NCBI RefSeq assembly: GCF_028288465.1
Contig: NZ_JAQBNR010000019.1
Span: 62,001 to 126,000, forward strand
Reading direction: 5' to 3'
Origin: Ferruginibacter sp.
Lineage (GTDB): Bacteria > Bacteroidota > Bacteroidia > Chitinophagales > Chitinophagaceae
Length of the DNA: 64,000 nucleotides
In this document: positions 1 through 64,000 of the stretch, in pieces
How the letters are laid out: every line of letters begins with the position of its first letter
How positions within the stretch are numbered: the stretch's first letter is position 1
Program-made: the position numbers and the translations under genes
Notes under the pieces: model-generated
The model's database searches: none
Seen by the model: the letters and a program-made list of their open reading frames with translations, nothing else
Told to the model about the DNA's origin: nothing

Positions 1-1
1 T

Positions 2-1930
2 GTTCGCTACTCCCAGGATATGTTTTATGAAAACAGGGAAACAAAAATTTCCAAAAGTTTCAACGACGAAATAAATGGTTATTATTCGCTCACAAATATT
101 TATAACACAGAAAGCAATACTGATTTTCTTGCCACTTACACCAATACGTTTCAAAACAAGTTTGATCTGTCAACTTCTGTGGGAGGAAACATATTATACA
201 CATATGGCTCCAACCTGTTAACTAATTCTGCCCATGGCGGCGGCATTATCGCACCTGAATATTTTAACGTGTCCAATATTTCCCAAACAAATATCAGGTA
301 TGGTTCAGGCTATAGCCAAAAAGCTGTTTACAGTGCGTATGCTACAGCATCTTTGGGATACAAAAGCATGGCCTACCTTGATCTGACAGGCCGCAACGAC
401 TGGTCAAGTACATTACCTGCCGGTCAAAATTCTTACTTCTATCCTTCTGCTTCACTCAGTTTGCTGTTGAACAAAATGTTCAATATGGGCAACAGCATCA
501 GCCTGTTTAAAATAAGAGGCGGATGGGCCAGTGTGGGTAAAGACACGGATCCTTATAACCTGTATGGTACTGTTGGTGTGGGAAGTTTTGGTGGGATTAT
601 TACCCAGGGAACATCTTCTACCTTGAAAAACCCGAACCTGAAACCGGAAAAAGCGGTGTCTACAGAATTGGGCCTTGAATTGAACCTGTATAAAAACCGC
701 CTTCGTTTTGAAGGAACAGTATACCGTTCTGATAACAGCAACCAGGTATTATCTATCTCTACACCCGGATCATCCGGATACAGTGGCAGACAAATTAATG
801 CAGGTTTGGTTCGCAGCCAGGGTATTGAATTAAGATTAGCCGGTACCATCATTGCCAATAAAGACTGGACATGGGACATGGCTGTTAACTATACCAAAAA
901 TGACGCGTATGTTATGTCATTGGCAAACGGTGTAAATTATTTCTCTTTCTGGCAGGATGGACGTAGCGGATCATGGACTTATGCCAAAGGTCAGCCAATA
1001 CCGAACATGTTTGATGCCAACGGAAAACAGGTAATCAGCGATGGTAAACTGGGCCAGTTGTGGGATAACCAGCTAGCAACCGTTACAGATAAAACATCCA
1101 AATATTATGGCTGGCCTTTACTGGATAATGATGGATTTATTCAAACTGTAGGCAATGGCGATTTTCAACACAAAACTGTGGTAGGTAATTTCAATCCCAA
1201 GTTATTACTGGGCATACAAACATCTGTAAGCTGGAAAAGCCTCACCCTGAGCGCCAGTATTGACACCCGCTGGGGCGGCACTTTCTTTTCTCAAACCTAC
1301 CGTTACCTGGGATCGGATGCAGCAATGGCCCGCCAGGAAAATATGGGTATCCCCATTCCTGCATCTGCCAAAGGCGATATACCAGGTTACCTCAAAGCAA
1401 ATCCCGGTGCCAATATTATTGTCAGCGGTAATCTTGCTCAATTTCACCTGGTGGGCGGACCAACAACTGAGTTAGGTGGCTTCCCCTTTACCAATAACGG
1501 TATTACTATTAATGACGGAGCGTTTTATCCCGGTGTATATGAAGATGGCAATGGCGGATATATAGAAAATCTCGGTGATCCTGCAACAACAAAATATGAT
1601 ATCTATGAGGATGCAGTTACCGGTGGCTGGAACTTTGCAAGAATGAGCATGTTTGATGCGTCTTATATTAAGTTAAGAGAACTGACTTTAACTACGCAAT
1701 TGCCCAAACGTTGGTCAGATGCTTTAAAACTGCAGGGAATATCGCTTGGTGTTTATACACGCAACATCATCATCTGGACAAAAGCCAAAGCTGGTGTGGA
1801 TCCGGAAATGGCCTACCAGTTTCAAAAAGGTCGCCAGGGCAATGGTTCGCAGTTCAGGCAAGGTATAGAAAGGTACAATATCACTCCATGGACAATACCG
1901 GTTGGTGTAAAACTGAGTGTACATTTTTAA
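2..1930 (+). CDS. SusC/RagA-family TonB-linked outer membrane protein, 3' part (5' end outside window)
   Basis: Frame is open to the window start (VRYSQDMFYENRE...); beta-barrel sequence and C-terminal ...ITPWTIPVGVKLSVHF; followed by SusD. Confidence 0.93.
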   Translation, partial: VRYSQDMFYENRETKISKSFNDEINGYYSLTNIYNTESNTDFLATYTNTFQNKFDLSTSVGGNILYTYGSNLLTNSAHGGGIIAPEYFNVSNISQTNIRYGSGYSQKAVYSAYATASLGYKSMAYLDLTGRNDWSSTLPAGQNSYFYPSASLSLLLNKMFNMGNSISLFKIRGGWASVGKDTDPYNLYGTVGVGSFGGIITQGTSSTLKNPNLKPEKAVSTELGLELNLYKNRLRFEGTVYRSDNSNQVLSISTPGSSGYSGRQINAGLVRSQGIELRLAGTIIANKDWTWDMAVNYTKNDAYVMSLANGVNYFSFWQDGRSGSWTYAKGQPIPNMFDANGKQVISDGKLGQLWDNQLATVTDKTSKYYGWPLLDNDGFIQTVGNGDFQHKTVVGNFNPKLLLGIQTSVSWKSLTLSASIDTRWGGTFFSQTYRYLGSDAAMARQENMGIPIPASAKGDIPGYLKANPGANIIVSGNLAQFHLVGGPTTELGGFPFTNNGITINDGAFYPGVYEDGNGGYIENLGDPATTKYDIYEDAVTGGWNFARMSMFDASYIKLRELTLTTQLPKRWSDALKLQGISLGVYTRNIIIWTKAKAGVDPEMAYQFQKGRQGNGSQFRQGIERYNITPWTIPVGVKLSVHF

Positions 1931-1973
1931 ATCCCGGCTTCAATAACCTTATCTAATTTGTAATATCAAAAAA

Positions 1974-3755
1974 ATGAAAAAAATGAAAAGCGCAAAAAAA
2001 GTAGTTCTGGTTATGTGCGTTTTCTTTGCAATAATCACGCTGGGCAATTCATGTAAAAAGTTTGATGTGCTCAACACCGATCCCAACTCTATTACACCTT
2101 CAGTCGCCTCACCGGATTACCTAATGGCAAATGTGCTTACGCAATCAGCCATGTGGTACGGAAACTACGGTTCCGGAATATTTTCCGGCGCCATGCAGCA
2201 AACTTACCAGGATGCATTTGGCAATACGTTTAGTGGTTACCAGTGGGGTCCAGAATCATGGGCAGGTAATTATTCGATATTAAGAGACAATAAACTGTTG
2301 CTGCAAAAAGCGCAGACCAACGACTGGAAATTTCACCAGGGAGTGGCGTTAACCATGAGGGCTTTTAACTTTGGTAATATCGCTGATGTTTGGGGAGATG
2401 CACCAGATTCTATGGCACTGAACGGCGACCAAAACGGAAGCGAAAATCTATATCCTGCTTTTGATTCACAGGAAGCAATTTATGCACGTGTAATTGCAGA
2501 TCTGCAGGCGGCCGTTCCGCTGCTGGATGGCAGTACAACTGATCATCCTGAAATTACGGGTGTCACCATGTCTTCGGATGTTTTTTATGGAGGTGATCCT
2601 GCAAAATGGCAAAAGCTGGCCTATTCACTCTTACTACGATATTACATGCGGGTATCTTCTAAAATGGATGTAAAAGCAAATGTTGAAGCCATTGCGTCTA
2701 AAGTAATAGCAGATAATGACGGCAGTTGGGTAATGCCTTTACCAGGCGCAGACCAGGGAACGTCTTACCAGTTTTGTTCAAAGTTCAATGGCCCTTCCGG
2801 CTATAACAGAAACAAAATGTGCGGTACGTTGACAATGAAACTAAAAGCGTTAAAAGATCCACGGATTGTGATAATGGCCGAACCTGTTGTAACCCGGTCA
2901 GTAGTAGATGCAGCTAAATTTGCACCCGGCGATAATACAACTTTGCTGAACGTAGTCAATGGCATACGTTATATTAACCCTGCCGCCGCCGCCGCTTCTA
3001 AATTTAAACAGTTTGATACAGCGACTTATGCGCAGGACAGGCCATACGGTGCGGTTGCAGCCAGTATCTACAGTTTGTACGATACTTCAGCAAGGTATGT
3101 GGGAATTCCGATCAGCTACAGCAATTTCGATTTTGAATACAATATCAACGGAACCGGCACGCAGTCTACTTCTTTAAATGATTATGTGTCTTACCTGAGA
3201 AGAGATATTTACGATAACCCAACCGGTGATTTGCTCAATCAAAAACTGTTAACCTACAGTGAAGTATGTTTTGATTTAGCGGAAGCTGCGTTAAAAGGAT
3301 GGAATGTAAATGGTACCGCAGAAGATTGGTATAACAAAGGCGTACAGGCAAGTTTTGATACATGGAAAGTTTTCAGCGACTACCAGTCAGATGTAAATGA
3401 TTATTATGGCTGCGTAAAAGATTTCGCCAGCTATATCGCACAGCCATCAGTTAAGTTCAATAATACACTGCAAAGAATTATAGAACAAAAATGGATTGCT
3501 TCGTGGCAGGCTTGTAACGAAGCATTTATGGATTGGAGAAGAACTGGTTACCCCACACTCAACGTAGGATGGGCTTCGTACCGGGGCGCTATCCCACTTC
3601 GTTTTGCGTACGACAATACAGAACTGCAAAACAATGCAGCCAATGGTGATGCGGCAATAGCCAAATTAAAACCATCTTCTTACGTAGGTACAGACGGCAA
3701 CAATAGCTCCTGGTCAAAATTCTGGTTGGTTGACGGAACTGGTAAGCCCTGGTAA
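1974..3755 (+). CDS. SusD/RagB-family nutrient-binding outer membrane lipoprotein
   Basis: Lipoprotein signal (ITLGNSCKKFDVLNTDPNS), SusD-like sequence, immediately after SusC. Confidence 0.93.
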   Translation: MKKMKSAKKVVLVMCVFFAIITLGNSCKKFDVLNTDPNSITPSVASPDYLMANVLTQSAMWYGNYGSGIFSGAMQQTYQDAFGNTFSGYQWGPESWAGNYSILRDNKLLLQKAQTNDWKFHQGVALTMRAFNFGNIADVWGDAPDSMALNGDQNGSENLYPAFDSQEAIYARVIADLQAAVPLLDGSTTDHPEITGVTMSSDVFYGGDPAKWQKLAYSLLLRYYMRVSSKMDVKANVEAIASKVIADNDGSWVMPLPGADQGTSYQFCSKFNGPSGYNRNKMCGTLTMKLKALKDPRIVIMAEPVVTRSVVDAAKFAPGDNTTLLNVVNGIRYINPAAAAASKFKQFDTATYAQDRPYGAVAASIYSLYDTSARYVGIPISYSNFDFEYNINGTGTQSTSLNDYVSYLRRDIYDNPTGDLLNQKLLTYSEVCFDLAEAALKGWNVNGTAEDWYNKGVQASFDTWKVFSDYQSDVNDYYGCVKDFASYIAQPSVKFNNTLQRIIEQKWIASWQACNEAFMDWRRTGYPTLNVGWASYRGAIPLRFAYDNTELQNNAANGDAAIAKLKPSSYVGTDGNNSSWSKFWLVDGTGKPW

Positions 3756-5825
3756 ATGAAGTACAGCGCTTACACCATAAGGCAGAAAGGAGCTTTGTCA
3801 GCTATCGCGGTTATTTTTAGCCTGTTGTGTTATGGCCAGGTAAATAACACCTATAATTTGATGCCGGCACCTTTTGCAATACAGGCGGCAACAACCGGCA
3901 GGATCGCAATTGATCAGCAATTTCGGGTTGCAATATCCGGCACCGCCAACGACCGGATATATGCAGAAGCCAGCCGGTTTGTAAGACGGCTGAGTAACAA
4001 AACAGGTATTTTCCTGGATAAACAGGAATTTGTAACGCGGCAGCAGGATAAGTCAACAGCAACCTTGCTTGTTACTATACAACGCAACGGATTGCTGAAA
4101 CTGGGGGAAGATGAAAGTTATGTAATTGAAACCAGTGGACGGCAAGTGCTTGTTACCGCTGTCACTGATTTGGGCGCCATTCATGCATTGGAAACTTTAA
4201 TACAATTGGTTAGTACAGATGCTGCCGGATATTACATTCCGGCAGTGTCTGTTAAAGACCATCCCCGTTTTGCCTGGCGTGGTTTATTGCTGGATGTGGC
4301 CCTGCATTTTATGCCAGTGGAGGTGGTAAAAAGAACGCTGGATGGAATGGCTGCGGTCAAGATGAATGTACTGCACCTGCACCTTTGCAACGACCAGGGA
4401 TTCAGAGTGGAGTCAAAAGTTTTTCCCCGGTTGCAGCAGGTAGCTTCCGATGGTATTTATTACACACAGGAAGATATCAAAACCATTGTAAAATATGCAG
4501 CACAAAGAGGCATTCGTGTGGTGCCGGAATTTGTTGTGCCGGCGCATACCACGGCCATATTAACGGCCTATCCTGAACTGGCAAGCGTTAATAGAACCTA
4601 CTCATTACAAAGATATTTTGGCGTATTTGATCCGGTGCTGGACCCTACCAACGAAAAAGTATACCCGTTTTTAGAGAAACTGTTTACGGAAATGGCCTTC
4701 CTTTTTCCGGATGAATATTTTCATATTGGCGGCGATGAAAACACGGGTAAAGATTGGGAAGCGGTGCCGCACATCAAAAAATTTATGCAGACACATGGCA
4801 TGAAAACGACCATGGATTTACAGACTTATTTTAATCAGCGCTTACTGCCCATCATTCGCAAAGCCGGTAAAAAAATGATGGGGTGGGACGAGGTGTTTCA
4901 TCCGGGTTTGCCAAAGGAAATTTTCATTCAATCGTGGCGGGGAAACGAAAGTTTTTATAGTTCAGTAAAGCAGGGATATAAAGCCATTCTTTCTTATGGT
5001 TATTATATTGATTTGATGCAACCAGCTTCTTATCACTACCAGAATGATCCCATACCGGATAGCGTGAAGCTGACACCGGACGAAAAGAAATTGATTCTGG
5101 GAGGTGAGGCAACTATGTGGAGCGAATTGATAACACCAACAACAGTTGACTCAAGAATATGGCCAAGAACTGCTGCTATTGCGGAAAGATTATGGTCTCC
5201 TAAAGCAGTCAGCGACACTGATGATATGTACAGGCGGCTGGATATTGTAAGCCTGCATCTTGAATCGCTCGGACTGCAACACCTGACTTATAAACCGGCA
5301 ATGATGCGGCAGCTTTGCAATGGAAATAATATTAAGGCACTGGAGGTTTTGGTAAGTGTGCTGGAGCCCTTAAAAATATACGATCGCAACGAAGGCGATA
5401 CGATGTACACGGTATTTTCTCCCTTTACAAAAATTGCTGATGTCGCTACGCCTGATCAGCCGTTACCAAGGATATTTAATAAATCCGTGCAGCAATTTTT
5501 AATGAATTCATCCGCAGGTAAGGAAAAAAAAATTACGAACCAATTGATCCTCTGGAAAGAAAATGACGCAGCATTTAAACAGCTGCTTGCGAACTCGCCG
5601 GTATTGCTGGAAGCTGCTCCATTATCACAACATCTTTCCTTGCTGGGGGAGGCTGGCCTGGAATCGATTGAATACATAAAGCAACACAAAACCGCGGATG
5701 CTGAATGGCTTAAACAACAACTGGTCGTAATTAAACAGGCACGGATGCAGGGCGGCAGATGCGAAATACAGATAGTTGATACCATACAAAAATTAGTTAC
5801 GGCTGCGGCGGGCAAACAGCAATAG
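3756..5825 (+). CDS. beta-N-acetylhexosaminidase, GH20 family
   Basis: HFMPVEVVKRTLDGMAAVKMNVLHLHLCNDQGFR and catalytic HIGGDE motif; ATG directly abuts the susD stop (TAAATG). Confidence 0.93.
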   Translation: MKYSAYTIRQKGALSAIAVIFSLLCYGQVNNTYNLMPAPFAIQAATTGRIAIDQQFRVAISGTANDRIYAEASRFVRRLSNKTGIFLDKQEFVTRQQDKSTATLLVTIQRNGLLKLGEDESYVIETSGRQVLVTAVTDLGAIHALETLIQLVSTDAAGYYIPAVSVKDHPRFAWRGLLLDVALHFMPVEVVKRTLDGMAAVKMNVLHLHLCNDQGFRVESKVFPRLQQVASDGIYYTQEDIKTIVKYAAQRGIRVVPEFVVPAHTTAILTAYPELASVNRTYSLQRYFGVFDPVLDPTNEKVYPFLEKLFTEMAFLFPDEYFHIGGDENTGKDWEAVPHIKKFMQTHGMKTTMDLQTYFNQRLLPIIRKAGKKMMGWDEVFHPGLPKEIFIQSWRGNESFYSSVKQGYKAILSYGYYIDLMQPASYHYQNDPIPDSVKLTPDEKKLILGGEATMWSELITPTTVDSRIWPRTAAIAERLWSPKAVSDTDDMYRRLDIVSLHLESLGLQHLTYKPAMMRQLCNGNNIKALEVLVSVLEPLKIYDRNEGDTMYTVFSPFTKIADVATPDQPLPRIFNKSVQQFLMNSSAGKEKKITNQLILWKENDAAFKQLLANSPVLLEAAPLSQHLSLLGEAGLESIEYIKQHKTADAEWLKQQLVVIKQARMQGGRCEIQIVDTIQKLVTAAAGKQQ

Positions 5826-5871
5826 AAATAGTAGTTGCATTTTTTATAAGTGAAGAAAAAAACAAAGTTTG

Positions 5872-8121
5872 ATGAGGATAAAATTTACTGGCTTAATTCT
5901 TTTAACATGGTGTTTAAAAACTGCCTGCGCACAAATAACTGCACATACTCCAACAGCAGCCAAAAGCAATAGGAAGGAAGGATTTTTCCAGGAATACCAT
6001 GAGGCATATCCGATCGGAAAGACCAGCGCTGAAAATAACGTCCGGAGTATTGCCGTGGATAAATCATCCAATGTTTTTATAACTACTGAAGCAGGTGTTT
6101 TTGAAAAATCCAGTGGCGCAAATACATGGACAGAGCTTCCATTTCAGGAGGAAGATAAAGGCCCTGCTTATGCCGTAGCCACTGATGGCAATGGCACGTT
6201 GTGGATTGGCAACTGGAACGGCGTTTTTACATTTCAACATAATCTGCTCACCAAAATGCCCGGCACAACAGGGCCAGTATCCCTGATTTGTGTAGCCAAA
6301 GAAGGGGTGTATGCACTCGGACCTCAAGGCGTTTGGTTGAATGCAGGCAATCAGTTTCTTCAAAAAAATTATCCTGTGGCCCGCTCCGTGAGGGGTGTTG
6401 TGTCAGATGGTAAAGCCGGCTTGTGGATTACCAGCGATGCAGGCCTTTACCATGTAACGGAAAAAGCAACTCATCATTTTTATAAAACAGATATTTTGTT
6501 AAGCGCAGAACTGAAAGGGCTGGCGTTTGATGAGAAAGAAAGTCTATGGATTACCGGGCTGGGAGGCGTTTCTGTTATCAGCAATGGCAAACGGCAAACT
6601 GCAATTACGCCAGCCAATGGCTGCCCGTCCATTTATACGAGTTGTGTAAAGCAGTCTCCTGACAAGGTGATGTGGATAGGTACAAAGGTTGGCGTAATTC
6701 GTTTTTATCCCGGCGGCAAACACTCTCTTTTATTCAGCCGCCGCTGGCTGATAAATGACCAGGTAAATGACCTTGTTTTTGACCAAGAAGGAAGTGCGTG
6801 GATCGCCACAACCAACGGTGTAAGCGTTATAAAAAAAAGATGGATAACACTTGCCCAAAAGGAGGATTATTTTTATGGCGTTCAAATGGCAAGGCATATC
6901 AGGGAACCATGGATATCGGGCCAGTGCCGCATGGCAGTAGCCGGCGATACTGCTCATTGTTCGCCTGAAGATGATGACAATGACGGGGAATACACAGGCA
7001 ACTATTTAGCCATGGAGTCATTTCGGTTTGCAGTTACCAAAAGTGAAGATGCAAGAGAAAAAGCAAAAAAGGCATTTCATTTTTTAAAAGAATTAAAGGA
7101 CATCACCGGCGGCGACGGTTACTTTGCCCGGACGATGGTGCCCATTGGCTGGGCTGCAGAAGTGCATGACACGAACCGCTTGTATACGGCAAGAGAAAGG
7201 GCAGAAGAACTGGTGAATGAACCCAGGTTTAAACCGGTTGAAACCCGCTGGCATAAATCAGCCGACGGGCGATGGTTATGGAAAGGCGATGCCAGCAGCG
7301 ACGAATGGTGCGGCCATATGATGGGGTACTATTTTTATTATCAACTGGCGGCCACTGAAGAAGAGAAAGCCTTGGTACGACAGCATGTAGCGTCACTTGT
7401 TGATCATTTAATTGCGCACAACTATACCATGATGGATACAGATGGAACGCATACCCGATGGGGCGTGTGGTCGCCTGCATTATTGAACAGAGATCCTGAA
7501 TGGCAACTGGATAGAAGTGAGAATTCAATGGAGTTGCTGGCATTTTTGAAGCTGGCTTATTATTGTACAAATGACGAAAAATATCAGCAGCATTATCAGC
7601 AGCTGATCAGTAAAGAACACTACCTGGAGAATATGGCTGCTTTGACAGAGCAGAACCCTGCATGGTTTATTTATTTTGATGTTACGATGCAGGCTTATTT
7701 ATTTCCAATATTAATTCGTTGCGAAAATGACCAGCGGCTGCGGGCTTTTTATCAGCAGCTGATGGACAAATGGATGGAACAACGGAAGGGTGATCATAAC
7801 CCGCTGATCAATTTTTTATACTGTTATGCCCGTGATAAAAAAGCAGAGCAGCAAGCATCCCTTGATTTTTTGATTAATACACCGCTTGATCTCAGGGACT
7901 GGCATATTGATCATACCAAAAGAGAAGATATTCATATGGTACATACCCCGGTGTTAAATGAATTACAGGTAAGTGAATTGCCACCGCCGGAAATCAGAAA
8001 CACGGTGCGCTGGGACAACAACCCCTGGTCAGCAACAGGCGGATCAGATATGGTGGAGCGTGAGCCGGTGTTTTGGCTGTACCCTTACTGGATGGGCAGG
8101 TATCTCAACATGATTGATTAA
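5872..8121 (+). CDS. two-component-regulator-type beta-propeller fused to C-terminal alpha-helical (enzyme-like) domain, copy 1
   Basis: N-terminal repeats (LWIGNWNGVFTF, LWITSDAGLYHV, MWIGTKVGVIRF, AWIATTNGVSVI); C-terminal domain with EDDDNDGEYTGNYLAMESFRFAVTKS, SSDEWCGHM and WLYPYWMGRYL; no kinase or DNA-binding region. Track uses TTG 5869; ATG at 5872. Confidence 0.8.
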   Translation: MRIKFTGLILLTWCLKTACAQITAHTPTAAKSNRKEGFFQEYHEAYPIGKTSAENNVRSIAVDKSSNVFITTEAGVFEKSSGANTWTELPFQEEDKGPAYAVATDGNGTLWIGNWNGVFTFQHNLLTKMPGTTGPVSLICVAKEGVYALGPQGVWLNAGNQFLQKNYPVARSVRGVVSDGKAGLWITSDAGLYHVTEKATHHFYKTDILLSAELKGLAFDEKESLWITGLGGVSVISNGKRQTAITPANGCPSIYTSCVKQSPDKVMWIGTKVGVIRFYPGGKHSLLFSRRWLINDQVNDLVFDQEGSAWIATTNGVSVIKKRWITLAQKEDYFYGVQMARHIREPWISGQCRMAVAGDTAHCSPEDDDNDGEYTGNYLAMESFRFAVTKSEDAREKAKKAFHFLKELKDITGGDGYFARTMVPIGWAAEVHDTNRLYTARERAEELVNEPRFKPVETRWHKSADGRWLWKGDASSDEWCGHMMGYYFYYQLAATEEEKALVRQHVASLVDHLIAHNYTMMDTDGTHTRWGVWSPALLNRDPEWQLDRSENSMELLAFLKLAYYCTNDEKYQQHYQQLISKEHYLENMAALTEQNPAWFIYFDVTMQAYLFPILIRCENDQRLRAFYQQLMDKWMEQRKGDHNPLINFLYCYARDKKAEQQASLDFLINTPLDLRDWHIDHTKREDIHMVHTPVLNELQVSELPPPEIRNTVRWDNNPWSATGGSDMVEREPVFWLYPYWMGRYLNMID

Positions 8122-8141
8122 TTTTTAAGGATAAAATAATA

Positions 8142-10439
8142 ATGATGATTAAAAGAAAGATTGGTTTTTTGTTGCTTGCAGGTTTATTTTTTAATGTGTT
8201 GAAGATGGGTGCTACAGATGGCGGTGGCTTACCCGTTCCTCCAGTATTTAAGGACACAGCCTCGTTGCAGGCTTATAGTATAAAATATACGCCCGATGGG
8301 ATGAAAGATGCAGGCAATATTGTTTTCAAAAAAGTATTTAGCGATCGCAATGGAGTTGTATTGATTCAATCTTCACGAGGACTGTTAAAAAGATCCGGCG
8401 GCCAGTTTTTGTATCCTGGTCAGCTGGTGCCTGATGTATCCTATCTGCCTATCGTTGACAAGAAAATAAGCAGCCTTGGCCTGTATCAAAACCAATTTGT
8501 ATTTGCCGACGATAAGGCCATCTTAAGCAATGCCTGGGCAGGGAAGCTATACAGCCTTCATACCATGCCCGATGTTACATTATTGAGTGGCGGAGACGAT
8601 TTTTCCTTTTTAATTTCCAACGGTACTTCTGTACAATACATAAAGGATTCAAAACTGTTGTTTGAATGGAAAAGCGAAGAAAAACTGGTTGATATTTTAT
8701 TTGATAAAAAGAGCAACCTGTTCTGGCTTTTGACAGCAAAGAGCATTAGTGCTTTTAACCCTGGCGATAAAAAAGTATATCCTAAATACACGGGGGATGG
8801 GTTAACCTGTTTCGGTCTTGCAGGCAATATCAATGAAATATTGGTTGGAACACACAATGGCTATTTTAAATTGAATGGTGGTACCGGAAAGAAGTCAGCA
8901 GAAATAAACAACGCATTGCCTTGCCGCGATTTAACCGTAATAAAAAACGTTGACAATCGAATTTGGTTTGGCTCTGTTAACGGCGCATTTACGCAGGAAC
9001 CGGATGGTAAATTTAAATACTATGCTTCAAAACGCTGGCTGCCCGGTAATAGTGTTAACGATATTGCAGCGGGCAGCAATCATTCGGTATTGGTATTAAC
9101 AAGCAAGGGCCTGGGAGAAATACATTTTGAGCCAATGACACTGCATGATAAAGCGATGTATTATGAGCAGCAGGTGCGTGACAGGCATATCCGCCATGGT
9201 TTCAATGCTACTATTACAAGAATGAAAAATGGTAATGTGAATACTGGTTCACTGGAAGATTCAGACAATGATGGATTGTGGACCTGCATGTACCTGGGAG
9301 GCGAAGTATTTCGGTATGCGGCCACCAAGTCGCCGGAAGCACTGGATAATTGCCGGGAATCACTCGATGCAATTGAGCGGTTGTACACGGTGACTAAAAT
9401 CAAAGGATTTCCTGCCCGTTCTTTTGAAAGAAGAGGATATGCAGTGGCAGATACACAGGTGTGGAAGCACGCGGAAGATCCGGAATGGGACTGGAAATCT
9501 ACCACCAGCAGCGACGAAGCCATTGGGCATATGTTTGTTTTTGGCGCCATAGCAGAATTAATTGATGACCCTGCAATGAAGGCCAAAGCCATCCGGTTAA
9601 TGGATGGCCTGATGCAGCATATTGTTGACCACCAGTTTTACATGATCGACTGGAACGGCGAGCCGACCCGTTGGGGGAGATGGAACCCGGAATATGTAAA
9701 TGCAATGCCAAAAAACGTGGGTGACCGGAAGATTACTTCTTCCAATATTGTGTCGATGTTACAAACGGCCTATCATTTTACCGGCAAAAAAATCTTTAAA
9801 GAAAAAGCGCTGGAACTGATGAATAAATATGGTTACCTGGAAAACCTGATGCGGCCGATGAAAGAAATTGGTCTTGCTCCCGGCGATGCGGGTGACCTGG
9901 CTAAACTTCTTTCAGATGGCTGGAACCATTCAGATGATGAAATGTATTTTTTGGGTTACTGGGGTTTATACCGGTATGCGTTAAATGACACGCTCAAAGC
10001 TAAATTTAAAGCATCTATCCTGGATCACTGGCAAATTGAACGGCCGGAGAAAGAAGCCGCCTGGGATATTTTTACCGCCATCACCGGCGTAAAACAATTT
10101 GACCTGGATGAAGCAACCTGGTATCTGCAAAAATATCCGCTTGACATGATTGAATGGAAAGTAACCAACAGTGAAAGAAAAGACGTTGTATTTATTCCAC
10201 AAAATTTCCGCAATCAAACAATTAAAGAAGTGTTGCCACCGGATGAATTACCGATTAACCGGCACAACTCCAACCGGTTTGATTTGGATGGAGGTGATGA
10301 CAATGGAATCACAGAATACAGTGCGGGAGATATCTGGTTATTACCATACTGGATGGGCCGCTACCTAAAAATAATCAGTGCGCCGGTTAACAACGTTCAT
10401 GCCGCCGCAGGGCCGATGAATAAAGGAGTTGGCCGTTAG
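8142..10439 (+). CDS. beta-propeller fused to C-terminal alpha-helical (enzyme-like) domain, copy 2 (tandem paralogue)
   Basis: Same architecture and collinear motifs as 5872-8121 (EDSDNDGLWTCMYLGGEVFRYAATKS, TSSDEAIGHM, WLLPYWMGRYL). Confidence 0.8.
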   Translation: MMIKRKIGFLLLAGLFFNVLKMGATDGGGLPVPPVFKDTASLQAYSIKYTPDGMKDAGNIVFKKVFSDRNGVVLIQSSRGLLKRSGGQFLYPGQLVPDVSYLPIVDKKISSLGLYQNQFVFADDKAILSNAWAGKLYSLHTMPDVTLLSGGDDFSFLISNGTSVQYIKDSKLLFEWKSEEKLVDILFDKKSNLFWLLTAKSISAFNPGDKKVYPKYTGDGLTCFGLAGNINEILVGTHNGYFKLNGGTGKKSAEINNALPCRDLTVIKNVDNRIWFGSVNGAFTQEPDGKFKYYASKRWLPGNSVNDIAAGSNHSVLVLTSKGLGEIHFEPMTLHDKAMYYEQQVRDRHIRHGFNATITRMKNGNVNTGSLEDSDNDGLWTCMYLGGEVFRYAATKSPEALDNCRESLDAIERLYTVTKIKGFPARSFERRGYAVADTQVWKHAEDPEWDWKSTTSSDEAIGHMFVFGAIAELIDDPAMKAKAIRLMDGLMQHIVDHQFYMIDWNGEPTRWGRWNPEYVNAMPKNVGDRKITSSNIVSMLQTAYHFTGKKIFKEKALELMNKYGYLENLMRPMKEIGLAPGDAGDLAKLLSDGWNHSDDEMYFLGYWGLYRYALNDTLKAKFKASILDHWQIERPEKEAAWDIFTAITGVKQFDLDEATWYLQKYPLDMIEWKVTNSERKDVVFIPQNFRNQTIKEVLPPDELPINRHNSNRFDLDGGDDNGITEYSAGDIWLLPYWMGRYLKIISAPVNNVHAAAGPMNKGVGR

Positions 10440-10530
10440 TTGTAAGTGGTGAGTGGTGAAAGGTGAATTGTGAGCGATGAGTAGTTTGCTGAGTCTGATC
10501 ACTCACAACTGACAACTGACCACTAACTCA
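10440..10530. repeat. degenerate GTGAGTGGTGA-type intergenic repeat with inverted copy
   Basis: agttgtaagtggtgagtggtgaaaggtgaattgtgagcgatgag ... tcactcacaactgacaactgaccactaact. Confidence 0.65.
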
Positions 10531-10565
10531 AAATGTACTTTGTTAGAAAGAAAATCGAATAGTAA

Positions 10566-11663
10566 ATGATTATTCAAACCAAACGGCTTATTTCACTGGA
10601 TGCATTACGGGGTTTTACTATTGCAGCAATGATTATGGTAAACTATCCCGGTAGCGAAGACGCCGTTTATTTTACGCTGCGTCATACGGAGTGGAATGGA
10701 TTGTCTTTTACAGACCAGGTGGCACCTTACTTTTTGTTTTTTGTTGGTGCTTCCATTGCGCTGGCTTATTCTAGACGCCTGCAAGCGAATGTTAGCCGGA
10801 GTTCGATGTATAAAAAAATAGTTACCCGGTCGCTGAAAATTTATGCGGTGGGTATGTTTTTAAACCTGATGCCCGCTTTTGATTTTCATAACATCCGGTG
10901 GACAGGAACGCTGCAGCGAATTGCTGTGGTATTTTTTATTTCGGCGATTATTTACCTGAATACCAACTGGAAACAACAGGCCTGGATTGCGGCTATTACA
11001 TTGGTTTTGTATTGGCTGTTAATAACCTGTATTCCAATGCCCGGCTATGGAAAAGTAATGCTGGAGCCGGGAGTAAATATTGTGGCGCTGGTTGACAATC
11101 ATTTGTTACCCGGCAAAATGTGGCGTGGCAACTGGGACCCCGAAAGTATCTTAACGACGTTTACTTCAGTCGTGTCCTGCATAACGGGGATGCTTGCCGG
11201 ACATTTGATGCTGAGTGATAAAAGTCCGGATGAAAAAATCAACTGGTTAATGACAGCAGGCGTTTTTCTTGCAATCACAGGCTATTTCTGGGGATTGGTT
11301 TTTCCGGTAAATGAAAATCTTTGGACCAGTTCCTTTGTGCTGGTTACCTCCGGGTTTGCATCGTTGCTTTTTGGCGCTCTTTATTTTTTGGTTGATATAA
11401 AAGGTAAAATAAGGGGCACACTGCCCGGAATTATTTTCGGCGCCAATGCAATCACCATCTATTTTTTAGCTGATGTATGGGCATTGTTTTTTTACGTGGC
11501 AAAATTTGGAGGGTCATCCTTAAATGAAAAATTTGTTAATGGTTTAAGTAACGCTGGTGCAGACCCAAAGTTGGCGAGCTTAATATATGCCCTGCTTTTT
11601 GTTTGCATCAATTTTATTCCCGCCTGGTGGCTCTATAAAAGAAAGCTATTTATTAAGCTTTGA
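10566..11663 (+). CDS. heparan-alpha-glucosaminide N-acetyltransferase-like (HGSNAT/NagX, DUF5009) integral membrane acyltransferase
   Basis: RLISLDALRGFTIAAMIMVNYPG start typical of the family, multiple TM segments. Confidence 0.85.
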   Translation: MIIQTKRLISLDALRGFTIAAMIMVNYPGSEDAVYFTLRHTEWNGLSFTDQVAPYFLFFVGASIALAYSRRLQANVSRSSMYKKIVTRSLKIYAVGMFLNLMPAFDFHNIRWTGTLQRIAVVFFISAIIYLNTNWKQQAWIAAITLVLYWLLITCIPMPGYGKVMLEPGVNIVALVDNHLLPGKMWRGNWDPESILTTFTSVVSCITGMLAGHLMLSDKSPDEKINWLMTAGVFLAITGYFWGLVFPVNENLWTSSFVLVTSGFASLLFGALYFLVDIKGKIRGTLPGIIFGANAITIYFLADVWALFFYVAKFGGSSLNEKFVNGLSNAGADPKLASLIYALLFVCINFIPAWWLYKRKLFIKL

Positions 11664-11966
11664 CGAAACCATGTGTGAAAAAAAATTGCCTTATCATATT
11701 GATGCGTACTTCTTTTTTTGACAGCAATAGCAACTAAAAAGTAAGATGTATTAAGGTATAATTGATAGTTTGACTGAATGTTGCTGCGATTAAAAGATAG
11801 AAAGAGACAACACAGATGTTTTATTAAACGAGTGGGATACTCGCTTATTAAGAATGTTTAAAAAAATAATTATTTCATTACAAAACAAAATAAAAACTGT
11901 ATGGAATATTCACTACTTTTAAAATTGAAATTGCTTTGCTATAATACTCATTGAATAACAAGTCTA

Positions 11967-12563
11967 ATGACACAAGAATGCGATAAGGCATTGTTAAAAC
12001 AAGTCTCAGAAGGCGATCAAACAGCTTTTAAACAATTGTTTAAAATTCACAGGGATGCTATTTATTCTATAGCTTTTACTTTTGCGAAATCGGTTGAACT
12101 GTCTGAGGAAATTGTACAGGATGTATTTTTAACGATATGGCTCAGGAGGGCCAGTTTAAATGACATCCAAAATTTTAAGGCGTATCTTTTTGTTATAACA
12201 CGAAACCATGTGTATCATGTTTTAAAGCAAGTCGCCCAAAATTATACAACTACCTTAGTGCCCGTTGAAGATCATTTAATTGCGGATAATAACACTATTG
12301 ATCTTGTAATAGAAAAAGAATATAGTTTATTGTTAAAAAGGGCAATTGCCAGGTTGCCAAATCAGCAGCGGGAAGTATATACGCTCATGAGGGATCATGG
12401 TTTAAAACGCAATGAAGTGGCCTGCCAGCTTAATTTACAGCCTGAAACTGTTAAGTTTCATCTTGCACAAGCCATGAAAAATATCCGCTCCTTTTGTATG
12501 CTCCACCTCAACTCGTTTATGTTGTTTTTTGTCTGCATACATAAGTATATCCAAATTTTTTAA
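11967..12563 (+). CDS. RNA polymerase sigma-70 factor, ECF subfamily
   Basis: Region 2 (FKIHRDAIYSIAFTFAKSVELSEEIVQDVFLTIWLRR) and region 4 (LPNQQREVYTLMRDHGLKRNEVACQLNLQPETVKFHLAQAMKNIR). Confidence 0.93.
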   Translation: MTQECDKALLKQVSEGDQTAFKQLFKIHRDAIYSIAFTFAKSVELSEEIVQDVFLTIWLRRASLNDIQNFKAYLFVITRNHVYHVLKQVAQNYTTTLVPVEDHLIADNNTIDLVIEKEYSLLLKRAIARLPNQQREVYTLMRDHGLKRNEVACQLNLQPETVKFHLAQAMKNIRSFCMLHLNSFMLFFVCIHKYIQIF

Positions 12564-12652
12564 AAAAAGATTCCACCCAACCCACCCAAGACCATACAAA
12601 AAATACTCCTGCATACGGAAGGTTGATGAAATGTGTAACCTCTGTTTAATTT

Positions 12653-13849
12653 ATGTCAGTATTGCGTTTAGAATATTTATTGGATTGCTATATAAAAAAT
12701 AAATGCAGCGGGCAGGAAGAGGAAGAATTGATGGCTATACTGGCCGATCCCGAAAGCGAAGTATTCGTTCATGATGTTATCGACCGTTTAATGCAGCAGT
12801 CTGCTGGTGAAAAACAGTTATCGGATAGCGCTGCGGCCAGCATTTTGAAAACTATTTTAAAAGATGGTGGCGATGCAGCTATTCCTGTAAAAAAAAATGA
12901 AACAGTTTTTTCATTTTGGATGCGTTTGGCTGCCTCGGTTTTGATTTTACTTGTTGGTGCGTATTTTATTTTTGAAAAGAATGAGCGCACCATCGGAAAT
13001 GCGGAAGATAAAAAGCAAGTGGCCAGATTACCTGAAAAACCGGCACCCATTTTACCCGGGCGAAACAGGGCAATACTTACTACTGCAGATGGCAAGTCGA
13101 TTATATTGGATAGTATGCAAAACGGACAGCTTGCCAGGCAGGGGACTACCAATATACAAAAGCTGGGTGGTTTATTAATTTATAAGGCACCTGCATCTTT
13201 TAACGACGGTACACAGATTACTTACAATACACTTTCTACACCGCGGGGAGGACAATACCAGGTTATATTGTCGGACGGAACCAGGGTTTGGCTGAATGCC
13301 GCTTCCGAAATCCGCTATCCTACCGTATTTTCTGGTAACGTGCGTGAGGTAACCTTAACCGGGGAGGCTTATTTTGAAGTGGCAAAAAATAAAGCAAAGC
13401 CTTTCCAGGTAAAGGCGGGCGCCATGAAGATTGCAGTATTGGGTACCCACTTTAATGTGAATGCATATGAGGATGAAGCTGAAACAAAAACAAGCTTGCT
13501 GGAAGGCAGCGTACAAATAAGCCAGGGTAACCTTTCGGGCTTGCTGAAGCCGGGGCAGCAGGCAGTGATACAAAATAAAAGTAACCACATTAAAACAGGC
13601 AATGTTGATTTAACGGAGGTAGTGGCATGGAAGAATGGACTTTTTCGGTTTGAGGGAGCAGATATTAAAACAATCATGCGGGAAATAGGACGCTGGTATG
13701 ATGTGGAAATTGAGTATGCGGGCAAAGTACCCAACCATAGGTTTGTAGGAAAAATAAACAGGAACGTTGAACTGTCGGAAGTATTGAGAATACTGGAATT
13801 GAGCAACGTCAAGTTTTTGGTTGCAGGAAAAAAAATCATTGTGCTGTAA
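12653..13849 (+). CDS. FecR-family anti-sigma factor / sigma regulator
   Basis: Single TM after a short cytoplasmic domain; FecR core (TPRGGQYQVILSDGTRVWLNAASEIRYPTVFSGNVREVTLTGEAYFEVAKN). Confidence 0.93.
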   Translation: MSVLRLEYLLDCYIKNKCSGQEEEELMAILADPESEVFVHDVIDRLMQQSAGEKQLSDSAAASILKTILKDGGDAAIPVKKNETVFSFWMRLAASVLILLVGAYFIFEKNERTIGNAEDKKQVARLPEKPAPILPGRNRAILTTADGKSIILDSMQNGQLARQGTTNIQKLGGLLIYKAPASFNDGTQITYNTLSTPRGGQYQVILSDGTRVWLNAASEIRYPTVFSGNVREVTLTGEAYFEVAKNKAKPFQVKAGAMKIAVLGTHFNVNAYEDEAETKTSLLEGSVQISQGNLSGLLKPGQQAVIQNKSNHIKTGNVDLTEVVAWKNGLFRFEGADIKTIMREIGRWYDVEIEYAGKVPNHRFVGKINRNVELSEVLRILELSNVKFLVAGKKIIVL

Positions 13850-13855
13850 ACATCC

Positions 13856-13876
13856 ACCCGGTTATACTCACCGGGT
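13856..13876 (+). other. hairpin immediately after fecR stop (ACCCGGT-tatactc-ACCGGGT)
   Basis: Perfect 7-bp stem, 7-nt loop, no T tract. Confidence 0.5.
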
Positions 13877-13960
13877 AATCAAAATTAATTTCAGGATAAT
13901 TTATTAATGTTTTAATAGAATGGGTTGCATATACCCTTTTAATACATCTTTCTTAATGGC

Positions 13961-13993
13961 AAAAAAGCCAGCAATGTTCGTTGCATTGCTGGC
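13961..13993 (-). terminator. Rho-independent terminator on the minus strand between fecR and susC
   Basis: RC reads GCCAGCAATG-CAACGAA-CATTGCTGGC-TTTTTT: perfect 10-bp stem followed by U6. Confidence 0.85.
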
Positions 13994-14040
13994 GAATTAT
14001 GGCTATAAAACTGTCGCTCAAACAATTTTCTTAACCAAAA
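13961..14040 (-). ncRNA. predicted cis-antisense small RNA (about 80 nt) opposite the susC 5' leader
   Basis: Complete minus-strand promoter (14046-14077) followed by intrinsic terminator (13961-13993); no coding ORF of note; all neighbouring genes on plus strand. Confidence 0.5.
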
Positions 14041-14045
14041 CAAGT

Positions 14046-14077
14046 CAAAATTATGATTTTAACCGTCGCTTGCCAAA
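14046..14077 (-). promoter_or_regulatory. Bacteroidetes-type promoter on the minus strand, TTTG-N20-TAATTTTG
   Basis: RC of 14074-14077 is TTTG; RC of 14046-14053 is TAATTTTG; 20-bp spacer. Confidence 0.6.
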
Positions 14078-14121
14078 GCAAAAATGGCACGAAAGCCCTA
14101 AAGGCCAAAATGTTGATGATT

Positions 14122-17100
14122 ATGAAATTAACGATTCCCCTACTCTTATTTTTTACGTTCCAGGTAACAGCAAATGGTTATGCACAGAAGGTAACCATCG
14201 TAAAAAAAAATGTTTCTTTAACCGAAGTCTTTAAGTCAATTGAGCAACAAACAACGTTTTTGTTTTTCTTTGATAAGGACCTGGTAGAAGAAACCAATCC
14301 TATTGATGTTAAGATTAAAAATGCAACGCTGGATGAAGCCTTAAAAATTTGCCTTAAAGACCAGCCGCTTACTTATACGATTGTCAGTAACACCATCGTA
14401 ATTCAACACAAAGTGATTTCTGCGCCTGCGGTTGCTGCATTAAATGAAGTCATGGCTTTACCTCCGCCTGTTGAAATTCGCGGAAGGGTGGTAAACCAAA
14501 AGGGAGAACCTTTACAAAACGTTTCTGTGTTAATAGCAGGAACCAATATAGGTACCACGACAGATGCCGATGGTCATTTTGCGCTAAACGCACCTGACAA
14601 CAAAGGCATAGAGCTGGAAGTTTCCAATATCGGGTATCAAAAGAAAAGAGTAAAAGTAGGTAACCAAAAGGAGCTTACTATTGTGCTTGAAGAGGAAGTG
14701 TCGGGAATGAATGAAGTGGTGGTTATAGGATATGGTACTGCCAGGAAAAAAGACGTTACAGGCGCAGTATCAAATATCAACTCTAAAAGGCTTTTAGATA
14801 AACCAACTGTAAACGTTGGCCAGGCCTTACAAAATAAAATTGCAGGGGTTGATGTAAACAATATGGGTGGTGGTGTTCCGGGACAAAACCCATTGATCCG
14901 TATCCGTGGTACAAACTCTATTACGGCAGGCAACGACCCATTATATGTTGTTGATGGAGTAGTAGGCGTAGCAAATCCTTTAGCTACTTTAAACCCCAAT
15001 GATATCAATTCAATCGACGTTTTAAAAGATGCATCGGCCACTGCTATTTATGGTGCCCGCGGCGCAAACGGCGTTATCATTATTACTACCAAACGCGGCT
15101 CCAGTGGTAAACCGCAAATCACTATCAGCAGTACCGTATCTGAAAATACGTTGCAAAGGCATTTATATGCTTTAAATGCAGAGCAGTTGATGTACCTGTA
15201 TCTGCAATCAATGAACAACGCTACCAAATTCGGATCGGTAGTACCGGCAAATGATTTTCGTGGCACAACCACAGGTAGCACCAGTTTTTCTGAAATGCCC
15301 TGGTTGTTTGAACAGGTTCCGGCGGGAAACTATGCCATACCATTGGTTGGCAGGGATGGCAAAAGCTATGCACCAAAATATGATACCAATTGGGAAGACC
15401 TGATGTTCGCCAACTCAACGTCTCAAAACCATTATGTAGCAATCCGTGGTGGCAATGAAGTTGCTAAATTCTCAGTTTCATTGGGAGCAACCGACGAGCG
15501 GGGCCTGATGAAGAAGTCTTACTTTAAACGCCTCACTGGTAGAATTGCCGGTGATATCAAAGCATTAAAATGGCTTACGTTATCAACCTCAATAGGCTTT
15601 AACAAAAGCAGGGCAACCGGCGATGATGGTATTACCCGTTCTGCTACAGAAGTATGGTCTATTTTACCGGTACAATATCCGCAGGATCCTTCACTTGGAA
15701 TATACGCCGGTCGCTGGGGAACCAACTTTGATTTTAAAACTGGTGAGCAATGGTACAATGTAGTATTCAGAAGATCACAGATCTATCAGCAAAATAATAT
15801 CGGCCAGGTAACAGGTAGTTTTACTTCGGTTGCGCAAATAACAAAAGACCTGAGCTTTAAGAGTGATTTCTCGATCGACTATAACAATTATAAAAACAAT
15901 AGTTACAGCGGAAAATTATATGGAGGTGATGGTAGTGCTTCTATAAACGCAAGCCAAACTTACTTCTGGCAAAATGAAAACTATTTTAACTACAATAAAA
16001 AGATTGGTAAAAATCATATGCTGAGTGCAATTTTAGGGCTTTCCTGGTCCAAAAATTCTTACCAGAATATGAATACTTCCAACTCTGTATTCTTTTCCAA
16101 CTTCTTTGGGTACTCCAATTTGGGTGCTGGTGCAGCAGCCCGTCCCGGCTCCGGCAGCAGCGATGGCAACAACACATTGAATTCTTATTTCTCCAGGATC
16201 AATTACACATACAAAGACAAGTACGTGCTTACTGTAACGGGTCGTGAAGATGGTTCATCCCGTTTTGGAGCAAACAACAAATATGGCTTCTTTCCATCTG
16301 CAGGGGTGGCCTGGAGAGCATCACAGGAAAATTTCATGAAGAATGTAGATGCGATCTCAAACCTGAAAGTCAGGGCAAGTATCGGTCGTACGGGTAACCA
16401 GGAAATTGGTAGCTATGTTACGCAACCATTCATCAGTACAGCTAACGTTGTATTAAATAACGCTACTCAAATCGGCCTTTTCCCAAGCTCGGTTGCTAAC
16501 CCCGATTTGAAATGGGAAACAACAACCCAAAAAGATGTAGGTGTTGAATTGGGACTTTTTCACGATCGCCTGAATATAGGGGTTGATTATTACGATAAAT
16601 TAACCAGCAACATGTTGCTGAATGTACCATTGCCTTTATCAACCACAACCGGTTCTGTAATTGAGAATTATGGTAAAGTTCAAAACAGGGGATGGGAATT
16701 TACGGTGAATACATTGAACATTTCCACAAAGGATTTTAAATGGAATACGGATATCACCGTAGCCGCCAACCGAAACAAAATTGTACAATTAGGCCCTACA
16801 GGAGCGCCCATTTACAGCCAGACAGGTGCAGGTAATGGTACCTCTGTATTTATGATTGGACAACCTATTGGTGAATTTTTTGGACTAACCCGCTTAGGCA
16901 CATATAGCACGCAGGAAGCATCATTAGCAGCCCGCTATGGTTTAAGGCCAGGCGACCTGAAATTTTTGGACAAGAATAACGATGGCAAAATTGATTTGCT
17001 GACAGATGGCAGTATAATGGGAAATGCATTTCCTGATTGGGTGATTGGATTTCATAACGCTGTTAACTATAAAAGCTTTGATGCCGGTCTTGATATACAA

Positions 17101-17538
17101 ATTATCCAGGGCGTTAAAAAGGCATTTGTACATGAATCTGCAGAAGATCGCCAGTTGGTTTCCGGTGGTTTAAATTCAACGTTAACGGCTTGGCGGCCAG
17201 ATGCACAAAATTCCATGGTTGCCCAGTTGCGGCCAGGTAATGGTGGTGCTTATTACCAGTCGTTCCCAGATACACATATGATATACGATGGTTCTTTCAT
17301 CAGGGGTGCAAACGCCACTCTCGGATATACCTTATCTGATAAATTGGTGACCAGGTGGCACATGCAGAGAATCAGGATTTACCTGAGCGCAGTTAATTTC
17401 TTCCTTATAACGAAGGCCGCGGGCTACGACCCACAGGGCAGTTCACTTGATAAAAATATTTCGACGGTACCCAATACTGATAAATACCAGTATCCTACAC
17501 CATCGGTTTATTCTTTCGGCCTGAACGTTAGTTTATAA
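14122..17538 (+). CDS. SusC/RagA-family TonB-linked outer membrane protein with STN domain
   Basis: Signal peptide MKLTIPLLLFFTFQVTANGYAQ, STN domain, carboxypeptidase-like repeat, plug VVVIGYGTARKKDVTGAVS; track start 14053 is less likely than internal ATG 14122. Confidence 0.93.
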   Translation: MKLTIPLLLFFTFQVTANGYAQKVTIVKKNVSLTEVFKSIEQQTTFLFFFDKDLVEETNPIDVKIKNATLDEALKICLKDQPLTYTIVSNTIVIQHKVISAPAVAALNEVMALPPPVEIRGRVVNQKGEPLQNVSVLIAGTNIGTTTDADGHFALNAPDNKGIELEVSNIGYQKKRVKVGNQKELTIVLEEEVSGMNEVVVIGYGTARKKDVTGAVSNINSKRLLDKPTVNVGQALQNKIAGVDVNNMGGGVPGQNPLIRIRGTNSITAGNDPLYVVDGVVGVANPLATLNPNDINSIDVLKDASATAIYGARGANGVIIITTKRGSSGKPQITISSTVSENTLQRHLYALNAEQLMYLYLQSMNNATKFGSVVPANDFRGTTTGSTSFSEMPWLFEQVPAGNYAIPLVGRDGKSYAPKYDTNWEDLMFANSTSQNHYVAIRGGNEVAKFSVSLGATDERGLMKKSYFKRLTGRIAGDIKALKWLTLSTSIGFNKSRATGDDGITRSATEVWSILPVQYPQDPSLGIYAGRWGTNFDFKTGEQWYNVVFRRSQIYQQNNIGQVTGSFTSVAQITKDLSFKSDFSIDYNNYKNNSYSGKLYGGDGSASINASQTYFWQNENYFNYNKKIGKNHMLSAILGLSWSKNSYQNMNTSNSVFFSNFFGYSNLGAGAAARPGSGSSDGNNTLNSYFSRINYTYKDKYVLTVTGREDGSSRFGANNKYGFFPSAGVAWRASQENFMKNVDAISNLKVRASIGRTGNQEIGSYVTQPFISTANVVLNNATQIGLFPSSVANPDLKWETTTQKDVGVELGLFHDRLNIGVDYYDKLTSNMLLNVPLPLSTTTGSVIENYGKVQNRGWEFTVNTLNISTKDFKWNTDITVAANRNKIVQLGPTGAPIYSQTGAGNGTSVFMIGQPIGEFFGLTRLGTYSTQEASLAARYGLRPGDLKFLDKNNDGKIDLLTDGSIMGNAFPDWVIGFHNAVNYKSFDAGLDIQIIQGVKKAFVHESAEDRQLVSGGLNSTLTAWRPDAQNSMVAQLRPGNGGAYYQSFPDTHMIYDGSFIRGANATLGYTLSDKLVTRWHMQRIRIYLSAVNFFLITKAAGYDPQGSSLDKNISTVPNTDKYQYPTPSVYSFGLNVSL

Positions 17539-17572
17539 TTTTTAGCAGCTCATCATTTTAAAAAATTACAAC

Positions 17573-19228
17573 ATGAAATTTAATATAAAGAAAAGAAATA
17601 AGGGAGTTGTACAAAACACATTGCTGTTACTGGCGCTTGTAATCATGCTAGGTAGTTGTACCAAATTCCTGAAAGAAAATCCAACCGCTAACCTTACTTC
17701 AGACTATACTTTTACTACAGCGGCTGAAGGTACGGCCCTGGTGGTAGGCGGCTACAGAGCTTTATCTACTTATACCGGTGCTGCCGGCGACTATGGTAAC
17801 TATTTACCTTCCACATTGGAATACTGGACAGGGCTTGCATGGTCGTCTGACTCCCATCCGATGGTTAATAAATTTCAAACCAACCAACTTGCGGGCAGTA
17901 CGCTTTCTGATTTTGACAATTTCTGGAACAACAATTACCAGGGTGTTAAAGACTGTAATAATGCCATCGCAAAAATACCGGGCATCATTGAGTGGACACC
18001 TGCCGATAAGTCAAACTACATGGGGCAGGTACGCACGCTCAGGGCGCTGTATTATTTTAACCTGGTACGTTATTATGGTGATGTTGTAATGGATACAGCG
18101 CTGAGTACATTCGCAGAGTCTCAGCAACCTCGGGTATCGCTCAAAACCATTTATGACGAAATCATTATTCCTGATCTGGAGTTCGCTGTTAGCAGTAGTT
18201 TGGCAGATGCGCCTAGTTCAGGTGGCTATGTCAGTAAACTGGTTGCCAGGGCAATTTTGGCAGATGTTTATCTTACCTGCGCCGGTTATCCTTACCAGGA
18301 AGTAGCAACAGATCCTGCTAAACCATGGTGTACGGCCGGATCATTCTCCCAAACCGCTTACCCTGTCAGCACGCCAAGTGCCACAAGCTTTTTACAAAAA
18401 GCAGCCGAGCAGTTGAATTTATTATATGGCAGGTATTCCATGGTATCAACCTATCGTGACCTGCATAATACTTCTTTAAATAATAAAGGAGAATCAATAT
18501 TTCAAATACAATATTTATCAGGTGTAAATGAAATGACAGGCTTTATGGGATCATTGCTTCCGCCGGCCCTGCACGCAGCATCACTTACCGAATATGGTAC
18601 ACTAATTCCAACAATTGGCTATTATAATTCATACGCGCCCGGTGATTTACGCACGCAGGAAAGGCAAATGTTTTATACAAAGGATAATGTAGCTACGCAA
18701 TATGATGCAACCAATCCTCCCGTAAGTTTTGATCAGCCTTATGTTTTTAAATATTATGATTCAGCAGCCTTTAAAACCTCCGGCGGTCATAGCGGTTTAA
18801 ATTTTACCCTGTACCGCTATTCGGATATTTTGCTGATGCTGACAGAAGTAAACTGGACCTTAAGGCAAAATGGAATATCTGTGTCGGATGATGATGTGCT
18901 GAAAGGGATCAATGCCGTAAGAGCCAGGGCACAACTTCCTGCATACCGTATTGGTGATATCAACCTGCTTTCCATTTTTAGTGAAAGAGCATGGGAGCTG
19001 GTGTTCGAAAATAAAATGATCTGGGATCAGCGCCGTACCCGTAAATGTTTGATAGATGGTGTTGGAGCCTTTTCTGGTATTGAAAATTTTGTTGGTCACC
19101 AGCCGGTCACCTTCAATTTTAAATTTTCTGTTATGAATTTACTGTCACCGATTTCTCAGGCTGAAATTGCCAACAACGCAAAATGCTTACAGAATTTCAG
19201 CTACCTGCCAAAACAGGCTGGCCAGTAA
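17573..19228 (+). CDS. SusD/RagB-family nutrient uptake outer membrane lipoprotein
   Basis: Lipobox VIMLGSCTKFLKENPT, SusD-like architecture, follows SusC. Confidence 0.93.
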   Translation: MKFNIKKRNKGVVQNTLLLLALVIMLGSCTKFLKENPTANLTSDYTFTTAAEGTALVVGGYRALSTYTGAAGDYGNYLPSTLEYWTGLAWSSDSHPMVNKFQTNQLAGSTLSDFDNFWNNNYQGVKDCNNAIAKIPGIIEWTPADKSNYMGQVRTLRALYYFNLVRYYGDVVMDTALSTFAESQQPRVSLKTIYDEIIIPDLEFAVSSSLADAPSSGGYVSKLVARAILADVYLTCAGYPYQEVATDPAKPWCTAGSFSQTAYPVSTPSATSFLQKAAEQLNLLYGRYSMVSTYRDLHNTSLNNKGESIFQIQYLSGVNEMTGFMGSLLPPALHAASLTEYGTLIPTIGYYNSYAPGDLRTQERQMFYTKDNVATQYDATNPPVSFDQPYVFKYYDSAAFKTSGGHSGLNFTLYRYSDILLMLTEVNWTLRQNGISVSDDDVLKGINAVRARAQLPAYRIGDINLLSIFSERAWELVFENKMIWDQRRTRKCLIDGVGAFSGIENFVGHQPVTFNFKFSVMNLLSPISQAEIANNAKCLQNFSYLPKQAGQ

Positions 19229-19269
19229 AAAGGAACAACAACTTTATTAACTAATTTATACAGAACAAA

Positions 19270-20448
19270 ATGAAAAATAATATAACGTGCATATTAATAG
19301 CTGCAATTGTATTGTTGCAAAGCTGCAGCAAACAAGACTATTTCGATGTTCCTAAAGATAGCAGCGGGAATGTGATAATTACCACGGTAGCAAGTACTAC
19401 GTCTGCTGGCATCAGTACTTTGGATGATAATTTTACAATCAATGCGGTGTTACCCAATGCAAAAGCTGGCGATGAAATGACGGTGGAGTTACTAAAGCAG
19501 CAGGTTCCGGCAGGGGCTCCCGCAGGTAGCGCAACGCAATTATTGCCTATTGCCGGTACGCAAAAAAAAGTGACCGTAGCGGCTGACTTTACTGCGTCTG
19601 TACAATTTACCAGGAGCGAAGCTACCATGACAAAAGCAGGAGACGTGGTAACAGTAACTTTTGCCGGAAAGACAGAGTCTGCAATGAGAGTAATTACCAT
19701 GGTAAAAGCTACCACAGTTTCAGGTACCAAATACAATAATAAAGTAGTTCCTATTATTCGTTCTGCCGGTACTGCTTATTTTGAGGTTAAGGTGGCACCT
19801 AAACTGGCAGCCTATGCCGGTACGGTACTGGTAAAAAATAAGAATGGCATTAATGATCCCTGGCAAACTGTCGGCAGCTTTCCCGGTACATCGCAGGTAC
19901 CTATTTCCGGTGATGACTTTGCTATTGGAAAAGATACTATGTACTATGCCTTTATATCCCAGGTAGGCAGTTATTCTGATACGGTTACCCAGACAATACT
20001 TAACAGCAATCCTTATTTTCAATTTAAGAAAACAGGGAAAATGACATTGGGTGGCGCTTCTGCCGGCGTTAATATGTTTGTAAACGGAGCGGTAGCTGCA
20101 AGCAATGCCATGGCAATGATGGCCATTGATGATAGCTCATTAACAATTCATGGAGGGTCTGCATGGGCTGTTGGCGGCAAGGGTATTTCCTTTGTTAAAT
20201 CAACACTTGCCGTGTACAACGAAAACAATTCAGATAAAATAATGACGGCTTTCATGGCAGGAACACCAACAGCAACTGCCGACCCCACTTCAGGCGAAGG
20301 CGTGTATATTTTTAAAATCGTAAACGGACCCAATGCCACAGACATTTTTTACGGAATTTTAAAAGTTGTAAGTATAGTACCGGGATCTTCAATTAATTAT
20401 GAGTACAGGATTGGTAACCTGTATGCCCAGCTTGCTGTCCTTCAATAA
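19270..20448 (+). CDS. predicted outer membrane lipoprotein of unknown function (possible surface glycan-binding protein)
   Basis: Lipobox VLLQSCSKQD; third gene after susC-susD, a position often held by surface glycan-binding proteins. Confidence 0.55.
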   Translation: MKNNITCILIAAIVLLQSCSKQDYFDVPKDSSGNVIITTVASTTSAGISTLDDNFTINAVLPNAKAGDEMTVELLKQQVPAGAPAGSATQLLPIAGTQKKVTVAADFTASVQFTRSEATMTKAGDVVTVTFAGKTESAMRVITMVKATTVSGTKYNNKVVPIIRSAGTAYFEVKVAPKLAAYAGTVLVKNKNGINDPWQTVGSFPGTSQVPISGDDFAIGKDTMYYAFISQVGSYSDTVTQTILNSNPYFQFKKTGKMTLGGASAGVNMFVNGAVAASNAMAMMAIDDSSLTIHGGSAWAVGGKGISFVKSTLAVYNENNSDKIMTAFMAGTPTATADPTSGEGVYIFKIVNGPNATDIFYGILKVVSIVPGSSINYEYRIGNLYAQLAVLQ

Positions 20449-20568
20449 ATTTCCTTTTTATTGATTCAAAATGATGTTGTTATACTATTATTTGTAGATT
20501 TAAAGATGCAAACAATGGTATAACAACTCACCAAACCACAATTAGAACCACACACAATATTTTATTTT

Positions 20569-22305
20569 ATGGGAGATGTACAAATCAAAAAATCATCAGA
20601 AGTATATGATGTCATTATCGTAGGCTCCGGTGCAGGTGGCGGCATGGCAGGCTATGTACTGGCCAATGCCGGTATCAAAGTTTTAATGCTCGAAGCGGGT
20701 CCGTTTTTCGACCCTGCCAAACAATCGCAGCAAATGAAATGGCCGTATGAATCGCCGCGGCGGGGAGCTTCCACCACGCGGGCCTTTGGCGATTTTGATG
20801 CTGCGTACGGTGGCTGGCAAATAGAAGGCGAACCCTATACCACCAAAGACAAAACAGAATTCAGTTGGTTCAGGTCGCGTATGCTGGGCGGTAAAACCAA
20901 TCACTGGGGAAGAATTTCTTTGCGCATGGGACCGCTCGATTTTCAGCCAACTGACGGACTTACCGAACGTTGGCCAATTACATACGACGAAGTAAAACCT
21001 TTCTATGATAAGGTAGACCGCATGATTGGCGTGTACGGCACCAATGAAGGATTGGAGAATGATCCTGACGGCGTTTTTCTTCCTCCTCCAAAACCAAGGC
21101 TCAATGAAATATTTATAAAAAATGGCGCAGCTAAAGCGGGCGTAAAAGTAATTGCCGGACGAGGTTCTGTTTTAACAGAGGCACTGCCCGGCAATAAGGA
21201 CCGTGGCGCCTGTTTTTATTGCGGCCAGTGCGGCCGTAGTTGCAAAATCTATGGGGACTTTTCGGCGTCCTCATGTCTTGTAATTCCCGCCATTAAAACG
21301 GGTAATTTAAAAGTGATTACCAATGCCATGGTGCGCCAGGTACTGACCGGTAAAGACGGCCAGGCAACTGGCGTTTCTTATGTTGATAAAACAGACGGAC
21401 AGGAATACCAGCTGAATGGAAAGACAATTATCCTCGGTGCAAGTGCCTGCGAATCGGCCCGCATATTATTAAACTCGGCATCGGCGCAGCATCCGGGCGG
21501 CCTTGCCAACAGCAGTGGCGTAGTGGGTAAGTACCTGCACGATTCAACCGGTGCCAGCCTGGGAGGCTTTCTTCCCCAGTTGATGGACCGCAAACGTTAC
21601 AATGAGGATGGTGTGGGCAGTGTGCATATTTATTCTCCCTGGTGGCTTGATAATAAAAATGTTGATTTTCCCCGCGGTTATCATATAGAATATGGTGGTG
21701 GTATGCATATGCCTTCGTATGGCTTTGGCGGCGGCACCACAAAAATGAATGGTATGGTACCGGGCAGGGATGGCAAAACCAAAACCGGCGGAGGTTTTGG
21801 CGCTTCATTAAAAGATGATTACCGTCGCTTTTACGGAACGCAGGTGGGTATGGCTGGTCGTGGTACTGCCATTGCACGAAAAGAAAATTTGTGTGAGATT
21901 GATCCGAACGTGGTTGATAAATATGGTATACCGGTATTGCGTTTTAACTATACCTGGAGCAACGAAGAAATCAAGCAAGCCAAACACATGATTGATACTT
22001 TTCAGTCCATCATGCATGGTATGGGTGCTGTAATTACCTCAACTATACAGGGGCCGGAAACCAACTACGGACTGGAAGCACCAGGAAGAATCATTCATGA
22101 AGTAGGTACTATCCGTATGGGGGATGATCCTAAAACATCTGCTCTTAATAAATGGTGCCAGGCCCATGATTGCAAAAATTTATTTGTTGTAGATGCAGCC
22201 CCATTTGTACAGCAGGGAGATAAAAATGCTACCTGGACAATCCTCGCTTTATCTATGCGTACAGCTGAATATATTCTTGATCAAAGAAAGAAACAAAATA
22301 TTTAA
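20569..22305 (+). CDS. GMC-family FAD-dependent oxidoreductase (sugar/glycoside dehydrogenase-like large subunit)
   Basis: FAD-binding [41 protein letters not shown] cysteine cluster; C-terminal [33 protein letters not shown]. Confidence 0.9.
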
Positions 22306-22308
22306 ATT

Positions 22309-22941
22309 ATGAACAGAAGACAATCATTAAAAGCCCTCAGCATATCTACACTTACCGCCGGATTACTGATTGAATCCTGCAAAACAGATACGCCAAAGTC
22401 AGCCACTGTAGTCGATAACAATAACCTGGGCGATGTGGCAGGCCTGCAGGAGTTTGAAATAGAAAGATTAAAAAAACTATATGCGGCACCGGCATTTTTC
22501 AATGAACACGAAAAAAGTACTTTGATCGTACTGGCTGACCTGATCATTCCAAAAGACGCGGTATCTGGCAGCGCCTCCGATGCTAAAGTGGCTGACTTTA
22601 TTGAGTTTATTGTAAAAGATATTCCTGACCACCAGGTGCCCATGCGGGGGGGATTAAAATGGCTGGACCTGCAATGCCTGAATACCTATGGCCAACCATT
22701 TACCGGTTGTACGGCAGCACAGCAAACCGAACTGCTGGAACAAATTGCTTACCCCGGTAAAACAAAGCCGGAAATGCACCAGGGCGAGGTATTTTTTAAC
22801 CGCATGCGTGACCTTACCGCTTCTGGTTTTTATACAAGTGAAATCGGAATCAAAGACCTTGGCTATAAAGGCAATGCACCCGGTAAATGGGAAGGTGTTC
22901 CGAAAGACGTATTGCAGCAATACAATTTGAAGGATGAGTAA
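22309..22941 (+). CDS. gluconate 2-dehydrogenase subunit 3-family protein, Tat-like lipoprotein signal
   Basis: MNRRQSLKALSISTLTAGLLIESC signal, LIVLADLIIPKDAVSGSASDAKVADFIEFIV motif; follows GMC gene by 3 nt. Confidence 0.88.
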   Translation: MNRRQSLKALSISTLTAGLLIESCKTDTPKSATVVDNNNLGDVAGLQEFEIERLKKLYAAPAFFNEHEKSTLIVLADLIIPKDAVSGSASDAKVADFIEFIVKDIPDHQVPMRGGLKWLDLQCLNTYGQPFTGCTAAQQTELLEQIAYPGKTKPEMHQGEVFFNRMRDLTASGFYTSEIGIKDLGYKGNAPGKWEGVPKDVLQQYNLKDE

Positions 22942-23095
22942 AGAATGAGCATTTTAAAAAGTAGCGACCACCGGATAAATAAAGTATCAATAAAAAAGTA
23001 ACAAGGATAACATAGCTTTTCCAACGGGTACTGAAAGATTTGGGGTACAAATTGCCCCGGTATTATTAATTAAAAAAACTTCAAAAAATTACACC

Positions 23096-24535
23096 ATGAA
23101 AAAGGGTAAAAAGTCGGAAAATTCAAGGCGCAGTTTTATTAAAAATGCTGGGCTGGTATCTGCTGGTTTTATGATTGTACCAAGACATGTATTGGGAGGC
23201 AAAGGGTTTGTGGCCCCGAGCGATAAATTAAATATTGCAGCCATTGGCGCAGGAGGCAAAGGACATGACGATTTAAAGAATTTTTCAAAAAGTCCAAATG
23301 TTAACATCGTTGCATTATGCGATGTGGATGACCGCCGGTCGGCTGAATCAAGGAAAGAATATCCCAATGCGAAATATTACAAAGATTTCAGGGTAATGCT
23401 GGAGACAGAAAAAAATAATATTGATGCCTGTAATATTTCAACACCTGATAACATACACGCTGTAGCAACAATTGCGGCTATGCAATTGGGCAAACATGTA
23501 TACACGCAAAAGCCCCTCACCCATGATATTTTTGAAGCCCGTACACTGGCCAATGCGGCGGGGAAGTACAAAGTAATTACACAAATGGGCAACCAGGGCG
23601 GCTCCAGTGACGGTGTTCGCCAGGCCAAAGAAATGCACGATGCCAATTTATTAGGCGATGTGCATACCGTATATGTTTGGACCAACAGGCCGTTGTGGCC
23701 GCAAGGTTTACCTACGCCAACAGGTAGTTTTCCGGTGCCTAAAGAGGTGGATTGGGATCTTTGGCTGGGCCCTGCAAAATACATCGATTACAACCCTGCG
23801 TATATGCCCTGGAACTGGCGTGGCTGGAATGCCTTTGGTACGGGTGCCCTCGGTGACATGGCTTGCCACATGATGGACCCTGTATTTCGCATTCTGCCAA
23901 TTGATTTTCCTACCGAAGTAGAATGCAGTATTCCTAAAAGTTGGACGGTGGATGGTAAAGAAGCAAAATATCCTGATGGCTATCCGCCTGCTTCCGTAAT
24001 CCATTTAAAGTATCCCAGAAAAGACGGTAAGGGAGAAGTAAAGGTATCCTGGTTTGACGGCGGTATTATGCCACCCCTTCCCGATGAATTGCTGCCGGGT
24101 GAAACGTTTGGAGGCAATGATGGAGGCGCCATGTTTATCGGTGATAAAAGTAAAATGATTGTGGATTGCTATGGAGAAAATCCGCGGCTGTTACCATCTT
24201 CACTGATGAAGCAAACGGTAATGCCCGCGCAAACTATTGCGAGGGTACCCGAAGGACATTACCTGCAATGGGTAAACGCCTGTATGGCAGGGTATGGTAA
24301 AGCAAAAACCAGCTCACCATTTGAGTATGCCGGGCCTTTTACTGAAAGTATTTTAATCGGCAACCTGGCCATTAGAAGCTGGAACCTGGAAACGAAAAAT
24401 GCAAAAGGCAGAAGCGAATACCCGGGCAGAAAGAAATTGTTGTGGAATGCAAAAGAAATGAAAATCACGAATTTTGATGATGCCAACCAGTTTGTGAAAA
24501 GAGATTACCGCCAGGGATGGAGTTTGGGAATGTAA
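23096..24535 (+). CDS. Gfo/Idh/MocA-family oxidoreductase, Tat-exported
   Basis: Twin-arginine SRRSFIKNAGLVSAGFMIVP; KLNIAAIGAGGKGHDDLKNF; EKPLTH-type motif (TQKPLTHDIFEARTLANAA). Confidence 0.92.
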   Translation: MKKGKKSENSRRSFIKNAGLVSAGFMIVPRHVLGGKGFVAPSDKLNIAAIGAGGKGHDDLKNFSKSPNVNIVALCDVDDRRSAESRKEYPNAKYYKDFRVMLETEKNNIDACNISTPDNIHAVATIAAMQLGKHVYTQKPLTHDIFEARTLANAAGKYKVITQMGNQGGSSDGVRQAKEMHDANLLGDVHTVYVWTNRPLWPQGLPTPTGSFPVPKEVDWDLWLGPAKYIDYNPAYMPWNWRGWNAFGTGALGDMACHMMDPVFRILPIDFPTEVECSIPKSWTVDGKEAKYPDGYPPASVIHLKYPRKDGKGEVKVSWFDGGIMPPLPDELLPGETFGGNDGGAMFIGDKSKMIVDCYGENPRLLPSSLMKQTVMPAQTIARVPEGHYLQWVNACMAGYGKAKTSSPFEYAGPFTESILIGNLAIRSWNLETKNAKGRSEYPGRKKLLWNAKEMKITNFDDANQFVKRDYRQGWSLGM

Positions 24536-24557
24536 ATAATGATTGAATATTCTTGCA

Positions 24558-24583
24558 CTGTCCGGCTGTCGCCAGCCGGGCAG
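24558..24583. other. intergenic hairpin CTGTCCGGCTG-tcgc-CAGCCGGGCAG
   Basis: 11-bp stem (one G:T) with 4-nt loop between the Gfo/Idh/MocA and DUF1080 genes. Confidence 0.6.
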
Positions 24584-24665
24584 GCTTGGCTTTTATCAGA
24601 AAGGAAAGGAAGTATAACCTACGAATTTCAAGTACTGAAATATTAATGTCTGTAAATAAAAAAAC

Positions 24666-25307
24666 ATGAAAAAAATTATTGTATTGCTTTTGCCTGCGTT
24701 GTTTTTGATGGCCTGCTCCAATTCTAATAAATTAAAAGGAAGCAATGGATGGATAGGTCTCTTCGATGGCAAGTCGCTTGATGGATGGAAATTTAGCGAA
24801 CAGCCTGGTACATTTTCCGTTGAAGACGGAGCTATAAAAGTTGCAGGAGTTCGTTCTCACCTGTATTATGATGGCCCGGTATTGAATCACAATTTTACCA
24901 ACTTCGAATTTAAGGCAAGGGTAATGACAAAGCCTGGTTCTAATTCTGGTATCTATTTTCACACAGCCTACCAGCAAACAGGTTTTCCCGATAAGGGCTT
25001 TGAAGTGCAGGTAAATAATTCGCATAGCGACTGGAAAAGAACAGCGGGTTTGTATGATATTAAAGACGTAAAGGAAACCTATGTAAAAGATGACGAATGG
25101 TTTACCGAATATATAAAAGTAGAAGGCAAACACGTGATCACAAAAATCAATGATATAGTAGTGTGCGACTGGACGCAGCCTGATGGATTTGTTCCTCCTA
25201 AAGGTCATTCGGAAAGAATTATCTCCAACGGCACTTTTGCCTTGCAGGGACACGATCCTAAAAGCATTGTGTTTTTCAAAGACATTATGGTGCGGCCTTT
25301 ACCCTAA
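24666..25307 (+). CDS. DUF1080 (3-keto-disaccharide hydrolase family) lipoprotein
   Basis: Lipobox FLMACSNS; GWIGLFDGKSLDGWKF...SGIYFHTAYQQTGFPDKGFEVQVNN. Confidence 0.9.
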   Translation: MKKIIVLLLPALFLMACSNSNKLKGSNGWIGLFDGKSLDGWKFSEQPGTFSVEDGAIKVAGVRSHLYYDGPVLNHNFTNFEFKARVMTKPGSNSGIYFHTAYQQTGFPDKGFEVQVNNSHSDWKRTAGLYDIKDVKETYVKDDEWFTEYIKVEGKHVITKINDIVVCDWTQPDGFVPPKGHSERIISNGTFALQGHDPKSIVFFKDIMVRPLP

Positions 25308-25311
25308 TATT

Positions 25312-25362
25312 TGGTAACGTATCGGATTGCTGTAGTTGGGAACAAAGTAAATTACGTTACCA
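25312..25362. repeat. 10-bp perfect inverted repeat TGGTAACGTA ... TACGTTACCA
   Basis: Arms 25312-25321 and 25353-25362, 31-nt spacer, between DUF1080 and HUMPS-family genes. Confidence 0.55.
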
Positions 25363-25421
25363 GCATGCGCCATACAAAAATGCTTATCTCATTTTCAACC
25401 TGATAAAACCTGATTAAAAAA

Positions 25422-26114
25422 ATGAATCCAATTGTTCAGATATCTCTTGACCTTACCAATATTGACGAAGCCCTGGAAACGGCCGCCATGGCCATGCGGG
25501 CAGGGGTAGACTGGCTGGAAGCCGGAACCCCGTTGATATTGGCAGAAGGCTTGCATGGTGTAAAAAAATTACGGGAAGCTTTTCCCGGTGTGCCGATTGT
25601 TGCCGATTTAAAAACGATGGATGGTGGCTACCTGGAAGCCGAAATGATGGCGAAAGCCGGCGCTACCCATGTGGTAGTAATGGCAAGAGCGCATGAAGAA
25701 ACAATCAAATGCGTTGTAAATGCCGGTCGTGATTTTGGCATTAAAGTAATGGGTGATAACCTCGGTTGCGAAGACATGGTAGCGGCGGCAAAATGGCTGG
25801 AAGACCTGGGTTGTGATTATGTAATTCACCACATTGGTTACGATGAACGCCGTGGTATTGCCGCCAGGGGCTTGCGCATGCCGAGCCCTTTGGACCAGCT
25901 TCGGGAAGTAGTGAATGCTGTAAAAATTCCGGTGCAGGCTGTAGGCGGGCTTAGCCTGGAGCAAGCCATTCAATGTCCTGAATACGGCGCCCCGCTGGTA
26001 GTATTGGGCGCACCGTTAACCATTGACGGAGACAGTTTTAAAACCGCAGGTGGCGATTTGGAAAGTTCATTGCGCCTGATCTGCGAAAAAATCCATTCTT
26101 ATAAAACAAACTAA
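25422..26114 (+). CDS. HUMPS-family (3-hexulose-6-phosphate synthase / 3-keto-L-gulonate-6-phosphate decarboxylase-like) protein
   Basis: VQISLDLTNIDEAL..., VDWLEAGTPLI, VADLKTMDGGYLEAEMMAKAGATHVVVMA. Confidence 0.85.
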   Translation: MNPIVQISLDLTNIDEALETAAMAMRAGVDWLEAGTPLILAEGLHGVKKLREAFPGVPIVADLKTMDGGYLEAEMMAKAGATHVVVMARAHEETIKCVVNAGRDFGIKVMGDNLGCEDMVAAAKWLEDLGCDYVIHHIGYDERRGIAARGLRMPSPLDQLREVVNAVKIPVQAVGGLSLEQAIQCPEYGAPLVVLGAPLTIDGDSFKTAGGDLESSLRLICEKIHSYKTN

Positions 26115-26125
26115 AATAGTAGCAA

Positions 26126-27151
26126 ATGAAATCAGCCGCTGTAGTAAATTTTGCGCCTGAAAAAGGTTCAGTGGAAATAAGAGAAATAGAGCAACCCACT
26201 ATTGGGGAAGAAGATGTGTTGCTGGAAGTAGCCAACGTAGGGGTTTGCGGAAGCGACCTGCACCAATGGACAGCCGATCATAGCTGGCCGGTAAATTATC
26301 CGGTTGTATTGGGTCATGAATTTGGTGGCCATATTGTTGCTCTTGGCACTAAAGTAAAAGGATGGAAAGAAGGCGACCGCGTAGTGAGCGAAACCGCCGC
26401 AGTGATAGATGTCAACAATCCCATGTCAAGAATTGGATTGTACAATCTTGATCCGACAAGAAAAGGTTTTGGCTATGGCGTAAATGGCGCTATGACAAAG
26501 TATGTACGTGTTCCTGCCAGGTGCCTGCATAAAGTGCCCGACCAGATTCCTTTTGAACATGCTTGTTTAACAGAACCTTGCTGTGTTGCTTATAGTGCAG
26601 TAGTGGAAAACACCGGCTTAAAACCCGGCGACCGCGTGATCGTGCTGGGTCCCGGAACCATTGGCATTTTATGCGCAGCCATGGCAAGACTGTGTGGTGC
26701 GCAAGTAGCCATTGTTGGTCTGGAAGCAGATAAACATCGCCTGGATATTGCCAAACAATACGGCTGCGAAGCCATCATTGGGGATGCGACTGAATGGGCA
26801 TTTAAAAGAGATGGCCTTGGTGCTGATTGTGTAATAGACGCCGCGGGTGCAAGCATCACGTTGAAAATTGCCATGCAGCTGGTAAGACCGAACGGACGAA
26901 TAACTAAGGTAGGTTGGGGGCCGCAGCCATTGGGTTTTAATCTTGATCCACTGGTACAAAAAAATATCCGTTTGCAGGGTAGCTTTAGTCATAATTGGCC
27001 CATGTGGGAAAGAGTGCTTGCTTTACTAGCCAGCGGTCAGCTGGATGTAAAGCCTATCATTGGCGGCGTATGGCCTGTAACGGAGTGGCATACGGCTTTT
27101 GAAAAAATGCACAAAGGCGAAATTGTAAAAAGCGTTTTAAAACCAGTCTAA
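26126..27151 (+). CDS. zinc-binding medium-chain alcohol/polyol dehydrogenase
   Basis: VGVCGSDLHQW, GHEFGGHIVALG, VIVLGPGTIGILCAAMARLCGA. Confidence 0.9.
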   Translation: MKSAAVVNFAPEKGSVEIREIEQPTIGEEDVLLEVANVGVCGSDLHQWTADHSWPVNYPVVLGHEFGGHIVALGTKVKGWKEGDRVVSETAAVIDVNNPMSRIGLYNLDPTRKGFGYGVNGAMTKYVRVPARCLHKVPDQIPFEHACLTEPCCVAYSAVVENTGLKPGDRVIVLGPGTIGILCAAMARLCGAQVAIVGLEADKHRLDIAKQYGCEAIIGDATEWAFKRDGLGADCVIDAAGASITLKIAMQLVRPNGRITKVGWGPQPLGFNLDPLVQKNIRLQGSFSHNWPMWERVLALLASGQLDVKPIIGGVWPVTEWHTAFEKMHKGEIVKSVLKPV

Positions 27152-27161
27152 ATAAATCAGG

Positions 27162-27959
27162 ATGCGGTTAAAAGATAAAGTAATCATCGTTACAGGAAGC
27201 ACCACCGGCATCGGCAAAGCCATTGCATTGCGCTGCGTTGCTGAAGGTGCAAAAGTGGTGATCAACGGGTTGGATAGAGAAGGCGGCGAATCAGTGGCAA
27301 CAGTATTAGGAGACAAGGCCGTTTTGCATGTTGAAGATATCAGCATCGCGGGAGCTCCTCAGCGCCTGGTAGAAGTTGCCGTTAAAACTTTCGGCAAGCT
27401 GGATGCCGTTGTAAACAATGCAGCCATGGTGGTATCAGGTAATATCAGCACTACCGACCTGGCATTTTTACGCACCGTGCTCGAAGTAAATACCATTGCT
27501 CCGTTTGCATTGTTGCAGGCGGCATTGCCTGAGCTTACTAAAACCCATGGATGTGTGTTAAACATCGGCTCTGTAAATGCCTATAGCGGCGAACCCAACC
27601 TGTTGCCTTATAGCATATCGAAAGGTGCTTTGATGACCATGACCCGTAACCTTGGTGATACGCTCAACCGTGAAAATGGCGTCCGCATCAACCAGATCAA
27701 CCCCGGCTGGGTGTTGACTGAAACAGAAACCCTGCGCAAGCGACAGCATGGGTTGGCGGAAGACTGGTACAAGGATATCCCATCCGTATACGCACCCGCC
27801 GGAAGAATATTGAAGCCGGAAGAAATAGCCGCCGCTGCCGTGTATTGGCTCAGCGATGAAAGCGGTCCCGTATCCGGCCAGGTGATGGATTTGGAACAAT
27901 ATCCTTTTATTGGGCGTAACCCGCCGAAAGACACCACCACAATTCCTGTATCAAAATAA
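27162..27959 (+). CDS. SDR-family NAD(P)-dependent oxidoreductase
   Basis: VIIVTGSTTGIGKAIA, VNNAAM, YSISKGAL. Confidence 0.92.
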   Translation: MRLKDKVIIVTGSTTGIGKAIALRCVAEGAKVVINGLDREGGESVATVLGDKAVLHVEDISIAGAPQRLVEVAVKTFGKLDAVVNNAAMVVSGNISTTDLAFLRTVLEVNTIAPFALLQAALPELTKTHGCVLNIGSVNAYSGEPNLLPYSISKGALMTMTRNLGDTLNRENGVRINQINPGWVLTETETLRKRQHGLAEDWYKDIPSVYAPAGRILKPEEIAAAAVYWLSDESGPVSGQVMDLEQYPFIGRNPPKDTTTIPVSK

Positions 27960-27971
27960 AATATTGTACTT

Positions 27972-28880
27972 ATGCCCAAATTAGCGGTGTTTCCAAAAGC
28001 CTTTATGGTGGCTCTTTGTAAGGATGGGAGCATGCGTGTTTCAGAATGGATTGAACTGGCTGCAAAGCTGGATATTGACGGACTGGAATGGTATGCAGGT
28101 TTCCTGGAAATGAAAGATGAAAAAAACTGGCCCATATTCCGGCGCCAGGTAGAAGATCACGGAAAGACCATTCCGATGATGTGTTGTTCTCCGGATTTTA
28201 CTAATCGTGACGCAGCCTTTAGAAAAAATGAAATTAAAAAGCAGAAGCGGTGGATCGACATGACGCATGCGCTGGGTGGTTCCTATTGCCGCGTACTCTC
28301 CGGGCAAAAGCGGCCGGAGCTTTCTGTTGACGAAGGTGTTCAACTGGCCGCGGATTGTATTGAGGAATGTCTGCCTTATGCACAGGAAAGAAACATCACG
28401 CTCATCATAGAAAATCACTATAAAGATGACTTTTGGGAGTACCCCGAGTTTGCACAAAAGATGGATATATTTTGCAAGCTGGTAGATAAAATTAATCACC
28501 CGTTTTTTGGTGTGAACTATGACCCAAGCAATACATACCTGGCAGGCGAAGACCCCATCGAATTGTTGCGGCGGGTAGCGCACCGCGTTGTGACCATGCA
28601 TGCCAGCGACCGTTATTTGAAAGAAGGAACGATGGAAGACCTGCGCAGGGAAGAAGGCGGCGCACAGGGATATGCCAAACGCTTAAGTCATGGCGAAATC
28701 GGCAAAGGCCTGAATGATTATGATGCTATCTTCTCCATTTTAAAAGCGCAGGGTTTTAATAGCTGGATCAGCATTGAAGATGGTGTGGATGGCATGGATC
28801 AGTTGGAAAGAAGCGTTGCTTTTGTACGGAAGAAAATGCAACAGTACTGGCCTGGAGAAGGTGGTCGACCTTCTTTATAA
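27972..28880 (+). CDS. sugar phosphate isomerase/epimerase family (xylose isomerase-like TIM barrel)
   Basis: WIELAAKLDIDGLEWYAGF, LIIENHYKD, FGVNYDPSNTYLAGEDPIELLRRVAHRVVTMHASD. Confidence 0.87.
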   Translation: MPKLAVFPKAFMVALCKDGSMRVSEWIELAAKLDIDGLEWYAGFLEMKDEKNWPIFRRQVEDHGKTIPMMCCSPDFTNRDAAFRKNEIKKQKRWIDMTHALGGSYCRVLSGQKRPELSVDEGVQLAADCIEECLPYAQERNITLIIENHYKDDFWEYPEFAQKMDIFCKLVDKINHPFFGVNYDPSNTYLAGEDPIELLRRVAHRVVTMHASDRYLKEGTMEDLRREEGGAQGYAKRLSHGEIGKGLNDYDAIFSILKAQGFNSWISIEDGVDGMDQLERSVAFVRKKMQQYWPGEGGRPSL

Positions 28881-28911
28881 ATTATAGATTCTGCCGAAGG
28901 TCGACCACCTT
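28858..28911. repeat. perfect 16-bp inverted repeat AAGGTGGTCGACCTTC / GAAGGTCGACCACCTT
   Basis: Arms 28858-28873 and 28896-28911, 22-nt loop; left arm lies in the 3' end of the TIM-barrel CDS. Confidence 0.85.
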
Positions 28912-28933
28912 TAGCCTAAATGCACAACTTATT

Positions 28934-29542
28934 ATGAAACCAAAAATTATTTTAATCTTGCTGTTCTTTTGTTCAGCAATAGGTGTAAGCCTTGCCCAAC
29001 AATCGTCAAAGCCTGTTTCAGCAAAAAAAATTGATCAGTGGATTGCAGAAAGGGAATGGGCCGGAGGTATTATACTTTCGCCTCACTTGTCTGTAAACAA
29101 AGTAGCTTTTTATGAAGCGTATCATACCAACAAAAAATTATGGGATGCCGCTTTTGGTTTTATGAAAACACACGACCTGGTTACTATTGCAACCGGTAAA
29201 TATCCCATTCCGGGAGATACTGTATTTGCTTCTATAACGGAAGATCCCAGTAAAAAAATGGAAGATGTAAAATGGGAATCACACAAAAAATACATTGACC
29301 TGCAATACATTATTAAAGGAAAAGAAATTATTGGCGTGGCCGATGCGTCAAAGGCTACCATAACAAAACCCTATACGCCCGATGCCATGAATTATATTGC
29401 GGACGGAACTTATTACACGACAGACAACGGCACTTTCTTTTTATTTTTTCCAAATGATGCCCATCGCCCGACAATTAAAGCAGACGGGTATGATGTGGTA
29501 AAAAAAATCGTGATAAAAATACAAGTTGCCAAAGCAGAATAA
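28934..29542 (+). CDS. YhcH/YjgK/YiaL-family protein with N-terminal signal peptide
   Basis: MKPKIILILLFFCSAIGVSLAQ signal; WESHKKYIDLQYIIKGKEIIGVAD and FLFFPNDAHRPTI family motifs. Confidence 0.85.
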   Translation: MKPKIILILLFFCSAIGVSLAQQSSKPVSAKKIDQWIAEREWAGGIILSPHLSVNKVAFYEAYHTNKKLWDAAFGFMKTHDLVTIATGKYPIPGDTVFASITEDPSKKMEDVKWESHKKYIDLQYIIKGKEIIGVADASKATITKPYTPDAMNYIADGTYYTTDNGTFFLFFPNDAHRPTIKADGYDVVKKIVIKIQVAKAE

Positions 29543-29589
29543 TATGACCTGCTGATAAAATACTATACTTAAGAAAGTTATTGTCCACC

Positions 29590-30669
29590 ATGAAAGAAAA
29601 AAACAACTCTTCCCGCAGGAATTTTTTAGAAAAAATAACTGTCGGTTCGTTGGGAGTAGCCATTGCCGGCGGTATCAGCGAAAAGCTATTCGCTGAAGAC
29701 AAAGCACAACCTATTTCACCTATCAATAACAATGAGTTTGTAAGCAGTAAAAAATTTGTGCCGGTAATGCTCACACCTTATAAACAGAACGGACAGATCG
29801 ATTTTGATGGCTTATCGCGGCTGACTGATTTTTACCTGGCTGCGGGAGCAAAGGGACTTTTCGCCAATTGCCTGAGTAGTGAAATGTATAGCCTTAGCCC
29901 CGAAGAAAGATTGGCATTAACAAGGCACGTGGCAAAACGGGTGAATGGAGCTGTATCAGTAGTGGCAACAGGTTCATTTGGTGAGACGTTGAATGATAAG
30001 GCAGAATTTACCAAACGGATTTATCATACAGGTATCAATGCCGTGATATTAATTACCGGCCACTTTGCGAAGAAGGAAGAAAATGATGATGCACTGATTG
30101 CCGGATTTGAAAAGTTTTTTAATCTTACCGATAACATTCCAACCGGTACATACGAATGTCCTTCGCCATATAAAAGGGTGCTTACGCCGCAGGTATTTAA
30201 ATACCTGCTCGGCACCAACCGCCTCATTTATCATAAAGACACCACCATTGATTTTGATAAAGTAAAGGCAAAAATTAACTTGGTACAAAATAACCGCCTG
30301 GAATTTTATGATGCCTGTATTGCCAACGCTACCAACTCGCTACAAACCGGCGCCAAAGGCATGTCTGCTATTTGCGGCAATTTTTATCCGGAAATCATCA
30401 GCTGGATTTGTGCCAATGCTACCAACCCCGATCGCCAGGGAGATGTACAATTTATCCAGGAACAACTTACCAAAACAGAAGACATCATTTCAACCAACTA
30501 TTCCTTAAGCGCTAAATATTTTTTGCAGAAAAGAGGTGTTCCAATTGAAATTAGTGGGCGTACTTCTTCGTCCCCATTAACCGCGGCACAAAAGCAAACG
30601 CTGGATGAAGTGTATAAAACATTTATTGGCTGGTGCGACAGGATTGGTATTAAACCGACGACTATTTAA
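29590..30669 (+). CDS. dihydrodipicolinate synthase / N-acetylneuraminate lyase-family protein with Tat signal
   Basis: SSRRNFLEKITVGSLGVAIAGG; class I aldolase-like FVPVMLTPYKQNGQIDFDGLSRLTDFYLAAGAKGLF; candidate Schiff-base Lys in LIYHKDT. Track start 29581 (MSTMKEK); 29590 is the second Met. Confidence 0.82.
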   Translation: MKEKNNSSRRNFLEKITVGSLGVAIAGGISEKLFAEDKAQPISPINNNEFVSSKKFVPVMLTPYKQNGQIDFDGLSRLTDFYLAAGAKGLFANCLSSEMYSLSPEERLALTRHVAKRVNGAVSVVATGSFGETLNDKAEFTKRIYHTGINAVILITGHFAKKEENDDALIAGFEKFFNLTDNIPTGTYECPSPYKRVLTPQVFKYLLGTNRLIYHKDTTIDFDKVKAKINLVQNNRLEFYDACIANATNSLQTGAKGMSAICGNFYPEIISWICANATNPDRQGDVQFIQEQLTKTEDIISTNYSLSAKYFLQKRGVPIEISGRTSSSPLTAAQKQTLDEVYKTFIGWCDRIGIKPTTI

Positions 30670-30754
30670 TATACGTTCCGAAAAAGATACTTTTCCAGCA
30701 AGGGATAACGTTAGATTTCAACCGTATTGGAAATACTCATAATAAACCTATCAA

Positions 30755-32113
30755 ATGAAGCGCATAGTATTTAAATTGCTACTTGCATGTACAGCCATTC
30801 AGTTGGTACCGGGCAATGGTATTGCTCAAACCGCCATCACACCTGCAACAGCATTACAAAGGTATTTGCACAACGGCGACAAAACCTACCAATGGGAAAT
30901 TAAGGAAACCTTTAAAATAAAAGAGGCAACGGTATATACTTTACTACTTACATCGCAAAAATGGCGTGAATACACATGGAAACATGAATTAAGTATTATT
31001 GTACCACAGAAAATAAATCATGACGCAGCTTTATTATTTATTACGGGTGGAAGTATTAATGATAAAGGTTTGCCAAACTGGAGTGGTAAAGATGATGCAC
31101 TGAGGATTGGATTCAGTGACGTGGCCGCTAAAAACAATGCCGTTGTTGCGATCCTGAAGCAAACACCCAATCAGCCCTTGTACGACACCCTGGTTGAAGA
31201 TGCGTTGATTTCATACACGTTGCACCGGTTTAAGGGAGACCATGATTACAGTTGGCCGTTGCTTTTCCCGATGGTAAAAAGTGCTACCCACGCCATGGAT
31301 GCCGTACAGGAATTTTGTGCGCAGCAAATTCATCAGCCCGTTAAAAGCTTCGTTGTATCCGGTGCATCCAAACGAGGCTGGACTACCTGGCTTACCGGTG
31401 CAAATGACCCACGCGTAGTAGCGATTGCCCCAATGGTGATTGATATGCTGAACATGCCGGTCAGTATGAACTACCAGGTAAAAGTATGGAACGATTACAG
31501 TATCCAGATTGAGGACTATGTAAAGCTGGGTATTGCACAGGATATAAGTTCTGCAAAAGCAAACGAGCTTACTACCATGATTGATCCTTATTCGTACCGG
31601 AAAACATTGCGGATGCCTAAAATGATTTTTATGGGAACCAATGATGAATACTGGCCGATAGACAATATTAAAAATTATTACGACAGTATTCCGGGACAAA
31701 ATTTATTGCATTACATAGCCAATGTGGGGCACGATATGGGAGATAAAAAAGAAGCGCTTGCAAGCCTCGGTTCCTTTTTTGGATTAACGTTGGCAAAAAA
31801 AGCCTATCCAACCTGCGTATGGAAAACCGGTTCTAAAAAAGGTGGGATTGAAGTAAACATAACAGCTACCGCTGATAAATTAACGGATGTAATTCTGTGG
31901 TCTGCCGATTCGCCAGACAAAGATTTCCGCAATGACAAATGGCAATCAAAAAGTCTCGGTATTAAAAGCCGGCATTTAATAAAAGTCACCGAAGCGTTTC
32001 CGGAAAAAGGCTACCGTGCTTTTTACCTGAATCTAAAATACCACGATGCCAACGGTGGTGAATACACAGAAAGTACGAGGGCGTTTATGACGGATGAGAA
32101 GGAACTATTGTAA
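30755..32113 (+). CDS. PhoPQ-activated pathogenicity-related (PqaA-like) alpha/beta hydrolase-fold protein, secreted
   Basis: Signal peptide; VSGASKRGWTTWLTGANDPRVVAIAPMVIDMLN; YYDSIPGQNLLHYIANVGHDM. Confidence 0.88.
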   Translation: MKRIVFKLLLACTAIQLVPGNGIAQTAITPATALQRYLHNGDKTYQWEIKETFKIKEATVYTLLLTSQKWREYTWKHELSIIVPQKINHDAALLFITGGSINDKGLPNWSGKDDALRIGFSDVAAKNNAVVAILKQTPNQPLYDTLVEDALISYTLHRFKGDHDYSWPLLFPMVKSATHAMDAVQEFCAQQIHQPVKSFVVSGASKRGWTTWLTGANDPRVVAIAPMVIDMLNMPVSMNYQVKVWNDYSIQIEDYVKLGIAQDISSAKANELTTMIDPYSYRKTLRMPKMIFMGTNDEYWPIDNIKNYYDSIPGQNLLHYIANVGHDMGDKKEALASLGSFFGLTLAKKAYPTCVWKTGSKKGGIEVNITATADKLTDVILWSADSPDKDFRNDKWQSKSLGIKSRHLIKVTEAFPEKGYRAFYLNLKYHDANGGEYTESTRAFMTDEKELL

Positions 32114-32136
32114 AGATGGGGATTTGTCAAAGCTTG

Positions 32137-32403
32137 TCACGGAAAGATTTGATAAATGGTTCTCCGATGAACGAATCTTGCTAAAAGAATGGTTGAATCT
32201 TCGAAGAAGAAACCAAGGCGGTAATCTCCAACCCGGGTTCTGTAGGCGGTTTTATGACCTTTTAATTTTTTTGTTTGAGGAATTTTATCAAGGCTTTCTG
32301 CAGATTCCATTAATTCAATAGTTCGGATAAGCGCCTGCCTCACAGACTTAACTTTAAGATCGTCAAGATCCCGGGAGAATTTCTTTAAAAATTCAACTTT
32401 CAT
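32137..32403 (-). CDS. type II toxin-antitoxin system RelE/ParE-family toxin
   Basis: MKVEFLKKFSRDLDDL...KLKGHKTAYRTRVGDYRLGFFFEDSTILLARFVHRRTIYQIFP. Confidence 0.85.
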   Translation of the reverse strand: MKVEFLKKFSRDLDDLKVKSVRQALIRTIELMESAESLDKIPQTKKLKGHKTAYRTRVGDYRLGFFFEDSTILLARFVHRRTIYQIFP

Positions 32404-32600
32404 CAGGCTGATAACTTTTTCATTACTTCGGTACGGCTGACCTTTTTAGTTTTATCAGTACTACGAAGCAATTTGCTCATGCCCATGTCTTCTAATTCTT
32501 CTACAGACAAGACTGATGAGCCTACTCCAAGTTTTTTTAGAAGATCGCTGACAAACTTAAATTCGCTATTGTTTTTCGGTTTAATCACTAAAGCTTTCAT
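32403..32600 (-). CDS. putative antitoxin paired with the RelE/ParE-like toxin
   Basis: 65-aa ORF directly upstream of and overlapping the toxin start by 1 nt; acidic central segment. Confidence 0.7.
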   Translation of the reverse strand: MKALVIKPKNNSEFKFVSDLLKKLGVGSSVLSVEELEDMGMSKLLRSTDKTKKVSRTEVMKKLSA

Positions 32601-32713
32601 TGTTCAAATATACAAAAAGCAATGCACCTGTAGGATGCATTTTAAACGTGTGACTATTTTGAGTGCTATTGATATAGATTAGCAGCGTCGTTCCTTCGCT
32701 ACAAATTTTTTTA

Positions 32714-32751
32714 AACTACGGGGTGATTATTTGCACAATCACCCCATAGTT
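32714..32751. other. 15-bp hairpin AACTACGGGGTGATT / AATCACCCCATAGTT
   Basis: One mismatch, 8-nt loop; just downstream of the minus-strand cytochrome gene; no clear U tract in either direction. Confidence 0.6.
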
Positions 32752-32768
32752 GTTATTTATTGAAGCCC

Positions 32769-35024
32769 TTATTTTTTCTTCGTAGCCTGCATGGCCATTA
32801 ACTCTTCCAAAGTCCAGGGTGTTGTGCGATCCTTGGTGGCCGCTCTCACATCTCTCACTTCATCCACAAATACTACTTTGGATTTATTGCCAAAACTGTT
32901 CCGCACATAGCTCAGTACTGAAGCAATGTATTCATCAGTTTGGGCTTGCTGCGATAACATCTGATCAGGATATTTTCTGCCATCTATCGGCCCTTTTAAT
33001 CCATGCAGCAAAATATTGATGAGGGTTGTTTTATCACCGTTTACCCTTGCTGAGCCAGCCAGCGGCGGTGCAATCATACTGGGAATGCCTTTGCCTTCAG
33101 GCCCATGACAGGTGATACATAATTGTTTAAAATAGCTGGCGCCATGGTACACAAGGTCGCGGTCTTCCCCATCCATGCCCATGGTGATGGCCCTCAAATC
33201 GCTGTTGGCTTCATCTTTTTCCTGCAGGCTTCTTTCCGCAACTTTTACGAGTAATACATTAGTGGTATCCCTGGTTTGCAGTGTTTTTAGTAAAGCCGAT
33301 GCCGTTGCTTCTTTGCTGTAACGAAGCGATAAAGCCAGTTGTACCTGCACGCCTGCGTCTTTATCATCCTTCATGCTTTCCAGTTTCGCAGCTATGGTTT
33401 GATTGCCCTGTTTCAAAAAAGGTTCGCTGATGCGGATCGCTGCCTTTCTGATTTCTGCATCGTCATCCGCCAATGTTGTTAGTACGGCTTGTTCATCAAT
33501 GGCGCCCAACCCTTCCATTGTCCATAAGGCATGCAGTCTTGTAATGGCATCCGGTCCTTTTTTCCAGAAGGCCAGTTTCCCACCAAAACTCTTTTTGTTT
33601 AAAGCAATTTTCTTCAATGCAGGTAATACCGATTGATCGCCACGGATCACCAGTAATTTCTGCGCATTATCCCGCCACCAACCGTTGGGATGGGAGAGAT
33701 AGGCAACCAGTTCGGCATTGGATGCTTTGAGTAAATGAGGCTGTGGGCCTGGTTTGTAACCATCATGTACCACACGGTAAATACGGCCGCGGTTAATGTT
33801 TTCATCCATCTTTTTTCGCTTTATCTGGGGATGAATATAACTGTCGGGTTTTGTCCAGGCACTTTCCTGTATAATGCCATGGTACATGTCGGCGATATAC
33901 AAACAACCATCGGGCCCCGTAGCAGTATTAACAGGTCTGAAATTCATATCGCTGGAAGCAAGGAATTCTCTTTTGTCATACGCATTGTGCAATATCATAG
34001 CCCCGTTTTCATAAGTGGCTTTTGCCCTGCGGATCAAACGGCCAACAGGTTCACAAATAAACAGGTCGTTGACCATCGTTGCAGGCAGGCGGTCTCCACG
34101 AAAAACGGTTTGGCCGCAGGAGGCAGTAAAATGATTGAGTGTGCTGTCTTCTCTCAATCTTTCCTGTCCACCCTGTACATCGGGCGTACCAATGATGGGC
34201 CATACCGCATCAAAACTGCTGTCGCGTTGATTGTCTAAATCCAGTTCTCCGTAGGCCGGGTTCTCCTGGAAATTCAGTGCAGGCGTTTCGCCCCCGGCGG
34301 AAGAAAAGAACAGCCGGCCATAATTATCCTGCGTTAATCCCCATTGTCCGCCGGGCGGGCTTATGAGGCTGTCCACTACCAGCATACCATTATTATAGCG
34401 GAAGCGAACGGGGTTGCGGGTAACGTAAATCCAGTTATCAATGTTCCAGATCAGGCCGCTTTTCTGGTGTTCCAGGTTGGCTTCGTCGGGTTCATCGTTA
34501 TGGTACACCAGTATTTTTTCATCTGCTACGCCATCGCCGTTTTTATCGCGGTAACTGTACATATTGTTGGTGTAGGTTTCATTTACTACCAGCCGGTCAT
34601 CCAGCATCAGCATCATCCTGGGCAAAATAAGGCTGTCGATAAACACCGTATGTTTATCCATTTTGCCATCGCCGTTGGTATCATCCAGTTTGGTGATGCG
34701 GCATACTGGCAGGCGTTCGCCGGTGCCATTAATGTCCTGCATATAACTGCGCATTTCGGCTACATACATGCTGCCGTTGCCGTCCCATACCATGGCGACC
34801 GGTTCCTGTATATCGGGTTCGCTGGCCACCAGTTCCATATGATAACCGGGTGGCAGGTGCATGGTCTTTAAACTTTCTTCGGGGCTCAACGGAACAGCCG
34901 ACGGATCGGGAACTATTTTAGCAGGCCTTTCGGGAGCCGGCTCTTCGGTTGGTAAAGGTTGTTGACAGGAAAAAAAAGTACAAACAAATAATGCAATGCA
35001 GGCAGCAGTGTGAATGGGTTTCAT
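32769..35024 (-). CDS. PVC-type heme-binding membrane-bound dehydrogenase with HEAT-like repeats and C-terminal cytochrome c domain
   Basis: Lipoprotein start MKPIHTAACIALFVCTFFSCQQ; MHLPPGYHMELVASEPDIQEPVAMVWDGNGSMYVAEM; CITCHGPEGKG heme motif; track start 35132 trimmed to the likely ATG at 35024. Confidence 0.9.
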   Translation of the reverse strand: MKPIHTAACIALFVCTFFSCQQPLPTEEPAPERPAKIVPDPSAVPLSPEESLKTMHLPPGYHMELVASEPDIQEPVAMVWDGNGSMYVAEMRSYMQDINGTGERLPVCRITKLDDTNGDGKMDKHTVFIDSLILPRMMLMLDDRLVVNETYTNNMYSYRDKNGDGVADEKILVYHNDEPDEANLEHQKSGLIWNIDNWIYVTRNPVRFRYNNGMLVVDSLISPPGGQWGLTQDNYGRLFFSSAGGETPALNFQENPAYGELDLDNQRDSSFDAVWPIIGTPDVQGGQERLREDSTLNHFTASCGQTVFRGDRLPATMVNDLFICEPVGRLIRRAKATYENGAMILHNAYDKREFLASSDMNFRPVNTATGPDGCLYIADMYHGIIQESAWTKPDSYIHPQIKRKKMDENINRGRIYRVVHDGYKPGPQPHLLKASNAELVAYLSHPNGWWRDNAQKLLVIRGDQSVLPALKKIALNKKSFGGKLAFWKKGPDAITRLHALWTMEGLGAIDEQAVLTTLADDDAEIRKAAIRISEPFLKQGNQTIAAKLESMKDDKDAGVQVQLALSLRYSKEATASALLKTLQTRDTTNVLLVKVAERSLQEKDEANSDLRAITMGMDGEDRDLVYHGASYFKQLCITCHGPEGKGIPSMIAPPLAGSARVNGDKTTLINILLHGLKGPIDGRKYPDQMLSQQAQTDEYIASVLSYVRNSFGNKSKVVFVDEVRDVRAATKDRTTPWTLEELMAMQATKKK

Positions 35025-35260
35025 GAATTGATGTTGATGGTTTATTAAGCGGGATGCCAAATATTTCACGGGGACAAACAGGCTGTTGAAGATAATATAT
35101 TTGAGGCAAACATCAGCAACCTGTTGCGCCAATGCAGCCGTAATACAATTATGAAAACATAGCAGCGGAAATTAGTTAGATTGATGTATTGGTGTTTAAA
35201 GGAAATGTTACAGGAATTAACATGAGGCATCCGGGTACAAATGGATGCCTTGTGACTATG

Positions 35261-36529
35261 TTATTTAACTGCCAATGCTTTTCCCTTCACCACTTTTGCC
35301 CGGTGCTGGTAATAGTATAATACACATCTTCTCAGCTGTTCGCCCATCACAAATTTGGGATTGTCCCTGCTGAATATTTCGCCTGTTCTTTCATTTGGAT
35401 TAAAATCCTTGGCGCATAAAATATCATACACTTTAAACAGTTTGATTCCTAAAAAATCAACCAGGTAGCGTTGGCGTACCAAAATGCTGCTGAAGACTTC
35501 GCTTTTTTTGCGGGTTTTTATGCCGATGCAAATACCAAAAGTGCGGGTATCATCAATGCTTAAATTTTTAACCAGGTAAGTTTTTAAATCCAGGCCTTCC
35601 GGGCAATTGTCTTCTACCTGGAAGTTGAGTTCGTTGGCTGCATGCCGCATATTGATCTGGAATTCTTCCAGCAGTAAATTCCATTTCTCTTTGTCTTGCT
35701 CTTCAATGCCTTTTATCAGGATTGTTTTCCACGAAGTACAACACAGCTGTGTGATACCAGTTTGCATACAAAGCCGGCACAACTTTATTAAAAATGGTAC
35801 ACTGAATAATTCATCCCGCCTGTAAATGCCCAGCCAGTATTTATCGTTGTAGCGGTTAAGGCCTTCATAATACGGCAGGTTAAAAGGCGGCAGTACTACC
35901 GGGCTTTCAGCAGGCTGTATGTTTAAACCATCGGAGTTAAACAAGGCAAACAAGTCATCACCATTGGCCAGTTCAGTATCAACAAATTTATCCGGGTGTT
36001 GCAGAATGATTGTTTCCAGTTTTTTGGTAACAGATGCAATGTCATTGGTATGGCAAAGCATGGTCCATTCGTAGATAACATTCGTTTTGGGAAAGCGGAT
36101 GATCAGGTGCCAGAAATTTTCAATGGAAGGCGAAGCAATCCAGTTGATATTACCCGTAAGGATGGGCGTAAAGCTTTGGTTATTGTCGCAGATGTTAATC
36201 TTTAGCATTGGCGCATAATCGATGGAATCAAGCACGTTCTTATAAATGGCTTCACTTAACCAGCTGTCGCCGATGAATACGCCGGCCGCCGGATATGAGC
36301 TGCAAATATTGGGATGTTTGCACTCATCTATTTCATAAGCCAGTTCCAGTTTATCCAGTTCTGCGGTAAAGGGTTCTACACTGTAATGTTCCATGTCTAC
36401 CAGCAATTGCTGCCGCAGTCCAAAGTGAACGTCTCTTATCTTTATTTTATTTACAGCAATTAAAATATTGTGCAGATTGGCGGGGTCAATAATGCCGCCG
36501 CGGAAGTTTATAAATATGGTGCTTATCAT
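35261..36529 (-). CDS. uncharacterised protein, possibly a degenerate sulfite/nitrite-reductase-like (ferredoxin-like half) domain protein
   Basis: RGGIIDPANLHNILIAVNKIKIRDVHFGLRQQLLVDM and LKINICDNNQSFTPILTGNINWIAS resemble SiR/NiR half-domain motifs; weak recognition. Confidence 0.45.
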   Translation of the reverse strand: MISTIFINFRGGIIDPANLHNILIAVNKIKIRDVHFGLRQQLLVDMEHYSVEPFTAELDKLELAYEIDECKHPNICSSYPAAGVFIGDSWLSEAIYKNVLDSIDYAPMLKINICDNNQSFTPILTGNINWIASPSIENFWHLIIRFPKTNVIYEWTMLCHTNDIASVTKKLETIILQHPDKFVDTELANGDDLFALFNSDGLNIQPAESPVVLPPFNLPYYEGLNRYNDKYWLGIYRRDELFSVPFLIKLCRLCMQTGITQLCCTSWKTILIKGIEEQDKEKWNLLLEEFQINMRHAANELNFQVEDNCPEGLDLKTYLVKNLSIDDTRTFGICIGIKTRKKSEVFSSILVRQRYLVDFLGIKLFKVYDILCAKDFNPNERTGEIFSRDNPKFVMGEQLRRCVLYYYQHRAKVVKGKALAVK

Positions 36530-36652
36530 ACATCAAACATACAAATTAAATAAGTGAAATAGCAGCCGGCGCCGATAGTAAATGCATGTTCATTGAAAAA
36601 GTAAAATGAAATATATTTGAATGAAACATCCACCACTCAATAAATAGCTAAT

Positions 36653-37459
36653 ATGAAGATAGCCCTTGCATCTCCGCCTTATCCGGCCTCCATTGCAGAT
36701 GGGCTGGAATGGGTTGAAAAACTTACTAAAGAAGCCGCCTTGCAACAGGCTGAAATCATCTGTTTTCCGGAATCCTACATTCCCGGCTATCCCGGTATGG
36801 GCGCCGATCCGGCTGAACGTACATCGCAACAACTGGAAGCTGCGTTGCGGGCGGTACGGCGCATTGCGGCCAGTAATTCCATCGCGGTGATTATACCGAT
36901 GGATTGGTACCGGGAGGACATCTTGTTAAACCTCGCTTTTGTAATTGATGGTAAGGGCGAAGTGTTGGGCTACCAGACAAAAAACCAGCTCGATCCTTCG
37001 GAAGATAATTTGTGGCAGGCAGGTACCGAACGCAAGCTCTTTGAAGTGAATGGAGTAAAATTTGGTATCACCATTTGTCATGAAGGATACCGTTATCCCG
37101 AGTCGGTACGATGGGCTGCCAGGAATGGCGCACAGGTGGTGTTTCATCCCAACTATACAGGAAGTAATGATGGCGGAAGATTGCCCACAGAGTGGGGAGC
37201 AAAAGAAAATCCCTATTATGAAAAAGCCCAGATGCTGCGTGCCATGGAGAACACGATTTATTTTGCCACTTCCAACTATGCTTTTCAATATCCTGAGTCT
37301 GCCAGTTCTTTAATTGGTCCTGATGGCAGTTGCATTGCTTACCAGGCATATGGCAAAGCGGGCGTGATCACCGCAATCATGGAGCCGGAGAAAGCAACCG
37401 GCTTGCTGGCCGGCAGGTTTAAGCCAGAACTATATCCTGATCCGGTTGGTAAAAAATGA
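36653..37459 (+). CDS. carbon-nitrogen hydrolase (nitrilase superfamily)
   Basis: Glu-Lys-Cys triad context: ICFPESYIPGYPG, GYQTKNQL, GITICHEGYRYPE. Confidence 0.9.
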   Translation: MKIALASPPYPASIADGLEWVEKLTKEAALQQAEIICFPESYIPGYPGMGADPAERTSQQLEAALRAVRRIAASNSIAVIIPMDWYREDILLNLAFVIDGKGEVLGYQTKNQLDPSEDNLWQAGTERKLFEVNGVKFGITICHEGYRYPESVRWAARNGAQVVFHPNYTGSNDGGRLPTEWGAKENPYYEKAQMLRAMENTIYFATSNYAFQYPESASSLIGPDGSCIAYQAYGKAGVITAIMEPEKATGLLAGRFKPELYPDPVGKK

Positions 37460-37614
37460 GCCCAATACAAATAACAAAAATTGGAAAGATGGTAAGTTCT
37501 GATAAAAGATGAAGCAGCCCCGAAGCAGACTGAATTTACGGATTGTGTAAATGGTTTTCCTTATTTCGACGACATTATCCACCTCAATACTTTTCTTTGC
37601 ACCAAATTATAACT

Positions 37615-38130
37615 ATGAGCAGTAAAGCACCCCTTCACAACAGCATGCGTGTATATCACCGTTACCTGGGCTTTTTTTTAGCCGGTATTATGGCCGTATA
37701 TGCCCTCAGTGGCATCGTGCTTATTTTCAGGGATACCAGTTTTTTAAAAAAAGAAAAACAACTAACGCAGCAACTGCAACCGGGTCTTACAGCAGAGGCT
37801 TTAGGCAAAGCGATCCGCATACGTGATTTAAAAATTACTTCCGTAAGCGGCGACGTGCAAATGTTTAAACAGGGCACTTACAATGCACAGACAGGTTCAG
37901 CAAGCTGTACCGTTACCGTATTACCGGTGTTGGTAGAAAAACTAACTCACCTGCACAAAGCCAGTACAAAAGACCCCTTATTTTTTCTGAACGTTTTCTT
38001 CGGTGTTTCCCTTTTCTTTTTTGTGATCTCTTCTTTCTGGATGTTTATGCCCAAAACAAGCATTTTTAAAAAGGGTCTGTATTTTACTTTGGCGGGTATT
38101 GTGCTGACGGTGGTGTTGCTGATGGTGTAG
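37615..38130 (+). CDS. PepSY-associated TM helix domain protein
   Basis: MRVYHRYLGFFLAGIMAVYALSGIVLIFRDT; two C-terminal TM helices; track start 37543 trimmed. Confidence 0.7.
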   Translation: MSSKAPLHNSMRVYHRYLGFFLAGIMAVYALSGIVLIFRDTSFLKKEKQLTQQLQPGLTAEALGKAIRIRDLKITSVSGDVQMFKQGTYNAQTGSASCTVTVLPVLVEKLTHLHKASTKDPLFFLNVFFGVSLFFFVISSFWMFMPKTSIFKKGLYFTLAGIVLTVVLLMV

Positions 38131-38351
38131 AGACACTGGTATTTGAGCGTCAAAGACTAAGCTCGATTTTGGTCAGTTAAGGATACTTATCTGCGAGTTT
38201 TTTTGTCATTAACAGCGTTTAGCCAGGAAAATAATATTAAAATGGTTTGATTTTTTATACCGTCAAAAGGGATTTTTCCAGAAAGAAGACGCCCCATTTT
38301 TAAGCGATCGGGTGCTAAACAGCTGAAATAGATTTTGCCCATAAATAGAAA

Positions 38352-38383
38352 CGGGAAAACTGACTTTGACATCAATTTTCCCG
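38352..38383 (-). terminator. hairpin downstream of tRNA-Phe
   Basis: cgggaaaa / ttttcccg inverted repeat just 3' of the tRNA on the minus strand. Confidence 0.5.
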
Positions 38384-38390
38384 CTTTTTG

Positions 38391-38463
38391 TGGTGCGAGC
38401 CGGGGTTGAACCGGCGACACATGGATTTTCAGTCCATTGCTCTACCAACTGAGCTATCACACC
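38391..38463 (-). tRNA. tRNA-Phe (anticodon GAA)
   Basis: RC reads GGTGTGATAGCTCAGTTGGTAGAGCAATGGACTGAAAATCCATGTGTCGCCGGTTCAACCCCGGCTCGCACCA; cloverleaf with acceptor GGTGTGA/TCGCACC; CCA not encoded. Confidence 0.97.
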
Positions 38464-38592
38464 GTTCCCTTTCGGGGCAGCAAAAATAGGAGTTTCTCCT
38501 CAAATATTACAAAACAAGCGCATCAAATTATGAAAGAAATAAAAAAAGGTGGGCAAAATCAGGCCCACCTTGTATTTACGTGTTAAAAAGAT

Positions 38593-39636
38593 TTATTTTA
38601 AAGAGGCGATATCTATCACAAAACGATAGTGTACGTCGCCTTTTAACATTCTTTCGTAGGCCTCATTTATCGCAGATACTTTAATCACTTCCACATCGCT
38701 CACAATATTATGTTCGGCGCAGTAGTCCAGCATTTCCTGCGTTTCTTTAATACCACCAATCAGGGAGCCGGCAATAGAACGGCGTTTGCCAATAAGGTTA
38801 AAAGCGCCCACTACGGAAGGCTGCGGAGGTACGCCCACAACCACCATGGTGCCGTTTAAAGTAAGCAGGTTTAAATAATCGTTGTATTCGTGCGGTGCAG
38901 AAATGGTACTTAAAATAAAATCAAATTTGCCCTGCAGTTTTTTCATGGTGTCCGCATCTTTTGTTACCGCAAAATAATGGGCGCCCAAATTCAGCGCATC
39001 CTGTTCCTTTGATTTGGAAGTGCTCAGCACGGTGACATCGGCGCCAAAAGCAGCGGCAAACTTAACGGCCATGTGACCAAGTCCGCCCAGGCCAACTACG
39101 GCCACTTTGTGTCCTTTGCCAATCTTCCAGTGCTTTAAAGGTGAATAGGTGGTAATGCCCGCACACAACAAAGGCGCCACGCCTTCAATGGGCAAACTGT
39201 CAGCTACATGCAGCGTGTATTTTGCATCCACTACAATTTGCGTGGAATACCCGCCATAGGTAGGGTTGCCTTCTTTATCACGGCCATTGTAAGTGCCAAC
39301 CATCCCGTTGTCACAATATTGTTCTTCATGTGCCAGGCAGCTGGGGCACTCCCTGCAGGAGTCTACAAAGCAGCCCACGCCGGCCAGTTCACCGATTGTA
39401 AAGTCTTTTACGTCAGACCCGATTTTGGTAATGCGGCCTACTATTTCGTGGCCCGGTACCATCGGGTAAATAGAGCCGCCCCATTCGTTGCGTACCTGGT
39501 GAATATCGGAGTGACAAACGCCACAATATAAAATTTCAATTTGTACATCATTGGCGCCAACGTCTCTTCTTTCAAAATTAAATGGTGTTAATGGTGTGGT
39601 TGCACTTTGCGCTGCATAAGCGTTTACGGGTGTCAT
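38593..39636 (-). CDS. NAD(P)-dependent zinc alcohol dehydrogenase (YahK/CAD-like)
   Basis: CGVCHSDIHQVRNEWG, GHEIVGRI, CRECPSCLAHEEQYC, VAVVGLGGLGHMAVKFA; start trimmed from 39717 to MTPVNAYAA. Confidence 0.92.
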   Translation of the reverse strand: MTPVNAYAAQSATTPLTPFNFERRDVGANDVQIEILYCGVCHSDIHQVRNEWGGSIYPMVPGHEIVGRITKIGSDVKDFTIGELAGVGCFVDSCRECPSCLAHEEQYCDNGMVGTYNGRDKEGNPTYGGYSTQIVVDAKYTLHVADSLPIEGVAPLLCAGITTYSPLKHWKIGKGHKVAVVGLGGLGHMAVKFAAAFGADVTVLSTSKSKEQDALNLGAHYFAVTKDADTMKKLQGKFDFILSTISAPHEYNDYLNLLTLNGTMVVVGVPPQPSVVGAFNLIGKRRSIAGSLIGGIKETQEMLDYCAEHNIVSDVEVIKVSAINEAYERMLKGDVHYRFVIDIASLK

Positions 39637-39738
39637 ATGTTTTATTTTAGAATGATTACACACAGTTTTTGCAAACTGTTTGTTGGATAAAAATTTATAT
39701 AGCGGAACAAACCACAAAAACCGCTCCCATAAAAGAGG

Positions 39739-40293
39739 TCAGGCAGAAGGTGCCAGCAGGGAGAAAATAGCAGAGTCAAGAAAGCGGCCGTTGTAAAAAT
39801 AATTCTCTTTAAAATGGGCTTCCTGTACGAAGTTATTTTTCAGCAGTAAGTTTTTAGAAGCTTCATTGGCAGGATTGACATTGGCTTCCACAGAATGCAG
39901 GCCCATGGTGGTAAATCCATAATGTAATACGGATTTGATCGCTTCCTGCATGATGCCCTTTCGCTGTTGCTGCGGGTGCAGCAGGTAGCCGATTTCTGCC
40001 CGGTAATTGGGCGCATCAATCTTCCAAAAACCAATGGTGCCAATTAATACAGCATCTTCTTTTAAAGCAATGCCCCAGGTAATATTTTCATTATTTTTTA
40101 CGCCGTCAATTATTGTTTGAATCAGCTCCATGGCATCAGCTGCCGATTGGGCAAGTGGCCTGTCAATATAGGCCATAACCTTTTTATCAGAACGGAGTAC
40201 CAGTAAATCGTTCACATCTGCCGCTGTTATTTCTTTTAGCATCAGCCGTCCGGTATACAGCACCGGAAAAGGATTGAGTTGCAGTGAAAGCAT
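39739..40293 (-). CDS. GNAT-family N-acetyltransferase (RimJ/RimL-like)
   Basis: YTGRLMLKEITAADVNDL..., AEIGYLLHPQQQRKGIMQEAIKSVLHYGF, VEANVNPANEASKNLLLKNNF. Confidence 0.92.
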   Translation of the reverse strand: MLSLQLNPFPVLYTGRLMLKEITAADVNDLLVLRSDKKVMAYIDRPLAQSAADAMELIQTIIDGVKNNENITWGIALKEDAVLIGTIGFWKIDAPNYRAEIGYLLHPQQQRKGIMQEAIKSVLHYGFTTMGLHSVEANVNPANEASKNLLLKNNFVQEAHFKENYFYNGRFLDSAIFSLLAPSA

Positions 40294-40426
40294 AATTTGT
40301 ATTTAAAAAATAATGGTCCGGGCAATGACAGCTTTGTGGAAAATCGTTGTGTCACTCACTTGTACTTTTACAGCTTTGTGCATCGCCATCAATTCGCAGG
40401 GTGTTGGTTTTTGGAGTGTTCACTTT

Positions 40427-40489
40427 GCGGTCTGACCTTCGGTACCGACCGCAAATTTTTACCACGGTCGGCACCAAAGGTCAGACCGT
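40427..40489. repeat. 26-nt-arm imperfect inverted repeat
   Basis: GCGGTCTGACCTTCGGTACCGACCGC (40427-40452) versus ACGGTCGGCACCAAAGGTCAGACCGT (40464-40489); 22/26 complementary, 11-nt loop. Confidence 0.85.
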
Positions 40490-40584
40490 GGTAAAGAATT
40501 ATACAAGTTAATTGCCTGCTCTAAAGCATTGAAGCAACTATAAAGCAACTGATAATATCCTAAAAGCAATATTGTTTTGCCCAA

Positions 40585-42027
40585 TTAAAATTCCGCACTT
40601 TTAGGATACCTTGGGAAAGGAATTACATCCCTGATATTACCCATACCGGTTACAAACTGCACCAGGCGTTCAAACCCGAGCCCGAAGCCCGCATGCGGGC
40701 AACTGCCGAAGCGGCGGGTATCCAAATACCAGTTCAGTTCTTCGGCAGGAATATGCATTTCAGCCATACGGGCCGTTAATTTATCCAGCCGTTCTTCTCT
40801 TTGTGAACCACCCACAATTTCGCCGATACCGGGCGCCAGGATATCCATGGCAGCCACCGTTTTGCCATCCTCATTCAAACGCATGTAAAACGATTTGATG
40901 TCTTTTGGATAGTTGGTGAGTATCACCGGTTTCTTAAAATGTTTCTCTACCAGGTAACGTTCATGTTCGCTTTGCAAATCAACACCCCAGCCTTCGATTA
41001 AATATTGAAACTTTTTTTTCTTGTTGTGGTTGCTCTCTTTTAAAATTTCAATCGCTTCGGTATAAGTCAGCCTTTCAAAATCGTTGTTTACAACAAAATT
41101 CAGTTTGTCCAGTAAACCCATTTCACTTCTGTCCTGCTGCGGTTTTTGTTTTTCCTCCTCTTCCAGCCGTTGCGCTAAAAATTCAAGGTCTTCTTTGTTT
41201 TGCTCCATGGCGTACTTAATCACGTAACGGATAAAAGCTTCCGCCAGGTTCATATTATCTTCCAGGTCGTTAAAGGCAACTTCGGGCTCAATCATCCAAA
41301 ACTCAGCCAGGTGGCGGGTTGTATTGCTGTTTTCTGCCCTGAATGTAGGGCCGAAAGTATATACATCACTAAAAGCCATCGCAGCAAGTTCACCTTCCAG
41401 TTGTCCGCTAACGGTCAGGTTGGTGCTGCGGCCAAAAAAATCATCTTTAAAATTTACACTGCCATCTTCATTTTTTGGTGCGCTGCCATCTACAGGCAAT
41501 GTAGTTACGCGGAACATTTCGCCGGCGCCTTCTGCATCGCTTGCGGTTATGATGGGCGTATGCAGGTAAACAAATCCTTTATCATTAAAAAACTGGTGAA
41601 TGGCAAATGCCAGCGAATGCCGGATGCGGAAAATGGCGCCAAAAGTGTTGGTGCGAAAGCGCATGTGGGCAATCTCTCTTAAAAATTCAAGGCTGTGTTT
41701 TTTAGGCTGCAAAGGAAATTTTTCCGCATCGCTATCGCCTAATATTTCTATGGTAGCTGCCTTCAATTCTACTTTTTGTCCTTTACCTAAAGATGCAATT
41801 ACCTGGCCGGTAACTTTAATGCAGGCGCCTGTTGTCAGGCGTTTTAACGTGCTGTCTTCAAACTCGCCCAATGAAGCAACTACCTGTAAATTATTATTGG
41901 TACTGCCATCGTTAAGGGCAATAAACTGGTTGTTTCTGAACGTGCGAACCCATCCCATTACGGTTGCTTCAAAGCCGGTGTTTTCTTCTGCCAGCAATGC
42001 TTTTATCTTTATTCTTTTGTTGAACAT
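40585..42027 (-). CDS. asnS: asparagine--tRNA ligase
   Basis: Class II aaRS with N-terminal OB fold ([21 protein letters not shown]), [39 protein letters not shown]. Confidence 0.95.
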
Positions 42028-42172
42028 AACGTTTAAATTGGCTGCAAATATAACGGGGATTTTGATGGATTAAAAGGATTGCATGGTATTAATGCTGTTA
42101 TGCTAAATGAGATTGTTGCTGCAGAAATTGTATTTACTAAAAACTCTTTTCAATACGCATTAACTTTGGCGG

Positions 42173-43156
42173 ATGAAAATTGCTTTCTTTTCTTCCAAAA
42201 TGTACGACCGCGAATTTTTTGACCGCTATAATACAAAACACGAAATAATTTATTTTGAAGCGCCTTTAAATGAACAAACCGTAAACCTTGCCTGGGATTG
42301 CAACGCAGTTTGCGCCTTTGTAAACGATAAATTATCGGCCGATGTAATTGCAGCATTAAAAAGCAATGGCATTCAATTGATAGCTTTACGCAGTGCCGGG
42401 TTTAACAATACAGATATTGCTGCGGCCAGAGCAAACGGCATCCCGGTAGTACGGGTGCCGGCCTATTCTCCGCATGCAGTGGCGGAACATGCGCTGGCGC
42501 TGATTTTAACGCTCAACCGCAAAACCCATAAAGCCTATAACCGGGTAAGGGAAGGCAACTTTTCTCTGGAAAGAATGATGGGTTTTGATCTCTATGGTAA
42601 AACTGTCGGTGTGATCGGTACCGGTAAAATTGGCCAGTTGTTTTGTACTATTATGCTGGGCATTGGTTGTAAAGTGCTGGCTTTTGATGTGATAGCTAAT
42701 AAAGAAATGCAGGCGGCAGGAGTTGACTACCTTCCATTGATCGACATTTTTCAACAGGCGGATATCGTTTCGCTGCATTGCCCGCTGACAGAACAAACCC
42801 GCCATATTATAGATGCAACCAGCATTGCCATGATGAAGCAGGGTGTAATGCTCATCAATACAAGCAGGGGCGGGCTGGTAGATACACCGGCTGCGATTGA
42901 AGGACTTAAATCCGGCCGCATCGGATATCTCGGGCTGGATGTGTATGAGCAGGAAGAAAAATTGTTTTTTAACGACTTATCAGAAAATATCATTGATGAT
43001 GATGACATCATGCGCCTGCTAAGCTTTCCCAATGTGTTGATCACTTCTCACCAGGGCTTTTTTACGCAGGAAGCATTAGCGGAAATCGCCAAAACAACAC
43101 TCGCCAATATAGATGAATTTGAGGCCGGAACAAAGCTTACCAATAGGGTCGCATAA
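42173..43156 (+). CDS. ldhA: 2-hydroxyacid dehydrogenase (D-lactate dehydrogenase-like)
   Basis: KTVGVIGTGKIGQLFCTIMLGIGCKVLAFD; LINTSRGGLVDTPAAIEGLKSGRIGYLGLDVYEQEE. Confidence 0.88.
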   Translation: MKIAFFSSKMYDREFFDRYNTKHEIIYFEAPLNEQTVNLAWDCNAVCAFVNDKLSADVIAALKSNGIQLIALRSAGFNNTDIAAARANGIPVVRVPAYSPHAVAEHALALILTLNRKTHKAYNRVREGNFSLERMMGFDLYGKTVGVIGTGKIGQLFCTIMLGIGCKVLAFDVIANKEMQAAGVDYLPLIDIFQQADIVSLHCPLTEQTRHIIDATSIAMMKQGVMLINTSRGGLVDTPAAIEGLKSGRIGYLGLDVYEQEEKLFFNDLSENIIDDDDIMRLLSFPNVLITSHQGFFTQEALAEIAKTTLANIDEFEAGTKLTNRVA

Positions 43157-43477
43157 TAAAAAGCCTGGCTAAAACCAGTCATGTCAGCCAGAGGGGTAAT
43201 GACTTTGTCCAACGTGCAAATTGTTGCAATACTGCTCGGTTACAGGGCACATTTTATCTTTGTTACCATTTGAGTTACCCCCTCATTAACAAAAATTTTT
43301 TTAGTATTTAGCAAAAACGGCGTAATATTGTGCAGGAATATTGCTGATAAGGTCTTCCATATAACTACTGCATCAGACAGTCACATTCCATCAAACAAAA
43401 AATTCTCACCCGAACAATTGGGATTATTTCAAGACTTTAAGACCGGATTTTTTTGAAAAAACTTTTTTCATTTCTTT

Positions 43478-45154
43478 ATGTATGACACTTTACAACTGAA
43501 CGATATGCTCGTTCCTGAGTTGCATGATATTGCAGAGCAGCTCACTATCTCCAATTATAAAAAACTAGAAAAGCAGGATCTGATAGATAAGATACTTGCC
43601 AGGCAAACTACCATGAATACACCAGCAAAAAACGAAGGCGAGGAAAAACCCAAGCGTAAACGCACCATCAAAGCCGCAGCTACAGCCGCTCCCGTAGCAG
43701 CTGCTTCTCCCGTAACAGAAAAAACGGTAGCAGAACCTACTCCGGCAGAACCTAAAACAGCAGAACCCAAGGCCGCAGAACACAAGCAACATAAAAGAAC
43801 AGAACATACTGCAGAAAGAAAAAAACAACCGGTTATAAAAGACGAACTCGAAGAAGATCTTCAGCCAATAACAGACGAGCAAAGTACAATACCTGCAGCC
43901 ATCGCATCGCTATTGCATGAAGAAGATGATGTACAACAACAGCAGCCTGAACTGCAAATGACAGAAGGTGGACAGCAAAATGTGTACCCCAGCAAACAAT
44001 ACCAGCAACGCAGGGACCAGCAGGTTTTTAATATTGAATTTGACGGTATCATATTAGGGGAAGGTGTATTGGAAATGATGCCTGACGGTTATGGCTTTTT
44101 AAGAAGCAGTGATTACAATTATCTTTCTTCACCGGATGATATTTACGTATCTCCTTCCCAGATAAAATTATTTGGCTTAAAAACCGGCGATACTGTTTAC
44201 GGATCTGTTCGTCCGCCAAAAGAAGGTGAGAAATATTTTGCTTTGCTAAAGGTAGAAACCATCAATGGCAAAAGCCCTGAAGAAGTAAGAGACAGGGTTC
44301 CTTTTGACTATCTTACTCCCTTATTTCCGTTTGAAAAACTAAACCTTACTACCACTTCCAATAATTACAGTACCAGGATAATGGACTTGTTTACGCCAAT
44401 AGGTAAAGGCCAGCGTGGATTGATTGTTGCCCAGCCAAAAACGGGTAAAACAATGTTGCTGAAAGAATTGGCCAATGCAATTGCAGAAAATCATCCGGAA
44501 TGTTACCTGATGATTGTACTGGTAGATGAAAGACCGGAAGAGGTAACAGATATGGAACGCAGTGTAAAGGCTGAAGTTATTGCCAGCACATTTGATGAAC
44601 CTGCAGAAAAGCACGTAAAAGTTTCAACCATCGCTTTGCAAAAAGCAAAAAGACTGGTTGAATGTGGTCATGATGTGGTGATTTTATTGGATAGTATTAC
44701 CCGTTTGGCACGTGCGCACAATACCGTTGCTCCGTCAAGTGGAAAGGTATTGAGTGGCGGCGTGGAAGCGAATGCCATGCAAAAACCAAAACAATTTTTT
44801 GGTGCTGCACGTAAAATAGAATTTGGTGGCTCATTAACCATTATCGCCACTGCACTGGTTGATACCGGAAGCAAAATGGATGAGGTTATTTTTGAAGAAT
44901 TTAAGGGAACCGGTAACATGGAATTGCAGTTGGACAGAAGACTGTCTAACCGCCGCATTTATCCTGCAATTGATATTGTTTCGTCTTCAACAAGGCGTGA
45001 TGATCTGTTGCTTGATAAGGAAACATTCCAGCGCATGTGGGTATTACGTAAACACATGGCCGATATGAATCCGGAAGAAGCATTGAATACCCTGCTTAAA
45101 AACATGAAAGGAACAAAAGACAACGTAGAATTTTTAACTTCTATGAACGGATAA
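43478..45154 (+). CDS. rho: transcription termination factor Rho with long low-complexity insertion
   Basis: Rho_N, RNA-binding [65 protein letters not shown]. Confidence 0.97.
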
Positions 45155-45185
45155 AAATTTACGCTTTTAAATTAATACATTACTG

Positions 45186-45210
45186 GCCGCTGATTATTCA
45201 GCGGCTTTTT
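45186..45210 (+). terminator. Rho-independent terminator after rho
   Basis: GCCGCTGA-ttat-TCAGCGGC followed by TTTTT. Confidence 0.85.
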
Positions 45211-45799
45211 CTTTAACAAAAAACATAATGATGGCGGCCAACAGCATGGCGGCTCCGCCCGTTAAAATCGTGAGGTTGGTTTGGCCGGAAAAATAATGAC
45301 GGGTTAAAAAACCGAGTAAGAAGGCGGCGGTTATCTGTGGTATTACAATAGAAAAATTAAATACAGCAAAATAAGTGGTCATTTTATTTTCAGGTGCTAT
45401 ATCACTGACGATGCTGTAAGGTATATTGCTGATGCTGCTCCAGCCAATGCCAATAAAAGCAAACGATATCAGTAAGAGGTATTGATTTTTAATGCAGTAA
45501 ATCAGCAGCAGGCCAATGCTCCCGATAAGCAATGCGACGGCGTGCAGCTTATATTTACTATACCGTTTAGTTAACTCGGGAATAGTAAAAGCCAATATCG
45601 CAGCCAGCGTACTGTAGAAGGCAAAACAGATACCTACCCAGGTAGTTCCATTTTCAAAGGCCCAGCTTTCGGCATCTGTACTATTAAAAATGTATTTGGT
45701 AATAACCGGTGTGGCATAGATCCAAAGCGAAAATAACGCCAGCCAGGTGAAAAATTGTACAATAAATAAGGGAAGCAGATGTTTAATAATTCTAAGCAT
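45194..45799 (-). pseudogene. MFS (SLC45-like) transporter, C-terminal half only
   Basis: About six TM helices (FTWLALFSLWIYATPVITKYIF..., SISNIPYSIVSDIAPENKMTTYFAVFNF); N-terminal half absent and selU starts immediately upstream. Track ORF extends to 45892. Confidence 0.65.
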
Positions 45800-45884
45800 C
45801 AATAAATGTACTTTGTTTTTCAAGGAAATTTTCTGATGGCTTTTTTCTTTATGTATCTTGTGTAGCAGCTTTTCTCTTACAACA

Positions 45885-46964
45885 ATGGCCATACAAAAAA
45901 TTTTAATCGATCAGTTTTTAATGCTCGCTTCGCAGTACCCGGTATTGGATGTACGCAGTCCGGGCGAATATGCGCATGCACATATTCCCGGTGCCTATAG
46001 CCTGCCATTGTTTACCGATGAAGAAAGAAAAGTAGTGGGTACAGCTTATAAACAGCAAAGCAGAAAAAAAGCCATCAAAATCGGGCTGGATTACTTTGGC
46101 GTAAAAATGAGGCCCATGGTGGAAGAGGTGGAGAGGTTGGTTCTTCAATTAAATGACAAAAGCAGACAAGAAAATGACCCTGTTGTATTGGTACATTGCT
46201 GGCGTGGCGGGATGAGGAGTGCGGGTGTAGCCTGGCTGCTTGATCTGTATGGATTTAAAGTATACACCTTAACGGGGGGTTATAAAATGTACCGGCAATG
46301 GGCAAGAGCCCGGTTCGATGAGCAATACCAGCTAACGGTACTTGGCGGGTATACCGGCTCGGGCAAAACATCATTATTGCACGAGTTACAGCACAATGGG
46401 TATAAAATAATCAACCTGGAAGCATTGGCAAATCACAAGGGTTCCAGCTTTGGTGCGTTGGGCGAAAAGCCGCAGCCTTCGCAGGAGATGTTTGAAAACT
46501 TACTTGCGGATGCCCTTTATACAATGAGAAGGGTTGCAGGTAATGCCGGGGAGATTTTTATTGAAGATGAAAGCCAGCGTATAGGATCCATGAATATTCC
46601 GGATAGTTTTTGGAAACAGATGCGCAGCAGTCGGGTGATATTCCTGGATATTCCTTTTGAAGAAAGGCTTACTTACCTTACTGAAGAATATGGCAAATTC
46701 GACAAGGCTGCTATGGTAAATGCAGTCATTAGAATTCAAAAAAGATTGGGCGGTCTTGAAACAAAACAGGCCGTAAACTACCTGCTCGAAAATAATCACC
46801 GGGAATGTTTTCGTATTTTGCTGAAGTATTATGACAAGTACTATGAAAAAGGGTTGGCGGCAAGGGCTACCGATCCTGCTTTGGTTAAAAAAATCAATTG
46901 TTCAACCGTAGATATAAAAACCAATATCCAAAACCTACTGCATGAAAAAATTACTGTTCAATAA
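45885..46964 (+). CDS. selU: tRNA 2-selenouridine synthase
   Basis: Rhodanese domain DVRSPGEYAHAHIPGAYSLPLFTDEERKVVGTAYKQQ, VLVHCWRGGMRSAGVAWLL, P-loop GGYTGSGKTSLL. Confidence 0.95.
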   Translation: MAIQKILIDQFLMLASQYPVLDVRSPGEYAHAHIPGAYSLPLFTDEERKVVGTAYKQQSRKKAIKIGLDYFGVKMRPMVEEVERLVLQLNDKSRQENDPVVLVHCWRGGMRSAGVAWLLDLYGFKVYTLTGGYKMYRQWARARFDEQYQLTVLGGYTGSGKTSLLHELQHNGYKIINLEALANHKGSSFGALGEKPQPSQEMFENLLADALYTMRRVAGNAGEIFIEDESQRIGSMNIPDSFWKQMRSSRVIFLDIPFEERLTYLTEEYGKFDKAAMVNAVIRIQKRLGGLETKQAVNYLLENNHRECFRILLKYYDKYYEKGLAARATDPALVKKINCSTVDIKTNIQNLLHEKITVQ

Positions 46965-48420
46965 GTTTTTTTTACTTTTTTTATTATTACCTGCCAGCCT
47001 GCTGGCGCAGGATCGTGATATTACGGGACTTTGGAAAGGCGAAATGTATGTTGATTCAACCAAACAATACCTGCCCTTTGAATTATCCATCAGCGAAGTG
47101 AAAAACAAATTGATTGGTTATTCGCATATCACTTTTGAAGAAAATGGAAAAAAGGAAACCGGGTTAAGGGATGTTACTATTCAGCGAAAAGGAGATGAGA
47201 TTATTATTGAAGATGTAAGCCTCATAGACAACTCATTTAGTTTTACTCCCCCCAAAAATATTAAAAAGACCATGATAGTTACCCTTACTATTGAGGATAC
47301 TGCCATGATAATGAAAGGCAGCTGGAGTACCAACCGTACCAAACGCTTTTTATCAGCAACGGGTACCGTTATAATGCAACGCAAAAACGATTTTAAAGAA
47401 ACGGTACTATATAAAAAACTGGCAGATTTAAAGCTGGAAGATAAACTGGTTTTTAAAGAACCAGAGAAAAAACCTGCGCCACAGGTGGTAGCATTGCAAG
47501 CGCCTAAAACAAACATCAGCGTAGCGCCACCAACGGCGGTTGATCCCGATGTTAAACAAAAGCCAGTAAGTGAACCTGTTGAAAAAAAGCCTGTTGTTGC
47601 TGAGCACGTAACCACTGTTGCCGCTATACCAAAACCAGTTGAAACAAAGCCAGCTGCACCCGTTCCAACTCCGCCAGCTCCGGTAGTTGCAGTAGTAAAT
47701 AAACCTGTTGAAACAAAGCCCGCAACAACTGTAACTCCACCGCCTGCTCCTGTTGTAACGGCGGTAAATAAACCTGTTGAGATAAAGAAAACTCCGCCGC
47801 CTGTAAGTGCACCATCACCGGTAGCAGTAAGTAGACCTGCTGAAGTTAAAAAAACACCGACCGTGGTGACCAAACCTGTACCGCCACCTGCTGTTATCGC
47901 TGCTAAGCCGGCAGAAGTTAAGAAGGCACCTCCTGTTGTAAGTAAGCCGGCAGCGGTTGCAGCGCCGCCCGTTGCGATTGAAAAGCCAAAGACAGTTGCA
48001 GTTCCTGTAGTGGAAAAGAAGCCTGAACCAACTGCACCCAGTGTTGTAAAAGGTGCCGCAGACGTGGATAAAAGATCGATCGCTACTTCGCAGGCAGTCT
48101 ATTTTCAAAGCGATAGCCTGGTACTCACCCTGTATGATAATGGTTATGTAGATGGAGATACTGTAAGTGTTGTAATGAATGGCGATGTTATTTTTTCCAA
48201 ACAGGGTTTGAGCACGAAAGCAGTAAGCAAAACCATTTATATTACAAAGGAAACACCGGATTCAATTAAACTGGTGATGTATGCAGAAAACCTCGGCAGC
48301 ATACCACCCAATACCGGTTTGCTGGTAGTGCATGACGGCGATGCGGTATATGATGTTCGTTTTAGTGCGGATTTAAAATCCAATGCACAAATCATCCTGC
48401 AAAGGAAAAAGCGGGAATAA
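46942..48420 (+). CDS. secreted protein with proline/alanine/lysine-rich central repeat linker
   Basis: Signal peptide, N-terminal beta-rich domain (DITGLWKGEMYVDSTKQYLPFELSI), repeats of KPVETKPA..PPAPVV..VN, conserved-looking C-terminal domain; overlaps selU end. Confidence 0.75.
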   Translation: MKKLLFNKFFLLFLLLPASLLAQDRDITGLWKGEMYVDSTKQYLPFELSISEVKNKLIGYSHITFEENGKKETGLRDVTIQRKGDEIIIEDVSLIDNSFSFTPPKNIKKTMIVTLTIEDTAMIMKGSWSTNRTKRFLSATGTVIMQRKNDFKETVLYKKLADLKLEDKLVFKEPEKKPAPQVVALQAPKTNISVAPPTAVDPDVKQKPVSEPVEKKPVVAEHVTTVAAIPKPVETKPAAPVPTPPAPVVAVVNKPVETKPATTVTPPPAPVVTAVNKPVEIKKTPPPVSAPSPVAVSRPAEVKKTPTVVTKPVPPPAVIAAKPAEVKKAPPVVSKPAAVAAPPVAIEKPKTVAVPVVEKKPEPTAPSVVKGAADVDKRSIATSQAVYFQSDSLVLTLYDNGYVDGDTVSVVMNGDVIFSKQGLSTKAVSKTIYITKETPDSIKLVMYAENLGSIPPNTGLLVVHDGDAVYDVRFSADLKSNAQIILQRKKRE

Positions 48421-48433
48421 ATTTTTTAATAAG

Positions 48434-49537
48434 ATGAATAATGACGATTTGATGAATGATGATGGAACAATAATTTCATTGGATAATATACCGGTTCCGG
48501 TTTTTAAGCTTACGCAATATTCTCATGGTGCCGGCTGTGGATGTAAAATTTCACCAAAAGTATTGGATGAAATTCTGACCAGTAATATAGCCCGCCCAGA
48601 TAATGATAAACTCATTGTAGGCAACCACAGTAAAGATGATGCTGCGGTGTATGATTTGGGTAACGGTACCGCACTTATCAGCACCACAGATTTTTTTATG
48701 CCTATTGTGGATGACCCGTATGAGTTTGGCCGCATCGCTTCAGCCAACGCAATCAGTGATGTGTATGCCATGGGCGGAAAACCCATTTTAGCAATTGCAA
48801 TACTGGGCTGGCCCATTAATGTGTTGCCACCCACGGTTGCACAAAAAGTAATTGAAGGCAGCAGAAGCATTTGCCTGGAAGCCGGAATACCATTGGCTGG
48901 CGGCCATAGCATTGACAGCCCGGAACCCATTTTTGGACTGGCTGTAAACGGCCTGGTGTCAGTGCCAAACATCAAACAAAATAACCTGGCACAAGAAGGG
49001 GATCTGTTGTTTTTAACCAAACCACTGGGTGTTGGAATATTAACTACGGCAGAAAAAAAAGGGTTACTGAAAGAAGAACATAAAGGCATGGCTGCAAAAC
49101 AAATGATGCAGTTGAACAAAGTGGGCGAAGCATTGGGAGCTATTAAAGGCGTTCATGCAATGACCGATATTACAGGCTTTGGTTTATTGGGCCACCTGGT
49201 TGAAATGGCAGAAGGCAGCGGTGTATCTGCTGTTATTCAATTCGACAACATACCCTTGATTACTCCTGAAATTAAAGACTATCTTGATCAAAATTGTGTA
49301 CCAGGCGGTACGCATAGAAACTGGGATAGTTACGGAGAAAAGATCGGCACCCTTACAACATATCAAAAAACAATTCTTGCAGATCCGCAAACAAGCGGCG
49401 GTTTGCTGCTTGCAGTAAGTGTAGCTGCAGCGGACGAAGTAAAAAATATCTTCGAACAACACGGACTTGAAAAATTCAAGACACCCGTAGGTAATATGAT
49501 CGCTTTACAAACAAATACCGTGTTAGTAAAATCTTAA
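48434..49537 (+). CDS. selD: selenide, water dikinase
   Basis: [60 protein letters not shown]; start trimmed from 48383. Confidence 0.95.
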
Positions 49538-49764
49538 GCCAGCGCATCAATTTTAATGGATAGCATTCTGTCTTTTTCTGTAATGGTATCTCCCGCATCG
49601 TGCGTACTTAACCAGATTTCTACCTTGTTGTACACATTGGTCCATAGCGGATGATGGTCCAATTTTTCTGCCGCTAATGCCACCCTTGTCATGAATCCAA
49701 AAGCTTCAGAAAAATTTTTGAATTCGAATTTTTTATAGAGCGTATCGTTTTTTTCTTCCCACAT
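49534..49764 (-). CDS. 4a-hydroxytetrahydrobiopterin dehydratase (PCD)
   Basis: [52 protein letters not shown]; start trimmed from 49890. Confidence 0.92.
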
Positions 49765-49911
49765 AGTGTTTAATTGAAAATAATTGAATGGATGATTGAT
49801 ACTATTTCCGGTTTGAAAGCTATTTATGGCTTTAACAGAAAACATGATAACAGTGTATCTAATCTGGTGCCAGTATTTAAAGAAGGCCAATAATTCAACC
49901 GGCAGTAGTTA

Positions 49912-50352
49912 TCAAAAAATAAGGTGCTGCTTGTGCTTTATTTTTTCGTTGGTCATTTCATTTACCAGCTGTACGCCGGGCAATGATTTAATAGAATAAA
50001 TGAGGGCTTTTAATTCTTCCTTACTCACATATTCGCCCTTCATCAGCCATAAAAAATCAAGGTGTTTAAATTCGGGCAATAAATATTCTCCGTCAAACTG
50101 GTTATTGTATAAATAGTGTATAAGACAGGTAGATGGCACCTGGTATTCGTAAATGGAAAAGAAATATTTCCGTTCTTTTTTACTCAGCTGAATTTCAAAA
50201 TCATTGTTGATGCGAAAATCAAAACCCAGCACCTGGTTTAGCTGCCAGCATAACTGGTAATCCTTAACCGGCGCAACAATGCCAAGCAGGATGGAATCTT
50301 CAAAAAACTCCTGGGCAATTGTTTCATTGTCTATTTTAAGTTTCATATTCAA
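49912..50352 (-). CDS. IPExxxVDY-family-like protein
   Basis: Size and composition typical of this Bacteroidota family (FLWLMKGEYVSKEELKALIYSIKSLPGVQLVNEM). Confidence 0.6.
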   Translation of the reverse strand: MNMKLKIDNETIAQEFFEDSILLGIVAPVKDYQLCWQLNQVLGFDFRINNDFEIQLSKKERKYFFSIYEYQVPSTCLIHYLYNNQFDGEYLLPEFKHLDFLWLMKGEYVSKEELKALIYSIKSLPGVQLVNEMTNEKIKHKQHLIF

Positions 50353-50406
50353 TTTCGAAGTAAATAGCAGCTATCAATACAATGGTATAATGTAGATGCA
50401 ACAATG

Positions 50407-52080
50407 TTAAAACACAATATCAAATACAAGTTCCTCAGTACCTCTTTTTACTTTTACTTTAGTGGCATCCCCTTTATTAAATTTGCTCAATGCCTCCATA
50501 TAAGTTTGTACATCCGTAAATTTATAATCGCCCAGTTGTACAATTACATCACCTGCTCTTATGCCGACTTTTTGGGCTATTTTTCCATCACTGATACCAT
50601 CCGCCCTTACGCCAATACCGCTGAAAGTATAATCAGGCATAATACCCAATGTAACCTTAAAGCTGGTCTTACTGCTGGTAGCGCTTTCTCTCGTTTTGGT
50701 AAATGCAAGCTTCCCCTTTTTATCGGTATTTTCAAGTAAAGTATAAATATATTTCATCACCATCAGTTCCCCTGTATAGTTCAGCTTGTCAGCATCATCC
50801 GTAGGTTTATGATAATCGCTGTGAATACCGGTAAAGAAAAATAAAACGGGAATATCTTTCCTGTAAAAAGAAGTATGATCACTTGGTCCTGTACCGCTGC
50901 TATCGAACTTTATTTTAAAAAATTTATCGTTGGGACTGAGTGTTTGTCCCCACACAGGCGATGTGCCATAACCGCCAATATTCAATCCATGCGTGGTGTC
51001 ATTTAATCGGCCTACCATATCCAGGTTGATCATAAAATTAACTGTGGATAGGTTGATAGTTGGATGGTCTGTAAAATATTTTGAACCAAACAAACCCAGC
51101 TCTTCGCCACTGAAACAAATAAATAAATAATTGTTGTTTTTTAGTTTAGAGGCTTTTAATTGTTTACTCAACTCTATAACCGCCGCAGTGCCGCTGGCGT
51201 TATCATCCGCACCATTGTGTATCTGTGGCGTACTGCCACTGTATAAAGAATTATGGTCTTCGCCATAGCCCAGGTGATCATAGTGGGCGCCGATGATGAT
51301 GGTATTGGGTGCGTTATTATCAATGTAACCAATCACATTATGGCCATATCTTTTTTTATCGGTGATGAATATTTTTAGTTGAATATCCAGCGAAGCAGTT
51401 TCATCTTTCAAAAATTTTTCTTTACCAGGTTTGGTGATATAGATAACAGGAATAGCAGACAGTTCAGATTTTGCTTTCGGATCAAACTTCAATTCATCTG
51501 CAATCGCGGAACTGTTATAAATAAAAAAAGCAGTAGCCCTTTTTTTTGCGGCATCTGCTACTTTAGTTTTGATAGCATCAATAAGGTCGAAATGAGGATT
51601 ATTCTTATTGGCTTCCAGTATTTCTTTTAAATCATAAAACCAGGGTGACCCATTTTCCTGTAACGCGATTGACCCTACTGCATTTAAAGAAGCATTGCAG
51701 CTGAACGCAAGCGGAAAATAATCTTTATCAGGGGCAAGATCATTACCATTGATTAGCAGGTGCGATGTATTGGCAATCATCTTTCCATCATTCACTTCAA
51801 ACTCCTGCAGGTAGCCGCCGTCACTACCCCTGGCTGCAAGGCCAGCCTTTGAAAATTCTGTGCTGATATATTCGTAGGCAAGTTTCTCGCCTTTGCTGCC
51901 TGTTCTTCTTCCTTCAAGTGCATCGCCCGCAAGGTATGCCGCGTGGGTTTGTAATTGAGCCATTATAGCTTTATCTGCTTTTTTTAATTTTTGAGCGTAA
52001 GTAAATTGTATGGAAAACAGGAGGCAATAAAAAATACATTTCATAAAAGTGTTGGTTAAGGAATTGTAAAGATAATTCAC
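50407..52080 (-). CDS. M28-family metallopeptidase with C-terminal PDZ domain
   Basis: IIIGAHYDHLGYG, NGADDNASGTAAVIELSKQL, CFSGEELGLFGSKYF, SGTGPSDHTSFYRKDIPVLFFFTGIHSDYHKPTDDADKL; PDZ near C-terminus. Confidence 0.93.
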   Translation of the reverse strand: MNYLYNSLTNTFMKCIFYCLLFSIQFTYAQKLKKADKAIMAQLQTHAAYLAGDALEGRRTGSKGEKLAYEYISTEFSKAGLAARGSDGGYLQEFEVNDGKMIANTSHLLINGNDLAPDKDYFPLAFSCNASLNAVGSIALQENGSPWFYDLKEILEANKNNPHFDLIDAIKTKVADAAKKRATAFFIYNSSAIADELKFDPKAKSELSAIPVIYITKPGKEKFLKDETASLDIQLKIFITDKKRYGHNVIGYIDNNAPNTIIIGAHYDHLGYGEDHNSLYSGSTPQIHNGADDNASGTAAVIELSKQLKASKLKNNNYLFICFSGEELGLFGSKYFTDHPTINLSTVNFMINLDMVGRLNDTTHGLNIGGYGTSPVWGQTLSPNDKFFKIKFDSSGTGPSDHTSFYRKDIPVLFFFTGIHSDYHKPTDDADKLNYTGELMVMKYIYTLLENTDKKGKLAFTKTRESATSSKTSFKVTLGIMPDYTFSGIGVRADGISDGKIAQKVGIRAGDVIVQLGDYKFTDVQTYMEALSKFNKGDATKVKVKRGTEELVFDIVF

Positions 52081-52264
52081 ACAAGGGCTATTGGAAGCAA
52101 GGTGATATACAAAATTATAATACCAAAAGCATGCCTTAAATTTACCTGCTTATCAAACTGGCCCGCCTTTATCATCCACATTATGTTCCGGATTGCGGGG
52201 GTGATCTTTCCAATTTCGTAATATTTAAACAACGATAGCCGTTACTTTTGCATCTAATTTAATT

Positions 52265-54382
52265 TTGATAAAAAAAATAAACATAGCATTAGTTGGTAAC
52301 CCTAACAGCGGCAAAAGTTCTTTGTTCAATGTGTTAACCGGGTTAAACCAAAAGGTTGGAAATTTTCCCGGCGTTACCGTTGATAAAAAAACCGGGCAAT
52401 GTACTATTTCTGAAACGCTTTCAGCTACGCTGATTGATTTGCCTGGTACGTACAGTTTATATCCCAAACGTGCAGATGAATGGGTTGCCTATAAAGTATT
52501 GCTGCAACAGGATGATGACATTAAGCCGGATATGGTTTTGCTGGTGGCTGATGCCAGCAATCTTAAAAGAAACCTGTTGTTTTGCAGCCAGATCATTGAT
52601 TTAAAAATACCGGTGGTACTGGCCTTAAGCATGATGGATCTTGCTGGTAATAAAGGAACGCAGATTGATTTGGCCGGCCTTGAAAGGGAGTTGGGCGTGC
52701 CGGTTGTAAGCATCAATCCCCGTAAAGGAAAGGGCATACCTCAGTTAAAAAAAATAATTGATCAAACCGCGGCACATATCACCGCAGCGCCCAGGGAGTT
52801 TATCAACAATGCTGAACTGGCGGAAAGTCCGGTATCCGCTGTAAAAAAATTATTTCCATCCATAAGCGATTACACGGCTTTACACTATTTAATCAACCAC
52901 GAACATTTTAAGCTGGGCCACTCAATGCAGGATAGAATTGAAGCCATAGAGAAGGAAAATAATTTCAATCCTACCCGTACCCAGGCCGAAGAAATCATGC
53001 AACGCTATGGCCGCATCAAGCAAATTATGCAGGTTACGGTGGTAGAAAATGATCCGCTCAAGAAAGCATTGTTCACTGAAAAGCTGGACAATATTTTGCT
53101 GGACAGAAAATGGGGTTATCTTATTTTACTGGCAGTTTTATTTCTTTTATTTCAAAGTGTATTTTGGATTGCGCATTATCCCATGGATGCCATCGAATGG
53201 ATTTTTGGTAAACTGAGCGGCTTTTTAAGCAGCACGCTTCCGGATACCTGGTGGAGTGATTTGTTGATCAATGGTGTTATTGCCGGTCTTAGTGGTATCA
53301 TGGTTTTTATTCCGCAGATCATGATTTTGTTTGGGCTGATTACATTGCTGGAAGATACCGGCTATATGGCAAGGATAAGTTTTTTAACCGACAAGCTGAT
53401 GCGCAAAGTAGGATTGAATGGAAAAAGCGTAATGCCGATGATCAGTGGCTTTGCCTGTGCCGTGCCTGCTATTATGAGCGCACGGAATATTGAAAACCGC
53501 AAGGAACGGTTACTCACTATTATGGTTACCCCGTTAATGAGTTGCAGCGCCAGGTTACCGGTGTATACTATTTTAATTGCCCTTGTAATTCCTTCTAAAT
53601 TATATTTTGGTTTTATTAGTGTTCAGGGGCTGGTGATGATGGCATTATATTTATTGGGTACAGTAATGGCACTGATTGTAGCCTATGTAATGAAATGGTT
53701 TATTAAAATAAAAGAGAAGAGTTTTTTTATTTTAGAACTGCCTGTTTACAGGGCGCCCCGCTGGAAAAATGCATTAACGACCATGATTGAAAAAGCAAAA
53801 ATATTTGTATTCCAGGCAGGTAAAATAATAATGGTGATCAGTCTTTTGTTGTGGGTACTGAGCACTTTTGGGCCGGCAAAAAATATGGCTGCTGTTACAA
53901 CCAAATATGATCAGCTGGTACAGCAAAATCCGCAGCAGGCAACCGAATTGAACCGGGAACGTAAAACAGCATTATTGCAAAATTCATTCGCCGGTACACT
54001 TGGTAAATTTATTGAACCCGCCATTCGCCCATTGGGTTATGACTGGAAAATTGGCATTGCCCTGGTTACCTCCTTTGCCGCCAGGGAAGTTTTTGTGGGT
54101 ACCATGGCAACACTGTACAGTGTTGGTGAAGATGCCAGTGAAAACAGCAGCACGTTGCGCCAAAAAATGAATGCCGCCGTAAGATCGGATGGCACCAAGG
54201 TTTATAACCTGGCCACAGGGTTATCATTATTGGTTTTTTATGTGCTGGCCATGCAATGCATGAGTACGATGGCAGTTGTAAAAAGAGAAACCCGCAGCTG
54301 GAAATGGCCGCTTATACAATTGGCGTATATGACCGGGCTGGCTTACTTATTAAGCTGGGGAATTTACAGGCTGTTTATATAG
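52265..54382 (+). CDS. feoB: ferrous iron transport protein B
   Basis: GNPNSGKSSLFNVLTGLNQKVGNFPGVTVDKKTG; GYMARISFLTDKLMRKVGLNGKSVMPMISGFACAVPAIMSAR; likely TTG start. Confidence 0.96.
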   Translation: MIKKINIALVGNPNSGKSSLFNVLTGLNQKVGNFPGVTVDKKTGQCTISETLSATLIDLPGTYSLYPKRADEWVAYKVLLQQDDDIKPDMVLLVADASNLKRNLLFCSQIIDLKIPVVLALSMMDLAGNKGTQIDLAGLERELGVPVVSINPRKGKGIPQLKKIIDQTAAHITAAPREFINNAELAESPVSAVKKLFPSISDYTALHYLINHEHFKLGHSMQDRIEAIEKENNFNPTRTQAEEIMQRYGRIKQIMQVTVVENDPLKKALFTEKLDNILLDRKWGYLILLAVLFLLFQSVFWIAHYPMDAIEWIFGKLSGFLSSTLPDTWWSDLLINGVIAGLSGIMVFIPQIMILFGLITLLEDTGYMARISFLTDKLMRKVGLNGKSVMPMISGFACAVPAIMSARNIENRKERLLTIMVTPLMSCSARLPVYTILIALVIPSKLYFGFISVQGLVMMALYLLGTVMALIVAYVMKWFIKIKEKSFFILELPVYRAPRWKNALTTMIEKAKIFVFQAGKIIMVISLLLWVLSTFGPAKNMAAVTTKYDQLVQQNPQQATELNRERKTALLQNSFAGTLGKFIEPAIRPLGYDWKIGIALVTSFAAREVFVGTMATLYSVGEDASENSSTLRQKMNAAVRSDGTKVYNLATGLSLLVFYVLAMQCMSTMAVVKRETRSWKWPLIQLAYMTGLAYLLSWGIYRLFI

Positions 54383-54596
54383 GTTCTTGCAGATCAATAA
54401 CAAAAACTTCTCCTTAAAATTGGATTTATACTGTAAAAATTTCAGTCTTAATACTGATAAAATTTCAGTGTTTCTTACTACCTCTGCTTTACAGCAAAGC
54501 CAATGCTGACAATGATTCAGATTACTTTTCAAAGTTTTCAAGTGGCATATTGCTTGATGAATAAGTGGTATAAATATTTTCTTTAACCAATTTAAA

Positions 54597-54603
54597 AAGG
54601 AGG
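54597..54603 (+). promoter_or_regulatory. perfect Shine-Dalgarno-like AAGGAGG 5 nt upstream of hsp20 ATG
   Basis: aaaaaggaggtaattATG. Confidence 0.7.
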
Positions 54604-54608
54604 TAATT

Positions 54609-55061
54609 ATGACACTCGTAAAAAGAAACGGAAACCTGATGCGTGCATTTCCAACACTGTTTGATGATTTTTTAAACAGGGATTTATTCAATTGGGGCCA
54701 GTCTAATTATTCTAATACTGGTACTTCCCTGCCTGCTGTAAACATTAAAGAAACCAACGAAGGTTTTGAAGTGGAGATGGCAGCACCTGGAATGAAAAAA
54801 ACTGATTTTAAAGTTCAGCTCGAAGGAAATATGCTTACCATCAGCTCCGAAAAAAGTAACCAAACTGAAGAAAACGAGGGAGACCGCTACTCCCGTAAGG
54901 AATTTAGCTACCAGTCATTTGAACGTTCTTTTACCTTGCCCAAGGATGTCGTGGACGTAGAAAAGATCAATGCGAAATATGAAGATGGGGTATTGCAGCT
55001 ACACATTCCAAAAGTGGAAGAGGCAAAGCAAAAAGCACCCAAAATGATCCAGATTTCTTAA
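54609..55061 (+). CDS. Hsp20/alpha-crystallin small heat shock protein
   Basis: PAVNIKETNEGFEVEMAAPGMKKTDFKVQLEGNMLTISSEK; FERSFTLPKDVV. Confidence 0.95.
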   Translation: MTLVKRNGNLMRAFPTLFDDFLNRDLFNWGQSNYSNTGTSLPAVNIKETNEGFEVEMAAPGMKKTDFKVQLEGNMLTISSEKSNQTEENEGDRYSRKEFSYQSFERSFTLPKDVVDVEKINAKYEDGVLQLHIPKVEEAKQKAPKMIQIS

Positions 55062-55089
55062 CTTTTTTAACCAATTAAATGGTATTACA

Positions 55090-55121
55090 ATAGCTGCCTT
55101 CACTGGCGGCTATTTTTTTTT
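55090..55121 (+). terminator. Rho-independent terminator after hsp20
   Basis: atagctgcc-ttcact-ggcggctat followed by a T tract. Confidence 0.85.
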
Positions 55122-55342
55122 GAGCCTCTGGTAAAATCTATTTTCGAATTTATTCCTGTAACCGCCATCTGGCTTAACCCCCTAAATACCACCGGCTTTC
55201 CACCGTTCAGCATATAAATTTTACCAATTGTCATTATCCGGCAAATCTTTTTAATCAGTTATTTTCCTACCAAACCCACAACAGTAAAGGCTTGCACGAA
55301 TTACGGCATTAGTAATCACCACCAACTACTAAAAAATAAATG

Positions 55343-55363
55343 GTACTATGTGTTGTATAGTAC
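55343..55363. promoter_or_regulatory. candidate PadR operator: GTACTAT-N7-ATAGTAC
   Basis: Perfect 7-bp inverted repeat overlapping the -33 region of the promoter at 55353-55382. Confidence 0.6.
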
Positions 55364-55382
55364 TGTAAAGTTTATATCTTTG
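55353..55382 (+). promoter_or_regulatory. Bacteroidetes-type promoter TTG-N19-TATCTTTG upstream of padR
   Basis: Matches the TTTG / TAnnTTTG consensus with 19-bp spacing. Confidence 0.65.
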
Positions 55383-55492
55383 TGTTGTTAAGGCGAGAGG
55401 GCAGTAAAACAACAGGTGTATTTCCGGACGATCACTTGTCAACAACCAAACTCAGTAAACCCAACCAAATTGAATTTTAAAACATTGAAGCC

Positions 55493-55861
55493 ATGAACAT
55501 TGATAACACAGCCAGCCAGATGCGGAAAGGAGTTTTGGAGTTCTGTATTCTTTCGGTGATCAAACAGGGCGAAGCGTATCCATCGGATATCATCGACAAG
55601 ATGAGAACCGCCAACCTGAACATCTTTGAAGGAACATTGTACCCGCTGCTAACCAGGTTAAAAAATGCAGAGTTTCTTACTTACCGTTGGGTAGAAAGTA
55701 ACAGCGGTCCGCCACGGAAATATTTTTCCCTTACCGAAAAAGGAGATGCGTTTTACAGGGAACTGGAAGCAACCTGGAACGAACTGGCCAACGCTGTAAA
55801 AGCACTTTCAGAAGCCGAACAACAACATACCAGTAACACCAACTTCAACAACCCGGAATAG
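55493..55861 (+). CDS. PadR-family transcriptional regulator
   Basis: MRKGVLEFCILSVIKQGEAYPSDIIDKM...EGTLYPLLTRLKNAEFLTYRWVESNSGPPRKYFSLTEKG. Confidence 0.95.
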   Translation: MNIDNTASQMRKGVLEFCILSVIKQGEAYPSDIIDKMRTANLNIFEGTLYPLLTRLKNAEFLTYRWVESNSGPPRKYFSLTEKGDAFYRELEATWNELANAVKALSEAEQQHTSNTNFNNPE

Positions 55862-55924
55862 GAACGATAGGCATTGTTTTTATTGGGGCCCGAATCAACT
55901 AACGAATACGAAACACAATTAACC

Positions 55925-58147
55925 ATGAAACAAGTAATAAATATCAACTTCCACGGACAAGTAGTGCCGATAGAAGTTTCTGCATTTGACTTGCTTAAAC
56001 AATATACCGCCAGCCTGAATACTTATTTTGCAAATGAAGAAGGCAAGGAAGAGATCATTAATGATATTGAAAGCCGCATTGCAGAGTTATTCCAGGAAAG
56101 GCTGAAAAAAGGCGTTACCTGCATAACAGATGAAGATGTAAATGCTATCATTAAAAGTATGGGCCGTCCGGAAGAATTTGAGGGCGAAGACAGTACAGCT
56201 TATACACAGACTTCAACTGCTTCTTCATCAGCAACAGGCAATCAACAATCCCAGCAAAATACTACAAGCGCAGGATTTAAAAGACTGTACAGGGATGAAA
56301 CTGACAAAATTTTAGGTGGCGTTTGTGCCGGTCTGGCCAATTATTTTGGAATAGATGTAGTAATTGTCAGGATCATTTTTGTGGTGCTTGCCATCTCTTT
56401 TGGATTTGGTTTAATACCCTACATCATTTTATGGATAGCAGTACCCAGCACGGCAACCAAAATAATCGGCGGTACACGCAAAAGATTGTTCCGGGATCCG
56501 GACGATAAAAAGATTGCCGGTGTGTGCTCCGGTATTGGTAACTATTTCGGCATCAATCCCTGGATACCAAGAGTATTGTTTTTGCTGCCCTTTTTAACTT
56601 TTGTTTTTCACTGGAGCCACTGGGGTTTTATGGAATTTCCTAATTTTTTAAGACTGGGATTTAGCCCCGGCGCACTTATCATCTATATTATTTTGTGGCT
56701 GGTAATACCCGAAGCCACCAGTACCGCGGAAAAACTGGAAATGAAAGGTGAGAAGGTAGATTTAAACTCCATTAAGAATTCAGTGGTGGAAGAAATGAAA
56801 GGAGTTCAGCAAAGAGCAGAAAGACTGGGCCATGAAGCAAGGGCTTTCGCCGAAGAAAAAGGAAAAACAATGGGTGCGGAAATGGGCTCTGCAGCCCGGA
56901 GAAGTGGCAGGTCGCTGGGTGATATCATCGTCTTTATTGTAAAGGGCTTTGCTTATTTTATTATCGGATGTTTTGGTTTTGCTTTTGTAGTTGCACTGTT
57001 TGCTTTTGCAGTAGCTTCAATAGGCGTGTTTCCGCTGAAAGACTTTTTGCTGACTGATGGCCTGCAAAATTACCTGGCCTGGGGAACGCTGATATTTTTT
57101 ATTGCAGTGCCTGTAATTGGAATTATCACCTGGATTATACGCAGGCTTGCAAAAATGAAAAGTAACCGCAAAGTATTACGCTTTACATTTATCAGTTTAT
57201 ACATCATTGGATGGGCCTGCTTTATATCTTTAATAGCATCCGTTGGGCGTGATTTTAAAAGCATGAATAATATTATTGAACAAGACGTCAACCTTGCAAA
57301 TCCTGGTATTGCAAAGCTGGAAATCACTAACAATTCTCCATTAAAAAAATACTACCGTAATAACTGGTTAAAGTTTGAGCCTTTTCAAAACCTGGATGAT
57401 GATACTGTTTTTGTGGAAAATGTTTCTATAAAAATTATCAAAGCTACCAATGATAGTTTCAGGGTTACTATGATAAAGATGGCCAATGGCGAAAACAGGC
57501 GGTCGGCTGATACACTTGCGAGATTGATTCAATTCAATGTAGCACAACATGATTCTCTGCTGTTACTGGATAAGGGAATCCCAATTACAAAAGACGACAA
57601 ATTCCGTAACCAGCGGGTAATTATTACGGTGTATGTACCTGTTGGAAAACAAATACGAATTGACCGGAACGTTGGCTGGAATAACAACATTCATTTTAGC
57701 GGCCCATGGAACGATCATTACAATGACCTGGATATTGATGATGAAGAAAGAGGCTGGCAAACGGATGTAAACTATGTGATGCGTGCAAATGGGTTATATA
57801 CGTTAACCGGAAAACCTGCCGATGAATGGAAGAACGGTGACAGAAACAAACGGGATGACAATGATGATGACAGAGAAGATAATGATACAAGTAAAAGTAC
57901 AAATAACAGCGGTGGCACTTATCGTTACAACAGCGCACAAAAAATAGATTCTTTAAAAACTGACCTGCAAAAAGTGCAGCAGCAATACAAAGATTCTTTG
58001 TTGAAAGAACAAAATGACATTAAGAAAAAACAGGAAGAAAATAAAAAGAAACTTGAAAAATTGAATGTTACAATAAGCGATACAGAACCAGCCGGTGACA
58101 CGTTGTTACAATCTTACAGTCCGGTGGCAAGCATTGGATTAATATAG
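55925..58147 (+). CDS. PspC-domain membrane protein (two PspC domains)
   Basis: FKRLYRDETDKILGGVCAGLANYFGID and RKRLFRDPDDKKIAGVCSGIGNYFGIN; start trimmed from 55874 to MKQVININF. Confidence 0.92.
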   Translation: MKQVININFHGQVVPIEVSAFDLLKQYTASLNTYFANEEGKEEIINDIESRIAELFQERLKKGVTCITDEDVNAIIKSMGRPEEFEGEDSTAYTQTSTASSSATGNQQSQQNTTSAGFKRLYRDETDKILGGVCAGLANYFGIDVVIVRIIFVVLAISFGFGLIPYIILWIAVPSTATKIIGGTRKRLFRDPDDKKIAGVCSGIGNYFGINPWIPRVLFLLPFLTFVFHWSHWGFMEFPNFLRLGFSPGALIIYIILWLVIPEATSTAEKLEMKGEKVDLNSIKNSVVEEMKGVQQRAERLGHEARAFAEEKGKTMGAEMGSAARRSGRSLGDIIVFIVKGFAYFIIGCFGFAFVVALFAFAVASIGVFPLKDFLLTDGLQNYLAWGTLIFFIAVPVIGIITWIIRRLAKMKSNRKVLRFTFISLYIIGWACFISLIASVGRDFKSMNNIIEQDVNLANPGIAKLEITNNSPLKKYYRNNWLKFEPFQNLDDDTVFVENVSIKIIKATNDSFRVTMIKMANGENRRSADTLARLIQFNVAQHDSLLLLDKGIPITKDDKFRNQRVIITVYVPVGKQIRIDRNVGWNNNIHFSGPWNDHYNDLDIDDEERGWQTDVNYVMRANGLYTLTGKPADEWKNGDRNKRDDNDDDREDNDTSKSTNNSGGTYRYNSAQKIDSLKTDLQKVQQQYKDSLLKEQNDIKKKQEENKKKLEKLNVTISDTEPAGDTLLQSYSPVASIGLI

Positions 58148-58183
58148 TTTCAATAGTTGAGTTGAAGTGAAACAAAAACAGGG

Positions 58184-58213
58184 TCCCGCCGTAATTGGCG
58201 GGATTTTGTTTTT
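58184..58213 (+). terminator. Rho-independent terminator after pspC gene
   Basis: TCCCGCC-gtaatt-GGCGGGA followed by TTTTGTTTTTG. Confidence 0.8.
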
Positions 58214-58380
58214 GCCTGCGGCAGAACTAAAGCATTGTCGCTGAACGTTGCCAACGGTATGCGGCACAAGAGGGCGATGCAACGATGTTGCCAAAGCTTC
58301 CCTGCCCGGACAATAATTTTTTATTTGCAATACCAGTTTACTCTATTTTTGTGGCTTCTATTTTTTAATAAAACTATACA

Positions 58381-59466
58381 ATGAAGACCACTCCATTTAC
58401 AGAAAAACACATCGCCCTGGGTGCAAAAATGGCTGAATTTGCCGGATACAACATGCCCATCAGTTACACCGGAATCAATGATGAACATGCAGCTGTGCGC
58501 AACAATGCGGGTGTGTTTGATGTAAGCCACATGGGTGAGTTTATTTTAAAAGGAGAACATGCGCTGGAACTGATTCAGCGTTTAACCAGCAACGACGCAT
58601 CCAAATTAACTGCAGGTAAAGCCCAGTACAGTTGCCTGCCCAATGATGACGGCGGTATTGTTGACGACCTGCTGGTATATTGTATTGAAGAGAACAAGGT
58701 GTATATGCTGGTTGTAAATGCCGGCAATATTGATAAAGACTGGAAATGGATCAGCAGCCACAATACGAACGATGTAGAAATGCACAACATTTCTGACAAA
58801 ACCTGCCTGCTGGCCATACAGGGGCCCAATGCCAATAAAATACTGCAACCACTTACCGATACCGATATCCTCAATTTAAAATACTACACATTTGTGAGGG
58901 GAACTTTTGCCGGCGTAAGCAATGTGTTGATAAGTGCAACAGGTTATACAGGTGCTGGCGGCGTGGAAATTTATTTTGAAAATAAAGCTGGGGATGCCGA
59001 TAAAATATGGGATGCTATTTTTGAGGCTGGAGCAGCGCAAGGTATAAAACCAATTGGGTTAGGCGCCAGAGATACATTGCGGCTTGAAATGGGTTTTTGC
59101 TTATATGGCAATGATATAGATGATACAACGTCTCCGCTTGAAGCTGGCTTGGGATGGATTACTAAGTTCACAAAAGACTTTACATCAAAAGCCATATTTG
59201 AAAAGCAAAAGGCAAAAGGCGTTACTAAAAAACTGGTAGGTTTTGAAATGCTGGAAAAAGGTATTGCCCGCCACGATTACCTGATTAAGGATTTTGAAGG
59301 AGCCATTATTGGTAAAGTGACCTCCGGTACGCAGTCTCCGTCGCTTGGTAAAGCCATTGGAATGGGATACGTAGACAGCAAACACGCTGCGATTGATACA
59401 GAAATTTACATCAGTATACGCAATACGCTTCTAAAGGCTAAAGTTGTTAAAATGCCTTTTGCTTAA
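58381..59466 (+). CDS. gcvT: glycine cleavage system aminomethyltransferase (T protein)
   Basis: [74 protein letters not shown]. Confidence 0.96.
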
Positions 59467-59661
59467 TTACAATGCAACAGCAAATGAACAATGCCCTGTA
59501 TAAATAAATTATTGCCGGGATAGTGTATAACAACAGGTGAAAGAAAAAGCAACCGGCATCATTGCTTGCTGATTTGTTGATAACATTTTTTTGCTAAAAT
59601 GGGCACCACAGGCAAAGGCAGCTAAATTTTCTTATCTTGAGAATCATATTTTATCTGACAA

Positions 59662-60135
59662 ATGGCCCATATTCATTTAACTACATTTATTGCAGCGCCG
59701 GCCAAAAGAGTTTTTGATTTAAGCCGCAGCATCACGCTGCATAAAAAATCAATGGCACACACCAATGAAACTGCTGTTGCCGGAACAACCAGCGGCCTGA
59801 TAAACAAAGGCGAAACCGTTACCTGGCAGGGAAAGCATTTTTTTAAAACACGGCAGTTCACTTCGGCCATTACCGAAATGCAATCACCGCTGATGTTTAC
59901 CGATGCAATGACCCGGGGCGATTTTAAAAGTTATGTTCACGAGCATCATTTTAAACAGGTGGCCAATGGCAGCATCATGATAGACATTGTTGATTTTGAA
60001 ACGCCGTATGGCGCACTGGGCAAAGCAGCCAATAGCTTGTTTTTGAAAAAGTACATGGAAAAACTGTTAACTAAAAGAAACCAGGTAATTAAAGAATATG
60101 CTGAAAGCGAAAAGTGGAAAGCGATATTAAATTAA
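59662..60135 (+). CDS. SRPBCC-family protein
   Basis: MAHIHLTTFIAAPAKRVFDLSRSITLH...GETVTWQGKHF; START-like fold family. Confidence 0.85.
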   Translation: MAHIHLTTFIAAPAKRVFDLSRSITLHKKSMAHTNETAVAGTTSGLINKGETVTWQGKHFFKTRQFTSAITEMQSPLMFTDAMTRGDFKSYVHEHHFKQVANGSIMIDIVDFETPYGALGKAANSLFLKKYMEKLLTKRNQVIKEYAESEKWKAILN

Positions 60136-60145
60136 ATTTGCAGGA

Positions 60146-60895
60146 ATGAATTCAGTAAAACCCTCGTTACATACTTCGCTGTCTCCTGCCCTGTTGCACT
60201 TATATAACGTAAGCAACAGTATCGTGGTTATCATTGATGTTTTAAGAGCAACCTCTACAATAGCCACTGTTTTACACAATGGCGCCAAATGCATTATTCC
60301 AGTTGATAGTGTGGCGGCATGCATACGCATCGGCAAACAGATTGAAGGCATTACCGCCGGCGAAAGAGATGGCCAGATAGCAGAAGGCCTGGCACACGGT
60401 AATTCGCCTTTTGAATATCCGCGGGAATTTGTGGGTGGCAAAACGCTGGTGCTGACCACAACCAACGGTACCAAGTTATTACATATGGCCCTGGAGAAAG
60501 GAGCCAAAAAAATCATCACCGGTTCTTTCGGCAATTTAACCGCAGTGTGCGATTATCTGATTGAGCAAAAGCGGCATGTAATTTTGGGGTGTGCAGCCTG
60601 GAAGGACAGGGTGAATATAGAAGATACCTTGTTTGCAGGGGCCGTCATCAACCGGGTAAAAGAACATTTTACTATCAACTGCGATGCGTCACAACTGGCC
60701 GAAACCATGTATACGGATGCCCGCGAAGATATGTTTGAATTTTTGAAAAATAAAAATGCCTCTCATTATCACCGCCTTACAAAATTTGGTCTTGAAAAAG
60801 ATATCCGTTATTGCCTTACAGAAGATGCCGCCAATGTTTTATGCGTATACGAAGGCGGAAAACTGGTGGTAGGGGTACAGGGAGAACAGGTTTAA
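60146..60895 (+). CDS. comB: 2-phosphosulfolactate phosphatase-family protein
   Basis: VVIIDVLRATSTIATVLHNGAKCIIPVDSV; LVLTTTNGTKLLHMA; ILGCAAWKDRVNIEDTLFAGAV. Confidence 0.87.
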   Translation: MNSVKPSLHTSLSPALLHLYNVSNSIVVIIDVLRATSTIATVLHNGAKCIIPVDSVAACIRIGKQIEGITAGERDGQIAEGLAHGNSPFEYPREFVGGKTLVLTTTNGTKLLHMALEKGAKKIITGSFGNLTAVCDYLIEQKRHVILGCAAWKDRVNIEDTLFAGAVINRVKEHFTINCDASQLAETMYTDAREDMFEFLKNKNASHYHRLTKFGLEKDIRYCLTEDAANVLCVYEGGKLVVGVQGEQV

Positions 60896-61100
60896 ATAAC
60901 GCCGCCATTTAATAAACAGATATAATTTTTGTTTTCTGCACAAAGCTCTTTCATACACCGCCTTTCTTTATTTTTTGTTACTTTTGCAAATTGCCTTTTC
61001 GAAAGCATGACTTTAATCTAACCCTTTCAACAAACCGGTTGCGACGGGGGTTAAATAATAATCTGCAGGAAGAAATCCAGGCTGGAATCAAAAACATTGT

Positions 61101-64000
61101 ATGGCCCTTTCACATCTCATTAAATACGTTTACAATACCGGATCCGACGAAGTAATACGCCGTGGAAAAAAAATCCACGCTATCGGCTATGTAGAAATGG
61201 TGGAACATGATGAACTGATGAACAGTGTAGTGTTCAGGGTAAAAGATGATACCTACAGTACGTTTTACAAAGTGGCTGTCAGCAAATACAATGATCCGCA
61301 GGCACTGTCTCTACGCTGCGGCTGTCCTTATAATTTAGGCGATATCTGCCGGCATGAAGTAGCTGCGCTTTTTAAATTGCAGGAACTGGTAGATAAAAAT
61401 TTGCTTGGGTCATCTAACCTGCAGTACAGCCAGCTGCACACGGTGGCCAAGATGAAAAATATTGAGTTGAAAGTAATGCGGGTATTGTCATCCCCGGAAA
61501 TTTTTGAAGCTGCTGAAAACTTCGTACTGAAAAATAAAGCGAAGATCATTGTCGCTGCCAATGAAAGAGTGGAAGCTTCGCTGGATTACGAGGGTCAGAC
61601 TTACCCACTGGTAATACAAAAAAATGATGAGCGTAATTTTGATACGTCCTGCCGGTGCAGTGAAACAGACCATCCGCTTTGCGTGCATAAAACCATTTTG
61701 TTTTTACAATTGCTGCAAACATATGGTCCATACTATTTTGATACCATCCGTAACTGGGATAAAGAGAAAAATAAATTACTGCAGATATACGGTTACAGTT
61801 TAACTGATGACCTTGCCGGCAAATTTGAATTTGTTTATAAAGATGGCAAGCCCTTTTTAAAAGTGCTGGATACCAGTATAAAAAGGGTGGCGGCAGTGGC
61901 GCCGGTTGAAAGACCATCTTATATGCACGAAGCTCCAAGAGCACAACCTGAAGTAGCCACGGTTGAAGTTCCTCTAAAAAGACTGGGGCTGATCTTTAAT
62001 TTCAATACCACAGCCTATCCATATTTTGTTGTTGATGCGGTTCAGGGAGATGCTGATGAAGACAACAAAAAGTTATTGGGCAAGATTGAAAAACTGGATC
62101 TTACAAAATATGTAAACACTGAAATATTCAGTGAAGATGATAAAATACTGCTGCAGCAGATACGCAAATTGCAGGCCTCGGAAGTAAATAAATACCTCAA
62201 CAGGAATTCACCTTTCAGCGGCATTTGGGAAAATATTATTCAAACGGATGGTGATGAATTTCCTGAGGAAACGAAATTGCTTATAACTGAATACCTGCAA
62301 CCAAAGCTGAAGAAGCTGTTTGAAGAGCAGCGGGAAAATCCTTTTGTATATTACCTGCCAAAACACAAGGCTTTTAAAACAGAAAACCTGGTTGAAGTAG
62401 CATTGAGCGATAATTTTATTGAACCGCAGTTTAAAATAGTAGCTAAAGATGATTATTTTGAGTTGCAGTGCCGCTTTAATATCAATGGTGCGGCGCAACC
62501 TGTTACAGGTAATGAATGCAGCAACAGCCTGTTGTTTTTATACAATCATATTTTTTACCTGTGGCAAAAAGCAGAAGATGTTTTACAGGCAGAAAAATTT
62601 ATTAAAAACGGCAATGTAAAATTGAGCAAGGAAAACTGGGCGGCGCAGATGCAAAAGACCATCATGCCCTTGACCAAGGAATATAAGGTGGAGTTTGACA
62701 AGTCGCTGGTAAAAGAAATAAAAAGCGGCGAGCCGGAAGTGAAACTGATGTTGCAGGAAAAGGGCGATTACCTGGTTTTTCAGCCCATTTTTACCTACCA
62801 GGGGTTTGAAACAAGGGCTACCGATAAAGAGACCATTACCATCCCGGACGGTGATAAGATATTGATTGTACATCGCAACAGGGAGGCAGAGCAACGGTTT
62901 ACAGACATGTTGTCTTCCCTGCATTCCCAGTTTATTCAACCGCAGGAAGGCAACAGTTTAATTTTAAAAGGATCGGATGTATTGCGCAATAACTGGTTCT
63001 TTTTGTTTGTGGATGCTATGAAGGAAGCCAAAATTCCTGTGTTTGGTTTTGAGGCTTTGCGCAACTTCCGGTTCAATACTGCCCGGCCATCTACGCACAT
63101 ACACGTCAGCAGCGGGTTGGACTGGTTTGATGCCAAAGTGGAGATTGATTTTGAAGGTCAGCGTGTGGGAATCAATGATATTAAAAAGGCCCTCGCAGCC
63201 AAACAATCTTTTGTACAGCTGGGTGACGGCACACTGGGCATTTTGCCGGATGAATGGTTGAAGCGATACTCGCTGTTATTTAAAGTAGGCGATGGTAAAA
63301 ATGATAAACTGCGTTTGTCAAAATACCACATGAGTGTGATTGATGAGCTGTATGAAAACAGGGATGCCACAGAATTAAGCTTTGCGCTGGACGAGAAATT
63401 TCAACGCCTGAGAGAATACAAGCAAATACCGGAAATAGCTGTTCCGGCTGAATTACAGGCTGTGTTACGTCCTTATCAAACTGCAGGTTATCAATGGCTG
63501 AATTATCTGAACGAAGTAGGCTGGGGAGGTATTTTAGCGGATGACATGGGTTTGGGTAAAACCGTACAGGCGCTCACCATGCTGCAACAATACAAAACAC
63601 AGGAAGCCGGTCTAAGGGCGATTGTAATTTGCCCAACCACCCTGATCTATAACTGGGAGAATGAAATTAAAAAATTCACGCCCGAACTTACCTGGCTGAT
63701 TCATCACGGCAGTATGCGTACCCGGGATGTGGCAGAATTGCAGAAAGTAAATGTGGTAATTACTACTTACGGAACGCTGCGCAGCGATATACAAACGCTG
63801 ATGAAAATTATGTATGATTATGTGGTGCTGGATGAAAGCCAGGCGATTAAAAACCCGGCATCTAAAGTTACAAAAGCTGCCTGTTTATTAATAGCAAAGA
63901 ACCGCTTGTGCATGAGCGGTACACCATTGCAAAACAATACGTTTGATATTTTTGCCCAGATGAATTTTTTGAATCCGGGCTTGCTGGGCAGTATGGATTT
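61101..64000 (+). CDS. SWIM zinc-finger SNF2/DEAD-box helicase (truncated by window end)
   Basis: ATG 61101: MALSHLIKYVYNTGSDEVIRRG...; SWIM motif CGCPYNLGDICRHEVAALF; DDMGLGKTVQALTML; LDESQAIKNP. Absent from the ORF track because no stop lies in the window. Confidence 0.93.
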   Translation, partial: MALSHLIKYVYNTGSDEVIRRGKKIHAIGYVEMVEHDELMNSVVFRVKDDTYSTFYKVAVSKYNDPQALSLRCGCPYNLGDICRHEVAALFKLQELVDKNLLGSSNLQYSQLHTVAKMKNIELKVMRVLSSPEIFEAAENFVLKNKAKIIVAANERVEASLDYEGQTYPLVIQKNDERNFDTSCRCSETDHPLCVHKTILFLQLLQTYGPYYFDTIRNWDKEKNKLLQIYGYSLTDDLAGKFEFVYKDGKPFLKVLDTSIKRVAAVAPVERPSYMHEAPRAQPEVATVEVPLKRLGLIFNFNTTAYPYFVVDAVQGDADEDNKKLLGKIEKLDLTKYVNTEIFSEDDKILLQQIRKLQASEVNKYLNRNSPFSGIWENIIQTDGDEFPEETKLLITEYLQPKLKKLFEEQRENPFVYYLPKHKAFKTENLVEVALSDNFIEPQFKIVAKDDYFELQCRFNINGAAQPVTGNECSNSLLFLYNHIFYLWQKAEDVLQAEKFIKNGNVKLSKENWAAQMQKTIMPLTKEYKVEFDKSLVKEIKSGEPEVKLMLQEKGDYLVFQPIFTYQGFETRATDKETITIPDGDKILIVHRNREAEQRFTDMLSSLHSQFIQPQEGNSLILKGSDVLRNNWFFLFVDAMKEAKIPVFGFEALRNFRFNTARPSTHIHVSSGLDWFDAKVEIDFEGQRVGINDIKKALAAKQSFVQLGDGTLGILPDEWLKRYSLLFKVGDGKNDKLRLSKYHMSVIDELYENRDATELSFALDEKFQRLREYKQIPEIAVPAELQAVLRPYQTAGYQWLNYLNEVGWGGILADDMGLGKTVQALTMLQQYKTQEAGLRAIVICPTTLIYNWENEIKKFTPELTWLIHHGSMRTRDVAELQKVNVVITTYGTLRSDIQTLMKIMYDYVVLDESQAIKNPASKVTKAACLLIAKNRLCMSGTPLQNNTFDIFAQMNFLNPGLLGSMD

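Follow-up and report, generated by a model that had tools for sequence, protein, structure and literature searches.

Tandem proteins with a propeller and a predicted toroid from a Ferruginibacter PUL as candidate glycan-active enzymes of an unnamed Bacteroidota family

Introduction

What is the function of two adjacent genes of Ferruginibacter sp., here denoted P1 and P2, that lie behind a GH20 gene and join a sensor-type propeller to a helical domain rather than to a kinase? The window (the whole 64,000-nucleotide stretch of DNA analyzed here) starts within a SusC gene, from which SusC, SusD, GH20, P1, P2, and NagX are encoded on one strand with short gaps, the arrangement of a PUL.

20..1930, + strand: SusC-type TonB-dependent transporter, C-terminal part, clustering with SusC of other loci
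1974..3755, + strand: SusD-like lipoprotein (Pfam)
3756..5825, + strand: GH20 beta-hexosaminidase of the P1/P2 operon (Pfam, E = 2.1e-96)
5872..8121, + strand: P1, exported propeller plus predicted alpha/alpha-toroid protein, 749 aa from ATG 5872
8142..10439, + strand: P2, paralog of P1 with the same architecture, 765 aa, ATG start 8142
10566..11663, + strand: NagX/HGSNAT-like membrane acetyltransferase (PF07786, E = 3.3e-10)

The first-pass annotation had read the two neighbors as a GH20 enzyme and an HGSNAT/NagX-like acyltransferase, and both were matched, the latter by the Pfam HGSNAT_cat model and, below the cut-off, by the NCBIfam NagX model (195 bits, with a cut-off of 480).

Results

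P1 and P2 are tandem paralogs

The P1 ORF consists of 750 codons from TTG 5869 to 8121, with the first ATG at 5872; P1 residue numbers throughout begin with the TTG codon at 5869. P1 and P2 are 27% identical across 528 residues (BLASTP, E = 2e-51), and the profiles of their C-terminal parts align with an hhalign probability of 100 (E = 3.5e-94), which bears out the original description of tandem paralogs joining a propeller to a common C-terminal region. In the AlphaFold2 models (pLDDT of 93.7 for P1 and 89.1 for P2), each protein has an N-terminal seven-bladed propeller and then ~420 residues whose helices pair up in the pattern of an alpha/alpha-toroid.

5983..6846, + strand: P1 seven-bladed beta-propeller, residues 39-326 (Reg_prop repeats; AlphaFold2 strands in seven blades; Foldseek)
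6850..8118, + strand: P1 C-terminal helical barrel, residues 328-750, candidate catalytic module (AlphaFold2 paired helices; remote GH127 profile match)
8247..9137, + strand: P2 beta-propeller (profile match to 3ott/3va6/4a2l; AlphaFold2 strands)
9141..10385, + strand: P2 C-terminal helical barrel (AlphaFold2; profile match to the P1 barrel, 100% probability)

At the level of secondary structure only, the helix pairs of P1 are 372-390/393-411, 477-494/497-516, 543-567/570-583, 602-617/622-638, and 645-655/661-670, plus a helix at 734-745.

Distribution and genomic context

The family was found only in Bacteroidota, where it is patchy (7 of 396 genomes), with members in about a hundred loci. 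P1 and P2 form two ancient sister clades, each with 100/99 support when two long branches, L007 and L010, are left out, and P1+P2 pairs are retained across Chitinophagaceae, Spirosomataceae, Fulvivirgaceae, and Flavobacteriaceae. A homolog without the propeller is rare (one copy in 297 genomes), and tblastn identified no P1 barrel in plasmids. Our searches found no experimentally characterized homolog and nothing relevant in the literature on a propeller-toroid architecture or a phosphate-glycan PUL.

In two relatives (L036 and L038), GH20 is fused in frame to P1 as a single polypeptide, and the second signal peptide is lost. Same-strand partners enriched around the family (in/out) are GH20 (12/2), NagX (18/2), YdjC (21/0), BNR_2 (28/2), and GH92 (6/0), counts that are inflated by the shared ancestry of the loci. 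The context is heterogeneous, many P1 loci having neither GH20 nor NagX; the recurrence of GH20, NagX, and YdjC supports the previously suggested link to amino sugars. Genome-wide fitness data have led to the proposal that NagX acetylates glucosamine in the periplasm (PMC9007349). Unexpectedly, the phosphoesterases PAP and GDPD are also recurrent operon partners. The directon of one locus, L193, contains a DHDPS/NAL-like aldolase and an SSS symporter.

Conserved residues concentrate in the barrel

The motifs singled out in the first-pass annotation are present and aligned in P1 and P2, and rank with the best-conserved positions in the alignment of 72 homologs.

6970..6987, + strand: P1 D368-x-D-N-D-G373 loop preceding the first inner helix, resembling a DxDxDG calcium-binding loop
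7294..7305, + strand: P1 S476-S477-D478-E479, where an inner helix begins; by conservation, D478 may be a catalytic carboxylate
9507..9518, + strand: P2 S456-S-D458-E459, counterpart of P1 476-479 by alignment
7453..7476, + strand: P1 T529-R-W-G-V-W-S-P536, strand/loop motif (TRWG.W.P)
7678..7680, + strand: P1 D604, second carboxylate, conserved across all homologs
9933..9935, + strand: P2 D598, counterpart of P1 D604
8086..8106, + strand: P1 Y740-W-M-G-R-Y-L746, closing helix motif

The ED.DNDG motif occupies about residues 367-373 in P1 and 372-378 in P2; D370 and D372 of P1 are invariant among the 72 homologs, and the loop is missing from the propeller-less homolog. The (T/A)SSDE..GHM motif corresponds to P1 476-484. 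T529, W531, and P536 are invariant and occur in the propeller-less homolog as well, where D478, D604, R421, R685, E730, Y740, and several Trp residues also persist. By AlphaFold2 and conservation, D370/D372, D478, D604, and Y740 are located at the N-terminal ends of, or inside, inner helices. Identity is higher in the barrel than in the propeller within P1 (66% vs 48%), within P2 (54% vs 34%), and between P1 and P2 (30% vs 18%).

The invariant barrel residues may be there for binding and not for catalysis. P1 and P2 might be non-catalytic surface proteins for glycan binding or scaffolding, with the propeller and a dead toroid acting as a receptor lobe of SusC/SusD and the GH20 fusion just tethering the hexosaminidase to its substrate; the position of the genes directly behind SusC/SusD, as for SGBPs, and the resemblance of the propeller to ligand-binding sensor propellers would fit such a role. 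We regard this as improbable, however, given that the barrel carboxylates, Arg, and aromatic residues are invariant family-wide, the propeller-less homolog included, and that the barrel is slower-evolving than the propeller, binding-only modules usually being the faster to diverge. The signal peptides, judged by eye, also look like SPI rather than lipoprotein signals.

The barrel shows remote profile kinship with GH127

No sequence match in Pfam, NCBIfam, or PDB covered the helical part, and a barrel-only profile compared with PDB sequences yielded chance matches only; in sequence and profile searches, the barrel corresponded to no known non-enzymatic domain and no well-characterized family. 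Alone among the toroid families compared by profile, GH127 stood clearly above the nulls (85% probability, score 55.9, ~14% identity): none of 30 block-shuffled GH127 templates scored higher than 23, and reversed ones gave 15-23. Among the controls, 13 non-toroid neighbor families scored at most 21, GH92, itself a helical barrel, 24, and GH20 31. AGE epimerases (PF07221; 36.8), GH88/GH105, and GH76 have the general alpha/alpha-toroid pattern predicted for the barrel, but their scores of 31-37 are not clearly above that of the best unrelated control (GH20, 31). The early reading of the C-terminal part as an alpha/alpha-toroid is supported by the predicted structure and the remote GH127 match; other toroid families gave weaker signals. 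The unsaturated uronyl hydrolases of GH88/GH105 were set aside as a family assignment (PF07470 unmatched; hhalign probability of 5%), and the profiles of DUF2264, GH78, YyaL-type proteins, alginate lyase, and GH92 gave no signal.

The GH127/GH146 beta-L-arabinofuranosidases (PF07944) have an alpha/alpha-barrel of the type predicted for P1 and P2, but the features that define GH127, a Cys3-Glu zinc site and a Cys nucleophile (PMC10850190), are missing from P1 and P2, which have no cysteine in common. Because the Zn-Cys site is absent, membership in GH127 (clan GH-P) was rejected. PF07944 weakly matches 5 of 49 family members (best E = 4.8e-4), and neither P1 nor P2 is matched by it in Pfam. Judging from sequence, the relationship to GH127 is remote, and its active site is not transferable to P1 and P2.

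A toroid fold is common to lyases and AGE-type epimerases, the latter with the profile score given above, and P1 and P2 might be non-hydrolytic enzymes (a polysaccharide lyase, an epimerase, or a phosphorylase) with a uronate- or phosphate-bearing glycan as substrate. The aldolase and symporter of L193 and the UxuA and SDR genes that come after the cluster at some Dyadobacter loci point in this direction. UxuA and SDR are within the directon in only 5 loci, however, and elsewhere sit behind a divergent LacI gene, so they may be bystanders, and we have down-weighted the uronate link accordingly. Known lyases use Tyr/His/Asn/Arg sets; invariant Asp pairs suit hydrolysis better, and we consider a non-hydrolytic toroid enzyme doubtful.

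The propeller resembles those of HTCS sensors

Reg_prop was detected in P1 by Pfam (E = 9e-10, 38 bits against a cut-off of 20.4); the P2 propeller is too diverged to be matched by Pfam, and a profile of P2 homologs matches the HTCS sensor propellers 3ott/3va6 (E = 3e-18). The nearest PDB propellers to both proteins are those of Bacteroides HTCS sensors, and the periplasmic propellers of BT4663 (4a2l), BT3049 (3v9f), and BT4673 (3ott) have Reg_prop-type repeats in common with P1 and P2 in sequence and fold. PorZ, of type IX secretion (NF052228), has propeller repeats of this kind as well (NCBIfam, E = 4.8e-10), but the match reaches 38.5 bits where the cut-off is 260, and it leaves the barrel domain unmatched.

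Foldseek, run with the whole models against PDB and viral libraries, returned match lists filled by propellers, in which the P1 propeller matched those of BT4663 and of the virginiamycin B lyase Vgb (TM 0.77 of target). Given this superposition and the precedent of propeller lyases, the propeller might be the catalytic part and the helical domain an accessory; this is very unlikely, because the P1 and P2 propellers are just 18% identical, their invariant residues are mostly structural Gly/Trp or located at the domain interface, and a propeller-less homolog exists.

HTCS sensors have two propellers, whereas P1 and P2 have one, which the helical barrel follows; a transmembrane helix and a kinase are both absent. 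As anticipated in the first-pass annotation, Pfam identified no kinase domain in either ORF; it also identified no receiver or AraC domain, and the ORFs stop after the barrel. Despite the kinship of the propellers, it is thus highly improbable that P1 and P2 are regulatory or sensing proteins derived from HTCS by loss of the kinase, being exported soluble proteins without a kinase segment, with a conserved polar barrel and a GH20 fusion that suit an effector rather than a sensor.

Discussion

We favor, with fair confidence, the view that P1 and P2 are exported enzymes encoded in a PUL and belonging to a single new, unnamed family of toroid-type glycan-active proteins of Bacteroidota, probably hydrolases. 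The first-pass proposal of a glycan-active enzyme stands insofar as an enzymatic role fits the GH20-P1 fusions and the conserved carboxylates with which inner helices start; from the computed sequence, predicted fold, conservation, gene context, and fusions, we infer catalysis, the linkage, the residues used, the role of the propeller, and the glycan substrate.

The propeller, for which the first-pass annotation suggested substrate recognition, would have been borrowed from HTCS-type sensor propellers or share common descent with them, and the catalytic domain would be an alpha/alpha-toroid with distant kinship to the GH127/AGE-type toroid superfamily. Among possible reactions, we consider glycosidic bond cleavage by water in the barrel cleft the most likely, with D478 and D604 of P1, and D458 and D598 of P2, as the candidate catalytic carboxylate pairs, conserved Trp, Arg, and Tyr residues presumably forming sugar subsites, and the DxDxDG loop possibly binding calcium. 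P1 and P2 may cleave different linkages or positions of one glycan, putatively an amino-sugar glycan that is possibly phosphorylated. GH20 would strip beta-HexNAc, NagX would re-acetylate periplasmic glucosamine, and the pieces would be imported by SusC/SusD.

A more specific version, which we offer as an unlikely conjecture, is that P1 and P2 are the founding members of a new glycoside hydrolase family for a phosphate-bearing amino-sugar glycan (for instance, teichoic-acid-like, GPI/GIPC-like, or phosphomannan), in which GDPD and purple acid phosphatases would strip phosphate, GH20, GH92, and YdjC would trim, and P1 and P2 would cut core linkages otherwise inaccessible.

The conserved barrel is described by no Pfam or NCBIfam model. 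Should P1 and P2 prove to be glycosidases, they would amount to an additional CAZyme family of unusual architecture, and the surrounding phosphoesterase-rich PULs would become interpretable. P1 and P2 would also illustrate how sensor-type propellers are reused in effector enzymes.

Genomic setting of P1 and P2

P1 and P2, neighbouring exported paralogues (27% identity; E = 2e-51), are the sole family members detected in their 6.9-Mb genome, in which the window corresponds to contig C76. The P1 barrel is a 97% match to Ferruginibacter paludis. The genes are arranged on a single strand in the following order:

SusC, end of gene
SusD
GH20 hexosaminidase
5872-8121, P1
8142-10439, P2
NagX/HGSNAT-like acetyltransferase

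A second PUL-like block lies immediately downstream (11967-20448), with the following ORFs:

11967, ECF-type sigma factor-like
12653, FecR-like
14053, SusC-like
17573, SusD-like
19270, small lipoprotein-like

Domain architecture and relatives

AlphaFold2 models of P1 (mean pLDDT 93.7, pTM 0.89; 71 homologues aligned) and P2 (89.1, 0.87; 38 homologues) both start with a signal peptide-like helix. In P1 (residue 1, TTG at 5869), strands spanning residues 39-326 are predicted to form a seven-bladed propeller with the ring closed by the N-terminal strand, and helix 328-343, which opens the barrel (residues 328-750), directly follows the last strand. The predicted consecutive helix pairs (372-390/393-411, 477-494/497-516, 543-567/570-583, 602-617/622-638 and 645-655/661-670, then helix 734-745) follow the α/α-toroid pattern, as read from the secondary-structure string of the model rather than from coordinates. 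By judgment rather than computation, we consider a toroid fold of the P1/P2 barrel very likely.

Sequence searches recovered the propeller only, with Reg_prop as its Pfam match and, among PDB entries, the sensor propellers 4a2l, 3v9f and 3ott from Bacteroides; propellers also dominated the Foldseek match lists of the full-length models. For the barrel, none of Pfam, NCBIfam and PDB yielded an accepted match, and a weak GH127 match recurred in 5 of 49 barrels scanned singly (best E = 4.8e-4). When the barrel profile was compared with one built from GH127 sequences of the same class, the score was 55.9 (probability 85%), versus at most 23 for block-shuffled and 15-23 for reversed alignments, at most 21 for thirteen non-toroid neighbour families, 24 for GH92, itself a helical-barrel family, and 31 for GH20. 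Kinship with the toroid superfamily is therefore supported, as is, at the profile level, GH127 as the nearest relative among the families tested; AGE (37), GH76 (32) and GH88 (31) were not clearly above GH20. Despite this likeness, P1 and P2 have no cysteine in common and thus lack the zinc-cysteine centre of GH127/GH146 enzymes (PMC10850190), which rules them out as GH127 enzymes. No description of the propeller-barrel architecture was found in the open-access literature searched, which covered few subscription papers; the family may already sit in CAZy's unclassified set.

Conservation and candidate active site

Barrels are more conserved than propellers, with mean identities of 30% versus 18% between P1 and P2, 66% versus 48% among P1 and 54% versus 34% among P2 proteins. 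Residues invariant in 72 proteins include D370, D372, R421, S476, D478, W531, D604, R685, D687 and Y740. D370 and D372 belong to the DNDG motif flagged in the first-pass annotation, a putative calcium site, since calcium loops share its DxDxDG form. In toroid enzymes, the active site is on the side where the inner helices start, and D370/D372, D478 and D604 are placed at inner-helix starts in the model. One homologue, seemingly rare (1 of 297 genomes), consists of a barrel without propeller:

L190:9533-10816, (-) strand, 428 residues; genome also encodes P1 and P2

It retains R421, W461, W471, S476-D478, D523, T529, W531, P536, D604, R685, E730 and YW..RY, and the DNDG loop is missing. An FGE-sulfatase-type gene adjoins it.

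Gene partners and candidate substrate

In homologous loci of other Bacteroidota (L-numbers), same-strand genes linked to P1/P2 by steps of at most 250 bp (276) were compared with the other genes (512). The enriched partners had Fisher p values of 2e-3 to 2e-13, which are too small owing to the shared ancestry of the loci.

Table. Partners enriched in P1/P2 gene runs (in/out)
NagX, 18/2
YdjC deacetylase, 21/0
BNR_2, 28/2
PD40/DUF3748, 27/0
PfkB-HAD, 23/0
GH20, 12/2
GH92, 6/0
Purple acid phosphatase, 11/2 (L042, L044, L047, L055, L063, L078, L103, L191, L193, L195, L198)
GDPD, 8/1 (L027, L029, L034, L095, L101, L103, L194, L198)

GH20 and P1 form a single ORF of ~1409 codons in L036 and L038, the propeller directly following the GH20 C-terminus and the P1 signal peptide being lost; two P2 copies are joined in the same manner in L027, L036 and L038. 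A chitobiase-type enzyme is the second GH20 in L042, L063, L078 and L198, adjoined in L198 by a ROK kinase-like gene with a homologue in L042. On the basis of genome-wide fitness data, periplasmic glucosamine has been put forward as the substrate that NagX acetylates (PMC9007349). Together with the partner genes, this proposed role makes an amino-sugar glycan the best-supported target, a reading to which we give about even chances. Given the recurrent phosphoesterases, the target may carry phosphate, which we judge possible but doubtful.

In L194, one P2 copy is directly preceded by a fusion of GDPD and BD-FAE esterase domains (7035-8714), and the gene directly after that copy is a true GH127 (10929-12800). 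A family of ~800 residues without Pfam match, a further candidate unannotated PUL component, recurs beside P1 or P2 in several genera:

L037:521-2938
L195:11402-13759
L196:139-2571
L028:1252-3726

Distribution and proposed function

The family is present in 7 of 396 Bacteroidota genomes, and the GTDB collection holds 114 candidate stretches encoding relatives, the best 80 of which are all from Bacteroidota, going by their titles. In the maximum-likelihood tree, the core P1 (30 rows) and P2 (16 rows) sets each have 100/99 support, with the long-branched L007 and L010 placed between them. Chitinophagaceae, Spirosomataceae, Fulvivirgaceae and Flavobacteriaceae each occur in both clades; the duplication is therefore old and the pair was kept, which argues for distinct, complementary functions.

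In our judgment, P1 and P2 are quite probably enzymes and rather likely glycan-active. We regard hydrolysis by two carboxylates in the barrel cleft as the most likely chemistry; what the analysis shows is which genes are present, how their products are predicted to fold and which residues are conserved. After capture by SusC/SusD, and perhaps also by the propellers, the glycan would be cut by P1 and P2, each acting on different linkages; GH20 would then trim the products and NagX would re-acetylate the released glucosamine before uptake.

Follow-up and report, generated by a model that had tools for sequence, protein, structure and literature searches.

The transporter gene susC of this Ferruginibacter-like genome lies directly behind the genes for an ECF sigma factor and a FecR anti-sigma factor, and the question raised by the locus is whether the junction between fecR and susC carries, in addition, a gene of its own that is read in the opposite direction. 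The first-pass annotation of the window (the whole 64-kb stretch of DNA analysed here, contig C76:62001-126000 of a genome of ~6.9 Mb) had claimed as much, namely a separately transcribed antisense RNA of ~80 nt, of the type of DonS of Bacteroides. We hold with good confidence that the fecR-susC junction carries a DonS-type cis-antisense small RNA gene, which most likely keeps susC off as long as the FecR/ECF-sigma pair is inactive.

The fecR-susC locus and its predicted antisense RNA

The genes of the locus and the elements of the junction are listed in order, with the basis of each assignment in brackets.

11967-12563, plus strand: ECF sigma factor (Pfam Sigma70_r2, Sigma70_r4_2)
12653-13849, plus strand: FecR anti-sigma factor (Pfam FecR, FecR_C)
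13956-13960, plus strand: P1, 5' arm (ATGGC) of an inverted repeat (plus-strand fold; complementarity)
13961-13966, minus strand: terminator U-tract, T6 (sequence; A-run at related junctions)
13967-13993, minus strand: H2, terminator hairpin, perfect 10 bp with a 7-nt loop (sequence; covariation; wobbles)
13961-14040, minus strand: predicted antisense small RNA, ~80 nt (promoter-terminator layout, fold, comparison)
14000-14037, minus strand: H1, 5' hairpin, its basal stem made by the anti-TTAACC 5' end (fold; strand-specific complementarity)
14002-14006, plus strand: P1', 3' arm (GCTAT) of the inverted repeat (plus-strand fold; complementarity)
14046-14053, minus strand: -7 box TAATTTTG of the antisense promoter, overlapping the susC start codon (sequence)
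14074-14077, minus strand: TTTG at a -33-like distance, with a 20-bp spacer to the -7 box, not conserved in relatives (sequence)
14053-17538, plus strand: SusC-type TonB-dependent transporter with STN domain, the presumed target (Pfam STN, Plug, TonB_dep_Rec)
17573-19228, plus strand: SusD-type lipoprotein (Pfam SusD_RagB)

The closest relative found is Ferruginibacter paludis (locus L040), whose FecR is 92% identical and in which the hairpin is kept. Downstream of the SusCD genes, at 20569-24532, lie a GMC oxidoreductase, a gluconate 2-dehydrogenase subunit 3 and a GFO/IDH/MocA oxidoreductase, a gene content that suggests the oxidation of sugars and not the hydrolysis of glycosides. Upstream of the sigma factor (5869-10439) two large proteins of 750 and 765 aa, alike in layout, succeed one another, the second having no Pfam match. 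The FecR-linked SusC bears an extra N-terminal ~20-25 residues ahead of its MKLT signal peptide (14053-14120), an extension present also in most fecR-linked susC genes of L040-L119, and the antisense promoter overlies its first codons. A second hairpin (ACCCGG..CCGGGT), which is not conserved in L040-L042, stands directly 3' of the fecR stop at 13850-13880.

Direct reading bore out every base of the minus-strand arrangement that had been described, TTTG, 20 bp, TAATTTTG and a 10-bp hairpin with T6, as well as the placement of fecR and susC on the plus strand on either side, the susC start codon being the ATG at 14053-14055. On the plus strand the same letters read CAAA (14074-14077), CAAAATTA (14046-14053), GCCAGCAATG-ttcgttg-CATTGCTGGC (H2, 13967-13993) and A6 (13961-13966). 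No other site in 7 kb (12-19 kb of the window) is as strong a terminator candidate as H2 with its T6. We infer that an antisense RNA is actually transcribed from this promoter, and its exact 5' end, judged from the position of the -7 box, would lie near 14040. For the predicted RNA of 80 nt the fold consists of two hairpins and has an energy of -29.2 kcal/mol (z = -5.69), a value that none of 200 shuffles equalled. Its complementarity to the leader of the susC mRNA is perfect and ends ~14 nt ahead of the start codon.

Searches by similarity returned little. Rfam 15 gave no family at E <= 1 for the window stretch, and for six related loci only two matches, both to unrelated families at E > 1 and far below the gathering score. 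BLAST of the intergenic DNA yielded no match in plasmids and short weak matches only, in 2 of 98 relatives, because the element evolves too fast for a DNA search to find many of them. In its own genome the stretch 13950-14180 has no second copy beyond matches of <=39 nt.

The terminator hairpin and the promoter box in related loci

About 150 related sites from soil, freshwater and gut Bacteroidota were compared in all. The compared stretch runs from the fecR stop to susC and was taken from 80 fecR loci of other genomes (L040-L119), from four further fecR loci of the own genome and from the window; with one locus omitted whose stretch was too short, this gave 84 junctions, which form 45 sequence clusters. 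The element is conserved in the Ferruginibacter relatives and at junctions of Chitinophagaceae, Mucilaginibacter/Pedobacter, Flavobacterium and Dyadobacter/Larkinella. The sequence model R1 found only 5 of 40 phylum-wide junctions and is therefore lineage-bound, and an architecture test (box plus terminator) was used in its place for these junctions. The other R1 matches in the own genome were set aside as an ordinary intergenic terminator and matches inside coding sequence.

A composite scan for TAnnTTTG followed 30-135 nt downstream by a U-tailed hairpin returned the 13961-14077 site as the single match on both strands of the 64-kb window, and across the 80 related loci (840 kb) it returned 55 matches at the fecR-susC junctions, which make up ~34 kb, as against 8 in all the rest of the strand sequence (~1.65 Mb). 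That a promoter-like string and a hairpin merely coincide here has a negligible probability: TAnnTTTG by itself is frequent, with 55 matches on both strands of the window, but the composite is unique in it and ~300-fold enriched at the homologous junctions, and the covariation of the hairpin and its conservation refute such a coincidence.

A weightier objection is that the hairpin is an element of the plus-strand susC leader, cis-regulatory or stabilising, and that the -7 box is a by-product of a translation start of the form CAAAnnTATG. This explanation of H2 was the one first favoured, on account of the leader position and of the P1 stem, and it was ruled out by the wobble test. A hairpin can be read on both strands, whereas its wobbles cannot, a G.U pair on one strand being an A.C mismatch on the other. 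Stem finding accordingly scored G.U and A.C alike, with no strand preference, and wobbles were counted once per cluster and position. On the plus strand the non-Watson-Crick pairs of the hairpin comprise 51 A.C as against 11 G.T (45 clusters, binomial p = 3e-7), an excess which indicates that H2 pairs as a minus-strand RNA, with G.U.

The surroundings of the hairpin point to the same strand. At most of the 84 junctions it stands 50-95 nt ahead of the susC ATG and is preceded on the plus strand by an A-run (median 6 of 8), the other side having no T-run (median 2 of 8 T); an intrinsic terminator of the minus strand would be laid out in just this way, with the A-run as its U-tract. The three nearest relatives have kept the hairpin, the A-run and the block that follows (alignment A1), and in more distant loci the sequence of the hairpin differs while the pairing is kept. 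Among 43 aligned minus-strand hairpins all 10 pairs have changes on both sides, 92.3% of pairing cells are paired as against 67.6% in shuffles, and the covariation is 0.771 as against 0.274 +- 0.022, a level reached by none of 500 shuffles and a signal abolished when the pair partners are slid. Against the DonS-type reading it must be said that the U-tract is broken in some lineages, such as Larkinella and Dyadobacter.

The promoter box is similarly confined. The minus-strand box TAnnTTTG, which reads CAAAnnTA on the plus strand, was counted between -25 and +12 relative to the start: 59 of 84 fecR-linked susC genes (36 of 45 clusters) have it, as against 6 of the 345 other gene starts in these loci, and a count on the opposite strand of the fecR-linked susC starts gives 1 of 84. 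Two observations favour its being a by-product of the susC start, namely that the box overlaps the ATG in 45 of 84 loci and that, in the own genome, 4 of 27 transporter genes without fecR also have it; an A-run hairpin was found at 0 of these 27. That origin was nevertheless rejected in view of the counts at other gene starts, of shifts in register and of the co-occurrence of box and terminator (Fisher p = 0.006 and 0.0002). Within the box, the variable positions are -3 and -2, with C at -7 and T at -1 being conserved, and 14 of 59 boxes stand in another register relative to the ATG, for example as CAAATGTA in Mucilaginibacter or 6 nt upstream in Flavobacterium. With hairpin and box taken together, the leader element is very unlikely to account for the site.

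The first-pass annotation had proposed to check whether promoter and terminator are conserved in related loci; the -7 box and the terminator are, whereas of the TTTG of the -33 region the relatives retain no more than a slight preference for T at -29 to -31, an observation that counts against the DonS-type reading, as does the absence of a consensus -7 box from 25 of 84 junctions, two of them in the own genome. Within the promoter it is thus the -7 box, and not the -33 TTTG, that the relatives conserve.

The 5' stem, the length of the predicted RNA and an inverted repeat

The predicted 5' end of the antisense RNA pairs with the segment just ahead of the terminator to form the stem of H1. Over 46 representatives this complementarity has z = 4.3 when minus-strand wobbles are allowed, as against 0.2 for the complement; within the seven nearest loci alone the covariation of the stem is weak. 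Since the stem starts a few nucleotides from the predicted 5' end, it provides independent support for that end. With ends predicted from sequence, the length of the RNA is 76-129 nt (median 93) in 56 loci, and published DonS-type RNAs are 78-128 nt long (PMC7366714). That a separate antisense RNA of ~80 nt is encoded here is consequently well supported by the -7 box, the covarying minus-strand terminator and the 5' stem, and the promoter box, the terminator, the strand, the structure and their conservation are established by the comparison of sequences.

A further element of the junction is the inverted repeat P1:P1', which encloses the A-run and the terminator hairpin. Its complementarity is real (z = 8.7 over 46 representatives) and is better with plus-strand than with minus-strand wobbles (z = 6.6 vs 3.6), which is a point in favour of a plus-strand leader element. 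Repeats of this kind occur also in L095, L052, L065, L079, L119 and others, strongly complementary within loci and differing between loci. Since the outer arm P1 lies beyond the terminator, the repeat is not part of the antisense RNA, which does not account for it, and to this extent it weighs against the DonS-type reading; it could be an element of the leader of the susC mRNA or of the sense promoter. In the antisense RNA it is the complement of P1' with which the 5' end pairs, and a switch that works through this shared segment is conceivable.

On this basis a broader proposal can be put forward tentatively. Across Bacteroidota, ECF-sigma/FecR/SusC loci might have as an old and regular fourth member an antisense RNA whose transcription begins at the susC start codon, handed down together with the other genes and diversified per locus. 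The segment P1' would be shared by three mutually exclusive stems, one formed with P1 in the leader of the mRNA, one with the region of the translation start and one, through its complement, within H1 of the antisense RNA, and leader and antisense RNA would thereby make up a matched two-state switch.

Two sites elsewhere in the own genome, on contigs C31 and C40 (L003:1494-1560 and L004:1515-1580), consist of GGTTAAGAAAA followed immediately by a GC hairpin and a T-run. Both contain GGTTAAG, a complement to the TTAACC found in susC leaders, and they could be trans-acting small RNAs or plain terminators.

Known antisense RNAs and the proposed mode of action

DonS-type RNAs are transcribed divergently to susC and lower its expression (PMC7366714), and 32 antisense RNAs associated with PULs have been listed in B. 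thetaiotaomicron, where both negative and positive correlations with the respective PUL occur (PMC10994844). The predicted RNA resembles DonS of Bacteroides fragilis and the PUL antisense RNAs of B. thetaiotaomicron in being cis-encoded, divergent to a susC homologue and of ~80-130 nt: it would lie on the strand opposite to susC of a SusCD locus, with a length in the known range, a predicted housekeeping promoter and an intrinsic terminator. This likeness is one of layout, length and position, and the loci themselves differ, the DonS-type ones having Bacteroides hosts and mucin-glycan enzymes whereas here the host is Ferruginibacter-like and the genes encode oxidoreductases. FopS and GibS of B. 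thetaiotaomicron are likewise small RNAs that act at the translation start region of susC mRNA, and FopS pairs through its 5' end (PMC11697453). They are, however, paralogous and trans-acting and mostly not opposite their targets, whereas the predicted RNA is opposite its target with full complementarity and, unlike the multicopy FopS family, is represented by the single copy of 13950-14180.

The same signature appears in the family from which such RNAs have been experimentally detected. The Bacteroidaceae sample consisted of genomes assigned by Mfa_like_1 matches and gene content, with many FecR genes, and provided 64 usable fecR-susC junctions, so that the agreement with the known RNAs is one at the level of the family. 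A minus-strand terminator is present at 17 of the 64 and a plus-strand one at 3, the box occurs at 8 of the 17 junctions with the terminator as against 2 of the 47 others (p = 0.0002), and the plus-strand wobbles of the hairpin are again of the A.C type (20, as against 2 G.T). Many Bacteroidaceae junctions lack such an element, a finding that counts against the DonS-type reading. On the whole, the assignment to the DonS type outside Bacteroides, which the first-pass annotation had proposed, is well supported by the range of lengths and by this shared signature.

The mode of action that we consider most likely, by analogy with DonS, is repression of susC when the locus is not induced. A housekeeping sigma factor would start minus-strand transcription at the TAnnTTTG box over the susC start codon, and the RNA polymerase would run back toward fecR to stop after ~80 nt at the intrinsic terminator in the susC leader. 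The resulting RNA would fold into H1, which includes its 5' end, and H2, the terminator, and would pair with that part of the susC leader which extends from the terminator to about -14. Such pairing may block translation or mark the susC mRNA for decay, and the transporter would thereby be kept off while the FecR/ECF-sigma pair is inactive.

Two other modes of action start from the same RNA. It might activate or stabilise the susC mRNA, for instance by preventing an inhibitory fold of the leader; positive correlations, which count against the repression reading, are on record for some PUL antisense RNAs of B. thetaiotaomicron (PMC10994844) and P1' could pair with P1 or with the translation start region, but DonS, the one tested example, has a negative effect (PMC7366714) and cis-antisense pairing over a leader most simply blocks translation, such that activation is quite unlikely. 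Alternatively, promoter and terminator may be real and the RNA functionless, the terminator fencing antisense transcription or the act of transcription disturbing the sense promoter. Many antisense start sites of B. thetaiotaomicron are indeed thought to be spurious (PMC7366714) and in flavobacteria antisense transcription has been called pervasive (PMC9723704); the selection on the H1 stem, and on box and terminator over very diverged loci, together with a length held at about 76-129 nt, argues against this possibility, to which we assign a low, though appreciable, probability.

The best reading of the compared sequences is then that the site is a real and selected feature, probably to be filed with the known class of PUL antisense RNAs, far outside Bacteroides. 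In the literature searched we found no description of a phylum-wide reach of such RNAs: the described antisense RNAs opposite susC come from gut Bacteroides, and the present one falls in no Rfam family. The comparison indicates that the same kind of RNA is present at most of the sampled ECF-sigma/FecR-controlled transporter genes of several further lineages. With coordinates, strand, box, terminator and structure specified, the notion that antisense RNA may constitute a general layer of control of nutrient transporters in the phylum becomes directly testable.
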